Positions 1 through 64,000 are shown, counted from the stretch's first letter. The stretch: DNA of 64,000 bases from Phycisphaeraceae bacterium (GCA_029260715.1 JAJDCS010000034.1:1-64000); one strand, 5' to 3'. Notes: generated by a model from the sequence alone, not told the origin. Made by a program: numbers and translations.

Positions 1-132
1 TCGAACGATTCTTCCGCCTGATCAAGCAGTGCCGTCGCGTTGCCACCCGCTACGAGAAGAAGGCCTCCAACTTTGCCGCCTTCGTCTGGCTCGCCGCCGG
101 AATCACAACATGCGGATGAATGTCCGTAGCAC
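1..132 (+). mobile_element. Right end of an IS5-type insertion sequence
   Basis: The window opens inside an insertion sequence. It holds the end of a transposase frame (3-119) followed by about 13 bases, ending near GTCCGTAGCACC at 121-132. A TA dinucleotide follows at 133-134, which is also the first two bases of a small inverted-repeat element, so the IS appears to abut that element. The exact IS end is inferred, because the left end lies outside the window. Confidence 0.6.
3..119 (+). CDS. IS5-family transposase, C-terminal fragment
   Basis: Reading frame 3 is open from the window edge and gives 38 residues before TGA at 117-119. They start ERFFRLIKQCRRVATRYEKK and continue SNFAAFVWLAA. 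This matches the typical end of IS5-family DDE transposases, in which a helix carrying the catalytic Glu (E of ERFF) is followed by R(R/I)ATRY(D/E)K and a hydrophobic tail. Only the last part is visible, so I cannot say whether the copy is intact. It would catalyse cut-and-paste movement of its own element. Confidence 0.75.
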   Translation, partial: ERFFRLIKQCRRVATRYEKKASNFAAFVWLAAGITTCG

Positions 133-257
133 CTAGAGCACCTGACATGATTTTTCGCCATCTGATGGGTGGCTGGGGCTAAGTCCGCCTTAGGCGGATG
201 CCCCAGTTCAAATGCCGTATTCTGTCAAGATGGAGATTGTTTACGCCAGTGGCTCTA
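133..257. mobile_element. Small inverted-repeat element, family I (MITE-like)
   Basis: A 125 bp unit begins TAGAGCACCTGACATGA and ends in the inverted sequence of TAGAGCCACTGGCGTAA, so imperfect terminal inverted repeats bracket it. The interior is a hairpin (CTGGGGC...GCCCCAG around 173-208) flanked by GGGTGGC and AAATGCCG, a frame also found in other copies around a different stem. No coding capacity. It lies directly against the IS5-type end. Confidence 0.6.
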
Positions 258-350
258 AGGCAGAGAGCCGGGGGTCACAACCTGTGAGCGTGGAGAGTCT
301 GTGGGGCTTGTTTGTCAGTGCGGCAGCAGTTAAGCCCCACCCCCCCGAGC

Positions 351-2795
351 CTAACCTTCCGGGGACCGGTCCATCCGAAAACCCAAAATACGCAACGCGT
401 TGAGCACCACCACCACCGTCGACCCTTCGTGGAACATCACCGCCGCGTAGATCGTCGTGTAGCCCATCGCCGCCATCGGCGCCAACACGAAGATCACACC
501 CAACGCCAACGCCAGGTTCTGCGCGATCACCCGCCGGGTGAAGCGCGCCATGCCGATCGCGTCGGGCAGCTTGGTCAGGTCGTCCGCCAGTAGCGCCACG
601 TCCGCCGTCTCCAGCGCCACGTCGCTCCCCCCGCCAGCCGCGCCGCTCACCGCGACGCCCACCGTCGCCGCCGCCATCGCCGGCGCGTCGTTCACCCCGT
701 CACCCACCATCGCCACCCGCCCGTACCGCTCATCGAGTCGCCGCACCGCTTCGAGCTTCTCTTGGGGCAGCAACTGCGCCATCACCTCATCAATGCCCAC
801 ACTGTCGGCGATCGCCTGAGCCGTGCGCGCGTTGTCGCCGGTCAGCATGACCGTGTGCTTAATGCCCATCCGCTTCAGCCGACCGACCATGCCCGCCGCG
901 CTGGAGCGGGGCTGATCCACCATCGCGATCACGCCCACCGCACGCTCGTCAACCGCCACAATCATCGCCGTCTTGCCCTGGTCCTGCAGCGACTGCACAC
1001 GCTCAAACACAGGCGAGTCGGCGCGACCGGTCAACCCCTCAAGCATCGCCGGCCTGCCGATCATCACGTGTCGACCCTCCACACGCCCCTCGATGCCCAT
1101 ACCCTGCACTTGCCGCACCTCTTCAGCCATGACCTGCGCACACCCCCTGGCCTTGGCCTCGGCGACCACCGTCAACGCCAGCGGGTGTTGGCTGCCCCGC
1201 TCCACCGCCGAGGCGATCGTTAAGATTTTTAACTCGTCCATGTCGTCAACGAGTGAAACAACGTCCGTCACCACAGGCTTGCCAGGCGTCAGCGTGCCCG
1301 TCTTGTCGAACGCCACCACCGCCACCCTCCCAAGATTCTCCAGGTGCGCCCCGCCCTTGATCAGCACACCCGTCCTGGCCGCGTGGCCGATACCGCTCAA
1401 AACCGCCGCCGGCGTCCCGATCGCCAAAGCGCAAGGCGAAGCAGCCGTCAGAAACGCCATCGCCTGGTAAAACCATCCCGCCCAAATCGACGCCTCCCTC
1501 GCCGGCGCGATCCCCGCCATCGGCGGAACCACCACAAGACCCGCCGTCGCCGCCAACACAAACGGCACGTACCACCGCTCAACTTTATCCGTGAACAACT
1601 GCGTGGGGGACTTCGTCGATTGCGCCTCCTCGACCAGCTTGATCACTTTCGCGATCGTGTTTTCGTGTGACGGCTTGGTGACTCTAACGGTCAACGCCCC
1701 GTCGCCGTTGATACACCCCGCGAACACCCCGTCCCCCGGCGATTTGTCCACGGGCATGGATTCACCGGTAATCGGCGCCTGGTCCACCGCCGACTGCCCG
1801 CTGTCCACCGTCCCGTCCGCCGGCGTGCGCTGTCCCGGACGAACAAGCACCAAGTCCCCGACTTTCAAGTCTCCCACCGGCACCTCGCGCTCCCCGTCAC
1901 CGTCAACGCGGATCGCCGTCTGCGGCGATAACTCCGCAAGCGCCTTGATCGCCCCCCGCGCCCGGCTCATCGCCAACCGCTGCCCCGCGTTGCCCAGGCT
2001 AAACAGCAATAGCAGCAGCGCCCCCTCCTCATAATGCCCCAAATAAGCCGCGCCGCCCGCCGCCGCCAGCATGAGCAGGTCGATATCCAGCCGTAGTTGT
2101 CGCAGCGCCTTGAGCATCTCCGGCACCGTGTACCAACCGCAGCACACATAGCTCACCGCCAATAACGACAACCGCAACCACTGCGCCCCGCCCCACAGGT
2201 TCACCACCAACCCCGCCAGCAGAAACACACCACCAACCCCCGCCAGCACCAAGTCGCGGTGCGACACCGCACGCTGACAGCAAGCCGGGATGCTCAACGC
2301 CTGTTTCTTCTCACCCTCCGCCTTGACCCCGCCCGCCACGTCGTGCCCCACGCGGATACCCATGTGGTCCAATCGCCTCACGATCTCGGGCAACGCGCAC
2401 CGGCTGCGGTCGAATTCGATCCGCACCGTCTGCGACCCAAACGACACGCTGGCCATCACACCCGGCAGCTTGTTAAGCACCGCCTGCACCACACGCTCGC
2501 TCTGCGGGGTCAACACCCCGGTAATGGGCAGCACCAAGTGCCCGACCGATTCCTTAATGCTCCCGCCCGCTTGCTCGATGCAGCGATTCACCTGGGCCAA
2601 GCTCAGCAGGTCCGGGTCGTACTCAAGATGGATTTGCCCTTGCCGGGGCGCGTCGGATTCGCCGTTGGCCGACACCGACACACGCTTGATGCCGGGCTGA
2701 TTCGCCAGGCGCTCTTCGATCGTGTGGATAAACGTCGCCGGCCCGTGCGGATCGTCGGGTAGCGTTAACGGGACTTGTAAAGTCTTGCAGACCAC
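351..2795 (-). CDS. P1B-4-type heavy-metal transporting ATPase
   Basis: A membrane pump predicted to export a divalent transition metal (Co, Fe(II) or Zn) using ATP. The 814-residue protein has two HMA-like ferredoxin folds near residues 5-85 and 86-152 without CxxC motifs, so they probably do not bind metal in the usual way. Visible signatures are TGES (343-346), the transmembrane SPC motif (453-455), phosphorylation loop DKTGTLT (497-503), nucleotide-binding HP (537-538) and GDGVNDAP (698-705). The last membrane segment carries HEGST followed by LNALR (789-802). SPC together with HEGxT defines the P1B-4 subgroup and argues against copper (CPC) or ZntA types. The start is GTG, 28 bases after argJ ends on the same strand, so the two genes may be cotranscribed. 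Family assignment is firm; the metal is inferred. Confidence 0.9.
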   Translation of the reverse strand: MVCKTLQVPLTLPDDPHGPATFIHTIEERLANQPGIKRVSVSANGESDAPRQGQIHLEYDPDLLSLAQVNRCIEQAGGSIKESVGHLVLPITGVLTPQSERVVQAVLNKLPGVMASVSFGSQTVRIEFDRSRCALPEIVRRLDHMGIRVGHDVAGGVKAEGEKKQALSIPACCQRAVSHRDLVLAGVGGVFLLAGLVVNLWGGAQWLRLSLLAVSYVCCGWYTVPEMLKALRQLRLDIDLLMLAAAGGAAYLGHYEEGALLLLLFSLGNAGQRLAMSRARGAIKALAELSPQTAIRVDGDGEREVPVGDLKVGDLVLVRPGQRTPADGTVDSGQSAVDQAPITGESMPVDKSPGDGVFAGCINGDGALTVRVTKPSHENTIAKVIKLVEEAQSTKSPTQLFTDKVERWYVPFVLAATAGLVVVPPMAGIAPAREASIWAGWFYQAMAFLTAASPCALAIGTPAAVLSGIGHAARTGVLIKGGAHLENLGRVAVVAFDKTGTLTPGKPVVTDVVSLVDDMDELKILTIASAVERGSQHPLALTVVAEAKARGCAQVMAEEVRQVQGMGIEGRVEGRHVMIGRPAMLEGLTGRADSPVFERVQSLQDQGKTAMIVAVDERAVGVIAMVDQPRSSAAGMVGRLKRMGIKHTVMLTGDNARTAQAIADSVGIDEVMAQLLPQEKLEAVRRLDERYGRVAMVGDGVNDAPAMAAATVGVAVSGAAGGGSDVALETADVALLADDLTKLPDAIGMARFTRRVIAQNLALALGVIFVLAPMAAMGYTTIYAAVMFHEGSTVVVVLNALRILGFRMDRSPEG

Positions 2796-2823
2796 GGGCG
2801 TGCCCAGTCTCGGTGTTGTGTCG

Positions 2824-4107
2824 TCAAGTCGTGTAATCCGCGTTGATCGCGATGTACTGACGCGACAAGTCGCAGCCCAGCCACTCGCTGCCCGCGTCCC
2901 CCAACCCCATGTCCAGCGTCAGCACCACCTCTTTGCTCTTCATCGCGCGCGTCACCCTGCCCAAACCCGCACGATTAACAGCCGCCGGCTGCCCGCGTCG
3001 GAACACGCACACACCCTTGCCGCCCCCCGCCCCCGGAAATTTCGCCTTCGCAGGCCCACCGCCGATGTGCAGCGTCAGCTTGTCCGGGTCCACCTTCGCG
3101 CCGCTGTACCCCGCCGCCGTCACGATCCGCCCCCAGTTCGGGTCCGCCCCGTGCACCGCCGTCTTGACCAGCGGGCTGTCCACCACCGCCTTGCCCACCC
3201 GGTCCGCGTCTTTCTGGCTCTTGGCGTTTAGCACACGCACACGCACCACGCGCGTGGCCCCCTCACCGTCTTGCACAATCTGGTAAGCCAAGTCACCGCA
3301 CAAGTCGGTTAGCGCCGCTTCAAACTTGTCGTAATCCGCACCCGCTTTGTTAATCGCCGTGTTACCCGCCGCGCCGCTCGCCAGCACCAGCACCATATCG
3401 CTGGGGCTGGTGTGCTGATCAACGCTCATCCGGTTAAACGTTTGGCCCACCGCCCGCTTCAACGCCACACGCAACATCGCCGCGCTGATCGCCGCGTCGG
3501 TGGTGATAAACACCAGCATGGTCGCCATGTTCGGCGCGATCATGCCGCTGCCCTTGCAGATGCCGCCGATGCGCACGCGCTTGCCCGCCCCGCGACCCAG
3601 CCGAAGTGACCGTAGCGCCTGCTTGGGGACAAGATCGGTCGTCATAATCGCCTTCGCCGCCGCCGCGTCCGCTTTCACACCCCGCCCCAACCGCGGCGCC
3701 AGCTTCGCCACACCCGCCCGCACCTTCTCCATCGGTAATTGCACACCGATCACCCCCGTCGACGCCGGCAGCACCAGCCGCCGGTCCCCCCCCAGGATCG
3801 CCGTGTGCTTCGCCACCAGCTCGCACGTCTCCACCGCGTTCCGCTCGCCCAGCGGCCCCGTGGCGTCATTAGCGATACCGCTGTTACAGACAATCGCCTG
3901 AGCACGCCCCAATCGCGCGTGGCGCTTGGCAACCACCACCGGCGCACCGATGACCTTGTTAACGGTAAAAACCCCCGCCGCGGCGCAAGGCCGGTCCGCG
4001 ACGATCATCGCTAAGTCCGGCTTACCCGAGGGTTTGATCCCACATGTGCCCCCCCCAGCCGAAAAACCATGGGGGGCCGTAATGCTCTGAATGGCTCGTT
4101 TTGGCAT
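2824..4107 (-). CDS. argJ: Bifunctional ornithine acetyltransferase / N-acetylglutamate synthase
   Basis: Catalyses the acetyl-recycling step of arginine synthesis, moving acetyl from N-acetylornithine to glutamate, and in bifunctional forms also makes N-acetylglutamate from acetyl-CoA. The 427-residue protein shows the self-cleavage site KAIMTTDLVPKQ, where the second Thr becomes the N-terminal nucleophile of the beta chain. Other family landmarks are GGGTCGIKPSGKPDLA near the N-terminus, CNSGIAND, CKGSGMIAPNMATML and DPNWGRI. I chose the ATG at 4107 (MPKRAIQS): the frame stays open another 42 residues upstream, but that stretch has no family similarity. The metal ATPase follows closely downstream, and the divergent aldolase gene starts 158 bases away. 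Whether it is mono- or bifunctional cannot be told here. Confidence 0.93.
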   Translation of the reverse strand: MPKRAIQSITAPHGFSAGGGTCGIKPSGKPDLAMIVADRPCAAAGVFTVNKVIGAPVVVAKRHARLGRAQAIVCNSGIANDATGPLGERNAVETCELVAKHTAILGGDRRLVLPASTGVIGVQLPMEKVRAGVAKLAPRLGRGVKADAAAAKAIMTTDLVPKQALRSLRLGRGAGKRVRIGGICKGSGMIAPNMATMLVFITTDAAISAAMLRVALKRAVGQTFNRMSVDQHTSPSDMVLVLASGAAGNTAINKAGADYDKFEAALTDLCGDLAYQIVQDGEGATRVVRVRVLNAKSQKDADRVGKAVVDSPLVKTAVHGADPNWGRIVTAAGYSGAKVDPDKLTLHIGGGPAKAKFPGAGGGKGVCVFRRGQPAAVNRAGLGRVTRAMKSKEVVLTLDMGLGDAGSEWLGCDLSRQYIAINADYTT

Positions 4108-4265
4108 GCTTAGCGTTGTACCAAAAGTTTCGCACCCGCAACACAGGACGGGCCGCTGTTCACCGACTACAATAGCCTCCTTGTAAAGGGCACCGCCACG
4201 GGCGTATGAATCCAGACGCCCACGGCTACACACAACAATAAGCTACTTTCGTAAGGAATCCAGAG

Positions 4266-5339
4266 ATGCCGACCGCCACCCAGACCAACAAAATTGCCTC
4301 CCTGCTAGGCCCAGACGCCGACCAACTGCTGGGCTACACCGCCAAAGGGTTCGACAAAGCAGACCTACACCTGCCCGGCCCGGACTTCATCGACCGCGTC
4401 GTGGCAGTCAGCGACCGCTCGCCCAACGTCCTGCGCAACTTCCAGTTGCTGCTCAATACAGGCCGCCTCGCCGGCACCGGATACGTCTCGATCCTCCCCG
4501 TTGACCAGGGCATCGAGCACACCGCCGGCGCCAGCTTCGCGCCAAACCCGATCTACTTTGACCCCGAGAACATCGTCAAGCTCGCCATCGAAGGCGGCTG
4601 CAACGCCGTGGCCTCAACCTTCGGCGTCCTGGGCTCCGTCTGCCGCAAGTACGCACACAAAATCCCATTCCTGGTCAAGCTCAACCACAACGAACTCATG
4701 ACCTACCCCAACAAGTACGATCAAATCATGTTCGGCCAAGTCGAGCAGGCCTTCGACATGGGTGCCGTCGCCGTCGGCGCGACGATCTACTTCGGCTCCG
4801 AGGAGTCCACCCGGCAGATCCAGGAAGTATCCGCCGCCTTCGCCCAGGCCCACCAACTGGGCATGGTCACCGTACTCTGGTGCTACACCCGCAACGACGG
4901 GTTCAAGAAAGACGGTGTGGATTACCACGTCGCCGCCGACCTCACCAGCCAGGCCAACCACCTGGGCGTCACCATCGAAGCCGATATCATCAAGCAGAAG
5001 CTCCCCGAGACCAACGGGGGTTTCAAGGCCATCAAGTTCGCCAAAACGCACGCCAAGGTCTACGACGAGCTCACACCCGGCGACCACCCCATTGAGCTCT
5101 GCCGCTACCAAGTCGCCAACTGCTACTTGGGCAGATCACCGCTGATCAACTCCGGCGGCGCCAGCTCCGGTGCGGGCGACCTGGCCGAAGCCGTCAAAAC
5201 CGCCGTCATCAACAAACGCGCAGGCGGCATGGGCCTGATCTCCGGACGAAAAGCCTTCCAACGCCCCATGAAAGACGGCGCCGCGCTACTGCACGCCATA
5301 CAAGACGTCTACCTCGACGACACCATCACCATCGCGTAA
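4266..5339 (+). CDS. fbaB: Fructose-bisphosphate aldolase, class I (FbaB/DhnA type)
   Basis: Cytoplasmic glycolytic and gluconeogenic enzyme that splits fructose 1,6-bisphosphate into dihydroxyacetone phosphate and glyceraldehyde 3-phosphate through a Schiff-base lysine. The 357-residue sequence matches the DhnA-type class I family: [20 protein letters not shown] near residues 77-96, [33 protein letters not shown] and a C-terminal phosphate-binding stretch around NSGGASSG. The length is usual for bacterial FbaB. AAGGA stands before the ATG. The gene is alone: argJ is divergent upstream, and a repeat-filled gap with no gene follows. Confidence 0.92.
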
Positions 5340-5372
5340 AACGGTTATATCGAAAGGCGCAAACGCCTCACT

Positions 5373-5404
5373 ACGAGCCGCGACCGTAAGGGAGCGGTCT
5401 CTTC
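5373..5404 (+). repeat. ACGAGCCG dispersed repeat, copy 1
   Basis: ACGAGCCG, then CGACCGTAAGGGAGCGGTCT, then CTTC. GACCG and CGGTC can pair around TAAGGGAG. Near-identical copies lie at 8573, 13057, 14721, 54024 and 56168, and variants at 43201 and 48719. Confidence 0.85.
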
Positions 5405-5560
5405 ACGTTCACGCATTGACTTAATGGAATCCGAATCCGTACAACACCGGCCGTGTGCTTCGTCAACAACAAGAAAGTAGGGCGGGTAGAGCAAAGCAAA
5501 ACCCACCACGCTCACCACAACAGCCAGCCGTACTGGCAATCCTTCCGGGGTCTGTGCCGG

Positions 5561-5599
5561 GGGTGCCACTACACAATCTCTGATTGTGTAGTGACGCAG
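5561..5599 (+). repeat. GGGTGCCAC hairpin repeat, copy 1
   Basis: CACTACACAATC and GATTGTGTAGTG form a perfect 12 bp stem around TCT (5567-5593), preceded by GGGTGC. The same frame with other stem sequences recurs at nine more intergenic or near-intergenic sites. Confidence 0.85.
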
Positions 5600-5656
5600 A
5601 GCAAGCCGTTGTCGTAGATCCGCCTCAGGCGGAACCTACCGTCTTCTCTAAAAACC

Positions 5657-6139
5657 ATGCCCCAGGAAAACCACCCCAACCAACCCCAACACCGCACACT
5701 CATCACCACGCGCATCATCTGGGCCGCCATGCTGGTCGGGCAGATCGGGTTCATGGCCGCCATCGCGGTCGTCTGGAACCTACAAAACACGTTCCAACTC
5801 AACCCCGACACCGCCCGCCTCCTGTTCTACATCAGCCTAGGCATGCTGTTCACGCTCATCCCACTCGGCTACACCATGCGCAGCCAAACCTACAAACGCT
5901 ACTGGCAAGCCCACGCCGTTACCCCCGCCGGCTACCTACAGGGCAACATTGTGTTACTTGCCATGTGTGAGTCCGTGGCGATCATCGCCCTCGTCGCCAC
6001 ACTCTTAAGCGGCACGTGGTGGCCCACGCTCGCCCCCGCCGTCGCCGCCATGGCCGTCCAAGTCGTCAACTTCCCCAACGGCCGACCCATGCAGCCCGCA
6101 AACCCCGCCTTCCCAGACCAACACCGCAAAACGCCATGA
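5657..6139 (+). CDS. Hypothetical integral membrane protein
   Basis: 160 residues that I do not recognise. Four hydrophobic segments are visible, near residues 18-40, 54-75, 93-117 and 120-137, with a charged N-terminus (MPQENHPNQPQHR) and a proline-rich tail, so this is a small four-helix inner-membrane protein. Its TGA overlaps the start codon of the next gene as ATGA (6136-6139), which suggests translational coupling with the MnmE-like GTPase. That coupling is the only clue to its role. Confidence 0.7.
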   Translation: MPQENHPNQPQHRTLITTRIIWAAMLVGQIGFMAAIAVVWNLQNTFQLNPDTARLLFYISLGMLFTLIPLGYTMRSQTYKRYWQAHAVTPAGYLQGNIVLLAMCESVAIIALVATLLSGTWWPTLAPAVAAMAVQVVNFPNGRPMQPANPAFPDQHRKTP

Positions 6140-7239
6140 GCCAAACACGCGTCTTCTTAGCCACCGTCCCCGCCCCCGGCGCGGTCGGCCTCATCGGGCT
6201 GCTAGGCCCAGGCGTCCAAGACACGCTCCAACAACTCACCGGCGTCACCGATTGGCCCATGTCGCGCCTGCGACTCGTCAATCTCGGCAACATCGACCAA
6301 GGCCTGGCCGTGCGAATCCGCGAAGACCACGCGCAACTCATGCCACACGGCGGGCCACGCGTCATCACCAAACTCATCGACCGCCTCACCAACGCCGGCG
6401 CCGCCTACGACCCACAGCCAACCCCGCTAGACCTATACCCCGAAGCCGTAACCGAACTAGAAGCCGACGCACTCGCCCACCTCGCCACCGCCGCCAGCCC
6501 CGCCGCCGTTGACCTGCTGCTAGCCCAATCAAACCTCTGGCAATCGCGCCTAAACAACGAAACACCCTTCACCGAAACCGAAGCCCGCCAAATCCTCGAC
6601 CGCAGCGACAAGCTCAACCACTTAATCACCCCGCCCGCCGTCGTCGTCATCGGCCGACCCAACGTCGGCAAGAGCACCCTCACCAACCGCCTGCTCGGTC
6701 GCACCGCCAGCATCGTCGCCGACCTGCCCGGCACCACCCGCGACTGGGTGTCAGGCCTGGCCGAACTGCGCCCACAAACCAACACCCCCGCTTCAGCCGG
6801 TATCGCCGTGCGCTGGATCGACACCCCAGGCTTCCGCCACAGCGACGACCCCATCGAGCAACAGGCCATCACACTCGCCAAGCAAGCCATCGCCCAAGCC
6901 CATGTCCGCATCGCCATGCGCGACCCCGACACCGACTGGCCACACCCCGACGCCTTGCAAGAAAACCCCCACATTTGGGTCATGAACAAAACCGACCGCC
7001 CCACGCACCACGCGACAAAACCATTGCAAACAGCGGACGGCAAAACCCCCGACACGCCGCTACGCATCAGCGCGTTGCACAGCCAAGGTGTCGATAAATT
7101 AGAGCGGTGTGTGCTCGACCGTCTCGGCTTAGCGCCGAACCCCAGCCATAAACTGTGGGCGTTTTCACCCGCGTTGCGCGGGGTCCTCGCATCCCCCAGC
7201 CCCAAGCTCGCCCACTACGCCCGCGTACCCTCGGCATGA
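6136..7239 (+). CDS. MnmE/TrmE-like GTPase lacking the C-terminal CxGK motif
   Basis: Related to the tRNA-modification GTPase MnmE, which with MnmG modifies uridine 34 of certain tRNAs. The 367-residue protein has an MnmE-like N-terminus (FLATVPAPGAVGLIGLLGPG, compare the folate-binding domain). Its G domain has P-loop GRPNVGKSTL near residues 174-183, GTTRD, DTPGFRH and NKTD. MnmE is usually about 450 residues and ends in a catalytic C(I/L/V)GK; this one ends LAHYARVPSA without it. It therefore probably does not do the standard reaction, or is a paralogue. The start is the ATG at 6136, overlapping the previous stop; an open extension upstream overlaps the membrane-protein gene and looks unlike protein. 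A small inverted-repeat element follows. Confidence 0.8.
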   Translation: MSQTRVFLATVPAPGAVGLIGLLGPGVQDTLQQLTGVTDWPMSRLRLVNLGNIDQGLAVRIREDHAQLMPHGGPRVITKLIDRLTNAGAAYDPQPTPLDLYPEAVTELEADALAHLATAASPAAVDLLLAQSNLWQSRLNNETPFTETEARQILDRSDKLNHLITPPAVVVIGRPNVGKSTLTNRLLGRTASIVADLPGTTRDWVSGLAELRPQTNTPASAGIAVRWIDTPGFRHSDDPIEQQAITLAKQAIAQAHVRIAMRDPDTDWPHPDALQENPHIWVMNKTDRPTHHATKPLQTADGKTPDTPLRISALHSQGVDKLERCVLDRLGLAPNPSHKLWAFSPALRGVLASPSPKLAHYARVPSA

Positions 7240-7271
7240 CCCCGCCTCAAACACGCCCTCAAAACCCCGCC

Positions 7272-7376
7272 TAGAGCAGCTTGCATGAATAATCTCCATG
7301 TCGGCTCTCCTGTAGGGCAGGTCATTGACCTGCCTTCTTCCGGGTGGCATAGAGAAAAATCACGCAAAATGCTCTA
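7272..7376. mobile_element. Small inverted-repeat element, family I
   Basis: A 105 bp unit between convergent genes. Its left end is TAGAGCAGCTTGCATGA; its right end, read on the minus strand, is TAGAGCATTTTGCGTGA, matching at 14 of 17 positions. The interior hairpin contains GGGCAGGTCATTGACCTGCC. On the minus strand the first three bases of the element, TAG, are the stop codon of the DUF481 gene (7374-7376). Confidence 0.7.
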
Positions 7377-8429
7377 GTTAACTCGCCAAACCACGTTCAT
7401 GAAGTAGTACGTGTCCAGCCGCTCGATCCCCGGCTCGGGCATCGCGTCGTAGTCGTTGCGAACACCGATCCGGATCTTCCAGTTCTGGTCCCCGTTGATC
7501 GGGATCTCCGCCGCGTTCTCCACGACCAACCGAAAATCCTTGGTATCCTCGAAAGAGGGAAAGATCGTGGCCTCGTGCGTGAACAGCAGCCACCGCGTAA
7601 ACTCACGCATGAAGTCCCAACCCAACTCAGCCACAGCCTGGTCGTCGCTCACACCCGTGTTGAAGCTCTCGTTTTTAAAACCGACACCGACGCGCACCTT
7701 AAACTCCGTCTTAGCCTCTTTGATCACGAAGTAACCGAAGCCGCCGCTAACCGTCGTCCGCAAGTCAAGGTTCTCAAACTCGTCAAACTCAAGACCAAGC
7801 TTGCCAAACGCGAACCACCTGTCATCGACGTCGACCTCCAGCCGAAACCCGCCCAGGATTTCTTTGATCGTGTCGTTATTGTTTTCATGCGTGTGCCGAC
7901 CCGCCGCGAAGATTAGCAGCCGCTCACCTTCCGTCTTGCGGAGGATATCCATACGCCCGTTAATCGAGAACCGGTCGGTGTTCCCGGTCTGCCCGTCGAT
8001 ACCCAGGTGAAGCTTGATCGACCAAGGGTTCTTCGCAAGCGCCTCGCGCATCGCAACCACCTCCGGGCTTTCCTTGCCGCCTGCCCAGATGCCCGAAACA
8101 CCCCCCAGGTCGATCTTCACATCGCCCACCCCGTTCGACTTCACTCGCTGACCCTCCTGATCAGAGTACCGCAGCACACCCACCGCGCGGTCGCCCCCAT
8201 TTAGCTGCACCGTCATCGGCTTGTCTGTTGAGATCCCCTTGATTTGACCCGTCTCGATCGTCATGTCTTCCGAAAAATCGGTCTTGAGGGTCACTTTCCC
8301 GTCTATTAAGTCCTGAATATCACCAACGATACGGCTGCCGTTGTCGAGGATCACCTCATCGGCAACACAAGTCATGCAAAACCCGAATACAGCGGCAACA
8401 CTCGCGACAATTGAAGGGTACCTAAACAA
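7374..8429 (-). CDS. DUF481 outer-membrane beta-barrel protein
   Basis: Predicted secreted or outer-membrane protein of the DUF481 (YdiY, 'salt-induced outer membrane protein') family; function unknown. A signal peptide FRYPSIVASVAAVFGFCM...VA precedes DEVILDNGS. Next comes an LSm-like stretch (DNGSRIVGDIQDLIDGKVTL), then a long series of alternating beta strands from about residue 130 (WSIKLHLGIDGQTGNTDRFS) to the terminal aromatic pattern YYFMNVVWRVN, typical of barrel proteins. I chose a TTG start at 8427-8429 because AAGGAG lies 7 bases before it and the signal peptide follows at once; an ATG frame extends 20 residues further without an RBS. The stop codon comes from the terminal repeat of the adjoining small element. 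Confidence 0.82.
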   Translation of the reverse strand: MFRYPSIVASVAAVFGFCMTCVADEVILDNGSRIVGDIQDLIDGKVTLKTDFSEDMTIETGQIKGISTDKPMTVQLNGGDRAVGVLRYSDQEGQRVKSNGVGDVKIDLGGVSGIWAGGKESPEVVAMREALAKNPWSIKLHLGIDGQTGNTDRFSINGRMDILRKTEGERLLIFAAGRHTHENNNDTIKEILGGFRLEVDVDDRWFAFGKLGLEFDEFENLDLRTTVSGGFGYFVIKEAKTEFKVRVGVGFKNESFNTGVSDDQAVAELGWDFMREFTRWLLFTHEATIFPSFEDTKDFRLVVENAAEIPINGDQNWKIRIGVRNDYDAMPEPGIERLDTYYFMNVVWRVN

Positions 8430-8436
8430 GTGAGCG

Positions 8437-8442
8437 CTCCTT
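8437..8442 (-). promoter_or_regulatory. Ribosome binding site deciding a TTG start
   Basis: AAGGAG on the minus strand, 7 bases before the TTG at 8427-8429. It supports that start over an ATG at 8489. Confidence 0.7.
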
Positions 8443-8572
8443 AAAAAAAATCTCTCATTCCTAAACGCCCCGCCTAAACCACCACACACCGCGGAGGTGA
8501 CACCGACACTCGCCGACCCCCGGCATGGGATCAGCGGGTAACACGCATCTGGATTAATAACGAGTGCCCGCT

Positions 8573-8604
8573 ACGAGCCGCGACCGTGAGGGAGCGGTCT
8601 CTTC
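8573..8604 (+). repeat. ACGAGCCG dispersed repeat, copy 2
   Basis: Same 32 bp core as the copy at 5373, with GTGAG in place of GTAAG. It is preceded by GGATTAATAACGAGT, which also stands in shortened form before the copies at 13057 and 54024. Confidence 0.85.
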
Positions 8605-8790
8605 GATAGCCTCAAATCGACTCGAAATTAATCCCGACACGCACAACACTTCTCCCAAGCGTCACCCGTTCCAGCCTAAAATACCCCGACTAGTGAGATA
8701 ACTAACTCACTTAGCCCCGGGCGCTCTGCGATGAACACCAACACTAATATCAATCGTCAATGGCGGACGTTTTTGTTGACGGAATTCCGA

Positions 8791-9612
8791 TCACGTCGCC
8801 TGCTTGACAGCCCCGTCCAGGTGTACGTCCATTTGCGGGAACGGGATACCGATCCCCGCCTCATCCAGCGCCATCTTCACCGCACGCGTGGCCGCTTCCT
8901 TCACCGTCCAAAAATCTGAGGTCGCACACCACACACGCACCGACCAATCCACCGAAGAAGCGCCCAACTGGCTCAAAAGCACCTGAGGCGCCGGGTCTTC
9001 AAGGATCCCGAGCACACCCTTTGCCGCCTTCTCCAAAACCGCTCTCGTTTTATCGATGTCCGCCGAGTACTCCACGCCCACCGCCACCTCCACACGTCGT
9101 TTGCTGTGGAACGTAATATTCTCAATCGTCGTGCCGAACACGGCGCTATTAGGTAGGATCAGCCTGCGGTTGTCAGCCGTGTCGATCCGCGTCGTGAATA
9201 GCTCGATCTCATCCACTTTCCCCGTACAGCCGCTGATCGTGACCACATCCCCCACCTTGAACGGCCGAAAAATCAGTAGCATCACCCCAGATGCGAAGTT
9301 CGACAGCGACCCCTGCAGCGCCAAACCCACCGCCAAGCCCGCCGCCGCCAGCACCGCCGCAAAGCTCGTCGTGTTCACCCCAAACACACCCAAACACGCC
9401 AGCACCACAAAAATCAGGATCGCCCAACGCGCCATCTTCGCGAAGAACTTGCCCAGCGTCGGGTCAAGCTTGGCACGCTCGCACCCCCGCCAGACCAACC
9501 GGCCCGCCCAACCAGCCACAAGCCAACCCACAAACAACAGCACCAACACGCCCACCACACGCGTCGCGTACTGCGTAATCAATATCCAAGTTTCTTCGCT
9601 GATTTCCGGCAT
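8791..9612 (-). CDS. mscS: Small-conductance mechanosensitive channel (MscS family)
   Basis: Inner-membrane channel that opens under membrane tension and releases solutes after osmotic downshock. The 273 residues have the size and layout of E. coli MscS: three N-terminal hydrophobic segments (about 16-36, 58-78 and 84-110), the glycine- and alanine-rich pore helix FAAVLAAAGLAVGLALQGSL, then the cytoplasmic beta domain starting FRPFKVGDVV and containing RRLILPNS, and a C-terminal alpha/beta domain. GGAGG stands 8 bases before the ATG at 9612. It lies 90 bases downstream of floA on the same strand, so the two membrane genes may be cotranscribed. Confidence 0.93.
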   Translation of the reverse strand: MPEISEETWILITQYATRVVGVLVLLFVGWLVAGWAGRLVWRGCERAKLDPTLGKFFAKMARWAILIFVVLACLGVFGVNTTSFAAVLAAAGLAVGLALQGSLSNFASGVMLLIFRPFKVGDVVTISGCTGKVDEIELFTTRIDTADNRRLILPNSAVFGTTIENITFHSKRRVEVAVGVEYSADIDKTRAVLEKAAKGVLGILEDPAPQVLLSQLGASSVDWSVRVWCATSDFWTVKEAATRAVKMALDEAGIGIPFPQMDVHLDGAVKQAT

Positions 9613-9702
9613 TTACAGAACCTCCAAGCAATCCCGGAAATAGAACGGAAGCTGATCGTAACAAGATAGCCCAGCAGTAGTGCTTAGTGCAAACCGATTA
9701 GG

Positions 9703-10752
9703 TCAACCACCGCTGCCGCCAGGCGGCGGGGACTGGCCCTCCCCGGCAATGCTTGAACGCATATGCGTGTCAGACTGGATGTTCTTCATCCGGTAGTAGT
9801 CCATGATGCCCATATTGCCCTGGCGGAACGCGTCGGCCATCGCCTTGGGAACCTCCGACTCCGCCAAAACCACAAGCGCTTTGTTCTTCTGAACTTCTGC
9901 CTTGTACTCTTGCTCTTGAGCCACCGCCATCGCCCGGCGCTTCTCCGCCTCAGCCTGGAACCGGCGCTTGTCCGCCTCCGCCTGATCGGCCTGAAGCTTC
10001 GCGCCGATGTTCTCACCCACATCAATGTCAGCGATGTCGATGGAGAGGATTTCGAAAGCCGTGCCAGCGTCTAAGCCTTTGCTTAGAACAGTTTTGGAGA
10101 TGCCGTCGGGGTTCTCCAAAACAGCCTTATGGCTGACCGCCGAGCCAATCGTCGTGACGATGCCCTCGCCCACACGCGCGATGATCGTCTCCTCCGTCGC
10201 ACCGCCGATCAGCCTCGCAATGTTCGCTCGAACCGTTACCCTCGCCTTGGCCCTGAGTTGGATACCGTCCTGAGCCACCGCGTCGATCGTCCCCCGACCC
10301 GCGTTGGGGTTCGGGCAATCAATCACTTTTGGGTTTACCGAGGTCTGAACAGCCTCAAGAATGTCACGCCCAGCCAGATCGATCGCGCAAGCCACGTCCC
10401 ACGGCAGTTCAATCTTGGCCCGGTCCGCCGCGATCAAAGCCGTCACCACCGTCGGCACCCGCCCGCCCGATAGGTAGTGTGTCTCCAACTGGTTTGTGGA
10501 GATATTCTGCCCGGCCTTGACCGCTCGGATGCGTGAAAGCACGATGATCTTGGGGTCGACCTTCCGGAACCGCATACCGATCAGGTCCACAAAGCTCACC
10601 GGCGCATCACTGAGCCACGCCTGGAACCACAACGCGATGTAGCTGCCCACCAGCAGCACCAGCAGCAGCAAAAACAACGCCGCGATAACCAGCGCCACTG
10701 TAATCACGGTCTTAACAAAGTCAGCTAGGATCAAAAGTGAGAGTATTGCCAT
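9703..10752 (-). CDS. floA: Flotillin-like protein FloA
   Basis: Membrane scaffold of bacterial functional microdomains, anchored by an N-terminal hydrophobic hairpin and assembling into foci. The 349 residues show the FloA order: hydrophobic segment about 5-45, SPFH-type core with [31 protein letters not shown] and [12 protein letters not shown], then the Glu/Ala-rich coiled coil [20 protein letters not shown] followed by [20 protein letters not shown]. The glycine/proline tail is variable in the family. The ATG at 10750-10752 has a weak AAGG upstream. mscS follows on the same strand. Confidence 0.93.
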
Positions 10753-10850
10753 TGGAAGTCGCCTTAAAAAGTATTTTTATGCCTATCTACGGACAGCGGC
10801 GTGGCATAAGACCGTAGTATAATCGTTTTAGATCACAGCGGGAGTTGCCC

Positions 10851-11993
10851 ATGCGCATGATTTTTACCGGCCAAGTCGGGATGGACAAGAAGGCCTACCT
10901 CCAACGCGTCGCGCAATTGGCCGGCGAACGCGGTGAGGCCATCGCCGTCTACCACGTCGGCGACATGATGTACGCCGAAGCACCAGACCTCACACCCGGA
11001 CGCATCCTCGACCTACCCCTCAGCCGCTTGCAAGCCCTTCGCAGGGCCGTGTTTCGCGACATTATCGCCGACGCCGCCGGCCGCGAAAACGTCATCGTCA
11101 ACACACACGCCACCTTCCGCTGGAGGCACGGGCTATTCAGCGCATTCGACTTCGACCAAATACGACAACTCCAACCCGACACCATGGCCTGCCTCGTCGA
11201 CAACATCGAAGCCGTCCACCACCGCCTACACGGCGAGCACACCATCGACGCCACACTCAAAGACCTCATGGTCTGGCGCGAAGAAGAGATCATGGCCACC
11301 GAGCTGCTCGCCCAAGCCATGGCCTGCGGCAACCGGTTCTACATCCTCTCCCGAGGCAGAACACACCAAACCGTCGAAACAGCCTTCAGACTCATCTGCA
11401 GAGAGCCCATGCGAAAGGTCTACCCCTCCTTCCCCATGACACACGTCGTCAGCCTGCCCACCGTCCTCGACCGGATCGACGACTTCCGCGCCCAACTCGC
11501 AAAACACTTCATCACCTTCGACCCAGGCGACGTCGATGAAAAGCTCCTGCTCGACGCCGCCATCGCCGCCGCCAAGCAAGGCCGAGACTTCGTCCAAGCA
11601 AACGTCACCGACGACGACGGCCTAACAAAGCAGATCGACGTCTCCGTCAAGCAAGTCTTGGACATCGCCGGTGACATCGACGGGCAGATATACGCACGCG
11701 ACTTCAAGCTCATCGACCAGTCCGACATGATCGTCTCGCTCATCCCCGAACTGCCCGGCCCACACGGCAACACCACAGGCTCCGGCGTGCCAGGGCTGTC
11801 CAGCGGCGTCGAGCGAGAACTGCAACACGCCTTCGAGCACGGCAAAGAAGCCTACGTCGTCTGGGAGCCCGACAAGAGCCCAAGCCCATTCATCACCGAA
11901 ACCGCAACCAAAGTGTTCAGGTCCGTGCCCGAAGCCTTCGAGCACTTTGAAACCGCCGGCATGTTCCACCAAGCCAGCCTGTTCGAGCACTAA
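10851..11993 (+). CDS. AdkA-like kinase fused to a deoxyribosyltransferase-like domain
   Basis: 380 residues that appear to join two nucleotide-related domains. Residues 1-190 resemble archaeal adenylate kinase (AdkA): an N-terminal MIFTGQVGMDKKAY loop, VYHVGDMMYAEA, a conserved INTHAT-like strand (VIVNTHATFRWRHG) and a WREEEIM helix where AdkA has EEHQIM. The loop has KK where Walker A has K(S/T), so ATP binding may be altered. The C-terminus (about 265-350) has YARDFKLIDQSDMIVSLIPE and GVERELQHAFEHGKEAYVVW, the order seen in nucleoside 2-deoxyribosyltransferase-like folds. The ATG at 10851 is preceded by GGGAG; a TTG two codons earlier is possible. The gene stands alone. Similarity is from memory of motifs, so function is inferred. 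Confidence 0.65.
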   Translation: MRMIFTGQVGMDKKAYLQRVAQLAGERGEAIAVYHVGDMMYAEAPDLTPGRILDLPLSRLQALRRAVFRDIIADAAGRENVIVNTHATFRWRHGLFSAFDFDQIRQLQPDTMACLVDNIEAVHHRLHGEHTIDATLKDLMVWREEEIMATELLAQAMACGNRFYILSRGRTHQTVETAFRLICREPMRKVYPSFPMTHVVSLPTVLDRIDDFRAQLAKHFITFDPGDVDEKLLLDAAIAAAKQGRDFVQANVTDDDGLTKQIDVSVKQVLDIAGDIDGQIYARDFKLIDQSDMIVSLIPELPGPHGNTTGSGVPGLSSGVERELQHAFEHGKEAYVVWEPDKSPSPFITETATKVFRSVPEAFEHFETAGMFHQASLFEH

Positions 11994-12076
11994 CCACGAC
12001 ACCACACACCGGTTTGTTATAAACTATGAAACCGGTTCATTTCGCCGAGGGAGCCTTGCTAAAGAGGTAGAAGTCT

Positions 12077-12952
12077 ATGACCCAATCCCACGCTGTCTTG
12101 CTCGCCATCTGCTTGTCCGTCGCCGCCGCAACGATCGCGCCAACAGGCTGCGAAGCCCCCAACACCGTCAAGCTCCCGCCGCCCCCGCCGGAGCCTAAAC
12201 ACATCTCAAAACACGCGCCCGTACCCGCGCAGATCAGCCACGCGTACGGCATCGATAGCTGGGCCGTCACACGATACATACGCTTCGACATGGTCATCCG
12301 AGACAAGGGCCACGAAACCGCAAGGTACAGCCACCTCTGGGACCGCCAGACCGGCGAATACCGCTACGAAGCAGACGCCGCCGTCTTCGCCGCCTCCGCG
12401 TTCTACGACCAGGCCCTCGACAAATGGCAGCCCATCAAATTGGACATCCCGCCCGGGCAATTGGTCGCGCTACTAAACAAAAAAACGAAACGAGGCGCCG
12501 TCTATATCGACGGGGCACAAGCCCCCGACAACACCGCCACCGTCGCCCGCGTCCTCGAACGCATCGACAACGACACCTTCCTACTCACACAGCCAGTCGA
12601 ATTGGTCCGCGCCAAAACCACCGGCGCCGCGCTGGCCATCAAGCAGGAAGACGCCGCAAGCACCATGGTCTACCGCTACCACTACCCGCCAAGCGCCGGG
12701 AAAACACCAAAAGACCTCTGGGCGCTTTTCTACAACCCCCAGACCATGATGATCTTCAAATCAAAGGTCAAGCCGCAATTCTCCCGCCACATCATCACCG
12801 CCGAATGGACCCGCACCGCGCCCATCAACGGCGTAACCTTCTGCCTCGAAAGGGTCATGGGCGAAAAACGCATCGTCTTTGAGAAAATCACCATGCCCAA
12901 GAACGTCCCCGACGGCGTCTTCACCGACCCCAACGTCCAAATGCCCTGGTAA
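12077..12952 (+). CDS. Putative lipoprotein of unknown function
   Basis: 291 residues, not recognised. The N-terminus reads as a signal peptide with a hydrophobic core (VLLAICLSVAAATIA) ending PTGC, so Cys25 may be lipidated, although the lipobox is loose. A proline-rich linker (KLPPPPPEPK) follows. The remainder is mixed alpha/beta with many aromatic residues and a late FCLERVMGEKRIVFEKI stretch; it has some feel of outer-membrane lipoprotein carrier-like folds, but that is a guess. It follows the kinase fusion gene by 83 bases on the same strand, with AGAGG before the ATG. Confidence 0.65.
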   Translation: MTQSHAVLLAICLSVAAATIAPTGCEAPNTVKLPPPPPEPKHISKHAPVPAQISHAYGIDSWAVTRYIRFDMVIRDKGHETARYSHLWDRQTGEYRYEADAAVFAASAFYDQALDKWQPIKLDIPPGQLVALLNKKTKRGAVYIDGAQAPDNTATVARVLERIDNDTFLLTQPVELVRAKTTGAALAIKQEDAASTMVYRYHYPPSAGKTPKDLWALFYNPQTMMIFKSKVKPQFSRHIITAEWTRTAPINGVTFCLERVMGEKRIVFEKITMPKNVPDGVFTDPNVQMPW

Positions 12953-13269
12953 CAACACACCACAAACACCAGCCACCGCCGCAATTTTTTCCTTGACAGC
13001 ACCGCACCCCGCAGCCGACAATAATACGGGTCTGGATTAATACGTGTGTGACCAAAACGAGCCGCGACCGTGAGGGAGCGGTCTCCGGACGAGACGCAAA
13101 TAACTTAACATGGGACATGCTGTGACCTCACCGCTTGTGAGGCGGTCGCCAACGACCCCTTAGACCATCAAGACCGACACACCCCCGCGAAAAGTCCGCC
13201 CGCCCCACGCCGACCCCCCTAACCCCGCCTGATTTAAAACCAACTACCACCCACACGGAGGATGAACCA
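12953..13269. other. Intergenic gap with one dispersed repeat
   Basis: Contains the ACGAGCCG repeat copy at 13057-13085 and the upstream region of the beta-helix gene. TCACCGCTTGTGAGGCGGT (about 13127-13145) can form a short hairpin. No gene seen. Confidence 0.6.
13057..13085 (+). repeat. ACGAGCCG dispersed repeat, copy 3
   Basis: Matches the core through GGAGCGGTCTC and then diverges. It is preceded by TCTGGATTAATACG, as in other copies. Confidence 0.8.
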
Positions 13270-14676
13270 ATGACCCGCCTGACCGCCCCGTTATCACGCG
13301 CCTTCGCCGCCGCCGCCTTGCTCGTTGCCCAACCCGCCTGGGCCGACCAGATCATCGTCACACCCGCGGACAACCTCCAAGCCGCCATCATCGCCGCCAA
13401 CCCAGGAGACCAAGTCCTCCTCACCCCCGGCACGCACTCCGGCGGCGTGTTCGCCAGCGGCGTCAACGGCGTCACCATCAAAAGCCAAGACCCCGCAAAC
13501 CCCGCCATCATCCAAGGCGGAACAAACGCCATTCAACTCAGCGACCCCGTCAACGTCACCATCCAAGACCTGATCATCCAAAACACCGTCATCAACGGCC
13601 TGAACATCGACGACGGTGGAACCTTCGACACACCCGCACAGAACATCACCCTGCGCAACCTCGTCCTCCGCAACATCGGCTCAAACGGCAACCACGACGG
13701 CATCAAGCTCTCAGGCGTCGACAACTTCCTCATCGATCGCGTCCGCGTCATCGACTGGGGCACAGGCGGTAGCGCCGTGGACATGGTCGGCGCCCACCAC
13801 GGCCTAATCCAAAACTCGCTCTTCCAGCACACCGCGCCCGCCAGCACGGGCGTACAAGCTAAGGGCGGCACCAAAGACATCACCGTCCGCGCAAACCGCT
13901 TCGTTATGCCCCAGACCACTACCGGCATCGGCAGGGCCATCCAATTCGGCGGCAGCACAGACTCCCAGTTCTTCCGATTCGTACCGGGTGACTCAGGCTA
14001 CGAAGCCGACGACCTCACCTCAGAGGGCAACGTCGTCATAGGCGGCTCCTCAGCATTCACCTTCGTCAACATCGACGGCGGCATACACCGATACAACTAC
14101 GTCCAAACACCAGGAGACTGGATACTACGAATCCTCAACGAAAACCAAGGCCTACCCATCGTCGACACACAAAACGGCAGCCTAATCGGCAACAAGATCG
14201 TCTTCGACAACCAGCTACGCACCGCCGTCAACGTCGGCACCGAAACGCTCGAAGAAACATTGATCTTCGACAAAAACCTCTGGTACAACCAAAGCAACCC
14301 AAACAACAGCACACCCTCACTACCCACTACAGAAACCAACGGCACCTACGGCGTCGACCCCGCCCTAGACCCCGACAACGTCATCGCCTGGGACTTCACG
14401 TGGGGCAAATGGCTTGTCAACGCAAACGATCAGCAGAACACGTTCAACCCCGCGCCGTCACTGTTCGTCGCCACGCCGGGGCCAAACGCGAAGTTCGACC
14501 CCGCGCTAGCCAACCCGCTGATCGGAAATTGGGCCTTCAGCCCCGTCACCGCCCAGGTACAGCTAGATTCGTTCTCGCAAACCATCCTGGTCAATAACAC
14601 CATCATCCCCGCCCCTTCCGCGCTACCGCTGCTAGCGCTACCCGCACTAGCCGCAGGCCTCATCAGACGGCGATAA
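13270..14676 (+). CDS. Secreted right-handed beta-helix protein with PEP-CTERM-like tail
   Basis: 468-residue exported protein. A signal peptide (LSRAFAAAALLVAQPAWA) is followed by repeated short strands rich in Asn, Ile and Val (GVNGVTIKSQDP, VNVTIQDLIIQNTVINGLNI, NITLRNLVLRNIGSNG), the pattern of pectate-lyase-like parallel beta-helices. Substrate is unknown; polysaccharide binding or cleavage is typical of the fold. The C-terminus PAPSALPLLALPALAAGLIRRR is a short Pro motif, hydrophobic helix and Arg cluster, the PEP-CTERM architecture, making it a likely substrate of the exosortase at 24049. GGAGG precedes the ATG. Confidence 0.78.
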   Translation: MTRLTAPLSRAFAAAALLVAQPAWADQIIVTPADNLQAAIIAANPGDQVLLTPGTHSGGVFASGVNGVTIKSQDPANPAIIQGGTNAIQLSDPVNVTIQDLIIQNTVINGLNIDDGGTFDTPAQNITLRNLVLRNIGSNGNHDGIKLSGVDNFLIDRVRVIDWGTGGSAVDMVGAHHGLIQNSLFQHTAPASTGVQAKGGTKDITVRANRFVMPQTTTGIGRAIQFGGSTDSQFFRFVPGDSGYEADDLTSEGNVVIGGSSAFTFVNIDGGIHRYNYVQTPGDWILRILNENQGLPIVDTQNGSLIGNKIVFDNQLRTAVNVGTETLEETLIFDKNLWYNQSNPNNSTPSLPTTETNGTYGVDPALDPDNVIAWDFTWGKWLVNANDQQNTFNPAPSLFVATPGPNAKFDPALANPLIGNWAFSPVTAQVQLDSFSQTILVNNTIIPAPSALPLLALPALAAGLIRRR

Positions 14677-14720
14677 GATTAGGCACGGCACAACTCAAGA
14701 GGATTACAAAGTCGCTCGCT

Positions 14721-14752
14721 ACGAGCCGCGACCGTAAGGGAGTGGTTTCTTC
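14721..14752 (+). repeat. ACGAGCCG dispersed repeat, copy 4
   Basis: Same core with two changes (AGTGG and TTTCTTC), lying in the short gap before the DUF488 gene, where it could affect the leader of that transcript. Confidence 0.8.
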
Positions 14753-14790
14753 CGGCTTGGAGTTTTCACAGACCCTTCGAGGCCACAGCC

Positions 14791-15159
14791 ATGATCAAGC
14801 TCAAGCGAGCCTACGACCCACCCGCCAAACAAGACGGCCGGCGCATCCTCGTCGAGCGTCTCTGGCCACGCGGCCTGACCAAAGAAAAAGCAGCCATCGA
14901 CGACTGGCCCAAAGACATCGCACCCACACCGCAGCTACGAAAGTGGTTCAGCCACGACCCAGACAAATGGGAAGGTTTTTGTAAGCGATACCGCGCCGAG
15001 CTAGACAAAAACAAAGACCGCGTCGAGCAACTCAAAAAAACCTGCCGCACCGGAACCGTCACCTTCGTCTTCGCCGCACGCGACACCGAACGCAACAGCG
15101 CCGTCGTCCTAAAGGCTTATCTAGAAGAGCAAGGCGGAGTTGTTAAGCGGGTTGGGTAA
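14791..15159 (+). CDS. DUF488 family protein (YeaO-like)
   Basis: Small cytoplasmic protein of 122 residues belonging to the DUF488 group represented by E. coli YeaO; biochemical role unknown. The family signature is clear: IKLKRAYDP, then GRRILVERLWPRGLTKEKA near residues 17-35, the DWPKDIAPTPQLRKWF stretch and a C-terminal FVFAARDTERNSAVVLKAYL. Length is normal for the family. It is preceded by the beta-helix gene and an ACGAGCCG repeat, and followed by the CHRD gene on the same strand, with no sign that the three form an operon. Confidence 0.85.
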   Translation: MIKLKRAYDPPAKQDGRRILVERLWPRGLTKEKAAIDDWPKDIAPTPQLRKWFSHDPDKWEGFCKRYRAELDKNKDRVEQLKKTCRTGTVTFVFAARDTERNSAVVLKAYLEEQGGVVKRVG

Positions 15160-15386
15160 GCGGCTATATAAGTAAAACCCGTCAACAGTTATATGAAGAT
15201 GGACAACACAAGCGGTCTTACCCTCTGCAGGGTATCCCACAGGCAATAATTGTTGAAAGTTATGAAAAAAAGTCTTGGTAAAATCCGCTGCTGGCAGTAC
15301 AATCACAACCAGTACAACTCTGTCTGTTATTGACGGAGTTCATTCAGGAAAGATCATCCCATTGTCTTTTGAGAAGGAGCAATTCA

Positions 15387-15893
15387 ATGAAAACCCATCT
15401 TTTTAGCGCCTTGGCTATCGTTGGCGTTTGTCTCGCAGGTCAAGCGGATGCAACCATGTACACACTGTCCGGCGACATGGACGTATTCCAAGCAACCACC
15501 AATCCCGCAAACGTCGGCAGCGGCACAGGCACTATTTCTGGGGACTACGACGACGACACGAACCTTCTTAATTATTCAGTCGAGTGGGCAGATCTGACAA
15601 CGCCGGTTACCAACATGCACTTTCATCTTGGCGCACCGGGCGTACCCGGTGGGGTTGAACTGGGCGTCCCGGGCCCGTGGTCCAGCCCGGAGGTCGGCAC
15701 AAATATTTTACTATCTGACAGCCAAGAGACGAATTTGTTATCCGGCAATTGGTATCTCAACATACACACAGGCGATTTTGGCGGTGGCGAAATCCGTGGC
15801 CAGGTATTGGTAAGCGTGGTGCCTGAGCCCGCGACTTCCTTGCTGCTGGGCCTAGGCGTGCTGGGCATGGCAGCACGACGCCGGGTGGTGTGA
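15387..15893 (+). CDS. CHRD-domain PEP-CTERM protein
   Basis: 168-residue exported protein. A signal peptide (KTHLFSALAIVGVCLAGQADA) is followed by a CHRD-like domain with the typical TNMHFHLGAPGVPGG region and a closing NIHTGDFGGGEIRGQV strand. The C-terminus VVPEPATSLLLGLGVLGM plus AARRR is a textbook PEP-CTERM signal, so the exosortase at 24049 should anchor and cleave it. AGAAGGAG lies 8 bases before the ATG at 15387, which excludes the earlier in-frame ATG at 15330. A strong terminator follows at 15942. Codon choice is less C-rich than in the neighbouring genes. Confidence 0.87.
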   Translation: MKTHLFSALAIVGVCLAGQADATMYTLSGDMDVFQATTNPANVGSGTGTISGDYDDDTNLLNYSVEWADLTTPVTNMHFHLGAPGVPGGVELGVPGPWSSPEVGTNILLSDSQETNLLSGNWYLNIHTGDFGGGEIRGQVLVSVVPEPATSLLLGLGVLGMAARRRVV

Positions 15894-15941
15894 ATTGTGA
15901 ATTGAAAAAGATCTTCCGGGCAGGCCCGGATCGATGAAAAT

Positions 15942-15976
15942 AACAACCCCCGGCTTACAAGCCGGGGGTTGTTTTA
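15942..15976 (+). terminator. Rho-independent terminator
   Basis: AACAACCCCCGGC (15942-15954), a 6-base loop and GCCGGGGGTTGTT (15961-15973) pair perfectly over 13 bp and run into T residues. It ends the CHRD gene transcript. Confidence 0.9.
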
Positions 15977-16117
15977 TAGCCTCACACAAGCGGCTCTAAC
16001 AGCAGGACACACGCCAAGCTCACTTGACACCTCATTCAATTCTCCCCGCAAGTTGGCGTGCCACCACAACCCTATTACAATCTCGCTTTAGACACCCCTC
16101 CGGGAGCCGCTGCCGCC

Positions 16118-17407
16118 ATGCCCTACGAGGTCAAACCATTCGATGTTGACGTTGAGACAACGCCTTACGTTAAGGCCGACCAAGACGCCAACGGCACCGG
16201 CGACCGCTGGACCCTCAACTTCGGGCCACAGCACCCCGCCACACACACCACCCTGCGCATCGTCCTAGAGCTGGACGGCGAACGCGTCGCACGGGCCGTA
16301 CCCCACATAGGTTATCTCCACTCCGGCTTCGAGAAGCTCGCAGAGCACCTCGACTACAACCAGTACGTCACCATCGTCAGCCGGATGAACTACGTCTCGC
16401 CCATCTCAAACGACATCGCCTGGCACACCGCCGCGGAAGTGTTGTTTGGCATCGACATCACGCCGCGCTGCAAAGCCGTCCGCACCATCCTCGCCGAGCT
16501 AGGCCGTATACAAGACCATCTGCTCTGCGTCGGCACCGCCGCGCTGGACCTGGGCGCTTTCACCGCCTTCCTCTACGGCTTCAACGAACGCGAACGCATC
16601 TACGACATCCTCGACTACATCTCCGGCCAGCGATTCCACCCGGACTGGTCGCGCGTCGGCGGCGCCATGGCAGACCTACCCGACGAAGCCGTCTTCAAAC
16701 GCATGGTCAAGCGATTCATCCACGAGCAGATGCCGCCCGCCATCGCCGACATCGAGAAGCTCCTAAACCGCAACCGCATCTTCCGCGACCGGACGCAGGG
16801 CATCGGCGTCCTCACGCGCGAAGACGCCATCGCCTGGTCCATCACAGGCCCCGTCGCTCGCGCCAGCGGCGTAAGACGCGACCTGCGAAAAGACGAGCCA
16901 TACCTCTGCTACGCGGATAACTGGGACAACCGCGGCGCCCAAGCCGTACAGTTCAAAGTACCCGTCGCAAACGACGGCGACGTCTTTGCCCGCTACCTCG
17001 TCCGCTTAGAAGAAATCAAGCAGTCCGCCGCCATCATCGACCAACTGATCGACAACATCCCCACCGGCCCGATGAACGTCAACGACGACGGCAAGGTCAA
17101 CCTGCCGGACAAAGCCTCCGTCTACGGCTCAATCGAAGGGCTCATCCAGCACTTCGAACTCGTCATGACCAACCGCGGCTGGGAAGCGCCCGTCGCGGAA
17201 GCATACGGCGCCAACGAAACCGCAAACGGCGAACTGGGTTACTACATCGTCAGCGACGGCGGCCCACGCCCCTGGCGAGCCAAGTGCCGCCCGCCAAGCT
17301 TCATCAACTACCAAGTGTTCCCCAAGCTCGTCGAAGGGCACTTATTGTCCGACATCGTCGCCGTACTAGGAAGCCTAAACGTCATCGCCGCCGAACTAGA
17401 CCGTTAA
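16118..17407 (+). CDS. nuoD: NADH-quinone oxidoreductase subunit D
   Basis: The 49 kDa-type subunit of respiratory complex I, in the peripheral arm near the quinone site. Family landmarks are LNFGPQHPATHTTLR, VPHIGYLHSGFEKLAEH, SRMNYVSPISND, LDLGAFTAFLYGF, ISGQRFHPDWSRVGG and the C-terminal ELGYYIVSDGG with an ELDR end. The His in GPQHP and Tyr in the YN(Q)Y region match quinone-pocket positions known from Thermus Nqo4. I chose the ATG at 16118, which gives 429 residues, close to family size; a GTG at 16058 would add 20 residues and cannot be excluded. nuoE follows after 67 bases. nuoG, nuoH and the remaining membrane subunits are not in this window. Confidence 0.93.
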   Translation: MPYEVKPFDVDVETTPYVKADQDANGTGDRWTLNFGPQHPATHTTLRIVLELDGERVARAVPHIGYLHSGFEKLAEHLDYNQYVTIVSRMNYVSPISNDIAWHTAAEVLFGIDITPRCKAVRTILAELGRIQDHLLCVGTAALDLGAFTAFLYGFNERERIYDILDYISGQRFHPDWSRVGGAMADLPDEAVFKRMVKRFIHEQMPPAIADIEKLLNRNRIFRDRTQGIGVLTREDAIAWSITGPVARASGVRRDLRKDEPYLCYADNWDNRGAQAVQFKVPVANDGDVFARYLVRLEEIKQSAAIIDQLIDNIPTGPMNVNDDGKVNLPDKASVYGSIEGLIQHFELVMTNRGWEAPVAEAYGANETANGELGYYIVSDGGPRPWRAKCRPPSFINYQVFPKLVEGHLLSDIVAVLGSLNVIAAELDR

Positions 17408-17474
17408 CTTGATAGACTCTGGCCCCGACACTTTGGACCCTGGACGACGGACCCCGGACTCTGGACTTTAAAGA
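17408..17474 (+). repeat. Degenerate GGACCCTGGAC-type repeat between nuoD and nuoE
   Basis: The spacer is made of related 6-9 base units (GACTCTGG, GGACCCTGGAC, GGACCCCGGACTCTGGAC). Its origin is unclear; it may be replication slippage. It puts a repetitive leader before nuoE. Confidence 0.5.
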
Positions 17475-17999
17475 ATGGCTTGGATCGTCAAAAACTCCGC
17501 CACCATGAAGATCGACCGGCGCGAACAGCCCTGGCTCGATGACGCGCTCAAAGCCGAGCTCGAAGCCAACGTCCTACCAAGCTACCCCACCAAGCAAGCA
17601 GCCACCCTGCCCGTACTCCACGCCGTTCAGCACAAGCACAACTGGATACCCCTGCAAGCCATCGAAGAAGTCGCAGACTTCCTCGGGCTCAGCCACGCAC
17701 AGGTCATGGACACCGCCACCTTCTACGAAGACTTCTGGCTAAAACCCAAAGGCAAGTACCTCATCATGGTCTGCCAATCCATCACCTGCGAGCTCATGGG
17801 CCAAGTCGGCCTGCTCGAACGGATCAAAGCCAAGCTCGGCATCGACGTGGGCCAAACCACCCAAGACGGCCGGTTCACACTCATGGCCGCCGAGTGCCTC
17901 GGATCATGCGACACCGCGCCCGTCGCCCTAGTCAACGAAAAACTATACGAATCAATCACCGCCACAAATTTCGAACGCATACTCGACGACCTGGAGTAA
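17475..17999 (+). CDS. nuoE: NADH-quinone oxidoreductase subunit E
   Basis: The 24 kDa-type thioredoxin-fold subunit of complex I, carrying the N1a [2Fe-2S] cluster in the NADH-oxidising module. The four cluster cysteines are visible as CQSITC (C-x4-C) near residues 97-102 and CLGSC (C-x3-C) near 138-142, followed by DTAPVALVNEKLYE. An N-terminal helical domain (PTKQAATLPVLHAVQHKHNWIP region) is also typical. 174 residues is normal. It sits between nuoD and nuoF on the same strand, so the three probably form one transcript. Confidence 0.93.
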   Translation: MAWIVKNSATMKIDRREQPWLDDALKAELEANVLPSYPTKQAATLPVLHAVQHKHNWIPLQAIEEVADFLGLSHAQVMDTATFYEDFWLKPKGKYLIMVCQSITCELMGQVGLLERIKAKLGIDVGQTTQDGRFTLMAAECLGSCDTAPVALVNEKLYESITATNFERILDDLE

Positions 18000-18004
18000 A
18001 AGCA

Positions 18005-18041
18005 GGGTGCCACACAGCACCGCCCAGCGTGCTGTGTGCGA
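18005..18041 (+). repeat. GGGTGCCAC hairpin repeat, copy 2
   Basis: CACACAGCAC pairs with GTGCTGTGTG around CGCCCAGC, preceded by GGGTGC and followed by CG. It lies between nuoE and nuoF and could partly attenuate read-through. Confidence 0.85.
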
Positions 18042-18094
18042 CAAACACAAGGCCGTTTATACTGGAAGACAAGCATTCGTAAAGCCCCAATCCC

Positions 18095-19456
18095 ATGCCC
18101 CTAGCCGAACCCATCCTCTGCAAGCGAATCCCCACACCACCCTGGGGCGACCCACGCGACCGCGCGCTCGTCACACTCGACCAATACCTCGAAACAGACG
18201 GCTACCAAGCGCTACGCCAAGCCGTCAAGACCGACCCCAAAGACGTCATCGACCTCGTCAAAGCCAGCGAGCTGCGTGGCCGAGGCGGAGCAGGCTTCCC
18301 AGCAGGCATGAAGTGGAGCTTCCTACCACCCGAAGACGGCGACCGCCGATACCTCGCCATCAACTGCGACGAAGCAGAACCCGGCACATTCAAAGACCGC
18401 ATGATCGTCGACTTCGACCCCCACATCCTCCTCGAAGGCATCGCCATCTGCATGCACGCCTGCCGACTCGACACCGCATACATCTACATCCGCGGCGAGT
18501 ACCACGCACAAGCCAAAACACTCCAACACGCCGTCGCCGAAGCCTACAAATACAGCGTGTTCGGCAAAGACTCGATCCTCGGCCAAATCAACGGACGAGA
18601 CCCACAGTGCTACGTCCACCGCGGCGCCGGCGCCTATATCTGCGGCGAAGAAACCGCGCTACTCGAATCGCTCGAAGGCAAGCGGGGTTGGCCACGCATC
18701 AAGCCCCCGTTCCCCGCCGTCGAAGGCGCCTTCGCCCGGCCCACCATCATCAACAACGTTGAGACGCTGGCCATGGTCGGCCCGATCGTGCTCAAGGGCG
18801 CCGACTGGTTCAAATCCATGGGCACCCAACGCCCCGAAGGCGCGCCGCCCACCGTCCCCGCCAGCTTCGGCCCCAAACTCTATGGCGTGTCCGGCCACGT
18901 CAACCGCCCCGGCGTATACGAAGACGAACTGGGCATCACCCTCAGCGAACTCATCGAAAACCACTGCGGCGGCATGCGCAACGGAAAGAAATTCAAAGCC
19001 GCCATCCCAGGCGGCATCTCCATGGGCATCCTCGGCACCGACCAGTACGACGCCAAGCTCGATTTCGACATCGGCAAAGCCTACGGCTGTCTCGGCCTGG
19101 GAACCGCAGGCGTCATCGTCATGGACGAAGACACCGACATCGTCGCCGCCACACGCAACATCGTCCGCTTCTTCGCCCACGAATCGTGTGGCCAGTGTAC
19201 GCCCTGCCGAGAGGGCACCGCCTGGATGTACAAGCTGCTCACACGCATCGAAAACGGCGGCGGTACCACCAACGACCTAGACCTGCTATTGGAACTCGCC
19301 GGCTCCATGGGCTCCATGCCCGGCACCACCATCTGCGGCTTAGCCGACGGCGCCAACTGGGCCGTACGCACTATTCTGAATAAATTCCGGGGCGACTTCG
19401 AAAAACGCGTCCGCAAACAGCGATACGTGTCGCTGCCCGTCGCCGCAACTCGGTGA
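18095..19456 (+). CDS. nuoF: NADH-quinone oxidoreductase subunit F
   Basis: The 51 kDa-type subunit of complex I, which binds NADH and FMN and carries the N3 [4Fe-4S] cluster. The 453 residues contain the FMN/NADH-binding LRGRGGAGFPAGMKW near residues 61-75, NCDEAEPGTFKDR, YICGEETALLESLEG, the cluster motif SCGQCTPCREG with C-x2-C-x2-C, and the fourth ligand in TTICGLADGA. The ATG at 18095 fits the family start. It is the last gene of the nuoDEF set; a TTG-started response regulator follows after 59 bases. Confidence 0.95.
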   Translation: MPLAEPILCKRIPTPPWGDPRDRALVTLDQYLETDGYQALRQAVKTDPKDVIDLVKASELRGRGGAGFPAGMKWSFLPPEDGDRRYLAINCDEAEPGTFKDRMIVDFDPHILLEGIAICMHACRLDTAYIYIRGEYHAQAKTLQHAVAEAYKYSVFGKDSILGQINGRDPQCYVHRGAGAYICGEETALLESLEGKRGWPRIKPPFPAVEGAFARPTIINNVETLAMVGPIVLKGADWFKSMGTQRPEGAPPTVPASFGPKLYGVSGHVNRPGVYEDELGITLSELIENHCGGMRNGKKFKAAIPGGISMGILGTDQYDAKLDFDIGKAYGCLGLGTAGVIVMDEDTDIVAATRNIVRFFAHESCGQCTPCREGTAWMYKLLTRIENGGGTTNDLDLLLELAGSMGSMPGTTICGLADGANWAVRTILNKFRGDFEKRVRKQRYVSLPVAATR

Positions 19457-19515
19457 TGCACGTCTGTCAGCATCACCGCACATGATGAAGCCCCCAAGGG
19501 CAGAGAGATATACCC

Positions 19516-19935
19516 TTGTCGCTTAGCATCCTACTCGTCGACGACTCCGAAGCCATCCAGAGACTCATGGGCAAGCTCCTCAAAGACGCAGGCCACAAAG
19601 TCACGCTCACCATGGACGGCCGCGAAGGCGCCGCCGCCGCCCTCAAACACCACAGAGCCGGCAAGAGCTTTCACATCATTTTCATGGACATGGACATGCC
19701 GCGCATGAACGGCCACGCCGCCACCCGCAAGCTACGCGAAAGAGGCTACACCGGCATCATCGTTGCTTTAACATCCCTAAACATGCCCGCCGACCGCCGT
19801 AAATGCCTCGAAGTAGGCTGCAACGACTACGCCGCCAAGCCCATCAGCAAGCCAAAGCTCATGGCGATCATCGATTTCTACGAGCGGCAGCAGAAAACCT
19901 CGGAGCCGGATCAACCGGAAGCCAACCCCAATTGA
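19516..19935 (+). CDS. Single-domain response regulator (CheY-like)
   Basis: 139 residues forming one receiver domain with no output domain. The acidic pair is DD in LLVDDSE, the phosphoacceptor Asp is in FMDMDMP, the conserved Thr in ALTS and the Lys in AAKPI. The length leaves only a short charged tail, so it should act by protein contact, as CheY or Spo0F do. The start is TTG (or a nearby alternative). No histidine kinase is encoded nearby. It faces nuoB convergently across a strong hairpin. Confidence 0.85.
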   Translation: MSLSILLVDDSEAIQRLMGKLLKDAGHKVTLTMDGREGAAAALKHHRAGKSFHIIFMDMDMPRMNGHAATRKLRERGYTGIIVALTSLNMPADRRKCLEVGCNDYAAKPISKPKLMAIIDFYERQQKTSEPDQPEANPN

Positions 19936-19974
19936 ATTGAATCGCACTGTTTGTTTATGTGTACCGTCGGGTGG

Positions 19975-20011
19975 CTGGGGCTAAGTCCGCCTAAGGCGGA
20001 CTTAGCCCCAG
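19975..20011. terminator. Perfect 17 bp hairpin between convergent genes
   Basis: CTGGGGCTAAGTCCGCC, TAA and its exact complement (19975-20011) lie between the response regulator and nuoB. There is no T run, so it may act as a bidirectional transcript end or be a repeat: the related stem GGGGCTAAGTCCGCC also occurs inside the element at 133-257. Confidence 0.6.
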
Positions 20012-20026
20012 TGTTAGCCCGATGAC

Positions 20027-20587
20027 CTACCCCACCGTCAACTGCACCGGCTGAGGCCCCACACGGTGAGCAGGCTCAATCGCAACCCCCAGCGGACGAC
20101 GCTTACCACCCGCAGGCGGCAGCCCGTCCTCATCAACGATCCGCTGGATCGCCATCACACCCTCGATCAACTGCTCGGGTCGAGGCGGGCAACCCGGCAC
20201 GTACACGTCCACCGGGATGAACTGGTCAACGCCTTGCACCACCGCGTACGTATCGAACACACCCCCCGTCGACGCGCAAGCACCCATCGAGATCACCCAC
20301 TTCGGCTCCGTCATCTGCTGATAAATACGCTGAAGCACGGGCAGCATCTTGATCGCCACCCGACCCGCCACGATCAGCAAATCGCTCTGCCGCGGGCTAA
20401 AACGCATCACCTCAGCCCCGAACCGCGCCAGGTCATACCGGCTGGACGCCGTCGCCATCAGCTCGATCCCACAGCAAGCCGTCGCAAACGGCATGGGCCA
20501 CAAGCTCGACCGACGAGCGAAGTTCACCACCTTCTGCAACTGCGTGGTCAAAAAATTGTCGGTCGGCAATACAGCTTCAGTGCCCAT
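20027..20587 (-). CDS. nuoB: NADH-quinone oxidoreductase subunit B
   Basis: The PSST-type subunit of complex I, carrying cluster N2, the last iron-sulfur centre before quinone. The 186 residues contain [17 protein letters not shown] with the adjacent cysteine pair, [28 protein letters not shown] and [18 protein letters not shown], which together supply the four cluster ligands. It lies on the opposite strand to nuoDEF, converging with the response regulator, so complex I genes are split in this genome. No nuoC is adjacent. Confidence 0.95.
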
Positions 20588-21037
20588 AACAAACGCCTCT
20601 TCAAAAGACCTCCGTATACCCTATCGGTCTCAAGCCGCACGGCATTTTACTCTTAAACACCACCCCCGCACACCCACGCCACCAGCGATGGGTGCCACTA
20701 CCCGGCCAAAGGCCGCGTAGTGCGATCGACAACAGGCAAGCTTCGTTCGGCGATTTGGTTTCACACGCTTTAGCAAGTAAGCGGTGCTCGCACCGCCACC
20801 CATCTCCAACCCACCCCGTTCCACCCTCCTGAGGCCGCCCCCCCGATTCGCCGATGAGAGACTAAGCGCCCGCGCACGCAACGCGCCACGGTCCGGATAA
20901 CCAGATACGCGCCTTGCCTGCCGTGGATTGAATTACAATCGCAGGGCACTAAGAATAACGGGACCAGCGAGAAGGCTACGCGTGCAACCCGTGAGCACGC
21001 CGAACAAACCCGCCCCGGTTAGGGATACAAGATCCAG
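20588..21037. other. Divergent intergenic region between nuoB and the glycosyltransferase gene
   Basis: 450 bases that should hold promoters for both directions. I see no convincing promoter boxes. A GGGTGCCAC hairpin lies at 20690-20725. No gene. Confidence 0.55.
20690..20725 (+). repeat. GGGTGCCAC hairpin repeat, copy 3
   Basis: CACTACCCGGCC and GGCCGCGTAGTG pair around AAA with one mismatch, framed by GGGTGC and CGA. Confidence 0.8.
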
Positions 21038-22303
21038 GTGGTCAACCACAAGAAAAACCCCAGCGACGATTGGCCGCCAAAGCCCGACGGGCGGCAGGCC
21101 GTCCTGCACACACGCGTCGTCACCGACACCGGCGGCGGGCCCGACAAGACCATCCTCCTGTCCGCGCCTTTCATGGCCAAAACCGACTACTGGCTCGCCG
21201 CGGCCTACATGCACCCGCCAGAAGACCCAGGCTTCGAGCAGGTCAGACAACGCGCACAAGCCGTCGGCTGCCCCTTCATCGGCGTGCCCGATCGCGGCCC
21301 CCTCGACCAAAGCGTCTTGCGACGGATGCTACAGATCTGCAAACACTACGACGTAAAAATCTGGCACGGCCACGACTACAAGTCCAACCTACTAGGCATG
21401 GCCTTACGCCCGTTCTGGCCCATGAAACTTGTCACCACCGTCCACGGCTGGGTCAAGCACACCACACGAACACCCTTGTATTACGCTGTCGATCGCTGGT
21501 CGCTGCCTTATTACCACCATGTCGTCTGCGTGTCCGAAGACCTGCTCGACCGCGTCGCCAAGCTGGGCGTCCCCGCCGATCGCCTCACACTGATCCACAA
21601 CGCCATCGACGAACGCACCTTCTCACGCCAATACCCCGCACCCCAATCGCCCCTGCGAAAGCCCAACGGACCCGCAGGCCCGCATGGCGTACCCGAAGGG
21701 CGACTGCTCATCGGCGCTGTGGGCCGCCTTAGCCCCGAAAAAGCATTCAACAACCTCATCCGAGCCACCCACGTCCTCGTCGAACAAGGCCACGACCTCG
21801 CCCTCTGGATCGCAGGCGAAGGCGACAGCCGCGACGAACTACAAGTCTTAATCGATCACCTAGGCTTGTCAGACCGCGTCAAGCTCCTGGGCTTCCGCGC
21901 CGACCTCATCGAGCTTTACCACGCCATGGATCTCTTCGTCCTAAGCAGCCTGCGCGAAGGCCTGCCAAACGTCCTGCTCGAAGCCATGGCCATGCACGTG
22001 CCCGTCGTCTCCACCCGCGTCGCCGGTGTGCCCAACCTCATCACCGACGAACAGACCGGTATGCTCTGCGAAATCGGGAACATCGACCAATTAGCTGATG
22101 CCATGCGCCGGGTCGTAGCCGATAACAACCTCCGGCAGACATTAGCCACACAAGCACGACAACGCATCGAGCAGCAGTACAGCTTTACCAAACGCATGGA
22201 CAAGATCAGAGCCATCTACGACCGTGTCTCAGGGGTTGCCACCGACGGCTCACCACAGGCCAACCCCGCTGCGCCCATCTCACCAGCCGTATCAAAGCAT
22301 TAA
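21038..22303 (+). CDS. Glycosyltransferase family 4 protein
   Basis: Cytoplasmic or membrane-associated sugar transferase, probably adding a nucleotide-activated sugar to a surface polysaccharide. The 421 residues have two Rossmann-like halves. The N-terminal half includes a Gly-rich TDTGGGPDKTILL and KIWHGHDYKSN; the C-terminal half has VGRLSPEKAFNNLIRA, WIAGEGDSRDELQ, LLGFRADLIELYHAMDLFVLSSLREGLP and the donor-binding EAMAMHVPVV(ST)RVAGVP, where E-x7-E is the GT4 signature. It starts with GTG at 21038. It is the first gene of the exosortase locus; an acetyltransferase starts 5 bases after its stop. Confidence 0.9.
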   Translation: MVNHKKNPSDDWPPKPDGRQAVLHTRVVTDTGGGPDKTILLSAPFMAKTDYWLAAAYMHPPEDPGFEQVRQRAQAVGCPFIGVPDRGPLDQSVLRRMLQICKHYDVKIWHGHDYKSNLLGMALRPFWPMKLVTTVHGWVKHTTRTPLYYAVDRWSLPYYHHVVCVSEDLLDRVAKLGVPADRLTLIHNAIDERTFSRQYPAPQSPLRKPNGPAGPHGVPEGRLLIGAVGRLSPEKAFNNLIRATHVLVEQGHDLALWIAGEGDSRDELQVLIDHLGLSDRVKLLGFRADLIELYHAMDLFVLSSLREGLPNVLLEAMAMHVPVVSTRVAGVPNLITDEQTGMLCEIGNIDQLADAMRRVVADNNLRQTLATQARQRIEQQYSFTKRMDKIRAIYDRVSGVATDGSPQANPAAPISPAVSKH

Positions 22304-22308
22304 CTGGC

Positions 22309-22881
22309 ATGAGCTTAGTCAAGACAATCGCTAAAGGGGTGGGGTGGCTGATCGCCTTGCCGTATCTATTTAGTTACGCCATTTTTATAGTTGTCCTAGG
22401 CCGTGACCGGGCGTTCACCCTCATCAGCGAGTCCATCGCCATAGCGCCAGGCGTGTTCGGCGTTTACGCGCGCCAAGCTTACTACGGCTGCGTGCTGCAG
22501 CACGTCGGGTCGGATGTCTACTTCGGCTTCATGAGCCTGCTCAGCAAGCCCGGTGCCGTCATCGGCGACGGCGTCTACATCGGCCGCTTCTGCACGCTAG
22601 GCCTCGTCGAACTCGGCGACGACGTGATGTTAGCCGACGGCGTGCAAGTACTTAGCGGCCGCCATCAACACGGCGCCGAGTCGATTCGCCACCAGGCGCT
22701 AAGAGATAACCCCATTAAATTTCAAAAGGTGACGATCCAAGAAGGGGCCTGGCTCGGCGCGGGGTGCATCGTCATGGCGGACGTAGGCAAGAGAGCCATC
22801 GTCGGAGCCGGCGCCGTGGTGGTAAAACCCGTCCAAGCAGATGCAAAAGTCGGCGGCGTACCCGCTAAAACCTTACATTAA
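22309..22881 (+). CDS. Hexapeptide-repeat acyltransferase
   Basis: Probable O- or N-acetyltransferase acting on sugar residues of an exported polysaccharide. After an N-terminal hydrophobic segment (VGWLIALPYLFSYAIFIVVL) the 190-residue protein shows left-handed beta-helix hexapeptides: VIGDGVYIGRFCTLG, VELGDDVMLADGVQVL and a later VTIQEGAWLGAGCIVMADVG, ending GAGAVVVKPV and GGVPAKTL as in the LbetaH group. HQHG in the loop may hold a catalytic His. It follows the GT4 gene by 5 bases, so they are cotranscribed. Confidence 0.85.
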   Translation: MSLVKTIAKGVGWLIALPYLFSYAIFIVVLGRDRAFTLISESIAIAPGVFGVYARQAYYGCVLQHVGSDVYFGFMSLLSKPGAVIGDGVYIGRFCTLGLVELGDDVMLADGVQVLSGRHQHGAESIRHQALRDNPIKFQKVTIQEGAWLGAGCIVMADVGKRAIVGAGAVVVKPVQADAKVGGVPAKTLH

Positions 22882-22990
22882 CGACAAAACCAGGCGATCA
22901 TAGTACCCTCAAGCGCATCAGCAAAAAACCACAGCGGTAGGGGGGCTGTTTTTATCGGCAACCCTTCGCCGATAACGATTGCAAGCACAT

Positions 22991-24052
22991 ATGATAGAAG
23001 TAATTAAAACAATAAACCCCAGCCTCAAGCAGGAGTTAGACCAATACCTCGCCCTCGCCAAGCCCGGCGCCTGCCCCGAGCACGACCCCAGGTGGCTAGA
23101 CGTGCTAAGCGACGGCTTAAAACACCGACCATGCCTGCTCGTCGCCAGGGAAGACCCCTCGGGCCAGATCAACGGCTACCTCCCCCTCGCACTCGTCGCC
23201 AGCCGACTATTCGGGCGGTTCCTCGTCAGCCTGCCATACCTAAACCGTGCCGGCATCGTCGCTAACGACGAACAAACCGCCTCCCAATTGCTCAGCCGCG
23301 CCGTGGAACTCGCCCAAGAACACAACGCCAAGCACCTGGAACTACGCCACCACGGCCAGTGGGATCAACTGTTCGACAATAACCAGCAAATCCACGCCAC
23401 ACGCGACGACAAAGTCCGCATGGTCCTAGAATTGCCTAACGACGAAGAAGCCCTCTGGAAGTCGATCGGCCCAAAGGTCCGCAACCAGACACGCAAGGGC
23501 GACAAGTTCGAGCTAACCATCCGCTGGGGTACCACGGACCTGCTCAATGATTTTTACGATATTTTCGCCGTCAACATGCGCGACCTGGGCACGCCCGTGT
23601 ACGCCAAAAAGCTCTTCGCCAGCATCATGACCCACTTCCCCAATGAAGCCGAGTTCGCCGTCGTGGACTTCGAAGGCCGACCCATCTCCACCGCCATGAT
23701 CATCCACCAGCAACACTCCACCCAGGTCCCCTCCGCAAGCTGCCTACGAGAATTCAACCACACAAACGCCAACATGTGGATGTACCACCACCTCCTGCTC
23801 CGCGCCATCACCCGCGGCAGCAAAACATTCGACTTCGGCAGATCCAGCGAAGACTCCGGCACGTACCGTTTTAAAAAGCAGTGGGGGGCCCAACCACACC
23901 CCACACGGTGGTACTATCATGTACGCTCTGGGGATATAAGCAGCCTGCGCCCCGACAGCCCCGGCAACCGCCGACGCGTCGAGACGTGGAAAAAAATGCC
24001 GCTTTGGTTAACACGGTTGATCGGCCCCATCATTGTGCGGGGGATCCCATGA
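22991..24052 (+). CDS. FemAB-related GNAT protein of the PEP-CTERM/exosortase type
   Basis: 353 residues resembling the FemAB-like, PEP-CTERM-associated family found next to exosortases; these have a GNAT-type acyltransferase fold and an unproven role in envelope or exopolysaccharide modification. Typical stretches are PEHDPRWLDVL, GYLPLALVASRLFGRFLVSLPYLNRAGI, KVRNQTRKG, MRDLGTPVYAKKLF and the C-terminal FDFGRSSEDSGTYRFKKQWG. The ATG at 22991 is chosen over an in-frame TTG four codons earlier; neither has a clear RBS. Its TGA overlaps the exosortase ATG as ATGA. Confidence 0.85.
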   Translation: MIEVIKTINPSLKQELDQYLALAKPGACPEHDPRWLDVLSDGLKHRPCLLVAREDPSGQINGYLPLALVASRLFGRFLVSLPYLNRAGIVANDEQTASQLLSRAVELAQEHNAKHLELRHHGQWDQLFDNNQQIHATRDDKVRMVLELPNDEEALWKSIGPKVRNQTRKGDKFELTIRWGTTDLLNDFYDIFAVNMRDLGTPVYAKKLFASIMTHFPNEAEFAVVDFEGRPISTAMIIHQQHSTQVPSASCLREFNHTNANMWMYHHLLLRAITRGSKTFDFGRSSEDSGTYRFKKQWGAQPHPTRWYYHVRSGDISSLRPDSPGNRRRVETWKKMPLWLTRLIGPIIVRGIP

Positions 24053-25800
24053 ACCCACCAAACCCTCACCAGCCGCCCGACGAAAGCGAGATCGAAGAGA
24101 TCAGACACGACGCCGAAGAAAAAATACAAGCCATCGAGCAGGCCAAAGCCAGGGAAGAAGCCTCAGCACTCACCAAGTGGGCCAAGATCAGCCTGTTCAC
24201 CACCACAGCCTTGCTCGCGCTGGCCTGGCACCGAACCTTCATGGAAATGTGGGGCCGGTGGTTCCCCGCCTGGCGACTCGAAAAGCTACCACTCATGGAG
24301 CGGCTCACCGAGGGGGACTCCTACTACACACACGGGCCGCTCGTCCCACTGACCTGCCTCATCATGGCCGGGTTCATCCACAAACGCGTCGGCCTGCCCC
24401 TGCACAGAACACGCGGCGCCACCATCCTCGGTTGGCTGCTACTGGTCGTCTTCTTCACCTTCCACCTACTTAGCGTCTCACCGAGCGCGCGCGTCATGTT
24501 CGTCTCGGGCTTCGCGCTGATCGGCGTCATCGGCGGATTGATCCTAATCTGGGGCGGCTGGCCGCTCGCCAAGGCGTACTGGTTGCCCGTCGTCTTCCTC
24601 GCGTTCATGATCCCGCTGCCAGAAGTCGCCATCGGCGACCTCAACTTCAAGCTAAAGAACATCGCCGGCGACGCGTCACTCTGGCTCACGAACAACGTGT
24701 TCGCCGTGCCCGCCGTCAAAGACGGCAGCTACGTCTACCTCTCACCAGACCCCGTCACCGGAGAGCCAAAGACACTGGTCATCGAAAACGTCTGCAGCGG
24801 CTTGCGCAGCCTCATCTCGCTCGTCTGGTTCGCGTCACTGTTCGCCGTCGTCTGCAGGGTCAAGGGGTACTGGCGGCTGTTCATGCTGGCCATGGCCGTA
24901 CCCGTCGCCGTCGTCACCAACGTCATACGCATCACCGCGCTCAACGTCGTGGCGCACCACTACTCCATCGCCGCCGCCGGACCGGGAGCCTGGTTCCACG
25001 ACCTCTCGGGGCTGCTGGTCTTCGCCATGGCGTTGGCGATCCTCTTCGGACTAGAGCAAGCGATCATCGGGTTAAGCAAGCTCCTTAAAAAAGACTGGGT
25101 CGACCACCGACTCCTGGGGTTCTTGGAAAAAATCCCCCGGCTCGACGCGGTCAGACGCGGCCCCGTACCGCCCGTCGCCGTCGCCACCCTCACCGCCGTC
25201 GCCGCCATGAGCCTCTACTGGAGCGTCTACACCTGGGACCAGTCCTTCAGTGTTGAGATCGGCGACGTCGTGCCCAAGCGGGTCGAACTCGACGGCCGCG
25301 TCTACATCGGCCAAGACCACGAACTCGACGAGCAATCACTGATCATCCTCGAATACCCCGACTACATCTACCGCCGCTACTTCGACGCCCCAACCTTCAC
25401 AGGCGTCGACCTGCTCATCGTCTTCAGCGCCAACAACCGCAAAGGCACACACCCGCCCGAGGTCTGCATCGAAGGCGGCGGCGACCGCATCACAACCAAA
25501 AAAATCGAAACCGTCCCCGTCGAAGGCCTGGGCGACCTGGACATGCGACAACTGCTCACACAACGCGGCAACCGCATGACACAATTCCTCTACATCTACA
25601 AGTGCGGCTCGCGGTACACCTCCAGCTTCTTCGCCCAGCAGTTCTGGATCTTTGTCAACGGCCTGCTCGCCCGCGACACCGCCGGCGCGCTGATACGCAT
25701 CAGCGTCCCCGCAGACCCGCGAGACACCGAGGCCGCCGCAAAACTGGCACAACAAGCCGCACAAGCGCTGCTGCCTCACATCGACAAAGGCCTGCCGTGA
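24049..25800 (+). CDS. Exosortase with fused EpsI-like C-terminal domain
   Basis: Integral membrane transpeptidase thought to recognise and cut PEP-CTERM tails. A hydrophilic, coiled-coil N-terminus (residues 10-45) precedes about eight membrane segments (about 45-340). The family catalytic triad is visible: Cys249 in ENVCSGLRS, Arg294 in NVIRITALN and His317 in WFHDLSGLL. Residues 370-583 form a soluble domain with HPPEVC (468-473), as in EpsI proteins, so sorting and EpsI functions are joined in one chain. I chose the ATG at 24049, which overlaps the FemAB stop; the frame is open upstream but overlaps that gene. PEP-CTERM proteins at 13270, 15387 and 34598 are likely substrates. Confidence 0.92.
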   Translation: MNPPNPHQPPDESEIEEIRHDAEEKIQAIEQAKAREEASALTKWAKISLFTTTALLALAWHRTFMEMWGRWFPAWRLEKLPLMERLTEGDSYYTHGPLVPLTCLIMAGFIHKRVGLPLHRTRGATILGWLLLVVFFTFHLLSVSPSARVMFVSGFALIGVIGGLILIWGGWPLAKAYWLPVVFLAFMIPLPEVAIGDLNFKLKNIAGDASLWLTNNVFAVPAVKDGSYVYLSPDPVTGEPKTLVIENVCSGLRSLISLVWFASLFAVVCRVKGYWRLFMLAMAVPVAVVTNVIRITALNVVAHHYSIAAAGPGAWFHDLSGLLVFAMALAILFGLEQAIIGLSKLLKKDWVDHRLLGFLEKIPRLDAVRRGPVPPVAVATLTAVAAMSLYWSVYTWDQSFSVEIGDVVPKRVELDGRVYIGQDHELDEQSLIILEYPDYIYRRYFDAPTFTGVDLLIVFSANNRKGTHPPEVCIEGGGDRITTKKIETVPVEGLGDLDMRQLLTQRGNRMTQFLYIYKCGSRYTSSFFAQQFWIFVNGLLARDTAGALIRISVPADPRDTEAAAKLAQQAAQALLPHIDKGLP

Positions 25801-25824
25801 CACGCCGCCATGAGATGAACCACA

Positions 25825-28755
25825 ATGGGTAGGCGGTTAACCATCATCATCGTGCTACTGGTCGGCGGGGCCGCCGCCGCCTCGTGGACGCTCAGCCGCT
25901 GGAGACAAGAGTCTTCCGCACAAGACCTCGCCGCCTACATCCAGCAGCTAAACTCCGCAAACCCCTTGATACGCTTGCGATCCGCCATCGGCGTGCTCGA
26001 GATCGACCCCACACACCCCGACGCTGAACTAATCGGAGCCGAGGCGCTGATCGAACTGAGCAGATTCCCAGAAGCCAAACGCGTCCTACTCGAACTGGAA
26101 GAAAAGAGCAGGCACACCCAGCGACACGCCCAGGTCCTGCTCCTGCACGCGAGAGCCTGCCTCGAAGAAGCCGCCGGCTTGGTCGCCGCCGGAACACCCC
26201 AGTCCGTCGAAGTCGCCGCCGCGCGGGTCGAGCCCCTGCTGGCCGAAGCCGACCAGATCTTCGATTCGCTCAAAGCAGACCCGCTCACAGACGCCGACGT
26301 CGCAAAGCTACGCGCCCAAAGCGCGTACCTCCAAACCGCGATGCTGCGACTGAAGCTACAAAGCCACCAGTCCGCATTCGCAGCCGCCGAGGCCGTGGGA
26401 TTTGAAAGCGACCAAACCAGAAAAATCAAAGCCACCACCGCAAAGCTAAACCACCAGATCCAGCAGCGCCAACAGACGCTGATCGACCTCTGCCGGCAAG
26501 CCGTGCAACTAGACCCACAAGACGCCGACACCAAGCGGCTGCTGTTCCTGATGTGGGTCGACGATCGCTCGTTCGACCGCGCCAGAATCGCCGCCATGGA
26601 CGTGGCACGCGTCTCGCCCCTCGACGCCTCGCTTGCCGGAAAAATCGCCAACGTCCTGCTCGACCTCGAAAGCCGATACCAGCAGCAAACCACAACACGC
26701 GACATTCAGATCGCCGCACAACTGCTCCAAAGAGACGACCTGACCAACACCGACCACATCGACTACCGCATCGCCATCGCCAGGCTCGCGCTGCTCGACG
26801 GGCAACCCGAACAGGCCCAGCAATTGACACAGCAGGTGCTGGCCAGGTTCCCAGGGCACCCACGGGCAATGTGCCTGCTCGCGCTCGCATTGGTCGATCA
26901 AGGACAACCCAAGCACGCCGTCGACCTGCTCAACCGCTTGAAAATGCGCGTCCATTCAGCAGAGATCTATTACACCCTCGGCCTGGCGCTGATCGACACC
27001 GGGCAAGCCGACCAAGGGCGGGAGATGCTCAGGCAGTGCATCGAGATCGAGCCCAACTATCTACCCGCCGTCGTCAAGCTCGCCGAATCACTCGCCGAAT
27101 CGGGCTTTATTATCGAAGCCGAGCCCGAAATCATCGCCGCCGTCGAGCTCAACCCCGACCACCCATGGGTCTTGAAGCTGCGACTCCACCTGCTGGCCGC
27201 CCAGATGGAGTATGCAACCTTCTCAGCCGTCTTCGCCAAGCAGATACCCCCCGACCTCTCCGTCTGGCAATGGCAGCACGTCGCGCTCGTCTCCGCTATG
27301 GTGCTAGGTGACACAAACCTCGTCGCCGAACTCAGCGAACAGCTCACCACACACGGCGTCGACAACCTATTGGCCATCGCGGTCCACTGCTGGCGGCGGG
27401 CCAACCCCGAAAACCGCATCGATGTCGCCGCCGTGACAATGCGCGTAATCCTAGAGAGGCTAGACGCCGACCCACTGGCCCGGCCCAACCCGCCGACCGT
27501 GCCGGTGATAGCGCTCTGGGATAACGACGCCACGCAAAAACAACAGTCACTGCTGCGGCGACCCTGTTTCCTGGAACAGCCCTACGACCAAACGCTGGCG
27601 CTGATCGAGTCGGCCTTGGAACGATGGGACAACCAGCCAGCCCTCTTGGACCTCGCGGCTCGCCTGTGTATCTGGACCAATCAACGCAACAGAGCCAGCG
27701 AATACCTCAGCCGCCTCGTGGACTCGGGCAACACCATGTCACCCACCGCCCAAGCGATGCTCACCGCCTACCTAGACAGCGGCGGCCCTCAAGCGCTCCT
27801 GCCGTTGGTGCCCCAAGACCCGCCCGACACGAACAACACCGACACACCCACGCTACGCATGCTGGCACTAGCCGCCACGCTCAACAAAGAAGACCGCCAA
27901 GCGACCCAAGCGGCACTCGCCGATTTGCTGGAACGCGTAAGCTGGTCCGAACAGCCCCTGCTCGTGGTCATGCAAGACGCCCTGGACCGCGGCAGCCCCG
28001 AGCAAGCCCAGCAGTGGATCGCGTTCGCCCAAGACATCAACCCCCGCATCGCCTTGCTGGCAAGGGCCATGCTCGACATCGTGTCGGGCCAACCGTTCGA
28101 CGCGCTGCACAACCTCAAAACGTTCTTACGCAACGAAGAGCGAGCCTCCGAGATCGGCCAGATCGCCACAGAGGCCTTGGCACGAACCAGCCTGCAACTC
28201 GGACAAGAAGACGTCGCCGTCGTCATGTTCGAGAACATGGCCCTGTCCAACCACGACGAAAAACAAGCGATGCGCCTCGCGTCCGTCGACATCCTGTTAG
28301 CCAAACACAGGATCAAAGAAGCCGTCGCGTCGCTAACCGTCATGCTCAACGACAAAGACCTGGCCCCAAGATGGCGAGACGCCGTGCTCGTCCGCGCCAG
28401 CTACGCCATGCGGCCCGATCAATTTCAGGCTTTACTCGATAAGCTGTTAAAATCACAAGAACAGGACCCATTGCTCATGCTATACCACGCGCAGAGCTTG
28501 GCAGATGAGGGCGACTTGGCGCAGGCCAGCCGCCTGTTCGACGACGTGTTGGAGACACACCCCGACGCGCCCCGGGCGCTGATGGCTGTGGCGAAACTGG
28601 CCGTCCGACAGGGCGACCTTGAACAAGCCAGACGGCTGTTCCGCTGGCTGATCAACCAAGGCGGACGCGCGGGCCAAGCAGCCAAAAAAGAGCTCGACCA
28701 ATTGAACCAAGACGCCACACAAGAAACAGGGTTCACGGTGGGGAGTATGCAATGA
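25825..28755 (+). CDS. Membrane-anchored TPR-repeat protein
   Basis: 976 residues, with a single N-terminal membrane anchor (LTIIIVLLVGGAAAASWTL, residues 4-22) and then almost continuous helical TPR-like repeats, e.g. LIRLRSAIGVLEIDPTHPDAE, SAEIYYTLGLALIDTGQADQGREMLRQCIEIEP and GDLEQARRLFRWLI. The bulk should sit in the periplasm as a scaffold. It belongs to the large TPR proteins that accompany exosortases, but I see no enzyme motif. It starts 24 bases after the exosortase gene and its TGA overlaps the next ATG, so it is part of the same operon. Confidence 0.85.
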   Translation: MGRRLTIIIVLLVGGAAAASWTLSRWRQESSAQDLAAYIQQLNSANPLIRLRSAIGVLEIDPTHPDAELIGAEALIELSRFPEAKRVLLELEEKSRHTQRHAQVLLLHARACLEEAAGLVAAGTPQSVEVAAARVEPLLAEADQIFDSLKADPLTDADVAKLRAQSAYLQTAMLRLKLQSHQSAFAAAEAVGFESDQTRKIKATTAKLNHQIQQRQQTLIDLCRQAVQLDPQDADTKRLLFLMWVDDRSFDRARIAAMDVARVSPLDASLAGKIANVLLDLESRYQQQTTTRDIQIAAQLLQRDDLTNTDHIDYRIAIARLALLDGQPEQAQQLTQQVLARFPGHPRAMCLLALALVDQGQPKHAVDLLNRLKMRVHSAEIYYTLGLALIDTGQADQGREMLRQCIEIEPNYLPAVVKLAESLAESGFIIEAEPEIIAAVELNPDHPWVLKLRLHLLAAQMEYATFSAVFAKQIPPDLSVWQWQHVALVSAMVLGDTNLVAELSEQLTTHGVDNLLAIAVHCWRRANPENRIDVAAVTMRVILERLDADPLARPNPPTVPVIALWDNDATQKQQSLLRRPCFLEQPYDQTLALIESALERWDNQPALLDLAARLCIWTNQRNRASEYLSRLVDSGNTMSPTAQAMLTAYLDSGGPQALLPLVPQDPPDTNNTDTPTLRMLALAATLNKEDRQATQAALADLLERVSWSEQPLLVVMQDALDRGSPEQAQQWIAFAQDINPRIALLARAMLDIVSGQPFDALHNLKTFLRNEERASEIGQIATEALARTSLQLGQEDVAVVMFENMALSNHDEKQAMRLASVDILLAKHRIKEAVASLTVMLNDKDLAPRWRDAVLVRASYAMRPDQFQALLDKLLKSQEQDPLLMLYHAQSLADEGDLAQASRLFDDVLETHPDAPRALMAVAKLAVRQGDLEQARRLFRWLINQGGRAGQAAKKELDQLNQDATQETGFTVGSMQ

Positions 28756-29753
28756 AGCGGCATCATCAGCCTACAACGCGTTGCCTAAGAAGCCCTAACA
28801 AAATGGGTGCCACACAGCACGCCCAAGGCTGCTGTGTGCGAAAACCAATTGGCCATCGAAGGCCAATCACTTGGCAAAGGCCCTTCCTGTTAGAAGCTCT
28901 AAGAGTCGTACTCACCGCCTGGGCGATCGCCGCCGCCTTCACGGGGCACCCCCAAAACGCCTGGGCGCAACAACCCCAAACCACTCCGGCGCTACCACCC
29001 GACACCTTTAGCCAAACCGTCGCCGACGTGCGAACCAGCATTGTCGCGATCGGGAGCTACTACTTTAAAGACGAGCCGACCGTCCAATACGTCGGCACGG
29101 GGTTTGTCATCAACGACGGTCTGTCAGCCGTCACCAACGCCCACGTGGTCGACGCGCTCAAAAAGAACGATCGGCTGACGCAGATGCGGGTCTTTTTCCC
29201 CGATGACAGGCCCGTGGACGGGCGGCGGGCAGAAGTGTGGGCTTATGATAAACTGCATGACATAGCAATCTTACGGTTCGAATCGCCCCGGGCCAAGACC
29301 ATGACGCTCCAAACCGCCCACGAACCGGCACAGGGCCTGGCGGTGGGGATCTTGGGATACCCCATCGGCCTAAAACTGGGGCTCGTACCCGCCGCCCACC
29401 GCGGCGTCGTCGCGGCCGTCGTTCCCGCTGTACTGCCACTACCCAAAGGAGCCAGGCTTACACCCGAACTGGCGGAGGCGATCCGGGAACCTTATAACTT
29501 GTACCAGCTTGATTTGGTCGTCTTCCCTGGCAACAGCGGAAGCCCCTTGTTTGATGTACGGGACGGCAGCGTGTATGGAATTATCAACAAAACACTAGCC
29601 ACCAGAACACGCGAGCACCTCTTATCAGCACCCAGCGGCATCGCTTACGCGGTGCCCGCGTACTGGATTAAACACTTGTCGGTTCGAGTCGCTTCAATGA
29701 CGGAAGACGATCGTCAAAAAGAACTTAAACGCTTAGGCCTCGTAGGAGATTAA
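28752..29753 (+). CDS. Exported trypsin-like serine protease (S1/DegP-like)
   Basis: Periplasmic or surface serine protease of 333 residues. The catalytic triad is visible: His131 in TNAHVVD, Asp170 in LHDIAILRF and Ser262 in FPGNSGSPLF. No PDZ domain follows. A hydrophobic segment (residues 46-65, then HPQNAWAQQ) looks like a signal peptide, but it starts unusually late because residues 19-30 are encoded by a GGGTGCCAC hairpin repeat (28805-28841). The ATG at 28752 overlaps the TPR stop; no good start lies between the repeat and the signal segment. It sits between two giant TPR genes in the exosortase locus, so it may process exported proteins or the TPR partners. Confidence 0.85.
   Translation: MKRHHQPTTRCLRSPNKMGATQHAQGCCVRKPIGHRRPITWQRPFLLEALRVVLTAWAIAAAFTGHPQNAWAQQPQTTPALPPDTFSQTVADVRTSIVAIGSYYFKDEPTVQYVGTGFVINDGLSAVTNAHVVDALKKNDRLTQMRVFFPDDRPVDGRRAEVWAYDKLHDIAILRFESPRAKTMTLQTAHEPAQGLAVGILGYPIGLKLGLVPAAHRGVVAAVVPAVLPLPKGARLTPELAEAIREPYNLYQLDLVVFPGNSGSPLFDVRDGSVYGIINKTLATRTREHLLSAPSGIAYAVPAYWIKHLSVRVASMTEDDRQKELKRLGLVGD
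28805..28841 (+). repeat. GGGTGCCAC hairpin repeat inside a coding region, copy 4
   Basis: CACACAGCAC...GCTGTGTGCG framed by GGGTGC, nearly the same as the copies at 18005 and 54344. Here it lies within the 5' part of the protease gene and is in frame without stops. Confidence 0.85.
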
Positions 29754-29754
29754 T

Positions 29755-32700
29755 ATGCGGGCAGGTTACCAATTAACCGTATTGGCATTCAGTTTCGTCT
29801 TGGCAGCGGCCGTGGGCTGTGGGGATAGCCCAGAGCTACGCATGCAACAGGCGCAGATCGCCATGACCAACGGCAGGCCGGATCAGGCGCTTAACCTCAT
29901 TAATTCAGTTTTACAAGAAAAACCAAACGACACCGCGGCGATGATCATCAAAGCCCGCGCCCAAATGTTGCTCGCCCACCTCGACGACAGCAAAAATACA
30001 CTCGATAAACTGCTCGAATCCAACCCCGATGACATCGAAACACGCAATCAAGTCATTGATTGGACATGGTTTAGAATTAGAAATGTCTTGAGCCAGTCAG
30101 ACTTCGCCACCGACCGCAAGCTACAGGCGCAATTCGATGAAGCCATGTCCATCGGGCAGGCACAAACAGAGTGGTTAGGCAGGCAGGGCGACGAAAAAGT
30201 CACCGAATCGCTCTTCTACCAGTCGAGGTACGCCACACTAGACGCACAGCGCCTCCGCAAGATGCTCGAGTCCATGGAGACCTCGCTCGACATCACCGAC
30301 GTCAATGGCAAAGACGGGAAAACCGACATTGTCGCCGCCCAGCTCCACGATCAGATCGACGACCGCCTCAACGACGCCATGCAACTGCTCAACGAGGTGA
30401 TCAGCCGCGACCCCAACCACACCCAGGCCTGCGAGACATACGCAAGCCTATTGGCCGATCGGAAGTATTGGTCGGAACTGTGGGAGTTGATCCAACGCGT
30501 CAGCCAAGCCAAAGAGCTGCCCGTCTCCACCGCCGAACGCCTGGTCACCGCTTCGCTGATGATGCCCGATACCGAGCAGCCCAAAGAAGCCCGCCTCGAC
30601 GCCAGTTGGCACATCCTCTCAATCGTCAAAAAATCGCACCAAGACTCGCCGCGGTGGAAGATCACAAGCGCTCGCCTGCACCTGTTCGCAGGCGAGTGGG
30701 AGAAAGCACAGCCGCTGCTCGAAGGCGCCCTGAAATCAGACCCGAGCAATATAGAAGCGCAGTACTTCTTAGCTCAAAGCCTCTACGGGCTACAGAAATA
30801 CCCCGCCGCAAAAGCCATACTCGAAAAACTCAGCACCAAAGCACCCCGGTCGTCACTGATACAAACGCTATACGGGCTCGTGCTCATGCAGACAAAAGAC
30901 AGCGTGCTCGCCAAAGAAGCGCTACGCAGAGCCACCGAACTAAACCCCGACGACTCCGTCGCGCGCGAAGCGTTCCTAGCGCTCATGGCTGAAGAGGGCC
31001 ACATCGAAGAAGCCCAGGACGATATCGACGCCTACCTCAAAAGAAACCCCGCCGATCCACGCGCGATCCGCTTCAAGATGCAGTTCGAGCAGTCACACGG
31101 GCGGCACGGCGAAGTGGTCAAGCTGCTCGAACGCGTCGAGGGGCTGTCACCACTAGCGGACGACCACCTGCGGGTCCTCATCGACGGGTACCTGATGGTC
31201 CAGGACTTCGAAAAAGCACAGCAATACGCCAGGCTGCTCGTCAAACGCCGACCCGACGCCTTGGAATCACACATGCAGCTAGCCCAGGCTATGCTCATGC
31301 AGGGCAAAGACGAACAGGTCAAGCAGATGCTCGCCGAGCTGCGTGACCAGTTCCCAGACGCCGCCAACATCAACCAGATGCTCGGAAGCCTCTACCTGCA
31401 GCGGCAGTCTTACGACCGCGCCGTCGACCTGCTCCAGAGCGTCGTCGAGCAAGAGCCCAACAACACCAACGCACGCATACTCCTCGCCCAAGGGTTTGCA
31501 AGCCTGTCCATGATCGAGGAAGCCATCGAGCAACTCGACCGCGTGATCGAGCAAGACCCCCAGGAAGTCCGGGCACACGCCCTGGCCGCCAGGATCGCAC
31601 AGTTCGCCGGCAGGACCGCCAAAGCCAATGAACACCTCGCCCAGATCGACGAAAACAGGATCAACGAGCTCGTCAGCCCCGCGCTGCTCGCTCAGATCAA
31701 GCTACGCAAAGGCGAGATCGACGAAGCCGCCGCCATCTGCAACCGCGCCGTCGCCTCGGGCAACACCGACCCCGTGTTGCGGATGCTCATGGCCGGAATC
31801 TACATCAAGAAAAACGACCTCGAACAGGCCGAAAACAACCTGCTGGCGCTCGTCAAAACCCAACCCAACAACATCCAGGCCTACTCACTGCTGAGCCGGT
31901 TTTACCTGGAGCAGAACAGCGTGGACAAAGGCCTGGTCGAGATGACCCACCTCCAATCCATGAACGAGCCGCTCGCACGCCTCAGCCAGGCCTCACTGCT
32001 ACAGGGATCGGGGCGACCGGTAGAAGCCCTGGCCAGGCTAGAGCCGATCTTCGCGCCGCTCATCCGCGACCGCTCGCAATACGCCTTGATGATCGCCGAC
32101 GCCATGGCCAGGCTCCACGTGTCGCAAGGGAACACTACAGCCGCACACGCCGTCTACGAAGCACTCGCCGACGCCGACCTCCGCGCCAACGAAGCCAAAA
32201 TGCGGCAGATCGACCTGATATCCAGGACGCAACCCGTCGAAGATACCGTCGACGCGCTGGACAAGTTGGCAGGCGAGATCACGCCCGATCAGCGGAACCT
32301 CCGCTATAACCTGCTCGCACGCTACAAAGCCATGAACCAGCACGCACGCGGCGTGGCGCTGCTCGACGAGTGGCTCACGCTCGAGCCCGATCACCCGTCA
32401 CTGCTGCGGTGGAAGGGCGAGCTCCTCTCGGCCACGGGCCAACACGCCGACGCCATCGAAGCCTTTAACATGGCGATCAACGCCGCGCCCGAAAACACCG
32501 CGCTGCGGCTGCTGCTCGCACAAGAGCACGTCGCCAACTACGACTACCCCAAAGCCGAAAAAACACTCCTAGACGCCACCGAAATCGACAGCGGCGCCAA
32601 AATTGTCGCGCTGGCGTCGCTGGGCAGGATGTTCCTAGCCATCGGACTCAACCGCCAAGCAGCCGAAACCTTCCAAGAGCTGGAACGCTTCGGCAGACCA

Positions 32701-34215
32701 AGCGACCCACGCGTCATCTACGCCATGGGCCAAGCCTACGCCGCCCTGAAAATGGACGACCTGGCACGCCAGCGACTCGAAGAGGTGCCCACCTTTGCCC
32801 CGCAATACGGCCAGGCGCAGTTCCTGTTAGCCAGGATCGATCAGAACCAAGGGCGGGTCAACGAAGCCAAGCAACGCCTCGAAAGCCTCGTCCGAAACCC
32901 ACGCACCGCCACCATCGCCGCCAAGGAACTCCTGGCCCTAAGCCTAGAGAACAGACAAGCCGAAGACCTCATCCAATGGAGCGACGACGCGCTACGCATC
33001 GAGTCGCTCTCGGCCCCCATCCGGTTGAGTTGGCTAAATATCCGCGTCAAGCTCGCCTCCAACGCCAAGGACTGGTCCGAAACACTCGACACCATCGAGC
33101 AGATGTGTGAGCTCAGCCCACAAACGCTCGAACTGTTCGCCGCGCGTATCCTGGTCATGACCCACCTCAACCGCAACGAGCAAGCACGCCGGCTGTATCT
33201 CACCACGCCCGGACTGGCTCAGTCGCCGTTCGGGCCCACCGTGGCGGTGCTCGTGGGAGAAAAAATACCGCCGTCGTCGCCCGAGCGGTCGCGATTCGCC
33301 GTATACCTCGAAGCACTGGCCATGGGCGATATCGACGCCGCTCGCTCTGCCGCCGATTCGCTGCCACCCATGCGCACGGTTTACCGCTCCGACCTGTTGG
33401 CCATCCTCGACCGGTCAGACGTCAAGTCACAAGCCATCTCCAACGCCGCGCGCCAGCTTGTCGCCGCGTTCCTTGCCCTGAACACAGGCCTGCCCCAACT
33501 CGCCATCGAATTGACCGAGCAAGTCAGCGCCAAAACACCCTCGCTAATCCCCGCTCACGCCATGCTCGCCGAAGCCTTGCACAAGGCCACAGGCTCACTC
33601 GACAAAGCCACCGCGGTCCTGAAAGGCGCCCCGGGCAGCGCGCTGGCTATCTATATTAAAGCCTACGAAAAAACACAATCCGGGGACTACGCAGGCTCCG
33701 CTGAACAACTCAGCCAATTGCTGGAAAAAGAGCCGGGCAACTACCTGATCCGCTACGAATACACACAACGATTGCAACTCGCCGGGCAAATCGACAAAGC
33801 CATCGCCAACCTCACTGAGAGCCTAAAAAGCAACAGCCCCATGGCCGTGGCGGAACGCAATGACTTGGCCTACCTGCTGGCTGAAAACCACCCCGATCGC
33901 TTGGATGATGCGTATGCCATGATCCAAAAAGCCATTACAGACGCGCCAAACGTCGCGGCCTTCCTCGACACGCTCGGCTGGATCGAGCACCTCAAAGGTT
34001 CAAACCAAGAGGCCCTCCAACACCTCAGTCAGGCGGTCGCTTTCCTAAAGCAATTGCCAGCCCTGCATTACCACCTGGGAGCGGTATACGCGGGCTTGGG
34101 AAATAACGACTGGGCTCGCTACCATCTCCAGGAAGCAGCCGCCAGCACACAAGACAGCCCCGACGTGATGAAAGCCAAAACGTTGCTCAAAAATCTAACG
34201 GAACAGTTAAAATAG
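29755..34215 (+). CDS. Giant TPR-repeat lipoprotein, PrsT-like (PEP-CTERM system)
   Basis: 1486 residues. The signal peptide ends in the lipobox AAVGC with Cys22, so the protein is probably lipid-anchored. The rest is a long array of tetratricopeptide repeats, for example GRPDQALNLINSVLQEKPND, RAVDLLQSVVEQEPNNTNAR and EAIEQLDRVIEQDPQEVRAH. This matches the PEP-CTERM-system TPR lipoprotein group (PrsT), though it is longer than I recall for that family. It probably acts as a scaffold for polysaccharide or protein export at the outer membrane. It starts 1 base after the protease stop and is the last gene before the PEP-CTERM substrate. Confidence 0.87.
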   Translation: MRAGYQLTVLAFSFVLAAAVGCGDSPELRMQQAQIAMTNGRPDQALNLINSVLQEKPNDTAAMIIKARAQMLLAHLDDSKNTLDKLLESNPDDIETRNQVIDWTWFRIRNVLSQSDFATDRKLQAQFDEAMSIGQAQTEWLGRQGDEKVTESLFYQSRYATLDAQRLRKMLESMETSLDITDVNGKDGKTDIVAAQLHDQIDDRLNDAMQLLNEVISRDPNHTQACETYASLLADRKYWSELWELIQRVSQAKELPVSTAERLVTASLMMPDTEQPKEARLDASWHILSIVKKSHQDSPRWKITSARLHLFAGEWEKAQPLLEGALKSDPSNIEAQYFLAQSLYGLQKYPAAKAILEKLSTKAPRSSLIQTLYGLVLMQTKDSVLAKEALRRATELNPDDSVAREAFLALMAEEGHIEEAQDDIDAYLKRNPADPRAIRFKMQFEQSHGRHGEVVKLLERVEGLSPLADDHLRVLIDGYLMVQDFEKAQQYARLLVKRRPDALESHMQLAQAMLMQGKDEQVKQMLAELRDQFPDAANINQMLGSLYLQRQSYDRAVDLLQSVVEQEPNNTNARILLAQGFASLSMIEEAIEQLDRVIEQDPQEVRAHALAARIAQFAGRTAKANEHLAQIDENRINELVSPALLAQIKLRKGEIDEAAAICNRAVASGNTDPVLRMLMAGIYIKKNDLEQAENNLLALVKTQPNNIQAYSLLSRFYLEQNSVDKGLVEMTHLQSMNEPLARLSQASLLQGSGRPVEALARLEPIFAPLIRDRSQYALMIADAMARLHVSQGNTTAAHAVYEALADADLRANEAKMRQIDLISRTQPVEDTVDALDKLAGEITPDQRNLRYNLLARYKAMNQHARGVALLDEWLTLEPDHPSLLRWKGELLSATGQHADAIEAFNMAINAAPENTALRLLLAQEHVANYDYPKAEKTLLDATEIDSGAKIVALASLGRMFLAIGLNRQAAETFQELERFGRPSDPRVIYAMGQAYAALKMDDLARQRLEEVPTFAPQYGQAQFLLARIDQNQGRVNEAKQRLESLVRNPRTATIAAKELLALSLENRQAEDLIQWSDDALRIESLSAPIRLSWLNIRVKLASNAKDWSETLDTIEQMCELSPQTLELFAARILVMTHLNRNEQARRLYLTTPGLAQSPFGPTVAVLVGEKIPPSSPERSRFAVYLEALAMGDIDAARSAADSLPPMRTVYRSDLLAILDRSDVKSQAISNAARQLVAAFLALNTGLPQLAIELTEQVSAKTPSLIPAHAMLAEALHKATGSLDKATAVLKGAPGSALAIYIKAYEKTQSGDYAGSAEQLSQLLEKEPGNYLIRYEYTQRLQLAGQIDKAIANLTESLKSNSPMAVAERNDLAYLLAENHPDRLDDAYAMIQKAITDAPNVAAFLDTLGWIEHLKGSNQEALQHLSQAVAFLKQLPALHYHLGAVYAGLGNNDWARYHLQEAAASTQDSPDVMKAKTLLKNLTEQLK

Positions 34216-34280
34216 GTAATTTTCAGCCCTGTATTTTTGACTTTTTTTCAAAAAAATCCCGGTTTTCGCGAACAACCCCC

Positions 34281-34309
34281 TTGCATTTATTATCAGATGC
34301 GTGTAAAGT
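34281..34309 (+). promoter_or_regulatory. Candidate sigma-70-type promoter
   Basis: TTGCAT (34281-34286), a 17-base spacer and TAAAGT (34304-34309). The spacing is ideal, while both boxes are only partial matches. It would drive the PEP-CTERM gene with a leader of about 280 bases. Confidence 0.4.
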
Positions 34310-34531
34310 AGTAGTGAAGTTCATCTCCATGCACCCGCATGGGCGTGAGAGGATATGTAAACAGAGACGGAAAGAAGAGCGAAGAGCTCATATCTAGAGT
34401 TTGGAGTGGATGGCGAATATTGTTTCGACGGTTGAAACTGTGAGGTAGTATCGTTAACTACTACATAAACAGTTGAACACGGGAACGGTTTGTAAGTAAG
34501 TTCAGAATATCAGCAACCGGTACATCGTTTT

Positions 34532-34575
34532 GTCCGGAACGGTGGCTGGGGAAAAAGGTTCCGGACATTTTTATT
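34532..34575 (+). promoter_or_regulatory. Leader hairpin before the PEP-CTERM gene (possible attenuator)
   Basis: GTCCGGAAC (34532-34540) and GTTCCGGAC (34558-34566) form a perfect 9 bp stem around 17 bases, followed by ATTTTTATT. It lies just before the RBS (AAAGGAG) of the gene at 34598, so it could terminate transcription or protect the mRNA end. Confidence 0.5.
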
Positions 34576-34597
34576 CCGAAAGGAAAGGAGACGCAAA

Positions 34598-35545
34598 ATG
34601 GCGAAGAGCAAAGTACTAACTGGAATGGTGGCCGTGGCTGCAGCAGGGGTGCTGTCGTCAGTAGCAATGGCGGCCCCGAACCCGTTGATTAACGGGATCA
34701 ACAACCGCCTAGACTACAACAACTGGGAATTCGGTGTGACCGACACCAACGGCAACGGTGCCTTGGATGTGGGTGACGAGCTGACCGGCGTGCTGCAAGT
34801 TCAGGACATCGGTATCGACGCTGGTGGCCCCGTGGTCACCGACACCCTGGTGTCCCCAAGGTCAATCTTGGGCATCTTTAGGCAAGAAGTGCTTGCCGTC
34901 AACGTTGTCGCTCCTGGTGCGATTTCCGAAGTCATTTTTGGGCCCAGCAGCGGCTCATGGGCAACGGACCTGGGGCTGCCCGCCGAGACCGTCATCGCGC
35001 TGTGGAACAACCCACTCCGCAATCCCCTGGCCCCCGGCTTCCCCAGTGGCGTTTTCGCCGCTGACGTTGCCGACGCCAGCACCGGCGACCTGATCGGTGC
35101 GTTTGGTTTCAGCGATCTCGATGGCAGCGGTGACTTCACCGGCACCGACGGCGAAGGTTTCTTCATCGCCACCGGCCCGGACCCCGCGTCAATCGTCCTC
35201 CCTGGAACGGCTAACTTCGTGTACGGCCTGCACCTTCTGCAGAGCGATGATCCTTTCTTCGCCGGCCAGATCGTTGCACAGATCAACCCGTACATCCCGA
35301 TCCTGGGTTCGCCCACAACGGCTGCTCTTCAAGTCGCTGGCAACCTGTACGACATCGTCGGACGCGGTCAAGCCAATGCGATCCTCTCGGGTCAGCCTCT
35401 GTTCGGGTCAGACTACACACTGTTTAGTCAGGACCCCGCTCTGATCGACCTCTTGGGTGTTGTGCCCGAGCCGATCACCGGCACAATGGGCCTGATGGGC
35501 CTCGGTGCTCTGGGCATGATCGCCCGTCGCCGTCGGATTGCGTAA
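34598..35545 (+). CDS. PEP-CTERM exported protein, likely substrate of the local exosortase
   Basis: 315 residues, with signal peptide (LTGMVAVAAAGVLSSVAMA, then APNPLINGI), a mature part with no domain I recognise (Gly, Asp and Leu rich, with DTNGNGALDVGDEL resembling a calcium-binding dockerin-type loop), and a C-terminus VVPEPITGTMGLMGLGALGM plus RRRR. That is a full PEP-CTERM signal: PEP, a hydrophobic helix, then an Arg cluster. AAAGGAG precedes the ATG, a structured leader lies upstream and a strong terminator follows, which suggests high and separate expression. Codons are more even than in the operon upstream. Its place at the end of the exosortase locus suggests it is the dedicated substrate. 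Confidence 0.87.
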   Translation: MAKSKVLTGMVAVAAAGVLSSVAMAAPNPLINGINNRLDYNNWEFGVTDTNGNGALDVGDELTGVLQVQDIGIDAGGPVVTDTLVSPRSILGIFRQEVLAVNVVAPGAISEVIFGPSSGSWATDLGLPAETVIALWNNPLRNPLAPGFPSGVFAADVADASTGDLIGAFGFSDLDGSGDFTGTDGEGFFIATGPDPASIVLPGTANFVYGLHLLQSDDPFFAGQIVAQINPYIPILGSPTTAALQVAGNLYDIVGRGQANAILSGQPLFGSDYTLFSQDPALIDLLGVVPEPITGTMGLMGLGALGMIARRRRIA

Positions 35546-35572
35546 GACGACACAATCCTAAAGCTAGTTTTC

Positions 35573-35605
35573 AAAACCCCCTGGGCAACCAGGGGGTTTT
35601 TTTAT
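35573..35605 (+). terminator. Rho-independent terminator
   Basis: AAAACCCCCTGG, GCAA and CCAGGGGGTTTT (35573-35600) form a perfect 12 bp stem followed by more T residues. It ends the PEP-CTERM gene transcript. Confidence 0.92.
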
Positions 35606-35658
35606 GCCCAGCAACAACCCAAGGCCGTCAACCCACAGACGCCCGTGATCGGGGGCGC

Positions 35659-35785
35659 TATAGCACGTTGCATTTATAAATTTGATTGACTGGGTGGCAC
35701 GGCTTGCTTGCAAGCCGTGAAATGCGGGTTCACCATGTCAACGACCACCGAACATCCATCAAAGATAATCACGCCAGGTGCTCTA
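35659..35785 (+). mobile_element. Small inverted-repeat element, family I, 127 bp form
   Basis: Begins TATAGCACGTTGCATTTATA and ends GATAATCACGCCAGGTGCTCTA; the ends are imperfect inverted repeats bounded by TA. The interior hairpin is CACGGCTTGC...GCAAGCCGTG. Copies of the same length at 54099 and 62404 are identical to each other and differ from this one at one base (CACC versus CGCC), which suggests recent spread. Confidence 0.85.
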
Positions 35786-35894
35786 GCGATCGCCATTCGC
35801 CGTGTGGCACGGCTTGCTTGCAAGCCGTGAAATGCGGCTTCGCCATGACACCTGTCACCGAATAGGACGGCGGATAATGACGCCAGTTGCTCTA
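35784..35894 (-). mobile_element. Small inverted-repeat element, family I, left end shortened
   Basis: Shares its TA with the end of the preceding element. It contains the same CACGGCTTGC hairpin and a full right end (GGCGGATAATGACGCCAGTTGCTCTA) matching the element at 56020, but lacks about 20 bases of the left terminal repeat. On the minus strand its first three bases are the TAG stop of the nitroreductase-like gene. Confidence 0.8.
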
Positions 35895-36998
35895 TTTTTT
35901 CAAAAGGTTTTCCACCGACAGACGCGTGGACCGGGTGTTAGGCGTGCGCCCGGACCCGATCCTGCCCATGAAGACCGCCCGCTGGCAGACCTGCTCACCT
36001 AAAAATCCGTTCAGCCGGTCGGACAGCGCCTGGGCCTTCTTTAACGCCCGGGCGGACTCCGTAAACCGCACGCCCCCCCTCGCGTACATAGCGAAGATCA
36101 ACGGCGTCATCTCCGGCTGAACAAGCAGGTCCAGCTTCGTAGCCGTCAGCCAGAACCGTTGCAACGCACCCCCGCCGGCAACAAAATCATCGATCGACTC
36201 AGGCGGGGTCGGCCCCACAAGCACAAAATGACCACCGCAGCGCAGCGCCGGCACCAGGTCTAACTGAATCCGCGGCAGCCACGTCCCAGCTAAATACCGG
36301 TTCATGAACCGCACCCGCCCCCAGCTCCGCATCACGTATTCCATCAGCCGCGTCGCCACCGGGTCCAGCCCGATCGCCATGTCCGGGATGCGGTCCTCGC
36401 TAAACCGTGCCTTCCACTGGATCACCTCGCGGTGAACCAGGTAAGCCTCGTGCGTCGTCAAGCGGATGTGGGCGTTTTGGAATAGCAGATTGGCCATGCC
36501 CATCTTGGACATAAGCCCGTCGATCCAAACCACCGTGTGCGACGGGCCCACCGCCTCATCCAGCGCCTCCTTCTGCTGGTCCGACAGCCGCCTGGTCCGC
36601 ATCGGCCGCCGCTGCGTCACCCTGCCGCTGATATGGTCCGCCAGCGGGTCCGACTGCACGTCGGCGATCTCGGTTAGTTCAACGTCAAAAGTCGGGGCGG
36701 TGGGGGGGGTGTCGGGCCGACGCGTAACACCGCACGCCAAGCCAAGCGTGCTCGCCGCGATCCGGATCGTCTCCAGCAACGCCCCCAAAGCGATCTGGCT
36801 GCCCTGCCCCTGAAGGTCGTAAACGCAGTGCTCACGCGTGTCGCTGCCGTGCACAACAAAGTGCCGGTCGTCTTTCACCTCAAACCGCCAAGGCTGCGTG
36901 TTGTCACCGCTCGGCGCCCACCTCGCCATGCGGATGATTTCTTTCACCGCCGATTGGGGCCCTTCAGCACTGTCCGTATCAAAATCACGAGCGGGCAA
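35892..36998 (-). CDS. Nitroreductase-family protein
   Basis: Predicted FMN-dependent nitroreductase-fold protein of 368 residues; substrate unknown. The opening (AVKEIIRMARWAPSGDNTQPWRFEV) is the standard FMN-contacting ARWAPSxxNxQPW motif, and QIALGALLETIRIAASTLGL matches the next helix. The later portion (CGGHFVLVGPTPPE, GGALQRFWLTATKLDLLVQP) also fits the fold. Together with the ThiF gene just upstream it resembles the two halves of mycobacterial Rv1355c/MoeY-type proteins, which fuse ThiF and nitroreductase domains. The stop codon TAG lies in the terminal repeat of the adjoining element. It is the last gene of the OMT-ThiF-nitroreductase operon. Confidence 0.78.
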   Translation of the reverse strand: MPARDFDTDSAEGPQSAVKEIIRMARWAPSGDNTQPWRFEVKDDRHFVVHGSDTREHCVYDLQGQGSQIALGALLETIRIAASTLGLACGVTRRPDTPPTAPTFDVELTEIADVQSDPLADHISGRVTQRRPMRTRRLSDQQKEALDEAVGPSHTVVWIDGLMSKMGMANLLFQNAHIRLTTHEAYLVHREVIQWKARFSEDRIPDMAIGLDPVATRLMEYVMRSWGRVRFMNRYLAGTWLPRIQLDLVPALRCGGHFVLVGPTPPESIDDFVAGGGALQRFWLTATKLDLLVQPEMTPLIFAMYARGGVRFTESARALKKAQALSDRLNGFLGEQVCQRAVFMGRIGSGRTPNTRSTRLSVENLLKK

Positions 36999-37075
36999 TG
37001 GCTTCCCCTTTAATCATTTATTGGCTCAGACCGCCGCCGGCCGACCGCTCCGCGCGGTCCAGCCGCACCCAGCGC

Positions 37076-37891
37076 CTACCGCTTGGTTATCACAAGCTCG
37101 TTGCAATAAGCATCGAACTGCAACCCTCGGGGAGCGGCGATCACTTCACCCCGGTTCAGCAGTATCTTCAGCGCCTGCACACCAGCCACACCCGCACAAA
37201 GCTGACAGCTCATCGGCGTGGAAGGCCCTTTGTGGTTCGCCAGGTCAATCGTTGACGGGTCAACCAAGTATTTGCCTTGGAGCCCCGACGGGCCCACACC
37301 GGTAAGCCAACGCCGAAGCTGCTCCAACTCGGGCTGCCCTTCAAGCTGGAAGTACTCTTCAAACGTCATACCACCCGGCATGAAGATCAACACCGCCACG
37401 CTCATACCAAGCGGCCCCGCCGTCACCGCGGGGATGCCACGCTCATAGCAAGCCGCGAACATCTTGCGGCGGATATCAAGGGTAAACGCGTCCAAGCCGT
37501 CGATATAAATATCAACACCGTCAAGAAACTCATTCAGGTTCTCCGGCGTCACGCCCTTGGGAAAGCGGCGGATACGCAGCTCCGGGTTGATATCCAGCGC
37601 CATCTCCGCCATCGCGTCCACCTTCGGCCGACCCACGGAACTCATCCGGGCGCCCGCCTGCCGATTAAAGTTGGCTAGCTCAAAAGTATCGAAATCAGCA
37701 GTGCTGAAGCTTCCGATCCCCAGCCGCGTTAACGTCAGCAAGTGGCTACCACCCACGCCGCCCATCCCCGCAATGGCCGCGTGCTTGCTACGGAGCACCG
37801 CCTGCTCTTCTTCCGTGACCCAACCGATATTCCGGGAAAAAGCCTCTTTGTAATCAAACGACGTCGGTCCTGGGGTGTCTTTTGCGTTCAT
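37076..37891 (-). CDS. ThiF/E1-like adenylyltransferase
   Basis: 271 residues of the ThiF/MoeB/E1 superfamily, which adenylates a carboxylate (classically the C-terminus of a ubiquitin-like or sulfur carrier). Visible features are the nucleotide-binding GMGGVGG near residues 43-49, the Asp in STADFDTFELANFNRQ with its Asn and Arg, and a late CQLCAG. Only one Cys pair is seen, so the structural zinc site of MoeB may be incomplete. No carrier-protein gene (ThiS/MoaD-like) lies nearby. The ATG at 37891 is preferred to a TTG two codons upstream. It is 77 bases from the nitroreductase gene and 60 bases after the methyltransferase. Confidence 0.85.
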   Translation of the reverse strand: MNAKDTPGPTSFDYKEAFSRNIGWVTEEEQAVLRSKHAAIAGMGGVGGSHLLTLTRLGIGSFSTADFDTFELANFNRQAGARMSSVGRPKVDAMAEMALDINPELRIRRFPKGVTPENLNEFLDGVDIYIDGLDAFTLDIRRKMFAACYERGIPAVTAGPLGMSVAVLIFMPGGMTFEEYFQLEGQPELEQLRRWLTGVGPSGLQGKYLVDPSTIDLANHKGPSTPMSCQLCAGVAGVQALKILLNRGEVIAAPRGLQFDAYCNELVITKR

Positions 37892-37951
37892 AAACAATTT
37901 TCGATCAAAGGGGTTGGGGGGGGCAAATCAACTGCAAAGCCGGGCACACGC

Positions 37952-39046
37952 TCACTTGATCCCGATGATCGCGCCGTGGTCGCGGATAAGCGTCTGCTTC
38001 TTGACTGTAGGGAAGTTGGCCGCCCTCATCCACGCCTCATATTCATGCCACGTATACAGCATGCCCTCTCCCGTGGCCAGCGTTAGGAAATAAGGCGACC
38101 CCATCGCCGAGCTAAGCGGCCCGTCTTCCTGGTCCGATTGCATCATGTTAAACACAATCGCCGCGCCGCCTTTCGGAAGCGCCTCGTAGCACTTATCCAG
38201 CAGCCGCTGGTTGTTCTCTTCAGACCAGATCGTGAAAAAGTGGCAGAAGATAATGCAGTCCGCCCCTTCGGGGAACGGGTCGTCGAAGCAATTGCCCGGC
38301 ACCGCGTCCAAGCGGTCCTCCAGCCCGGCCTTCTTGATATTCTCCCTGGCAATTTCACATACAGACGCCGAGTCGAACACCGTCGCCCGCAGCTTCGGGT
38401 ACTTCTTCGCAAGCGTGATAATATTCGTCGCGTTCCCGCCGCCCACGTCCACCAAGTGCTTGTAACCCGAAAAATCGACGAACCTCGCCAGCATGGCGTT
38501 AGCCTGCACGGAGATCGCCTGCATCGCCTGTTGAAAAATCAACTCCAGCTCAGGGTTGTGCGTCAGCCGCCCGTAAAGAAACGGCTCCTCCCCCTCAAAT
38601 TCCTTCAGCCCGACGTTCCGGTTCTCACGGATGGCGTCGTAAAAAGAGTACATGGCCTTGTAGTTGATGTGGTGCTGCCACCGGATCACCGCCAGGATGT
38701 TCCGCGGGCTTTTGCGGGTCAACAACGCCGTCGTCATCTTCCCGTTAAAGTAGCCGTCGCTCCGCTTCCGCACCAACCCTAGAGACGCGCACCCCAGCAG
38801 AAGAATACGGACAGGCTTCTCCTCCACCTTCAACCGAGACGCGATCTCACCGCATGTCAAACCCGGGTGCTCGTCCAAGAGCGTGAACAGGTCCAACTCA
38901 ACCGCGGCGCTGAGTGTCTGGAAAAAAATGTGTCCCCCGGCGATCAGATAAAACTTGTCGATGTGTTTCTTGATCAACAAGTTCTCAAACAGCCGGTGAT
39001 AGCAAAGCGTGGCTAGGTTATAAGTTCGCTTTAAGGCGCCAATCAC
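37952..39046 (-). CDS. Class I O-methyltransferase (acetylserotonin/hydroxyneurosporene OMT type)
   Basis: SAM-dependent methyltransferase of 364 residues, of the family that methylates hydroxyls of small aromatic or polyketide-like molecules. A winged-helix dimerisation domain comes first (GHIFFQTLSAAVELDLFTLLDEHPGLTCGEIASRLKVE), then the SAM-binding VDVGGGNATNI near residue 200, FDSASVCEIA, and DPFPEGADCIIFCHFFTIWSEENN. The start is a GTG at 39044-39046 with AAAGGA 8 bases upstream; the ATG-started frame at 39115 is 23 residues longer without support. It leads the operon with ThiF and nitroreductase, which suggests a small-molecule pathway. Confidence 0.82.
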   Translation of the reverse strand: MIGALKRTYNLATLCYHRLFENLLIKKHIDKFYLIAGGHIFFQTLSAAVELDLFTLLDEHPGLTCGEIASRLKVEEKPVRILLLGCASLGLVRKRSDGYFNGKMTTALLTRKSPRNILAVIRWQHHINYKAMYSFYDAIRENRNVGLKEFEGEEPFLYGRLTHNPELELIFQQAMQAISVQANAMLARFVDFSGYKHLVDVGGGNATNIITLAKKYPKLRATVFDSASVCEIARENIKKAGLEDRLDAVPGNCFDDPFPEGADCIIFCHFFTIWSEENNQRLLDKCYEALPKGGAAIVFNMMQSDQEDGPLSSAMGSPYFLTLATGEGMLYTWHEYEAWMRAANFPTVKKQTLIRDHGAIIGIK

Positions 39047-39729
39047 GATGACTTTCCTTTCGCTTGAGACCGGGTACTTTGTTGGAAGACGAACCGCCGA
39101 AGCCTTGAATGACAACCAGGGGCAGCCGAAGAATCGCCGGAACCGGCGACGGCGATGTGTGTGCTCGGTGGCTCGCCCGCTTCATTGCCGACGGCCCAAC
39201 CGATACCCCGTAAAAAAGACGTGTCGTGTCGGATAGCATCCGACAGAGCCTGCTCACTTCCCCCTGCCCCCTCACGCCCATGATCCAGAGGATCCATGTC
39301 AGCGCTCCTTGTGGGCAAAGATTGTAACCGCCCGGTCCGCCGACTCAACGGCTGCGTATCCAATCCATCAACCCGTATCATAACCTCTGTATCGGGTATT
39401 GTGCTAGGTCAGTGTTGGACACCTGTTACAAAAAACGGGGTTTGTCTGTCCGTGTTTTAAACGGACGTACACACTGCCTAAACACCAACCGCACCCGCCC
39501 ACCGCCAACAGCCGAACCCACAACCGAAGTAAAGCACGAATACAACGGGCCATCGGTCATTTATCAACCCCTAAAATTAAGGTAAAGTAACACCGTTATC
39601 GGCACAGCGATCAACCGCCACGCCGCCCGTCCAGCGCGGCAAAGGTGCCAAGGGGTATGGCCGATAAAAGGTTAACGGAGTGCGAAAACCAAGCAACGCA
39701 ATCATTTTACGAACAAAAGGGAGGCTAAG
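39047..39729. other. Long divergent intergenic region before rfbA and the methyltransferase gene
   Basis: 683 bases with no convincing gene, although short frames exist on both strands. It should hold promoters for both operons. CGCCGGAACCGGCG (about 39132-39145) is a small hairpin. No dispersed repeat copy is present, unlike most gaps in this window. Confidence 0.5.
39055..39060 (-). promoter_or_regulatory. Ribosome binding site deciding a GTG start
   Basis: AAAGGA on the minus strand, 8 bases before the GTG at 39044-39046, which fixes the methyltransferase start. Confidence 0.6.
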
Positions 39730-40515
39730 GTGAAGGGCATTATCCTGGCGGGCGGCTTGGGCACAAGGCTCCGCCCTCTCACGTTGGTCACAAACAAACA
39801 CCTGCTGCCGGTCTACGATCGGCCCATGATCTATTACCCCATCGAGTGCCTCCGAAACGCCGGCATGGACGAGGTCCTGATCGTCACAGGCGGCGAGCAC
39901 GCCGGAGATTTCCTCAAGCTCCTGCGAAACGGCAAGCACCTGGGCCTCAAACACCTTGAATACGCATACCAAGAAGGCGAAGGCGGCATCGCAGACGCCC
40001 TGAAACTCGCAGAAGAATTCGCCGACGGCGGAAAAGTCTGCGTCGTCTTGGGCGACAACATCATCGAAGCCAACATCCGAAAAGCATCCGGCGACTTCTT
40101 CACACAGCGATCCGGGGCAAAGCTACTGCTCAAAGAAGTCAACGACCCCGAACGCTTCGGCGTGCCCCAGTTCGACGACAGCGGCAAAATCACCAACATC
40201 CTCGAAAAGCCGCAAGACCCGCCAAGCTCGTTCGCCGTCACCGGCATCTACTTCTACGACGCCGACGTCTTCGACATCTGCAAAACGCTCAAGCCCAGCG
40301 GACGAGGCGAACTGGAAATCACCGACGTCAACAACGCATACCTCAAACGAGGAGACCTAACCTACGAAAGCCTAGAGGGGTGGTGGACCGACGCCGGCAC
40401 CTTCGAGAGCCTCCACCACGCCGCCGGCCTCGTCGCCACGGGCGGCGCCAACAAGCTCGACACAGACGCCGCGCCCGCGAACGATCAACTCAACACAACC
40501 GTCAAATCCTCATAA
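39730..40515 (+). CDS. rfbA: Glucose-1-phosphate thymidylyltransferase
   Basis: Makes dTDP-glucose from dTTP and glucose 1-phosphate, the first step of dTDP-L-rhamnose synthesis. The 261 residues open with MKGIILAGGLGTRLRPLT (pyrophosphorylase signature), NKHLLPVYDRPMIYYPIE, VLGDNI with the catalytic Asp, PERFGVPQFD, and EKPQDPPSSFAVTGIYFYD, as in RfbA/RmlA. It ends in a short polar tail and is slightly shorter than E. coli RfbA, as in the short-form family. It starts with GTG. It heads the four-gene operon. Confidence 0.93.
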   Translation: MKGIILAGGLGTRLRPLTLVTNKHLLPVYDRPMIYYPIECLRNAGMDEVLIVTGGEHAGDFLKLLRNGKHLGLKHLEYAYQEGEGGIADALKLAEEFADGGKVCVVLGDNIIEANIRKASGDFFTQRSGAKLLLKEVNDPERFGVPQFDDSGKITNILEKPQDPPSSFAVTGIYFYDADVFDICKTLKPSGRGELEITDVNNAYLKRGDLTYESLEGWWTDAGTFESLHHAAGLVATGGANKLDTDAAPANDQLNTTVKSS

Positions 40516-40535
40516 CTCAGACGGACGACACACCA

Positions 40536-41030
40536 GTGAAACCCAGCAAACCAAAACAATGCGACACCGGCCTCGTAGACGCCTGGGAAGCCGCCAAGCA
40601 AGACCAAGAGCCCGTCTTCGTCCCAAACGCCGTCTACACCGACGACCGCGGCTGGTCCATCATGAACCAGATGCAAGGCGTCATGGCGCCCCACGGGCAG
40701 CTCAACTTCTCAATGCAATACCCAGGCGTCATCAAAGCCTGGCACCGCCACCAACTCCAAACCGATTTCTGGCTCTGCCTCACGGGCCACATCAAAGTAG
40801 GCGTCTTCCGCGAAACTGACACTCAAGCGTGGTCCGCCGTCATCGGCGAAAAAAACCCAGGCGTGATGATCATCCCGCCCTCACTCTGGCACGGCGCAGC
40901 CACCGTAGGCCCAACCACAGCCGGGCTGCTCTACTACGTCACACACGCCTACAACCCAAAAAAACCAGACGAAGAAAGACGCAAACACGACAGCGTCCCC
41001 GGCTTCCCGTGGGAGGTACAGCACGGGTGA
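40536..41030 (+). CDS. rfbC: dTDP-4-dehydrorhamnose 3,5-epimerase-like cupin protein
   Basis: Third step of the dTDP-rhamnose pathway by context: epimerisation of dTDP-4-keto-6-deoxyglucose. The 164 residues are a cupin with GVIKAWHRHQLQTDFWLCLTG and GHIKVGVFRET, then VMIIPPSLWHGAATVG, corresponding to the RfbC/RmlC barrel. The sequence is shorter and more divergent than typical RmlC (about 180 residues), so a related sugar epimerase or isomerase is possible. It starts with GTG at 40536, 21 bases after rfbA; an upstream extension of the frame overlaps rfbA and is Arg-rich noise. The stop overlaps the rfbD start. Confidence 0.8.
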   Translation: MKPSKPKQCDTGLVDAWEAAKQDQEPVFVPNAVYTDDRGWSIMNQMQGVMAPHGQLNFSMQYPGVIKAWHRHQLQTDFWLCLTGHIKVGVFRETDTQAWSAVIGEKNPGVMIIPPSLWHGAATVGPTTAGLLYYVTHAYNPKKPDEERRKHDSVPGFPWEVQHG

Positions 41031-41911
41031 GCCCCACACAAGACACACTCGGCCCCGTCTTGCTCATCGGCGGCGGCGGCATGCTCGGCCGGGCGTGGCG
41101 AAAACTGCTGCAAACCCGCGAACTACACTGCCACGCGCCAACACCCAGTGAACTGGACATCACCAACCCCGACCACATCGCCCGCGTCATCACGGACAAG
41201 CACAAGCTCGTCATCAACTGCGCCGCATGGACAGACGTCGACGCCGCGGAAACACACACACAAGACGCCAACCGCGTCAACGCCACCGCCGTGGGCCAAT
41301 TGGCACAACGCTGCAAGCAAGTCGGGGCCAAGCTCATCCACTACAGCACCGACTACGTCTTCGACGGACAAGGCACCTCGCCATACACCACCGACCACCC
41401 GACCGCACCCGTCAACGCCTACGGGCAAAGCAAGCTCAACGGCGAACGCCTCACCCAAGAATCAGGCTGTGATCACCTGCTCATCCGCACCAGTTGGCTA
41501 TACGCGCCCTGGGGGAAAAACTTCGTGCTCACCATCGCCTCACTAGCGACACAACGCGACTCGCTCCGCGTCGTCAGCGACCAACACGGCCGACCCACCA
41601 GCGTCGAACACCTCGCCGACGCCACACTCAAACTGATCCAGCAAAACCGCGCCGGCACCTGCCACGTCACCGACGGCGGGCAGTGCTCCTGGTACGACCT
41701 GGCCCGACAAGTCGCAAAACGCGTCAACCCAAACTGCCGCGTCGAGCCCTGTACCACCGAAGAATTCCCGCGACCAGCCAAGCGACCCGCCTACAGCGTC
41801 CTCGATATCTCACAAACCGAAAAATGGCTCGGGCCAATGCCCGATTGGAAACAAAACCTGGCAGACGCCCTGTCGCGGGCGACGCCGCAGGCCTCGGGGG
41901 CTAAGACATGA
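41027..41911 (+). CDS. rfbD: dTDP-4-dehydrorhamnose reductase
   Basis: Last step of dTDP-L-rhamnose synthesis, reducing the 4-keto group with NAD(P)H. The 294-residue SDR protein has the GGGGMLGRAW nucleotide loop, SELDITNPDHIARVI, VINCAAWTDVDAAE, HYSTDYVFDGQG and the YGQSKLNGE catalytic Tyr-x3-Lys, all standard for RfbD/RmlD. The start is GTG at 41027, overlapping the rfbC stop (GTGA) and preceded by GGAGG; the longer open frame upstream overlaps rfbC and is rejected. The stop overlaps rfbB. Confidence 0.92.
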   Translation: MSPTQDTLGPVLLIGGGGMLGRAWRKLLQTRELHCHAPTPSELDITNPDHIARVITDKHKLVINCAAWTDVDAAETHTQDANRVNATAVGQLAQRCKQVGAKLIHYSTDYVFDGQGTSPYTTDHPTAPVNAYGQSKLNGERLTQESGCDHLLIRTSWLYAPWGKNFVLTIASLATQRDSLRVVSDQHGRPTSVEHLADATLKLIQQNRAGTCHVTDGGQCSWYDLARQVAKRVNPNCRVEPCTTEEFPRPAKRPAYSVLDISQTEKWLGPMPDWKQNLADALSRATPQASGAKT

Positions 41912-42936
41912 ACCTACTCGTCACAGGCGGCTGCGGATTCATCGGGTCAAACTTCATACGGTTCGTGCACAACGCACGGCCGCAATGGAAGATCACCAAC
42001 CTCGACGCACTAACCTACTCGGGCAACCCCGAAAACCTCGCAGACCTCGACAGCCAGCCGTGGTACACCTTCACCCACGGCTCAATCAACGACCGCACGC
42101 TCCTCGACAAGCTCATGCCGCAGGCAGACGCCGTCGTACACTTCGCCGCCGAGAGCCACGTCGACCGCTCAATCCTAGACTCCGGCCCATTCATCCAAAC
42201 CAACATCGTCGGCACCCAGTGCCTACTCGACGCGCTACGCGCAAACGACATCAACAAACGCTTCGTACACGTCAGCACCGACGAAGTCTACGGCGAGCTG
42301 CCCATCGACAAGCCCGACGTCAAATTTACCGAGCAAACCCCCATCGCCCCCAACAGCCCCTACAGCGCCAGCAAAGCCGGCTCCGACCTGCTCGTCGCCG
42401 CATACCACCACACCTTCAGCCTGGACACCGTCATCACCCGCTGCTCAAACAACTTCGGGCCGTACCAGTTCCCCGAAAAAGTCATACCACTGTTCGTCAC
42501 CAACCTCATCGAAGGTAAAAAAGTGCCCCTCTACGGCGACGGGCAGAACATCAGAGACTGGATACACGTCGACGACCACTGCGAAGCCGTCCTGGCCGTG
42601 CTCGAAAAAGGTAAGCCCGGCCAGGCCTACAACATCGGCGGAAACAACGAACAATCAAACCTACAACTCACACGCGCCATCCTCGAAACCCTCGGCAAGG
42701 GCAAGGACATGATCCAACACGTCGAGGACCGCCTGGGCCACGACAGACGCTACGCCATCGACTGCTCAAAAATGAAACAAGAGCTCAACTGGCAGCCCAC
42801 CCGCTCCGCCTGGCCGCAGGCGCTCGAAAAAACCGTCCAGTGGTACACCGAAAACGAAACCTGGTGGCGAAACGTCAAGTCCGGACAGTACCGCCAGTAC
42901 TACCAACAGCAATACGGCAACCGCACCACGAATTGA
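41908..42936 (+). CDS. rfbB: dTDP-glucose 4,6-dehydratase
   Basis: Second step of the pathway, converting dTDP-glucose to the 4-keto-6-deoxy sugar with bound NAD. The 342 residues have GGCGFIGSNF, NLDALTYSGNPENL, HFAAESHVDRSI, STDEVYGEL with the catalytic Asp-Glu pair, and YSASKAGSD with the Tyr-x3-Lys, followed by RCSNNFGPYQFPEK. These match RfbB/RmlB closely. It starts 4 bases inside the rfbD stop (ATGA), completing a tightly coupled rfbA-C-D-B operon. Confidence 0.96.
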   Translation: MNLLVTGGCGFIGSNFIRFVHNARPQWKITNLDALTYSGNPENLADLDSQPWYTFTHGSINDRTLLDKLMPQADAVVHFAAESHVDRSILDSGPFIQTNIVGTQCLLDALRANDINKRFVHVSTDEVYGELPIDKPDVKFTEQTPIAPNSPYSASKAGSDLLVAAYHHTFSLDTVITRCSNNFGPYQFPEKVIPLFVTNLIEGKKVPLYGDGQNIRDWIHVDDHCEAVLAVLEKGKPGQAYNIGGNNEQSNLQLTRAILETLGKGKDMIQHVEDRLGHDRRYAIDCSKMKQELNWQPTRSAWPQALEKTVQWYTENETWWRNVKSGQYRQYYQQQYGNRTTN

Positions 42937-42967
42937 AAAACAAAACACGAGGCGCCATCTATGAGCC

Positions 42968-43010
42968 GGGTGCCACACCTTGATCCGCCTCAGGCGGACA
43001 AGGTGTGCCG
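42968..43010 (+). repeat. GGGTGCCAC hairpin repeat, copy 5
   Basis: CACACCTTG and CAAGGTGTG pair, with a nested TCCGCCTCAGGCGGA palindrome between them. The frame GGGTGC is kept. Confidence 0.85.
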
Positions 43011-43123
43011 TCAAGAAGGGACGCCCGTCGCCACGACACACACTTCGACTGCCTAGTGCGATCCGATACCGATCAGGAATGAATACGAGTCGTCCGCCAC
43101 GGACCGTTCGACATGAAAAAGAC

Positions 43124-43163
43124 GGGTGCCACGGCCAGCGAGCGAAGCGAGTCGGCCGTGCCG
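43124..43163 (+). repeat. GGGTGCCAC hairpin repeat, copy 6
   Basis: CACGGCC and GGCCGTG pair around AGCGAGCGAAGCGAGTC, framed by GGGTGC and CCGA. Confidence 0.85.
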
Positions 43164-43200
43164 ATCAACCAGCCGATCTAGACACACATAGCCGCCCACT

Positions 43201-43242
43201 ACGAGCCGTCCGCCTCAGTGCGGACCAGGGAGCGGCACTCTT
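43201..43242 (+). repeat. ACGAGCCG repeat, variant with another stem
   Basis: ACGAGCCGTCCGC...GCGGACCAGGGAGCGGCACTC: the outer frame is kept, but a GTCCGC/GCGGAC hairpin replaces the usual inner part. Confidence 0.75.
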
Positions 43243-43280
43243 TTGCGAACACATGGCGCACAAATGAATCCGAATCCGTA

Positions 43281-44198
43281 TCAATACAGCTTCCGCAACT
43301 GCTCAGGCGTAAGACTCGCCGCCGCGATACCCGCCTGCACAATCAGCGGGTCCGGATCGGCTTTCGCCTCTTCGATCGTGTCCATGATCACCCGGTTGTT
43401 GCCCCGCCCACCCGGGTTGAATTTAACTTGCCCAAGCTTCAGCACCGCCGCGATCCGGAAAGAAGGGTCTTCGTCGTGTCGCGCGATGTTCAGCAAGTCA
43501 CCGATATGCGGCTTCAGTCGCGACAGCAGCTCATACTTGTTACGCCAAACCTTATCCACTTCATGCACCACACCCATCCACTGCCGCACGTTCTCAACGC
43601 TGTCCGGGTCCACCTCACCGCTCCAGTGAAACAGCCGATCACCCGCGTCGAGCATCACCGTCAGCCCCTGCGAGCGGTTGTACAGCCGCATATTATTCTC
43701 AAACGCCCGCTGACCCAACGCCCAAACAGCACGCGTGATCAGCACCGCCCGCGCAACGTTCCCTTCCTGGTAGTGCTCCTCGGCACGCCCCAACGCCACC
43801 GCCGGGATCATCTCCAACGCCTCCGCAAAATCAGGCGTAGCGCCAGGCTGCACCGGGATGTGGTCATCCAAAAACCCCGGCTTCACACGCTCATGCTGCA
43901 TCGCCTCGATCAGCAGGTTCACCACCGTGTCCGCCAACTCCTTGGGCGGCAAGTCGTGTAAAAACGTCTCGTGGTGATCCATGTACAGAATAAACAATTG
44001 GTTGTAAATCCTAGCCGCGTCACCATTTGGGGTGATGGGGATGAAAAGCGGCGGTAGCTCGGACGGCAGCAGCTTCTTTTCCAGCATCGACGTATTCGTC
44101 GCGACAGTCGGCGGATCGGTCATCCCACGATACGCCATAAAACCAAGCAAGCCTAGCATTAACAACAAGATAAAGGATATAATAATGCCTAGTTTCAT
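43281..44198 (-). CDS. Hypothetical membrane-anchored protein
   Basis: 305 residues, not recognised. One N-terminal membrane helix (LGIIISFILLLMLGLLGFMAY) is followed by a soluble, mostly helical region. The last 60 residues (LLNIARHDEDPSFRIAAVLKLGQVKF... VQAGIAAASLTPEQL) look like HEAT-type helix pairs. The middle has AEEHYQEGNVARAVLITRAVWALG, which resembles one TPR. So it is probably an anchored helical-repeat scaffold. It converges with rfbB and diverges from sppA. Confidence 0.7.
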   Translation of the reverse strand: MKLGIIISFILLLMLGLLGFMAYRGMTDPPTVATNTSMLEKKLLPSELPPLFIPITPNGDAARIYNQLFILYMDHHETFLHDLPPKELADTVVNLLIEAMQHERVKPGFLDDHIPVQPGATPDFAEALEMIPAVALGRAEEHYQEGNVARAVLITRAVWALGQRAFENNMRLYNRSQGLTVMLDAGDRLFHWSGEVDPDSVENVRQWMGVVHEVDKVWRNKYELLSRLKPHIGDLLNIARHDEDPSFRIAAVLKLGQVKFNPGGRGNNRVIMDTIEEAKADPDPLIVQAGIAAASLTPEQLRKLY

Positions 44199-44455
44199 CG
44201 CTTGTGAGTCCCTTACTTCGCTCCCACAGCCGGGCTTACGTCTTGACAGATAAGCCCTTTCAGGCCATGGTGTTCTCTTTAGGCTCCCTCCGATGCTCTT
44301 TTCGGTTATTTAGACGGCTTGGTCAACCTTTAGATCAGAACCCTTCAATGGACTGGAGAGTAATTAAGTCGTTCTGAAAAAACATCTTATATGCATCGAC
44401 GCAAGTGTTGTGACGGCCCGCCTATCATCCCCTTAACAAGATCGCGTGTCCAACT

Positions 44456-45562
44456 ATGAACTTATCCGACCCCAATCAGCCCAACACCACTCAAGACAAC
44501 GCTGCCACAAGCAACGCCGACCCCAAAGCCGTGCCCGCCATGCCCCCGCCCCCGCCCGGGTATTTCCCCGGGCCGTACAGCCAACCAGCACCGGCGAAAA
44601 GCCGCGGCGGAATCTTCTCTCGCATCGCAGCCAGCCTCGTCACCTCGCTGCTCGTGCTCTCAATCATGCTTAATATTTACTTGGGGGCCTGGCTCTCTTC
44701 AATCGTCTCAGGCCCCAGCGAGTCCGCCTACGCCCAGGGCGACCGCAAGCACCGCATCGTCATCTTACCGGTCGACGGCATCATCGACCAGGGCACCGCC
44801 GACTTCATACACCGAGCGATGAAAGTGCTCAAAGACGACCCGCCAAAAGCGATCGTGCTACGCGTCAACTCCGCCGGCGGGGGCATGGCCGCCTCCGACC
44901 GCATCTGGTACGAACTCACACAATTCAAACAAGAACACAAAATACCAATCGTCACCAGCTTCGGCACCGTCGCCGCAAGCGGTGGGTACTACATCGCCGC
45001 GCCAACCGACTACATCATCGCGGAGCCCACCTCCATCACAGGCTCAATCGGCGTCATCGCCCAGATGTTCACCGTACAGGAACTGCTCAACAAGATCGGC
45101 GTCACACCGGAGATCATCACCGCCACACAAGCCATCAAAAAAGACATGCTAAGCCCCATGAGAGACTGGACAGAAGACGACCGAAACGCGCTACGCTCAA
45201 TACTCGACCACGCATACGACCGGTTCGTCGATATCGTCGTCCAAGGCCGAAAAACACTCACCGTCGAACAGGTCAAGCAGCTAGCCACCGGCGAGGTATA
45301 CACCACGCAGCAAGCCCTCGACAACCAACTCGTTGACCAGCAGGGCTACCTAGACGCCGCGATCACCAAAGCCGTGGAACTCGCCGGCATCGACCCCGAC
45401 ACCAAGCCCATGGTCACGCTCATGTCCCCCCCAAGGGGCCTGGGACTCCTGGGCGGCGTACACTCGGCACTCCCCGGGGTCGAGTCGTTCAACAGCACAC
45501 GCATTCGCCAGTGGATCGCCGAACTCTACACACCACGGATCGAGTACCGGTGGAGCCGCTAA
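44456..45562 (+). CDS. sppA: Signal peptide peptidase SppA (family S49)
   Basis: Membrane-bound serine protease that degrades signal-peptide remnants. The 368 residues start with a Pro-rich cytoplasmic tail, one membrane segment (about 60-80) and then a single S49 domain: VLRVNSAGGGMAASDRIW, the catalytic Ser175 in TVAASGGYYIA, and SITGSIGVIAQ. The general-base Lys is probably 228 or 229 in AIKKDMLSP. It is the short, single-domain SppA form. A smaller membrane protein gene follows 85 bases downstream. Confidence 0.9.
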   Translation: MNLSDPNQPNTTQDNAATSNADPKAVPAMPPPPPGYFPGPYSQPAPAKSRGGIFSRIAASLVTSLLVLSIMLNIYLGAWLSSIVSGPSESAYAQGDRKHRIVILPVDGIIDQGTADFIHRAMKVLKDDPPKAIVLRVNSAGGGMAASDRIWYELTQFKQEHKIPIVTSFGTVAASGGYYIAAPTDYIIAEPTSITGSIGVIAQMFTVQELLNKIGVTPEIITATQAIKKDMLSPMRDWTEDDRNALRSILDHAYDRFVDIVVQGRKTLTVEQVKQLATGEVYTTQQALDNQLVDQQGYLDAAITKAVELAGIDPDTKPMVTLMSPPRGLGLLGGVHSALPGVESFNSTRIRQWIAELYTPRIEYRWSR

Positions 45563-45647
45563 CCGCCAACCGCCGCAGCACGCAAAAACAAACCCCGCCC
45601 AACACAAAATTGCACAACGAACACAAACACGACCGAGACACCCACCG

Positions 45648-46184
45648 ATGACGCCACGCCAATGGGTCGACAGACACACCACCAGCGTCACGCTCATGTG
45701 CGTGGTGGTGATGGTTATCTCACTGGGGTGGATCGTCGACCAGCTACGCTTCTTTGTCCACGTAACCACCGCACAGCCACGCGTCTGGTTTTACGATTTG
45801 AACACGCAGAAGCTCTTCATCACCACCGCCACCACCATCCCACCCATCGAAACCCGCTCAGGCCCAGGCCCCGACGGCACACCCGCAGGCGTGCTGGCCA
45901 AGGTGTTCTCATACAGCGACTGCTCCGACCCCTCCCAGCAATTCATAGGCTGGCTTGAAAAACGAACCCCACAAGTCAAAGAGGAAATGACCGAAACCCA
46001 AACCGCCGGGGCGCAAGCCGACACCCTAATAACCAAACGCACATACCTAGACGGGCTGCTCGTCAGGCCGCCCGACGGCTTCGACTGGGTCCGCGCCGAC
46101 AGCGCAGAGGGCCGGCGGCTCATGCAAAAACCTCGGCAAAACTGCCCACCCGGGTCAATACTTAACTCCTGCTTCCCGGATTAA
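45648..46184 (+). CDS. Hypothetical protein with N-terminal membrane anchor
   Basis: 178 residues, unrecognised. A single membrane segment (SVTLMCVVVMVISLGWIV) is followed by a soluble domain with VWFYDLNTQKLFITTATTIPPIETRSGPG, CSDPSQQFIGWLEK and a C-terminal cysteine-containing RQNCPPGSILNSCFPD. The FYDLNT pattern resembles other planctomycete anchored proteins of unknown role. It overlaps nothing; the next frame begins almost at its stop codon, so the two may be cotranscribed. Confidence 0.65.
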   Translation: MTPRQWVDRHTTSVTLMCVVVMVISLGWIVDQLRFFVHVTTAQPRVWFYDLNTQKLFITTATTIPPIETRSGPGPDGTPAGVLAKVFSYSDCSDPSQQFIGWLEKRTPQVKEEMTETQTAGAQADTLITKRTYLDGLLVRPPDGFDWVRADSAEGRRLMQKPRQNCPPGSILNSCFPD

Positions 46185-46344
46185 AACCATCAACGCGCCG
46201 CCGGCCAAACACCCGCCTCACAACCCACCCGCCGCCCGGCGTGCCTTTAAAAATCACCCCCTCGGTGCCCACATCACCGCCGCCCTTGTATGCGCCTGCG
46301 CCGCCGCGTGCACGCCCACCACCTTCCACGACCCCATCGCCGTC

Positions 46345-47652
46345 ATGCTCGACCGCCACGCCGACCCACGCTGGCGACAACTCGCAACACAGCAAGCACA
46401 AAACCAACTCACCGACCACCCCGCCCGCCTCAACGCGCTACGCCGCATCGCCTGGCACAACGACTACCCCGCGCAGCAACGCTGCGACGCCTTCAAACAG
46501 CTAGCCCAAATCAACGAAAACCAACTCATCCAAGACGCCTCGCAACGCATCACCCGCATTAAAAACACCGCCGTATTGAACTGCCTCTTCGACCTAGCAA
46601 TCGCCCGCCGTTGGCCCGGTGCCACCGCGCTGGCCGTCAGCGGTTACGCCCAACACGACCCCGCCGACAAAAACCCGCCACACCGCCGCGTCATCCAAAC
46701 CCTCAACCCAGGCAAGACCGTTGATCAGGTGGCGTACGAGGTCTTCACCGCCACCCACCCCGACAACCCCTCACACGCCCAGCAGGCCGCCGCCTGGCAA
46801 CTGCTCAACCGCATCACCACCCCAACCGCCAGCCGCAACTCGCTCACACACGCCCAACCCACAACCACCCTAATCGCAGACCTCCAAGCCGCCGCCGCCG
46901 ACCTCAACGCCGTGCCCACCAACCGCGAAGGCGTCCTTTGGCTCGCCTGGCTGCGGGCAACCGCCCAACGCCCGTTCTGGCAACGCGCCGCCGCCGCCGT
47001 AGCAAAACTCACCACCCAACAACAAGCCCACCTTGAGCTACGCCACCTACCCACACTCCTACACCAAACCCGCGACGCCTTAACCGCCGACAAAAACCAC
47101 CTGCTAAACACCCTCACCGACCGCGTTCAACTCACGGACCGCTTCAACACACCCCACAAAGACGGGCAGCTCCCAACCCCCAGCCAAAACCTCGAACACT
47201 GGGCAAACAAACTCGCTTGGCCCGACCTGATCACCATCGACCTACTCACCAATGCCCTCCAAGACCCCGCCGTCGCCCAATCCCTCTTCCAACAAGCAGA
47301 CGCCGACCTCGCCGACCCCCACACCGAGCACGGCGGCGTCCTAGACAAAACACTCAACCGATTCACCGCCACACCCTACGAACCACTCATGCGCCGACAC
47401 GACCGCGTCTTCTACCCATCACAAAAAATGATCGAGCACCTCTACACCGCCCTCGCCCACTACCACTTCCACGCACAGCAACACAACAACCGCCAATACG
47501 CCGGCCCAGGCCGCGGCGACCTCGCCGCCGCCGAACGCATGAACTTCAACTGCCTCGTATTCACCTTCACCGACCCCAACACCCTAAACGCCGACTACTA
47601 CCAACCCAACGGCGTCGTCATCGACCTAGGCTCAATCAAACGACCAAAATAG
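46345..47652 (+). CDS. Hypothetical protein, possibly a lipoprotein with an unmarked start
   Basis: At least 435 residues, rich in Ala, Gln and His and mostly helical, with no domain I recognise. The ATG at 46345 is the first standard in-frame start, but the frame is open back to about 46180 and there reads GAHITAALVCACAAACTPTTF, which looks like a lipoprotein signal ending AAAC. So the true start may be upstream at a rare codon (for example ATT at 46180 or ATC). C-terminal sequence RGDLAAAERMNFNCLVF is a recognisable block but of unknown meaning. Confidence 0.6.
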   Translation: MLDRHADPRWRQLATQQAQNQLTDHPARLNALRRIAWHNDYPAQQRCDAFKQLAQINENQLIQDASQRITRIKNTAVLNCLFDLAIARRWPGATALAVSGYAQHDPADKNPPHRRVIQTLNPGKTVDQVAYEVFTATHPDNPSHAQQAAAWQLLNRITTPTASRNSLTHAQPTTTLIADLQAAAADLNAVPTNREGVLWLAWLRATAQRPFWQRAAAAVAKLTTQQQAHLELRHLPTLLHQTRDALTADKNHLLNTLTDRVQLTDRFNTPHKDGQLPTPSQNLEHWANKLAWPDLITIDLLTNALQDPAVAQSLFQQADADLADPHTEHGGVLDKTLNRFTATPYEPLMRRHDRVFYPSQKMIEHLYTALAHYHFHAQQHNNRQYAGPGRGDLAAAERMNFNCLVFTFTDPNTLNADYYQPNGVVIDLGSIKRPK

Positions 47653-47665
47653 AAACAACAGGATT

Positions 47666-47697
47666 GGGTGCCACGACACAGTCCGCTGTGTAGTGCG
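47666..47697 (+). repeat. GGGTGCCAC hairpin repeat, copy 7
   Basis: CACGACACAG and CTGTGTAGTG pair with one mismatch around TCCG, framed by GGGTGC and CG. Confidence 0.8.
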
Positions 47698-47727
47698 CCT
47701 CGATACAGATCAACAAATCAGGGGCGT

Positions 47728-47787
47728 CGGGCGCCACACAGTCGGGTGTCGGGTGCCCCACAGCACGCCGTAGGCTGCTGTGGGCGA
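47728..47787 (+). repeat. GGGTGCCAC hairpin repeats, copy 8 (two nested)
   Basis: A partial copy (GGGCGCCACACAGTCGGGTGTC) runs into a second one (GGGTGCCCCACAGCACGCCG...GGCTGCTGTGGGCGA at 47751-47787), suggesting insertion or tandem duplication. It lies between convergent genes. Confidence 0.75.
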
Positions 47788-47797
47788 CGAGTGGTCA

Positions 47798-48682
47798 TCA
47801 CCCCGCCACCACCCTCACCGCGAAATCACACGTCAACCCGATCACCCGCTCCGTCGCCGCAGGCCCAGGCTCATCAACCCCCAACGGGTTAGGCGAATCA
47901 AACGTGTGCGACGCACCGGCGATTTCGTGTAGCTCCGCCCGCCCGCCCGCTGCGTTCGCCAACACCCGCGCCGCCGACACATCCACCGTCTGGTCCGCGT
48001 CACCGTGTACCAGCAGAATCGGGCACGCAATACCGCTAATCACCGCCGCCGGGTCGTACACATCAGGCTCAGCCTCGATCTCCTCAAGCCAACCCTTACC
48101 CACTCGCAGCACCTGCCCCGTGCGCGACGAAGGCGACTCGATAGAACCACGGTGACGCAGCCGCTGAATCTGATCAGCATCCAGCGACATACACGCCTGA
48201 GGCGCCGCAGCCGCCACAACACCCACAGGCCGAGGCACGCCCACCCGGCCACGACCCGTGAACACCTGACCCGCACCAAGAATAACCGTCACGCCCCCTC
48301 TGCTGTGCCCGAACCAAACCACCGGCAACCCCGCGCCAGCCTTGCAACCAGGCACCAGCCCGCCCACGCTCGCGCCCGCCACCGCGAACAAGTCCGCCAC
48401 CTGCTTGCCCCACGTGTCCTTCTCAAACAGGTCAGGCCGAGCGAACGTCTCAAAGTCACGCGTCACACCGCTGTGGCTAAAGTTGAACCGGTGCGCGATC
48501 AGCCCACGCCCACTCGCCACCTCCGCCAGCTTCGGAAAGAACCCATAGTCTTTGTAACCCTTGAACCCGTGACAGATCAGCAGCACACCCCGCGGCGCCA
48601 CCCCCGCGGGCGGCAGGTGCGTCGTGCCGTAGATCGGCTCGCCTTCAGCGCCGGGGATCGTCCAGTCTTGAATAGAAGCCAT
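47798..48682 (-). CDS. Alpha/beta hydrolase (dienelactone hydrolase/esterase-like)
   Basis: 294-residue cytoplasmic hydrolase. The nucleophile elbow is GHSRGG, the oxyanion region is CHGFKGYKDYGFFPKLA, the acid is probably Asp in LLVHGDADQTV, and the His is in GASHTFD. These give a complete alpha/beta-hydrolase triad; substrate is unknown. The ATG at 48682 (MASIQDW) is chosen; a longer frame to 48886 runs back through an ACGAGCCG repeat and a small element and is not real protein. It lies next to a family II element. Confidence 0.83.
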   Translation of the reverse strand: MASIQDWTIPGAEGEPIYGTTHLPPAGVAPRGVLLICHGFKGYKDYGFFPKLAEVASGRGLIAHRFNFSHSGVTRDFETFARPDLFEKDTWGKQVADLFAVAGASVGGLVPGCKAGAGLPVVWFGHSRGGVTVILGAGQVFTGRGRVGVPRPVGVVAAAAPQACMSLDADQIQRLRHRGSIESPSSRTGQVLRVGKGWLEEIEAEPDVYDPAAVISGIACPILLVHGDADQTVDVSAARVLANAAGGRAELHEIAGASHTFDSPNPLGVDEPGPAATERVIGLTCDFAVRVVAG

Positions 48683-48718
48683 CGGTAGTGGGTCCGTTTG
48701 AATCCAATCGTTACCACG

Positions 48719-48759
48719 ACGAGCCGTCCGCCTCAGGCGGATTAGGGGGCGGCCTCTTC
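48719..48759 (+). repeat. ACGAGCCG repeat, variant with another stem
   Basis: ACGAGCCGTCCGCCTCAGGC...GGGGGCGGCCTCTTCC, resembling the variant at 43201. It lies upstream of the hydrolase gene, whose longer open frame runs through it. Confidence 0.7.
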
Positions 48760-48817
48760 CGCGTTTAAAATATCTCTCCCAACGGCAATACTTTCTGACA
48801 TATTCAAACTGACCCAC

Positions 48818-48955
48818 TACCAAGCCATCCCAAAACCCCTGATGAGGTTGAATCGTATGCCACTGGCTGCTTGCCAGCCAGTGCAAATGGCGGAGGGTTG
48901 CAACGGTCAGACCGTTGCCGGTGATCTACCGTTTAGGGGTTTGGGATGGCTTCTA
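48818..48955. mobile_element. Small inverted-repeat element, family II (138 bp)
   Basis: Begins TACCAAGCCATCCCAAAACC and ends in AGGGGTTTGGGATGGCTTCTA; AAGCCATCCCAAA(A)CCCCT is inverted at the two ends. The interior has a hairpin CACTGGCTGCTTGCCAGCCAGTG. A second copy at 62269 is similar but not identical. Confidence 0.8.
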
Positions 48956-48970
48956 GTCATATGCGCCATG

Positions 48971-49999
48971 CTAACCATTGAGTCGGTCGATCACCGCCCC
49001 CGCGAACGCGTCCGTCCCCAACGGCCCGCCCAAGTCACGCGTCTTCTGCCCGTCGGCAAGCGCCGCGTTGTAAGCGTGTTTAATTTTTCCCGCCACCCGC
49101 CTAGCCCCCTCGTCCCCACGCGTGTCAGACAGATAGTTAAGCATCATCACCGCCGACATCAACAGCGCCAGCGGGTTCGCCAACCCCTTGCCCGCGATGT
49201 CCGGCGCCGACCCGTGCACCGCCTCAAACACCGCGCGTTCGTCGCCGATGTTCGCGCCCGGCACCACACCCAACCCGCCCACCAGCCCCGCGCACAAGTC
49301 GCTCACCACGTCACCATACAAATTCTCCAACAGCAGCATGTCGAACTGCCCCGGGTCCTGCACCAACTTCATACACCCCGCGTCGATGATCATGTTGTTA
49401 AACGGCACACCCGAGAACTCGCGGTCGTGAACCTCCTGAGCGCAGTTCAAAAACAGCCCGTCCGTCAGCTTCATAATGTTCGCCTTGTGGAACACCGTCA
49501 CCTTCTTCCGCCCGCGTCGCTGGGCAAAGTCGAACGCCCACCGCGCGATACGGTCGCAAGCCGTCTTCGTCGCCACCTTCAGGCTCGTCACCACACCCTC
49601 GGCGATCTCGTTTTCAATCCCGCTGTAAAGACCCTCCGTGTTCTCACGGATGATCACAAGATCAACACCCTCGAACCGCGTGCGCACCCCCTCCAAGTTC
49701 CGCACAGGCCGAACCGCCGCGTAAAGGTTCAGCTTCTTGCGTAGCTGAACATTGATCGACGAAAAACCCTTGCCCACCGGCGTCGTGCAAGGCCCCTTCA
49801 ACGCCACGCTGTGCGTCTGGATCGCTTCGATCGTGCCACCCGGCAGCACGTCCTGCCCACGGTCGATCGCCGCAAGACCCGCCAACCGCTCGTCCCATTC
49901 GATCGCCGCGCCCGCCGCGTCCAGGATGCGCTTCACCGCAGCCGTCACCTCAGGGCCGATACCGTCACCGCCAATCAGCACAACCTTATGCGTGTTCAT
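48971..49999 (-). CDS. NAD-type isocitrate dehydrogenase
   Basis: Isocitrate/isopropylmalate dehydrogenase family; oxidises and decarboxylates isocitrate in the citric acid cycle, by sequence type. The 343 residues start VVLIGGDGIGPEVTAAVKRI and contain KGPCTTPVGKGFSSINVQLR, the ENTEGLYSGIE motif typical of NAD-dependent isocitrate dehydrogenase, KANIMKLTDGLF, and the cofactor region GAN(I)GDE with VHGSAPDIAGKGLANP. The Ser in SSINVQLR is the substrate-binding position. 3-isopropylmalate or homoisocitrate dehydrogenase is possible but less likely. The ATG at 49999 fits the family; the frame to 50095 is rejected. It is divergent from the hydrolase at 50196. Confidence 0.88.
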   Translation of the reverse strand: MNTHKVVLIGGDGIGPEVTAAVKRILDAAGAAIEWDERLAGLAAIDRGQDVLPGGTIEAIQTHSVALKGPCTTPVGKGFSSINVQLRKKLNLYAAVRPVRNLEGVRTRFEGVDLVIIRENTEGLYSGIENEIAEGVVTSLKVATKTACDRIARWAFDFAQRRGRKKVTVFHKANIMKLTDGLFLNCAQEVHDREFSGVPFNNMIIDAGCMKLVQDPGQFDMLLLENLYGDVVSDLCAGLVGGLGVVPGANIGDERAVFEAVHGSAPDIAGKGLANPLALLMSAVMMLNYLSDTRGDEGARRVAGKIKHAYNAALADGQKTRDLGGPLGTDAFAGAVIDRLNG

Positions 50000-50195
50000 A
50001 AACAAGAGTATAACGCATCTCTTTTGCGGGTCGTATGTAGAAGATGGACCCCACGCTTCCCTCACGCCAGCAATTAAATGGCCGTTTGTTGACACGCCGC
50101 TAGTGGCTGCCTATCAATCAATTGAATCGCCGGGGCGTAAGCGAGTGTACATGCGCCGCCGCAAGCTATTTTTCGATACCTCAAGACCGTTCAAT

Positions 50196-50993
50196 ATGAC
50201 ACCCCACGCAAGATTGAGTGCCGCTGTCCTTTCCTTTTTGTGTTGTGGGTGTACACCCAGTCGCCCGATCAACCCCTCGTTCCATCTCACACGCCAAGAC
50301 GCCAAGTCCGAATTGTCGATCATGTCCCAGAAACCAAAGAGACTTCACCGGCCCTTGGTGATACTGAGCGGTTGGTTCGACCCGGGCTTCGCGGTCTCGC
50401 AACTGAAACTTCGTATCGATCGTGTCATCCAAGACGAACGCGTTGTTGTCGTTTCTTTTGCGTCTTGTAAGACGTTCGACGACTGCCGAAAAAAAGTTGT
50501 CGATGCTGTAAACCGTGCTTTCCCCAGCGACGATTCACAGTGGACAGCCGAAGTCGATGTGATCGCCGTGTCTATGGGAGGGTTGGTCGCCCGTTACGCT
50601 CAAGCAGATCGGCTAGAAGAAAAGCGCCTCCGCATCAACCGGCTTTTTACGATCGCCACGCCGCACCGCGGCGCGGGGCTCGCCCATCTGCCGACCCTCA
50701 ATCGTTTACAGATCGACATGCGCCCGGGGTCGGAGTTTATGACGACCATCGCCACATCACCGGTCACTTACAAAATATACCCCTATGTACGCTTGGGCGA
50801 CGTGATTGTCGGTGAGTCGAACGCCGCGCCCCCTGGGGAGAACCCATGGTGGGTGCCCAACGCTTGGCTTGAGCCCGCCCACCTGCTCGCGTACAAAGCC
50901 CCAAGGATTCTTGCAGATATCGCTAGGCGGTTGCGCGACGAGCCGCCGTTTGTCAGCGAGCCACGCGAGCCTCTCCCCGCCGGCGATGGGTAA
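50196..50993 (+). CDS. Putative lipase/esterase of the alpha/beta hydrolase fold, possibly a lipoprotein
   Basis: 265 residues. An N-terminal hydrophobic run (ARLSAAVLSFLCCGC) ends in a loose lipobox. The core has VILSGWFDPGFA, the nucleophile in VSMGGLVARY and an ATPHRGAGLAHLP segment, as in lipase-like hydrolases; the acid and His are not obvious, and a late EPAHLLAYKAPRIL may hold the His. The ATG at 50196 is preferred over upstream starts that run into the idh promoter region. T-ending codons are commoner here than in neighbouring genes, which hints at a different history. A terminator lies downstream. Confidence 0.7.
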   Translation: MTPHARLSAAVLSFLCCGCTPSRPINPSFHLTRQDAKSELSIMSQKPKRLHRPLVILSGWFDPGFAVSQLKLRIDRVIQDERVVVVSFASCKTFDDCRKKVVDAVNRAFPSDDSQWTAEVDVIAVSMGGLVARYAQADRLEEKRLRINRLFTIATPHRGAGLAHLPTLNRLQIDMRPGSEFMTTIATSPVTYKIYPYVRLGDVIVGESNAAPPGENPWWVPNAWLEPAHLLAYKAPRILADIARRLRDEPPFVSEPREPLPAGDG

Positions 50994-51094
50994 CGCCCCG
51001 GCGTTCAACTCGGACACCGCATATCACACCGGCCGGTAGCACCGACACACTTGTTTGTCAGTGCTGATAGCGACACCAACCCACACCCACAGAA

Positions 51095-51121
51095 AAACCC
51101 CGACGCACCGCGCCGGGGTTT
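51095..51121. terminator. Bidirectional terminator between convergent genes
   Basis: AAACCCCG (51095-51102) pairs with CGGGGTTT (51114-51121) across 11 bases, between the hydrolase and the HU gene; A and T runs flank both sides. Confidence 0.75.
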
Positions 51122-51163
51122 CACGAATTCTTTTAACAATGCGTTACCGTCTTAGCGCTAAAG

Positions 51164-51487
51164 TTATTTCACCATCTCTTTAAGGTTCTTCAACGGCCGG
51201 ATCTTCACAACGTTCCGTGCCGGCTTCGCCTTGATCATGATCTCTTCTTTCGTGAACGGGTTGATGCCCTTGCGCGCCTTCGTCGCGGGTTTACGCTGCA
51301 CCGTCATCTTGCACAACCCAGGCAGGCTGAACACGCCCGGACCTCTTTTGCCCAACTGCTTCTTGATCACACCGCCCAGCGAGTCAAGCACAGCCGACAC
51401 GTCGCGCTTTGTCAGCTCGGTCTCGTCGGCGATCGTAGCGAGGATCTCGCTCTTGGTTGCTGCCTTGTTCGCGATTGCTTTTGCCAT
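51164..51487 (-). CDS. HU-family DNA-binding protein
   Basis: Nucleoid-associated histone-like protein of 107 residues that bends DNA as a dimer. The N-terminal part (ATKSEILATIADETELTKRDVSAVLDSL) is the HU helix pair. The DNA arm region has LPGLCKMTVQRKPATKARKGINPFTKEE and then IKAKPARNVVKIRPLKNLKE, matching the HU core with PARNVVKIRP close to the family PKTGxxIxIPA pattern. It carries an extra short N-terminus and C-terminus. AAGGAG lies 9 bases before the ATG. It is divergent from dnaK. Confidence 0.88.
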   Translation of the reverse strand: MAKAIANKAATKSEILATIADETELTKRDVSAVLDSLGGVIKKQLGKRGPGVFSLPGLCKMTVQRKPATKARKGINPFTKEEIMIKAKPARNVVKIRPLKNLKEMVK

Positions 51488-52068
51488 CTTGATTTACTCC
51501 TTAAAGGGTGAAACAAAAGGTGATATTCATCGTTCGGGGGTGGATCATACATAAAAACAAGGGTTGTGTTGAGCGCGCCACGATTTTTTCCACTTTTTTT
51601 AGGCTCATTCCGCTACGCAGCCAACACCAACCCCGTCGCCCTCACCGCCCGGATCCAACAAACCCGCGGCCAATCCGCCCCCCAGCCCCGCCCGCCCGTC
51701 ACCACCGACCACCCATCACCACACCACCCAACCCCCGCGCCACCACGTCCCCAACGCACGCCCAAATCCGCACCCCCAAGCCACAGCCCTCACCACCACA
51801 GATTGCCAATTTGGCAGACCCGGCGACCCCCGCGGCGACCGTGGCAGACCACAACCACCAAACAACCCGCCACACCCCAAAATAACCGCCGAGCTCTGGC
51901 ATTGACTTTGCAACTATCACCCACGGCCGCCACGGGGCGATGCAGCCCCCAGGCCGGTTAAAACGGAAAAATTGGAACAAAATCGCGATCTTTAAGCCGT
52001 TGTTTCATAAAAATTTATAATCGGACGCGGCCCCCGCCGCCCCGTGCAAACAAGTGAGGAACCCAACC
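51488..52068. other. Divergent HU/dnaK intergenic region with a C-rich segment
   Basis: 581 bases. About 51640-51890 is extremely C- and A-rich and G-poor, with no credible frame (a 131-residue open frame is low-complexity Pro/Arg/Thr). The last 60 bases before dnaK are AT-rich (AAATTTATAA at about 52010). I see no CIRCE element and no clear heat-shock promoter. Confidence 0.55.
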
Positions 52069-53991
<1,923 letters not shown>

Positions 53992-54023
53992 CACAGGTCA
54001 AGATTAATAACGAGCCATCCACA

Positions 54024-54055
54024 ACGAGCCGCGACCGTAAGGGAGCGGTCTCTTC
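54024..54055 (+). repeat. ACGAGCCG dispersed repeat, copy 5
   Basis: Identical to the copy at 5373 over 32 bp. It is preceded by AGATTAATAACGAG, as in other copies. Confidence 0.85.
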
Positions 54056-54098
54056 TGGATCACCCGACCGCGGCAAAATCAATGTTGAATACAACTGT

Positions 54099-54225
54099 TA
54101 TAGCACGTTGCATTTATAAATTTGATTGACTGGGTGGCACGGCTTGCTTGCAAGCCGTGAAATGCGGGTTCGCCATGTCAACGACCACCGAACATCCATC
54201 AAAGATAATCACGCCAGGTGCTCTA
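54099..54225 (+). mobile_element. Small inverted-repeat element, family I, 127 bp form
   Basis: Same boundaries and sequence as the copy at 62404, one base from that at 35659. TA at both ends; inner hairpin CACGGCTTGC...GCAAGCCGTG. Confidence 0.87.
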
Positions 54226-54250
54226 GAGATACCAGTTATGAATCTGCGAC

Positions 54251-54274
54251 AGCCCGGTAGCCCGGTAGCCCGGT
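54251..54274 (+). repeat. Three tandem copies of AGCCCGGT
   Basis: Exact 8 bp unit repeated three times, followed at once by a 9 bp-stem hairpin (54277-54295). Confidence 0.85.
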
Positions 54275-54343
54275 AGGGTCCGCGATTCGCGGACCACGAA
54301 TCACCGAGGCCGATGGACCTTCCTAAATCTGTACCTTGGTGCC

Positions 54344-54402
54344 GGGTGCCACACAGCACGCCCCAGGTCATAGACCCGCCTCAGGCGGGCTGCTGTGTGC
54401 GA
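54344..54402 (+). repeat. GGGTGCCAC hairpin repeat, copy 9, with inserted stem
   Basis: CACACAGCA...TGCTGTGTGCG framed as usual, but the loop holds a second hairpin (CCCGCCTCAGGCGGG), so this looks like one hairpin repeat inside another. Confidence 0.85.
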
Positions 54403-54543
54403 ATTCAAAAACAACTCTACAAAGCAGCGGAGGGGGTAGCAGGTATGCCCGACACTCTTACCGGACATAGATTCACCGCATAGTAATCACCATCGCCCCC
54501 CAACCACGACACAACCCCGCACGACCTGTATAAATACTCTGCC

Positions 54544-56022
54544 ATGATGCAGGTTTTCACCATCGGCCTCGTGATCGCCATCTTCGTACACGACACCGCC
54601 CTCACCGCGCGCGGCGACGAACCCTGGCCCATCCAACACACCACCCTCGCCTGGCTACTGCTGGCTCACCTACTACTCGCCGCTACTTATTGGGCTATTT
54701 GCCGCTGGGGCCTGCACCGCCTAAGCCAAGGCCGTGCCGCCGCGGTACTCAACCGCGTCGACCGCGCCACCTTCATTTACCGGCTAGCCACACTCGCCCT
54801 GTATATCGACGCCCTCTGGTCCGGCTTACTGCGCCTGGTCCGCCAAGCAACCTTCGACTTCATCCTCCTCGACGAAGCCGCGGTCATAGCCGTGCCCCTG
54901 GGCATGATCGTCTTCGCCTGGTGGGCGCACTACCCCATCGACCGCCGCCTCCGCGAGTCCGCCACCATCCGCCACCTCGACCAGGGCACGCCCTTCGCCG
55001 AAATATGGACGCGCCCCCAGTACGTGCTCTCCAACATAAGACACCAAGTCACGCTCATCCTCCTGCCCCTCCTAGCACTCATGGGGTGGTCCGAGATCGT
55101 CACCAGCTACACACCTGAAAGCTGGTCACAAAACGGCCGCGACCCCCAGCCCTGGCTCATGCTCGCAGGCTCATTAGCCGTCTTCCTGCTCGCGCCGCTC
55201 ATGATCCGCTACATCTGGGACACCGCGCCCCTCCCACCAGGCCAACTACGCGACCACCTCACCGCCATGTGCCGAAAGCACCGCGTCGGAGTACGCGAGC
55301 TACTGCTCTGGCGAACGTTCGGCGGAATGGTCAACGGCGCCGTTATGGGCCTCATCGCGCCTCTACGCTACATCCTCCTAACCGACGCGCTACTCGAACA
55401 AATGCCACAGCAAGAGGTCGAAGCCGTCATGGCCCACGAACTGGCGCACATCAAAAAGCACCACATGTTCTGGCTCGTCGCCGTCGCCGTCACCGCCATG
55501 ATGTCCTTCACACTCGCCTGGTCACTGCTCTTGGACCTAGCCGTCTGGCTCGATCACCCCGACGCCGTCATCGAAACCGACCGCCTCAAGCCCATCGTCG
55601 CGCTCATCGCCGCCCTCGCCACTTGGCTCGCACTCTTCGGCTGGGTCTCGCGACGCTTCGAAAGGCAAGCCGACACCTTCGCCGTCGAGCACATGGCTAA
55701 CCAAACACCCCCGGAACCCCCGGAAACCCCCAACACCCCGCCGACTACCATCACCGTCCCACCCCTCGCCGTCATGATCTCCGCGCTACAGCGAGTCGCA
55801 GACCTCAACTGCGTGCCCATCACCCGCCAAAGTTGGCGACACGGCTCAATCGCCTGGCGACAGGCCTACCTCCGCTCACTCGCCGACAAACCCACCAACG
55901 GCCTAACCATCCACCGCCACATCCGCCTCATCAAAATCGCCACCGCGATAACAGCCGCCCTCCTAACCGCCGGGGCTACCCTCGACTGGCAATGGCTCCA
56001 ATCAAACGCCATGTGGCTCTAG
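54544..56022 (+). CDS. Membrane-bound M48-family metallopeptidase
   Basis: 492-residue integral membrane zinc protease. Several hydrophobic segments lie before residue 225. The active site is HELAH (298-302) in EAVMAHELAHIKKHH, with a probable third ligand Glu in RRFERQADTFAVEHM about 70 residues later; both are M48 features. Its role is probably membrane-protein quality control or envelope processing. The ATG at 54544 is followed by a second at 54547. The stop codon TAG (56020-56022) is the first three bases of a family I element. Confidence 0.85.
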   Translation: MMQVFTIGLVIAIFVHDTALTARGDEPWPIQHTTLAWLLLAHLLLAATYWAICRWGLHRLSQGRAAAVLNRVDRATFIYRLATLALYIDALWSGLLRLVRQATFDFILLDEAAVIAVPLGMIVFAWWAHYPIDRRLRESATIRHLDQGTPFAEIWTRPQYVLSNIRHQVTLILLPLLALMGWSEIVTSYTPESWSQNGRDPQPWLMLAGSLAVFLLAPLMIRYIWDTAPLPPGQLRDHLTAMCRKHRVGVRELLLWRTFGGMVNGAVMGLIAPLRYILLTDALLEQMPQQEVEAVMAHELAHIKKHHMFWLVAVAVTAMMSFTLAWSLLLDLAVWLDHPDAVIETDRLKPIVALIAALATWLALFGWVSRRFERQADTFAVEHMANQTPPEPPETPNTPPTTITVPPLAVMISALQRVADLNCVPITRQSWRHGSIAWRQAYLRSLADKPTNGLTIHRHIRLIKIATAITAALLTAGATLDWQWLQSNAMWL

Positions 56023-56145
56023 AGCAAATGGCGTCATTAATCGCCATTCGTCGGGTGGCACGGCTTGCTTGCAAGCCGTGAAATGCGGTTTCACGTTGAT
56101 GCCTATCGCCGAATATGATGGCGGATAATGACACCAGTTGCTCTA
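56020..56145 (+). mobile_element. Small inverted-repeat element, family I, long terminal repeats
   Basis: 126 bp. The left end TAGAGCAAATGGCGTCATTA matches the inverted right end TAGAGCAACTGGTGTCATTA at 18 of 20 positions and the repeat continues into CGCCAT. It has the usual CACGGCTTGC hairpin inside. Its first TAG serves as the stop codon of the M48 gene. Confidence 0.87.
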
Positions 56146-56167
56146 AACAACGAATAAGTCGTCCAAA

Positions 56168-56199
56168 ACAAGCCGCGACCGTCAGGGAGCGGTCCCTTC
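56168..56199 (+). repeat. ACGAGCCG dispersed repeat, copy 6
   Basis: ACAAGCCGCGACCGTCAGGG...GGTCCCTTC, three changes from the core. It lies about 70 bases before dapF. Confidence 0.8.
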
Positions 56200-56270
56200 G
56201 ATACCCACATCACTCCTGCCATATAAAACATGCCCTATAATCACTCGTTTTCGTCAAGGGACCAAGCACC

Positions 56271-57170
56271 ATGCGCTTCATCAAGATGCACGGCATCGGC
56301 AACGACTACGTCTTCATCAACGGCTACGAGCAAACCGTCGACGACCCCGCCGCGATCGCGCCCCGCATCGCCGACCGCCACTTCGGCGTAGGCGGCGACG
56401 GCCTAATCCTCGTACTGCCACCCGAACCCAACACCGACGCACACGTGCGCATGCGAATGTTCAACAGCGACGGCTCCGAAGCCGAAATGTGCGGCAACGG
56501 CGTCCGCTGCGTCTGCAAGCTCGCACACGACCACGGCATCACCAACGCCAACCCCATGCGCGTCCAAACCGGCAACGGCGTCCTAACGCTCAGTTACACC
56601 ACCGATGCACAAGGCAAAGCCCACACCGTCACCGTCGACATGGGCCCGCCAATCCTCGAAACCGCAAAGATACCCGTGAACATCACCGACCTGCCCCAGG
56701 TCGTGAACCACCACACCGGGTCGCTGTTCGTTTGGCCGGATTCACTACCAAAAAACTGGGCACAAAACTGCGGCCTGGACCTCCGAATGACCTGCGTCTC
56801 AATGGGCAACCCACACGCCGTCTTTTACTGTGACGACGTCAGCAAAGTCCCCCTCACCGCCATAGGACCCTTCTTGGAGCACCACAGCGTCTTCCCCAAC
56901 CGCGCCAACATCCACTTCGTACAGGTCCAATCTGAAAACGAAGTCACCATGCGCACCTGGGAGCGTGGCAGCGGCAGAACACTCGCCTGCGGAACCGGCG
57001 CCTCAGCCGTCTGCGTCGCCGGCGTACTCACAGGACACTCCGCTCGCAGCGTCCTCGCACACCTCCCAGGCGGTGACCTATCACTCGAGTGGCTACAAGA
57101 CAACAACCACGTCCACATGACAGGCCCCGCCACCGAGGTCTTCACAGGACAGTGGGAACCAACCGAATAA
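56271..57170 (+). CDS. dapF: Diaminopimelate epimerase
   Basis: Converts LL- to meso-diaminopimelate for lysine and peptidoglycan synthesis, using two cysteines and no cofactor. The 299 residues have FIKMHGIGNDYVFING, HFGVGGDGLILV, the first catalytic Cys74 in SEAEMCGNGVRCV and the second in RTLACGTGASAVCV, with MGNPHAVFY between them. Length is normal. It suggests that the organism can make meso-DAP, which is useful since some planctomycetes were long thought to lack a peptidoglycan pathway. A GGGTGCCAC hairpin follows before the convergent cytochrome gene. Confidence 0.95.
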   Translation: MRFIKMHGIGNDYVFINGYEQTVDDPAAIAPRIADRHFGVGGDGLILVLPPEPNTDAHVRMRMFNSDGSEAEMCGNGVRCVCKLAHDHGITNANPMRVQTGNGVLTLSYTTDAQGKAHTVTVDMGPPILETAKIPVNITDLPQVVNHHTGSLFVWPDSLPKNWAQNCGLDLRMTCVSMGNPHAVFYCDDVSKVPLTAIGPFLEHHSVFPNRANIHFVQVQSENEVTMRTWERGSGRTLACGTGASAVCVAGVLTGHSARSVLAHLPGGDLSLEWLQDNNHVHMTGPATEVFTGQWEPTE

Positions 57171-57193
57171 GCTAAAGCGGTTCCGTATTGCTT

Positions 57194-57229
57194 GGGTGCC
57201 ACTACACAGTCCCTGGCTGTGTAGTGCGA
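57194..57229 (+). repeat. GGGTGCCAC hairpin repeat, copy 10
   Basis: CACTACACAG and CTGTGTAGTG form a perfect 10 bp stem around TCCCTGG, framed by GGGTGC and CGAA. It lies between convergent genes and could serve both as a transcript end. Confidence 0.85.
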
Positions 57230-57281
57230 ACCCGCAAGATGCCTGCCTCGCGCAACCCCGCCCCGTCACACCCGTCCCCCC

Positions 57282-57668
57282 TCATTCCCCCTGCCCCTCA
57301 CGCCACACAACAAACCTCCGCGACACCGCCAGATACGCCCGAAGGTCCGCCGTCTGTTCGCCCGTCAGCTTCGCCTCCACCGCCATCTCCTCTACGATCA
57401 CGTCCCACTCGCCAGGCTCGTACCGCGTCAACGGCTCCAAGCTGTGGCACTTGATACACGAGTTCACGTACACCGCCCGCCCCCGCGCAAGCACCCCCGC
57501 GTCCGCCCCGTACCCCGCGCTAACCCCCAACAGCGCCTCATCCACAGGCGGCGCCAACTGCTCGATCGACACACACCCAGCCACCGCCACCAGCCCACAA
57601 AGGACCGCCCAATTAAACAACCACCGCCCGCCGCACACGCAAAAACGAAAACACGCACCCATAGCCAT
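57282..57668 (-). CDS. Monohaem c-type cytochrome lipoprotein
   Basis: 128-residue exported protein. The signal peptide has a hydrophobic core (WLFNWAVLCGLVAVAGC) ending in lipobox VAGC, so it is lipid-anchored. The single haem motif is CIKCH, with a possible Met ligand in VIVEEMAVEAKLT. The fold would be a small class I-like cytochrome c. It may carry electrons at the outer face of the inner membrane. Two in-frame ATGs (57668, 57662) are possible starts; a TTG at 57680 is less likely. It converges with dapF. Confidence 0.78.
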   Translation of the reverse strand: MAMGACFRFCVCGGRWLFNWAVLCGLVAVAGCVSIEQLAPPVDEALLGVSAGYGADAGVLARGRAVYVNSCIKCHSLEPLTRYEPGEWDVIVEEMAVEAKLTGEQTADLRAYLAVSRRFVVWREGQGE

Positions 57669-57801
57669 AAAATATACCAACCCGGCAACCCCCGCAGCCC
57701 GACCGCCCCCAATACCCCGCCTACACCCAAACCGCTGTCAATAACCAACGATTTGGTATAAAATCACGCGATCGACCGTTGACCCCAGGAGTGCCCGACC
57801 C

Positions 57802-59181
57802 ATGGCCCCACGCATGCAAGGCAATATCACGCCCTACGTGGTTTCGCTTACACTGTTTGTCATCCTGTTCGTCTTCAGCGTCACGCTGGCGATCGTCTTC
57901 AAGACGCAGATCAAAAACGCACAGATACAAGCACGAGAAGCCAACGAACACCTCGCACAGGTCATCGTCCCCAACGAGCGAAACCGCCCCGAAGTCCTCG
58001 AGATGAAGGTCAAGCACAGCACCTCGGGCAAGTCCATCGTCGGGCAACTGCTCTCGGAGAACACCCGCCTCAAGCAACTGATCAACGCCTCGCCCAGGTC
58101 CTCACTCGACGCCATCACCTCAGAAATGAGCTCCATCGGGGTCGACGCCGGCCAAACGCTCATCAGCGCGCTCCGGAACCTCCGCGCCGAAAAGGAATAC
58201 GCCCAGCAGCTCGTCGAGAGGTACCGCAAAGACATCGACGACCAAGCAAGACGCGTCAAAGACATCGAGTCGCAGAGCCTCGTTCAGATCCACGAATACG
58301 AAAACACCATCACCAGCCTGAAAACCACACTCGAATCACTCCAAGCCGACTTCAACACCTTCAGGGGACAGGTCGACTCACAAAGACAAAACCTCGAGCA
58401 ACAACTCGAGTCCGTACGATCACGCACAGAGCAATCCGTCAACGAGCTGCGCAGCACCGTCGAGCAGAAAGACCGCCAGATCGCCTCACAAACCAAACGC
58501 CTCGAAGAGCTCACCGGCGAGCTGGCCTCCACCACCAAAAGCGGCGGCCCAGACGTCACACGAGAAGCGGACGGCGTTATCACCTCAATACTCTCAGAGG
58601 AAAACCTCGTCTACATCGACCGCGGACACGCCGACCAGATCATCCTAGGCATGACGTTCGAAGTCTTCGATGAAGACGCCGGCGTCTTCGTCGACGATAA
58701 CGAAAACATACGCGGCAAAGCCACCATCGAAGTCATACGCATGACAGACCGCTCCTCGCTCACACGCGTCGTTAGGCTCTCACGGAACGCCACCATCAAC
58801 GAAAACGACCTCATCGCAAACGTCGTCTACGACCCCAACATCTCATACCGCTTCCACGTCTTCGGCGAGTTCGACATCGACAACACAGGCCAAGAAACCG
58901 CCACCGACAGGCGACGCGTCGAGACCATGGTCACTCAGTGGGGCGGGCAACTCGTCGAGAGCCTGACCTACAACACCGACTTCCTCGTGCTAGGCCAAGA
59001 GCCAAGCCCACCCGAAGCGCTCCCACCAGGCACGATCGATATCGTCATCATCGAACGCACCGCCGCCCAAAAACGCAAATTCGAGCGATACCAATCGCTC
59101 ATCGAAGAGGCCAAGTCGTTGTCCATCCCAATCTTGAACCAGAACCGGTTCTTGATGCTCGTCGGTTATTACCAGCGATAA
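57802..59181 (+). CDS. Membrane-anchored coiled-coil protein with BRCT-like C-terminal domain
   Basis: 459 residues. A membrane helix (VVSLTLFVILFVFSVTLAIVF) is followed by a long coiled coil (about 130-250, e.g. RNLRAEKEYAQQLVERYRKD and QVDSQRQNLEQQLESVRSRT). Next comes a beta domain about 255-345 (GVITSILSEENLVYIDRG...), then residues about 350-459 with FHVFGEFDIDNTG, VETMVTQWGGQLVESLTYNTDFLVLG and SLIEEAKSLSIPILNQNRFL. The order of strand, Gly-Gly loop, 'TDFLVLG' and terminal helix fits a BRCT domain, usually found in DNA-repair proteins, so its presence on a membrane protein is unusual. The acyltransferase gene starts 16 bases downstream. Confidence 0.72.
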   Translation: MAPRMQGNITPYVVSLTLFVILFVFSVTLAIVFKTQIKNAQIQAREANEHLAQVIVPNERNRPEVLEMKVKHSTSGKSIVGQLLSENTRLKQLINASPRSSLDAITSEMSSIGVDAGQTLISALRNLRAEKEYAQQLVERYRKDIDDQARRVKDIESQSLVQIHEYENTITSLKTTLESLQADFNTFRGQVDSQRQNLEQQLESVRSRTEQSVNELRSTVEQKDRQIASQTKRLEELTGELASTTKSGGPDVTREADGVITSILSEENLVYIDRGHADQIILGMTFEVFDEDAGVFVDDNENIRGKATIEVIRMTDRSSLTRVVRLSRNATINENDLIANVVYDPNISYRFHVFGEFDIDNTGQETATDRRRVETMVTQWGGQLVESLTYNTDFLVLGQEPSPPEALPPGTIDIVIIERTAAQKRKFERYQSLIEEAKSLSIPILNQNRFLMLVGYYQR

Positions 59182-59197
59182 AACGAGCAACCCCACC

Positions 59198-60214
59198 ATG
59201 CCCCGTGAACTGTCGCTACCCGCGATGTGGACCCAATACCTCGCCGCGCGCCTAGGCGTGATGAGCATGATGGCGTTCGGCGTCAAAACCAACCTACGCT
59301 CCGCCGCCGCGCTGGGCAGGCTGCTCTACCGCACCGACCACAGACACCGACAGCGAACGCTCAAGAACCTAAAGTGGTGCTTCCCACACCTCGACCAAGC
59401 TTCGATCGAACGGGAAGCCGAAAAATCGTTTGAACACCTCATACAACTCGTCACCGAGATCTGCTTCACACCAAGACTCTTACACCCCGATAGCTGGTCG
59501 CAGCGCGTCCGGTTCAACAACCTCGCCACCACCGTCGACCTGCTCAACAACGGCAAGCCCGTCATCATGGTCGCCGGGCATTACGGCAACTGGGAAATCA
59601 CCGGATTCCTACTAACCGTCCTAGGCTACCCCGTCGACGCCGTCGCCAGGCCGCTCAACAACCCGCTCATCAACGATTGGCTGCTGGGTATCCGCAAACG
59701 CCACGGCATGAGGATCATCACAAAATGGAACGCCACCGAAAACATGCTAAACGTCCTGCATAGCGGCGGTTCCCTCTGCTTCATCGCCGACCAAAACGCC
59801 GGAGATAAGGGTATGTTCGTACCCTTCTTCGACCGGCTCGCCAGCACCTACAAATCCATAGGCCTGCTCGCCATGGACCAAAATGTCCCCATCGTATGCG
59901 GCTACGCAAGACGCTTGCCACCCAATTTAGCCTACGAAGTGGGCGCCACCGACATCATCTACCCCGAAGATTGGCTAAAACAGCCAGACCCACTGTTTTA
60001 TATTACCGCACGATATATCAGGGCTATCGAAACAATGGTTAAGGATTGTCCAAGTCAATATTTATGGATGCACAGGCGGTGGAAAAGCCGGCCAAAACAT
60101 GAAAAACTTGGCAAACCTTTTCCTCAATCAATACGTAGAAAGTTGGAAGACCTACCTTGGATGGACCAGCCCATGCTCGACCGGATCATCGGCTCGTCCG
60201 CTTTGGTTCAGTGA
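59198..60214 (+). CDS. Lipid A biosynthesis acyltransferase (LpxL/HtrB family)
   Basis: Membrane-associated acyl-ACP-dependent acyltransferase of the LABLAT family that adds a secondary acyl chain to lipid A precursors. The 338 residues contain the catalytic H-x4-E as HYGNWE (His128, Glu133), AVARPLNNPLINDWL, and FIADQNAGDKGMFVPFFDR, all standard for this family. It supports an LPS-type outer membrane. Whether it is LpxL or LpxM type is not decidable here. It follows the BRCT-like protein gene by 16 bases. Confidence 0.9.
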   Translation: MPRELSLPAMWTQYLAARLGVMSMMAFGVKTNLRSAAALGRLLYRTDHRHRQRTLKNLKWCFPHLDQASIEREAEKSFEHLIQLVTEICFTPRLLHPDSWSQRVRFNNLATTVDLLNNGKPVIMVAGHYGNWEITGFLLTVLGYPVDAVARPLNNPLINDWLLGIRKRHGMRIITKWNATENMLNVLHSGGSLCFIADQNAGDKGMFVPFFDRLASTYKSIGLLAMDQNVPIVCGYARRLPPNLAYEVGATDIIYPEDWLKQPDPLFYITARYIRAIETMVKDCPSQYLWMHRRWKSRPKHEKLGKPFPQSIRRKLEDLPWMDQPMLDRIIGSSALVQ

Positions 60215-60364
60215 GGCAAGAACGTTCGGATTCCCACCCCGGCGTGGCCTAGCAGTAAGTGAAGACCAACACCACAACTGCGAAAAGCTACCGTTGGGCG
60301 GTGTATGTATAAGCGACGAACTTCTGGGTCGGATGTCCCGAATTGAACCATGGAGCCTTAAGAG

Positions 60365-60781
60365 ATGATTGATCAGCTTGAAGAGATGAGATTAAAAGAC
60401 AAAAAAGTCCTGATCGTCGACGACGACCGAGAGGTCCTCGCAAGCATCAACCAAGCGTTGCAAGCCGAAGGGGCGCTGACACAGACTTGCTACGACGGCA
60501 ATTCAGCCGTACGCCTCTGCGAGTCGGAATCACCCGACCTGCTCGTGCTCGACATGATGCTCCCCAAGCGCAGCGGCTTCCTCGTGCTCGAAAGGGTCAA
60601 GCGGTTCGAGAACCCGCCAAAGGTCGTCATGGTCACCGCCAACGAAGGAAAACGACACCAGGAATACGCCTACAACCTCGGCGTCGACGGCTACCTCCTA
60701 AAACCCGTACGGCTCGAACGACTCATCACGCTCTCCATGGACCTCCTGGCGGACGTCCCAGGCGAAGCCACAAGCGTATAG
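60365..60781 (+). CDS. Single-domain response regulator
   Basis: 138 residues, one receiver domain. The Asp pair and phosphoacceptor are in VLIVDDDREVL and LLVLDMMLPKRSG; the Thr is in MVTANEG and the Lys in LLKPVRLERL. A short N-terminal extension (MIDQLEEMRLKDK) precedes the domain. No output domain or partner kinase is adjacent. The ATG is close behind the acyltransferase gene (150 bases), and no clear RBS was seen. Confidence 0.85.
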   Translation: MIDQLEEMRLKDKKVLIVDDDREVLASINQALQAEGALTQTCYDGNSAVRLCESESPDLLVLDMMLPKRSGFLVLERVKRFENPPKVVMVTANEGKRHQEYAYNLGVDGYLLKPVRLERLITLSMDLLADVPGEATSV

Positions 60782-61038
60782 CCGCGACAACGCAGAAGCC
60801 CCTTTATACCCACGGCAAACTCGCCCCACAGCGAGCCAATATCCCCTTAACACGGGTTCGAAGATTGGCGCCCTTGGCTCTGGCGTGAATCAACGCCCGT
60901 GTTACACTACCCACACACCGCCCGGGCGTGCCACACCAGTCGGGTCGAGCGTGGGCAGCCAACCACCCTCGCACACGATTCAAGCAGCCGCCCGCGCGGG
61001 TCGAAGAATGTTAAAAACCGGCCCGGCCCCGACCGACC

Positions 61039-62271
61039 GTGATCGCCGCCATGACCAAACGCGCACCCTACCTTCGGCTATGCATAACCCTGCTCTTCGC
61101 CGCCCTGGCGATGGGGTTAGACACCAACGCCACCGCCGCCGATACCCGCGAAGCAGAGGTCTACACAACAGACGGCCGAAGCTTCACGGGCCGCGTCGTC
61201 AGCCAGGACAAGACACAAATCACACTCGACGTCGCCGGCATCCACGTCCCCATCCCTCGCGGACAGATCGAGCTAATCAAGTACAAGCTATCCACCGAGC
61301 GCCAATACCTCGACCGCGCCGCCCAACTCAGCCAAGCGGATAAAGCAGACCCAGACGCAAGGTACCGCCTCATCTACTGGGCATACGAACAAGGCGACCG
61401 AGACTTCGTGTCACGCGAACTCGACCGCCTCGCACAACAATTCCCATCAGACTCACGGTTCACACAGCTAAAAAGAGTCGTCGAAGCACAACCCAAAGAC
61501 CCCGACCAGACCGACCCAACAACCCCCTCGCTCGAAAGCCAAACGGACCCGACACCCGACACAGCCAGCCCCAACACGTCAGACCCCACCCAAATCGGTT
61601 ACACCCTCACACAAGAGGACATCAACCGGATAAAGGTTTACGAAGTTGAATTGGACCGCAAGCCAAAGGTCATCATCCCAAACGACGTCCTACAAACCGT
61701 CTTCAACGAATTCGCCGACCGCCCAGGCGTCCCCCAAGACGGACGCGAACAACTCAGGTTCCGAAACAAACCGGGATACGAACAGCTAGAACTGCTATTC
61801 GATTTACGCGCCCGCCACCTCTACGGCCGAGTCATTCAGCCGGAAGACCCTCCCGTTTTGCAGCAGTTCCGCGCGGATATCCATCAGCGATACGTGCTGA
61901 GCTACTGCGGCACCGTAAACTGCCACGGCGCCCCTCAAGGCCAAGGGCACCTCACCCTCATCCGCGCCCAACCCACCGCCGACGCCACCGCATACACCAA
62001 CTTCTACAGGCTCCAACAAACCACCGTCGGCGACTGGGGCCTCATCGAACGCCAAGACCCCAGCCGGTCGCTGCTCTTGCAGTACGGGTTGGAAACCACC
62101 CACGCCGCCACGCCACACCCACAAGTCAAAGGCTGGCGGCCCCATTTCAGAGACAAGAACGACGCCTACTACCAGCTGATCATGGGCTGGATACAGCAAC
62201 TATGGACCCCCACGCCCGATTACGGCGTACAAGCCCCCACACCCGACCCGCAACCCGACACCCCAAACTAG
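61039..62271 (+). CDS. Exported protein with LSm-like N-terminal domain and CX4CH motif
   Basis: 410 residues; family not recognised. A signal peptide (LRLCITLLFAALAMGLDTNATAA) is followed by EVYTTDGRSFTGRVVSQDKTQITLDVAGIHVPI, an LSm-like fold resembling the start of the DUF481 gene here. A helical part and a Pro/Thr-rich linker (residues about 155-190) come next. Near residues 290-310 it has YCGTVNCHG: Cys, four residues, Cys-His, a rarer type of covalent haem site. The start is GTG at 61039 or ATG at 61051. The stop TAG (62269-62271) lies in the terminal repeat of the family II element. Confidence 0.72.
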   Translation: MIAAMTKRAPYLRLCITLLFAALAMGLDTNATAADTREAEVYTTDGRSFTGRVVSQDKTQITLDVAGIHVPIPRGQIELIKYKLSTERQYLDRAAQLSQADKADPDARYRLIYWAYEQGDRDFVSRELDRLAQQFPSDSRFTQLKRVVEAQPKDPDQTDPTTPSLESQTDPTPDTASPNTSDPTQIGYTLTQEDINRIKVYEVELDRKPKVIIPNDVLQTVFNEFADRPGVPQDGREQLRFRNKPGYEQLELLFDLRARHLYGRVIQPEDPPVLQQFRADIHQRYVLSYCGTVNCHGAPQGQGHLTLIRAQPTADATAYTNFYRLQQTTVGDWGLIERQDPSRSLLLQYGLETTHAATPHPQVKGWRPHFRDKNDAYYQLIMGWIQQLWTPTPDYGVQAPTPDPQPDTPN

Positions 62272-62405
62272 AAGCTATCACAAAACCCCTGATGAGGTTG
62301 AATTGTGTGCCACTGGCTGCTTGCCAGCCAGTGTAAATGGCGGAGGTTTGCATCGGTCCGACCGTTGCCGGTGATCTGCCGTTTGGGGTTTTGGGAGGGC
62401 TTCTA
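62269..62405 (+). mobile_element. Small inverted-repeat element, family II (137 bp)
   Basis: Begins TAGAAGCTATCACAAAACCC and ends GGGGTTTTGGGAGGGCTTCTA, with the inner hairpin CACTGGCTGCTTGCCAGCCAGTG also seen in the copy at 48818. Its first TAG is the stop of the preceding gene, and its last TA is shared with the family I element at 62404. Confidence 0.83.
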
Positions 62406-62530
62406 TAGCACGTTGCATTTATAAATTTGATTGACTGGGTGGCACGGCTTGCTTGCAAGCCGTGAAATGCGGGTTCGCCATGTCAACGACCACCGAACAT
62501 CCATCAAAGATAATCACGCCAGGTGCTCTA
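62404..62530 (+). mobile_element. Small inverted-repeat element, family I, 127 bp form
   Basis: Identical to the copy at 54099 over 127 bp, and directly joined at a common TA to the family II element before it. It has no coding capacity of its own. Confidence 0.87.
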
Positions 62531-62710
62531 ACCACCTTCCCACGCCCACACACCCGCCGCACCGCTCCCCGATCGGCACCGCCCGCATTGGCGAGAACAC
62601 ACAGATGCGTTATCCTAAACACAGCCCGCCATACCGGGCTTAGGCGTTCGATGGATGCCTAAAATCCATACCCTAGAACCTTGGTACACACCGCTTTACC
62701 AAATCAAACC

Positions 62711-64000
62711 ATGCCTAGCACCATAAAAAAACTTGGGGCATACACCCGGCATTTCTCAATACTCGCCCTGGTCGTAGCCGCCGCCGCGTGCATCGGCTGC
62801 ACCGACCAAGAAACAGCCAAGCAACGCGCCGCCAGACACCGATTCGAGCAAGCCATGACCCTCATGGCCCACGCCGAGCGCGGCGTCGTCCCCAAAGGCG
62901 GTGAGATACAGAGCAAAGTCGAAGTAGACGGCCAAACCGCCACCGAAACAAAAGCGGACCTCCAAGCCTACCGACAAGCCACGCTCGACCAAGCCGTCAG
63001 CGAGTTGCAAGCCATCCTGGACATGGGCACCATCACCCAACAAACCGCCACGCGACGCGTCTTGTCGGACATCTACGCCTCACAAGTCCGACACACCACA
63101 CGCCAAGCCATGCTCCAATGGGCCACTCTCGCCGACAAAGACGCCACACTCATCAGCTACCTCGCCACCGTCGACCGCGCCCAAGCTCGCGTCACCATGT
63201 TCGATACCGACGAAACACAACTAATAGAACAACTCAACGAAGACCGCTCCGCGACACACCAGCGCCTCGCACAAGCCAAGGAAACCGCACAAAACCTCGC
63301 GCAAGAAGCCGCCAAATACCAACAGAAAATTCAGCAGCTAACCACCACCGCCGACGCCACCACCGACCGCGCCAGGCAGCTCCAAAGCCAAGCACTACAA
63401 GCCACCAACAACACCAAGCAGTACGACCTCTACGACAAAGCCGCCACCGCCGACCGCCGCTCGAACATAGCCATGGCCGAAGCCCAACGCCTCGATGTCA
63501 CTAAGGAAATTTTGGCCAGCGAGCTGAAGATCGCTCAAGCACAGGCACGCATCGCACAGCAAGCCATACAAACCATCGACCAACAGATCGCCGACGCCCA
63601 GCAAAGGCAGAAGCGCCCCCTCTACAAACAAGCCGTCGCCTCCGCCAACACCGCCGCCGACGAGATGGCCAAACAATTCAACCAAGTCAAAGACGAATAC
63701 GAACAAACCGTCGAGTCGCCCCTCGACCAAGCCAACGAAAAAATTGACGAGGCCATCGACCTGCTCGCCGTCATCGCCAGTGAATCAGCCGGCAACAACA
63801 AAGGGCTGCTCGAACTCGAACGGCTCGCACGCATGGTCGACAAAGCACACGTGCTCACAAACCACATCACCGCCGCCGGCGGCCACGGCGGTGTGCTAAA
63901 TGCCATGGACCAACAAACCCACAGGCTCATCCCCGACAACGCAAAGCTATTCAACACCGAAGCCAACCGCGTCTACAACAAGCAGCAAAAGCTCATCGAG
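62711..64000 (+). CDS. Lipoprotein with long coiled coil, runs off the window
   Basis: Open from ATG at 62711 to the window end, so at least 430 residues. A signal peptide (FSILALVVAAAACIGC) ends in a lipobox-like IGC. The rest is almost entirely helical and rich in Gln, Ala, Thr and Lys (QQLTTTADATTDRARQLQSQ, QARIAQQAIQTIDQQIADAQ), predicting extended coiled coils in the periplasm. No enzyme motif is seen. The family is not recognised, and the C-terminus is outside the window. Confidence 0.75.
   Translation, partial: MPSTIKKLGAYTRHFSILALVVAAAACIGCTDQETAKQRAARHRFEQAMTLMAHAERGVVPKGGEIQSKVEVDGQTATETKADLQAYRQATLDQAVSELQAILDMGTITQQTATRRVLSDIYASQVRHTTRQAMLQWATLADKDATLISYLATVDRAQARVTMFDTDETQLIEQLNEDRSATHQRLAQAKETAQNLAQEAAKYQQKIQQLTTTADATTDRARQLQSQALQATNNTKQYDLYDKAATADRRSNIAMAEAQRLDVTKEILASELKIAQAQARIAQQAIQTIDQQIADAQQRQKRPLYKQAVASANTAADEMAKQFNQVKDEYEQTVESPLDQANEKIDEAIDLLAVIASESAGNNKGLLELERLARMVDKAHVLTNHITAAGGHGGVLNAMDQQTHRLIPDNAKLFNTEANRVYNKQQKLIE

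Follow-up and report, generated by a model that had tools for sequence, protein, structure and literature searches.

A trypsin-like protease without PDZ domain accompanies a second exosortase locus in a Phycisphaeraceae-type genome

The trypsin-like protease encoded in an exosortase locus of a Phycisphaeraceae-type genome is a real and conserved accessory gene of the exosortase system. The locus lies in a window of 64,000 nucleotides (the whole stretch of DNA that was analysed), which is part of a 3.3-Mb genome of 44 contigs. It is the second exosortase (PEP-CTERM) sorting locus of this genome and its exosortase belongs to an unnamed type. The literature searched contained no report of an exosortase-linked trypsin-like protease, the sole co-mention being in a paper on rhombosortase.

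All the genes named in the first-pass annotation are present on a single strand (+), and the tight packing that it described is seen in ATGA overlaps and a 1-nt gap. The locus begins with a GT4 family glycosyltransferase (21038..22303; closest model TIGR03088, below its cut-off), whose orthologues adjoin the exosortase in relatives, followed by a WcaF-like hexapeptide-repeat acyltransferase (22309..22881) and by a FemAB-family XrtA/PEP-CTERM system-associated protein (22979..24052, with an alternative ATG start at 22991) that reaches 330.5 bits with the model TIGR03019 (cut-off 260). The exosortase displays a C-terminal EpsI/DUF3485 domain (24049..25800; PF09721 and PF11984). Its ORF is open from 23881, but translation probably begins at the ATG in position 24049, in an ATGA overlap with the stop codon of FemAB. 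A TPR protein of 976 aa with an N-terminal signal anchor, here called TPR1 (25825..28755), overlaps by ATGA (28752-28755) with the gene of the secreted, HtrA-fold protease of 333 aa (28752..29753), and the 1-nt gap separates the latter from the gene of a giant TPR lipoprotein of 1486 aa (29755..34215; lipobox AVGC). The PEP-CTERM gene located 382 nt downstream (34598..35545) encodes a protein that bears the variant tail VVPEPITGTMGLMGLGALGMIARRRRIA and is a probable substrate of the window exosortase. Beyond it, on the minus strand (35892-39115), adjacent genes encode a ThiF/E1-like protein, an O-methyltransferase and a nitroreductase-like protein, possibly a small biosynthetic cluster.

The exosortase domain PF09721 was detected with 146.5 bits (cut-off 25.7), and the residues Cys305 (in a Cys-x-Gly motif), Arg350 and His373 (numbering from the ORF start 23881) are invariant in 20 exosortase orthologues. 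None of the type-specific NCBIfam exosortase models was above its cut-off. The best-scoring one, that of XrtD (TIGR04152), gave 210 bits for a cut-off of 400, and the XrtA model TIGR03109 gave 94 bits for a cut-off of 208; naming of the exosortase via NCBIfam was therefore dropped. As in XrtD, the VPLPA-CTERM exosortase, the homology includes the EpsI part, the match covering nearly all of the 486 profile positions, but the score is far under the cut-off and the tails found here contain PEP-[ILMV]-T-A and not VPLPA.

The giant TPR lipoprotein is PrsT-like and exceeds the cut-off of TIGR02917 (313.2 versus 312.2 bits) by a margin that means little, as the TPR protein encoded at the other exosortase locus scores 308.9; a firm assignment to PrsT was rejected for this reason. 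This other locus, on another contig (C5; L062, G000:C5:70000-89900), encodes an exosortase/EpsI-like fusion, a TPR protein of 1497 aa, tyrosine autokinase-like and polysaccharide export proteins, and a PrsR-like NtrC regulator (359 bits, cut-off 503) with an adjacent kinase-like match. The regulators PrsK and PrsR had been described as absent from the window, and over curated cut-offs they are absent from the whole genome (PrsK, TIGR02916, best score 103 for a cut-off of 300; PrsR, TIGR02915, best score 390 for a cut-off of 503). These matches were not retained as real PrsK or PrsR, being below cut-off and having similar counterparts in control genomes. The window locus shares with the PEP-CTERM/EpsH systems containing PrsK, PrsR and PrsT (PMC1569441) a catalytic-Cys exosortase, PEP-CTERM proteins, the FemAB protein of TIGR03019, a TPR lipoprotein and polysaccharide genes. 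It differs from them by the fusion of EpsI to the exosortase, by the lack of any exosortase type or PrsK/PrsR over cut-off, by the addition of the protease and of a second TPR protein, and by tails of the form PEP-[ILMV]-T-A-x-L.

The PEP-CTERM proteins of the genome number about 52, counted as matches above the cut-off of PF07589. Reading of 41 tails (40 from the genome and that of the window gene) revealed two classes. In ten of them the PEP motif is followed by I, L, M or V, and these variant tails, PEP-[ILMV]-T-A-x-L, all have 20-21 residues between PEP and the cluster of arginines, whereas the spacing to the basic cluster is mostly 17-18 in the 31 others (p=4e-5). The PEP-CTERM genes found downstream of the TPR lipoprotein in three relatives (G004, G026 and G031) also have I or L after PEP. 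A second PEP-CTERM gene of the window (15330-15893), near nuoD/E/F-like genes, encodes a CHRD-domain protein whose tail is of the classical PEPAT kind. The DNA pattern PEP-[ILMV]-T-A-x-[LF] was defined for the variant class, with class boundaries set on the window's genome before the cross-genome test. As predicted if variant tails track the window-type exosortase, the mean number of matches per genome is 4.05 with this exosortase versus 0.34 without it (p=3e-5; by genus, the only control for phylogeny, p=6e-4). The genomes devoid of the window-type exosortase nearly all carry other exosortases. Among the matches that were fetched together with their flanks, 15 of 20 are genuine long tails in genomes with the window-type exosortase, versus none of nine in the others, and, the window's genome set aside, four relatives (G004, G011, G024 and G026) each still have 6-15 pattern matches. 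The window exosortase thus seems to be matched with a tail class of its own, and we infer that it cleaves the PEP-[ILMV]-T-A-x-L tails, including that of the adjacent gene.

In a protein search, 20 of the 49 family genomes yielded an orthologue of the exosortase (E<1e-130), and the 32 genomes searched in the order's other families yielded none. The named relatives that carry the locus are MAGs, most of them labelled Phycisphaeraceae. Comparison of the 20-kb regions around these orthologues showed that the order seen in the window is kept in the 20 genomes: GT4, acetyltransferase, FemAB, exosortase, TPR1 (optional), protease (optional) and TPR lipoprotein, the upstream genes being past the contig end or not found in a few of them. 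The recurrence of the same order, with the same optional parts, in 20 genomes indicates an arrangement beyond chance. Four layouts can be distinguished: TPR1 and protease are both present in eight loci (G000, G017, G019, G021, G023, G024, G026 and G027), the protease without TPR1 in two (G004 and G031), TPR1 without the protease in three (G007, G029 and G033), and neither of them in seven, five of which come from one genus. An ATGA or GTGA overlap of TPR1 with the protease is frequent among the loci. In two loci (G024, L047:15307-16527; G023, L052:18604-19899), the TPR lipoprotein is followed by a second TPR gene resembling it, a probable duplication. In a genus without the protease (g9; L053:14867-16708 and L055:13322-14995), the TPR lipoprotein gene is followed by one for a protein that has NxxGxxAF repeats and a PEPGT tail.

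Orthologues of the protease (E<1e-80) were found in ten of 81 whole genomes, every one of them inside the exosortase island, and the identical ten were recovered when 51 genomes of the family were searched with a profile. Among 49 family genomes the protease is present in 10 of the 20 with the window-type exosortase and in none of the 29 without it (p=2.2e-5); with genera as the counting unit, which is how phylogeny was handled in these tests, the values are 10 of 16 versus 0 of 17 (p=8.7e-5). On these values, together with linked remote relatives of the protease (see below), the reading as a chance neighbour was rejected. The first-pass annotation would have been contradicted by a protease not conserved beside exosortases; within the family it occurs only with an exosortase of this type and within its locus. 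The placement of the protease between two TPR proteins is observed in 8 of the 20 loci and not in the others, and what holds in all ten protease-bearing loci is that the gene of the giant TPR lipoprotein comes directly after it. On the exosortase tree, the distribution of the protease requires at least three changes. One genome without it (G032) nests in a supported group (100/99) with two carriers (G000 and G004), and the protease is therefore optional and was probably lost at least once. A single origin or a single loss was not retained given these three or more changes on a tree whose deep nodes are poorly resolved.

The protease contains a signal peptide, the only N-terminal hydrophobic segment, and a Trypsin_2 domain (PF13365, 75 bits); a Pfam scan detected no PDZ domain. 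The catalytic triad (His131, Asp170 and Ser262 in the window protein) is invariant in the 15 aligned members of the family. Compared with mycobacterial HtrA, longer segments flank the catalytic serine, and they contain residues conserved specifically in this family, Q-[LI]-D ahead of the motif PGxSG and T-[RK]-E behind it. The AlphaFold model (mean pLDDT 83, pTM 0.76) matches DegP, DegS, HtrA1, MucD and MarP in Foldseek with E values of about 1e-13 to 1e-14. No NCBIfam model names the family and none reached its cut-off, the HtrA/Do model TIGR02037 giving 52 bits (cut-off 416) and the MarP model NF033740 giving 64.8 bits (cut-off 250). The window protease thus shares with HtrA/DegS/DegP and MarP the trypsin-like fold, the triad and the Trypsin_2 domain; it differs from them in the missing PDZ domain, in the missing membrane domain of MarP, and in its own extended segments with conserved residues around the serine. 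The signal peptide is preceded by a long basic stretch, and a palindromic element contained in this stretch, in frame within the 5' end of the ORF (28805-28836, +), lengthens the n-region of the signal peptide. This interspersed element, GGGTGCCACACAGCA-N-TGCTGTG, has other copies in the window (18005-18036, 47751-47787 and 54344-54367), and nine strict copies were counted in the window's genome and 102 in another genome of the family (G014).

The presence of DegS-type folds among the top structural matches, and a genome in which no PrsK or PrsR exceeds the cut-off, would suit a regulatory protease that cleaves a membrane signalling or anti-sigma-type factor in a DegS-like manner and so controls the sorting and polysaccharide genes. 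We regard such a role as very improbable, given that no sigma or anti-sigma gene occurs among the genes of the locus and that the sensor PDZ domain of DegS is missing.

Five remote relatives of the protease were detected among 392 genomes across the phylum, and four more in the order to which one of the five belongs, all nine having about 30% identity to the window protease. Three of these are encoded beside an exosortase (L161, L162 and L181, the copy in L181 looking truncated after the catalytic serine) and five have a giant TPR gene immediately downstream (L163, L165, L178, L179 and L180). The adjacent TPR proteins measure 1454-1478 aa where they are complete, the L178 copy running off the contig end, and PEP-CTERM genes occur near the protease-TPR pair in L163, L165, L179 and L180. 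The last relative (L164/L182) has neither an exosortase nor a TPR gene within its contig. In the order searched, an exosortase is present in six of the seven genomes with the protease versus 16 of 55 others (p=0.006); none was detected in the remaining protease genome (G469). The slot upstream of the giant TPR gene (10 of 10 family loci, 5 of 9 remote ones) is thus more constant than adjacency to the exosortase. The co-occurrence that the first-pass annotation wished to see tested therefore holds in the family and is echoed by remote proteases beside exosortases or giant TPR genes, whereas the arrangement is not simply the lineage-specific version that it considered: the protease and TPR1 are each optional within one family, and the protease family extends to further families in the phylum. 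In L163, the gene that follows the pair of protease and giant TPR protein (L163:13184-14914) encodes a subtilase that has a P-domain and a PEP-CTERM tail, a protease that is itself a probable sorted cargo. ORFs that share a similar membrane-protein segment (VHFAxGM / HFSLGMG) adjoin the remote proteases in L161, L162 and L164, the L162 ORF having no Pfam match.

The distribution bears on the idea that the protease is a general enzyme of envelope stress (HtrA-like) or of exopolysaccharide housekeeping, linked to the exosortase by shared location only. Its HtrA-like fold, the other trypsin-like proteases encoded elsewhere in the genomes, the polysaccharide genes of the locus and the remote protease with no exosortase nearby are consistent with this idea. 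We nevertheless consider it unlikely: within the family the protease is never found without the window-type exosortase, the TPR/protease slot is kept in several families down to about 30% identity, and the PDZ domain of the general HtrA proteases is missing.

A maturation enzyme making a specific cut in the exosortase substrates (in a propeptide or a C-terminal stub), for their release or surface attachment, in line with the proteolytic maturation considered in the first-pass annotation, would account for the linkage to the exosortase and for the intact triad. Pattern matches of the variant tail class are also more numerous where the genome has the protease (60 versus 21, p=0.058). This role seems improbable to us: half of the loci keep the exosortase and the variant tails without the protease (nine matches in G011), and no cleavage site is evident. 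The protease is therefore not generally required and cannot be needed for sorting; an accessory function, in quality control or final trimming, fits better than obligate maturation.

We thus tentatively favour, at somewhat less than an even chance, a periplasmic HtrA-fold protease that works with the TPR lipoprotein in accessory quality control or trimming, within an exosortase locus with its own class of substrates. The protease would act in the periplasm after export, and the TPR lipoprotein, whose gene comes next, may serve as its partner for docking, delivery or activation, as in NlpI-Prc or LbcA-CtpA. The pair might then remove or trim mis-sorted or unfinished PEP-CTERM proteins, or the cleaved tails. 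Prc receives MepS from NlpI (PMC5686067), and CtpA needs the binding of LbcA to become active (PMC8764530). In both of these pairs, from E. coli and P. aeruginosa, a serine protease of the periplasm likewise works together with a TPR lipoprotein, but they provide an analogy of working only: Prc and CtpA, which contain PDZ domains, belong to another family, that of the C-terminal processing proteases, and the pairing proposed here is predicted from the genes. The TPR proteins of PEP-CTERM systems were suggested by Haft et al. as possible adaptors (PMC1569441). Against the adaptor model, the TPR lipoproteins sit with exosortases lacking the protease in half of the family loci, and PrsT accompanies an exosortase without any protease (PMC1569441). 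No segment of the TPR lipoprotein specific to protease-bearing loci was found, which, with the missing protease of close relatives such as G032, also counts against the favoured explanation, as do the remote protease L164/L182, devoid of a neighbouring exosortase or TPR gene, and the genome G469, in which no exosortase was detected.

A bolder proposal, possible but doubtful, is that the exosortase is of a new type that has a signal class of its own and is served by dedicated HtrA-fold proteases without PDZ domain, whose action on sorted proteins would be controlled by the adjacent giant TPR lipoprotein, so that the sorting machine would possess a built-in proteolytic checkpoint. The fate of PEP-CTERM proteins after the exosortase and the role of the giant TPR lipoproteins are both little understood. 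A protease family that follows such loci across the phylum points to a post-sorting step that it may carry out and suggests a possible function for the TPR proteins, and the presence in one cell of two exosortases and of two distinguishable tail classes makes the specificity between exosortase and signal testable.
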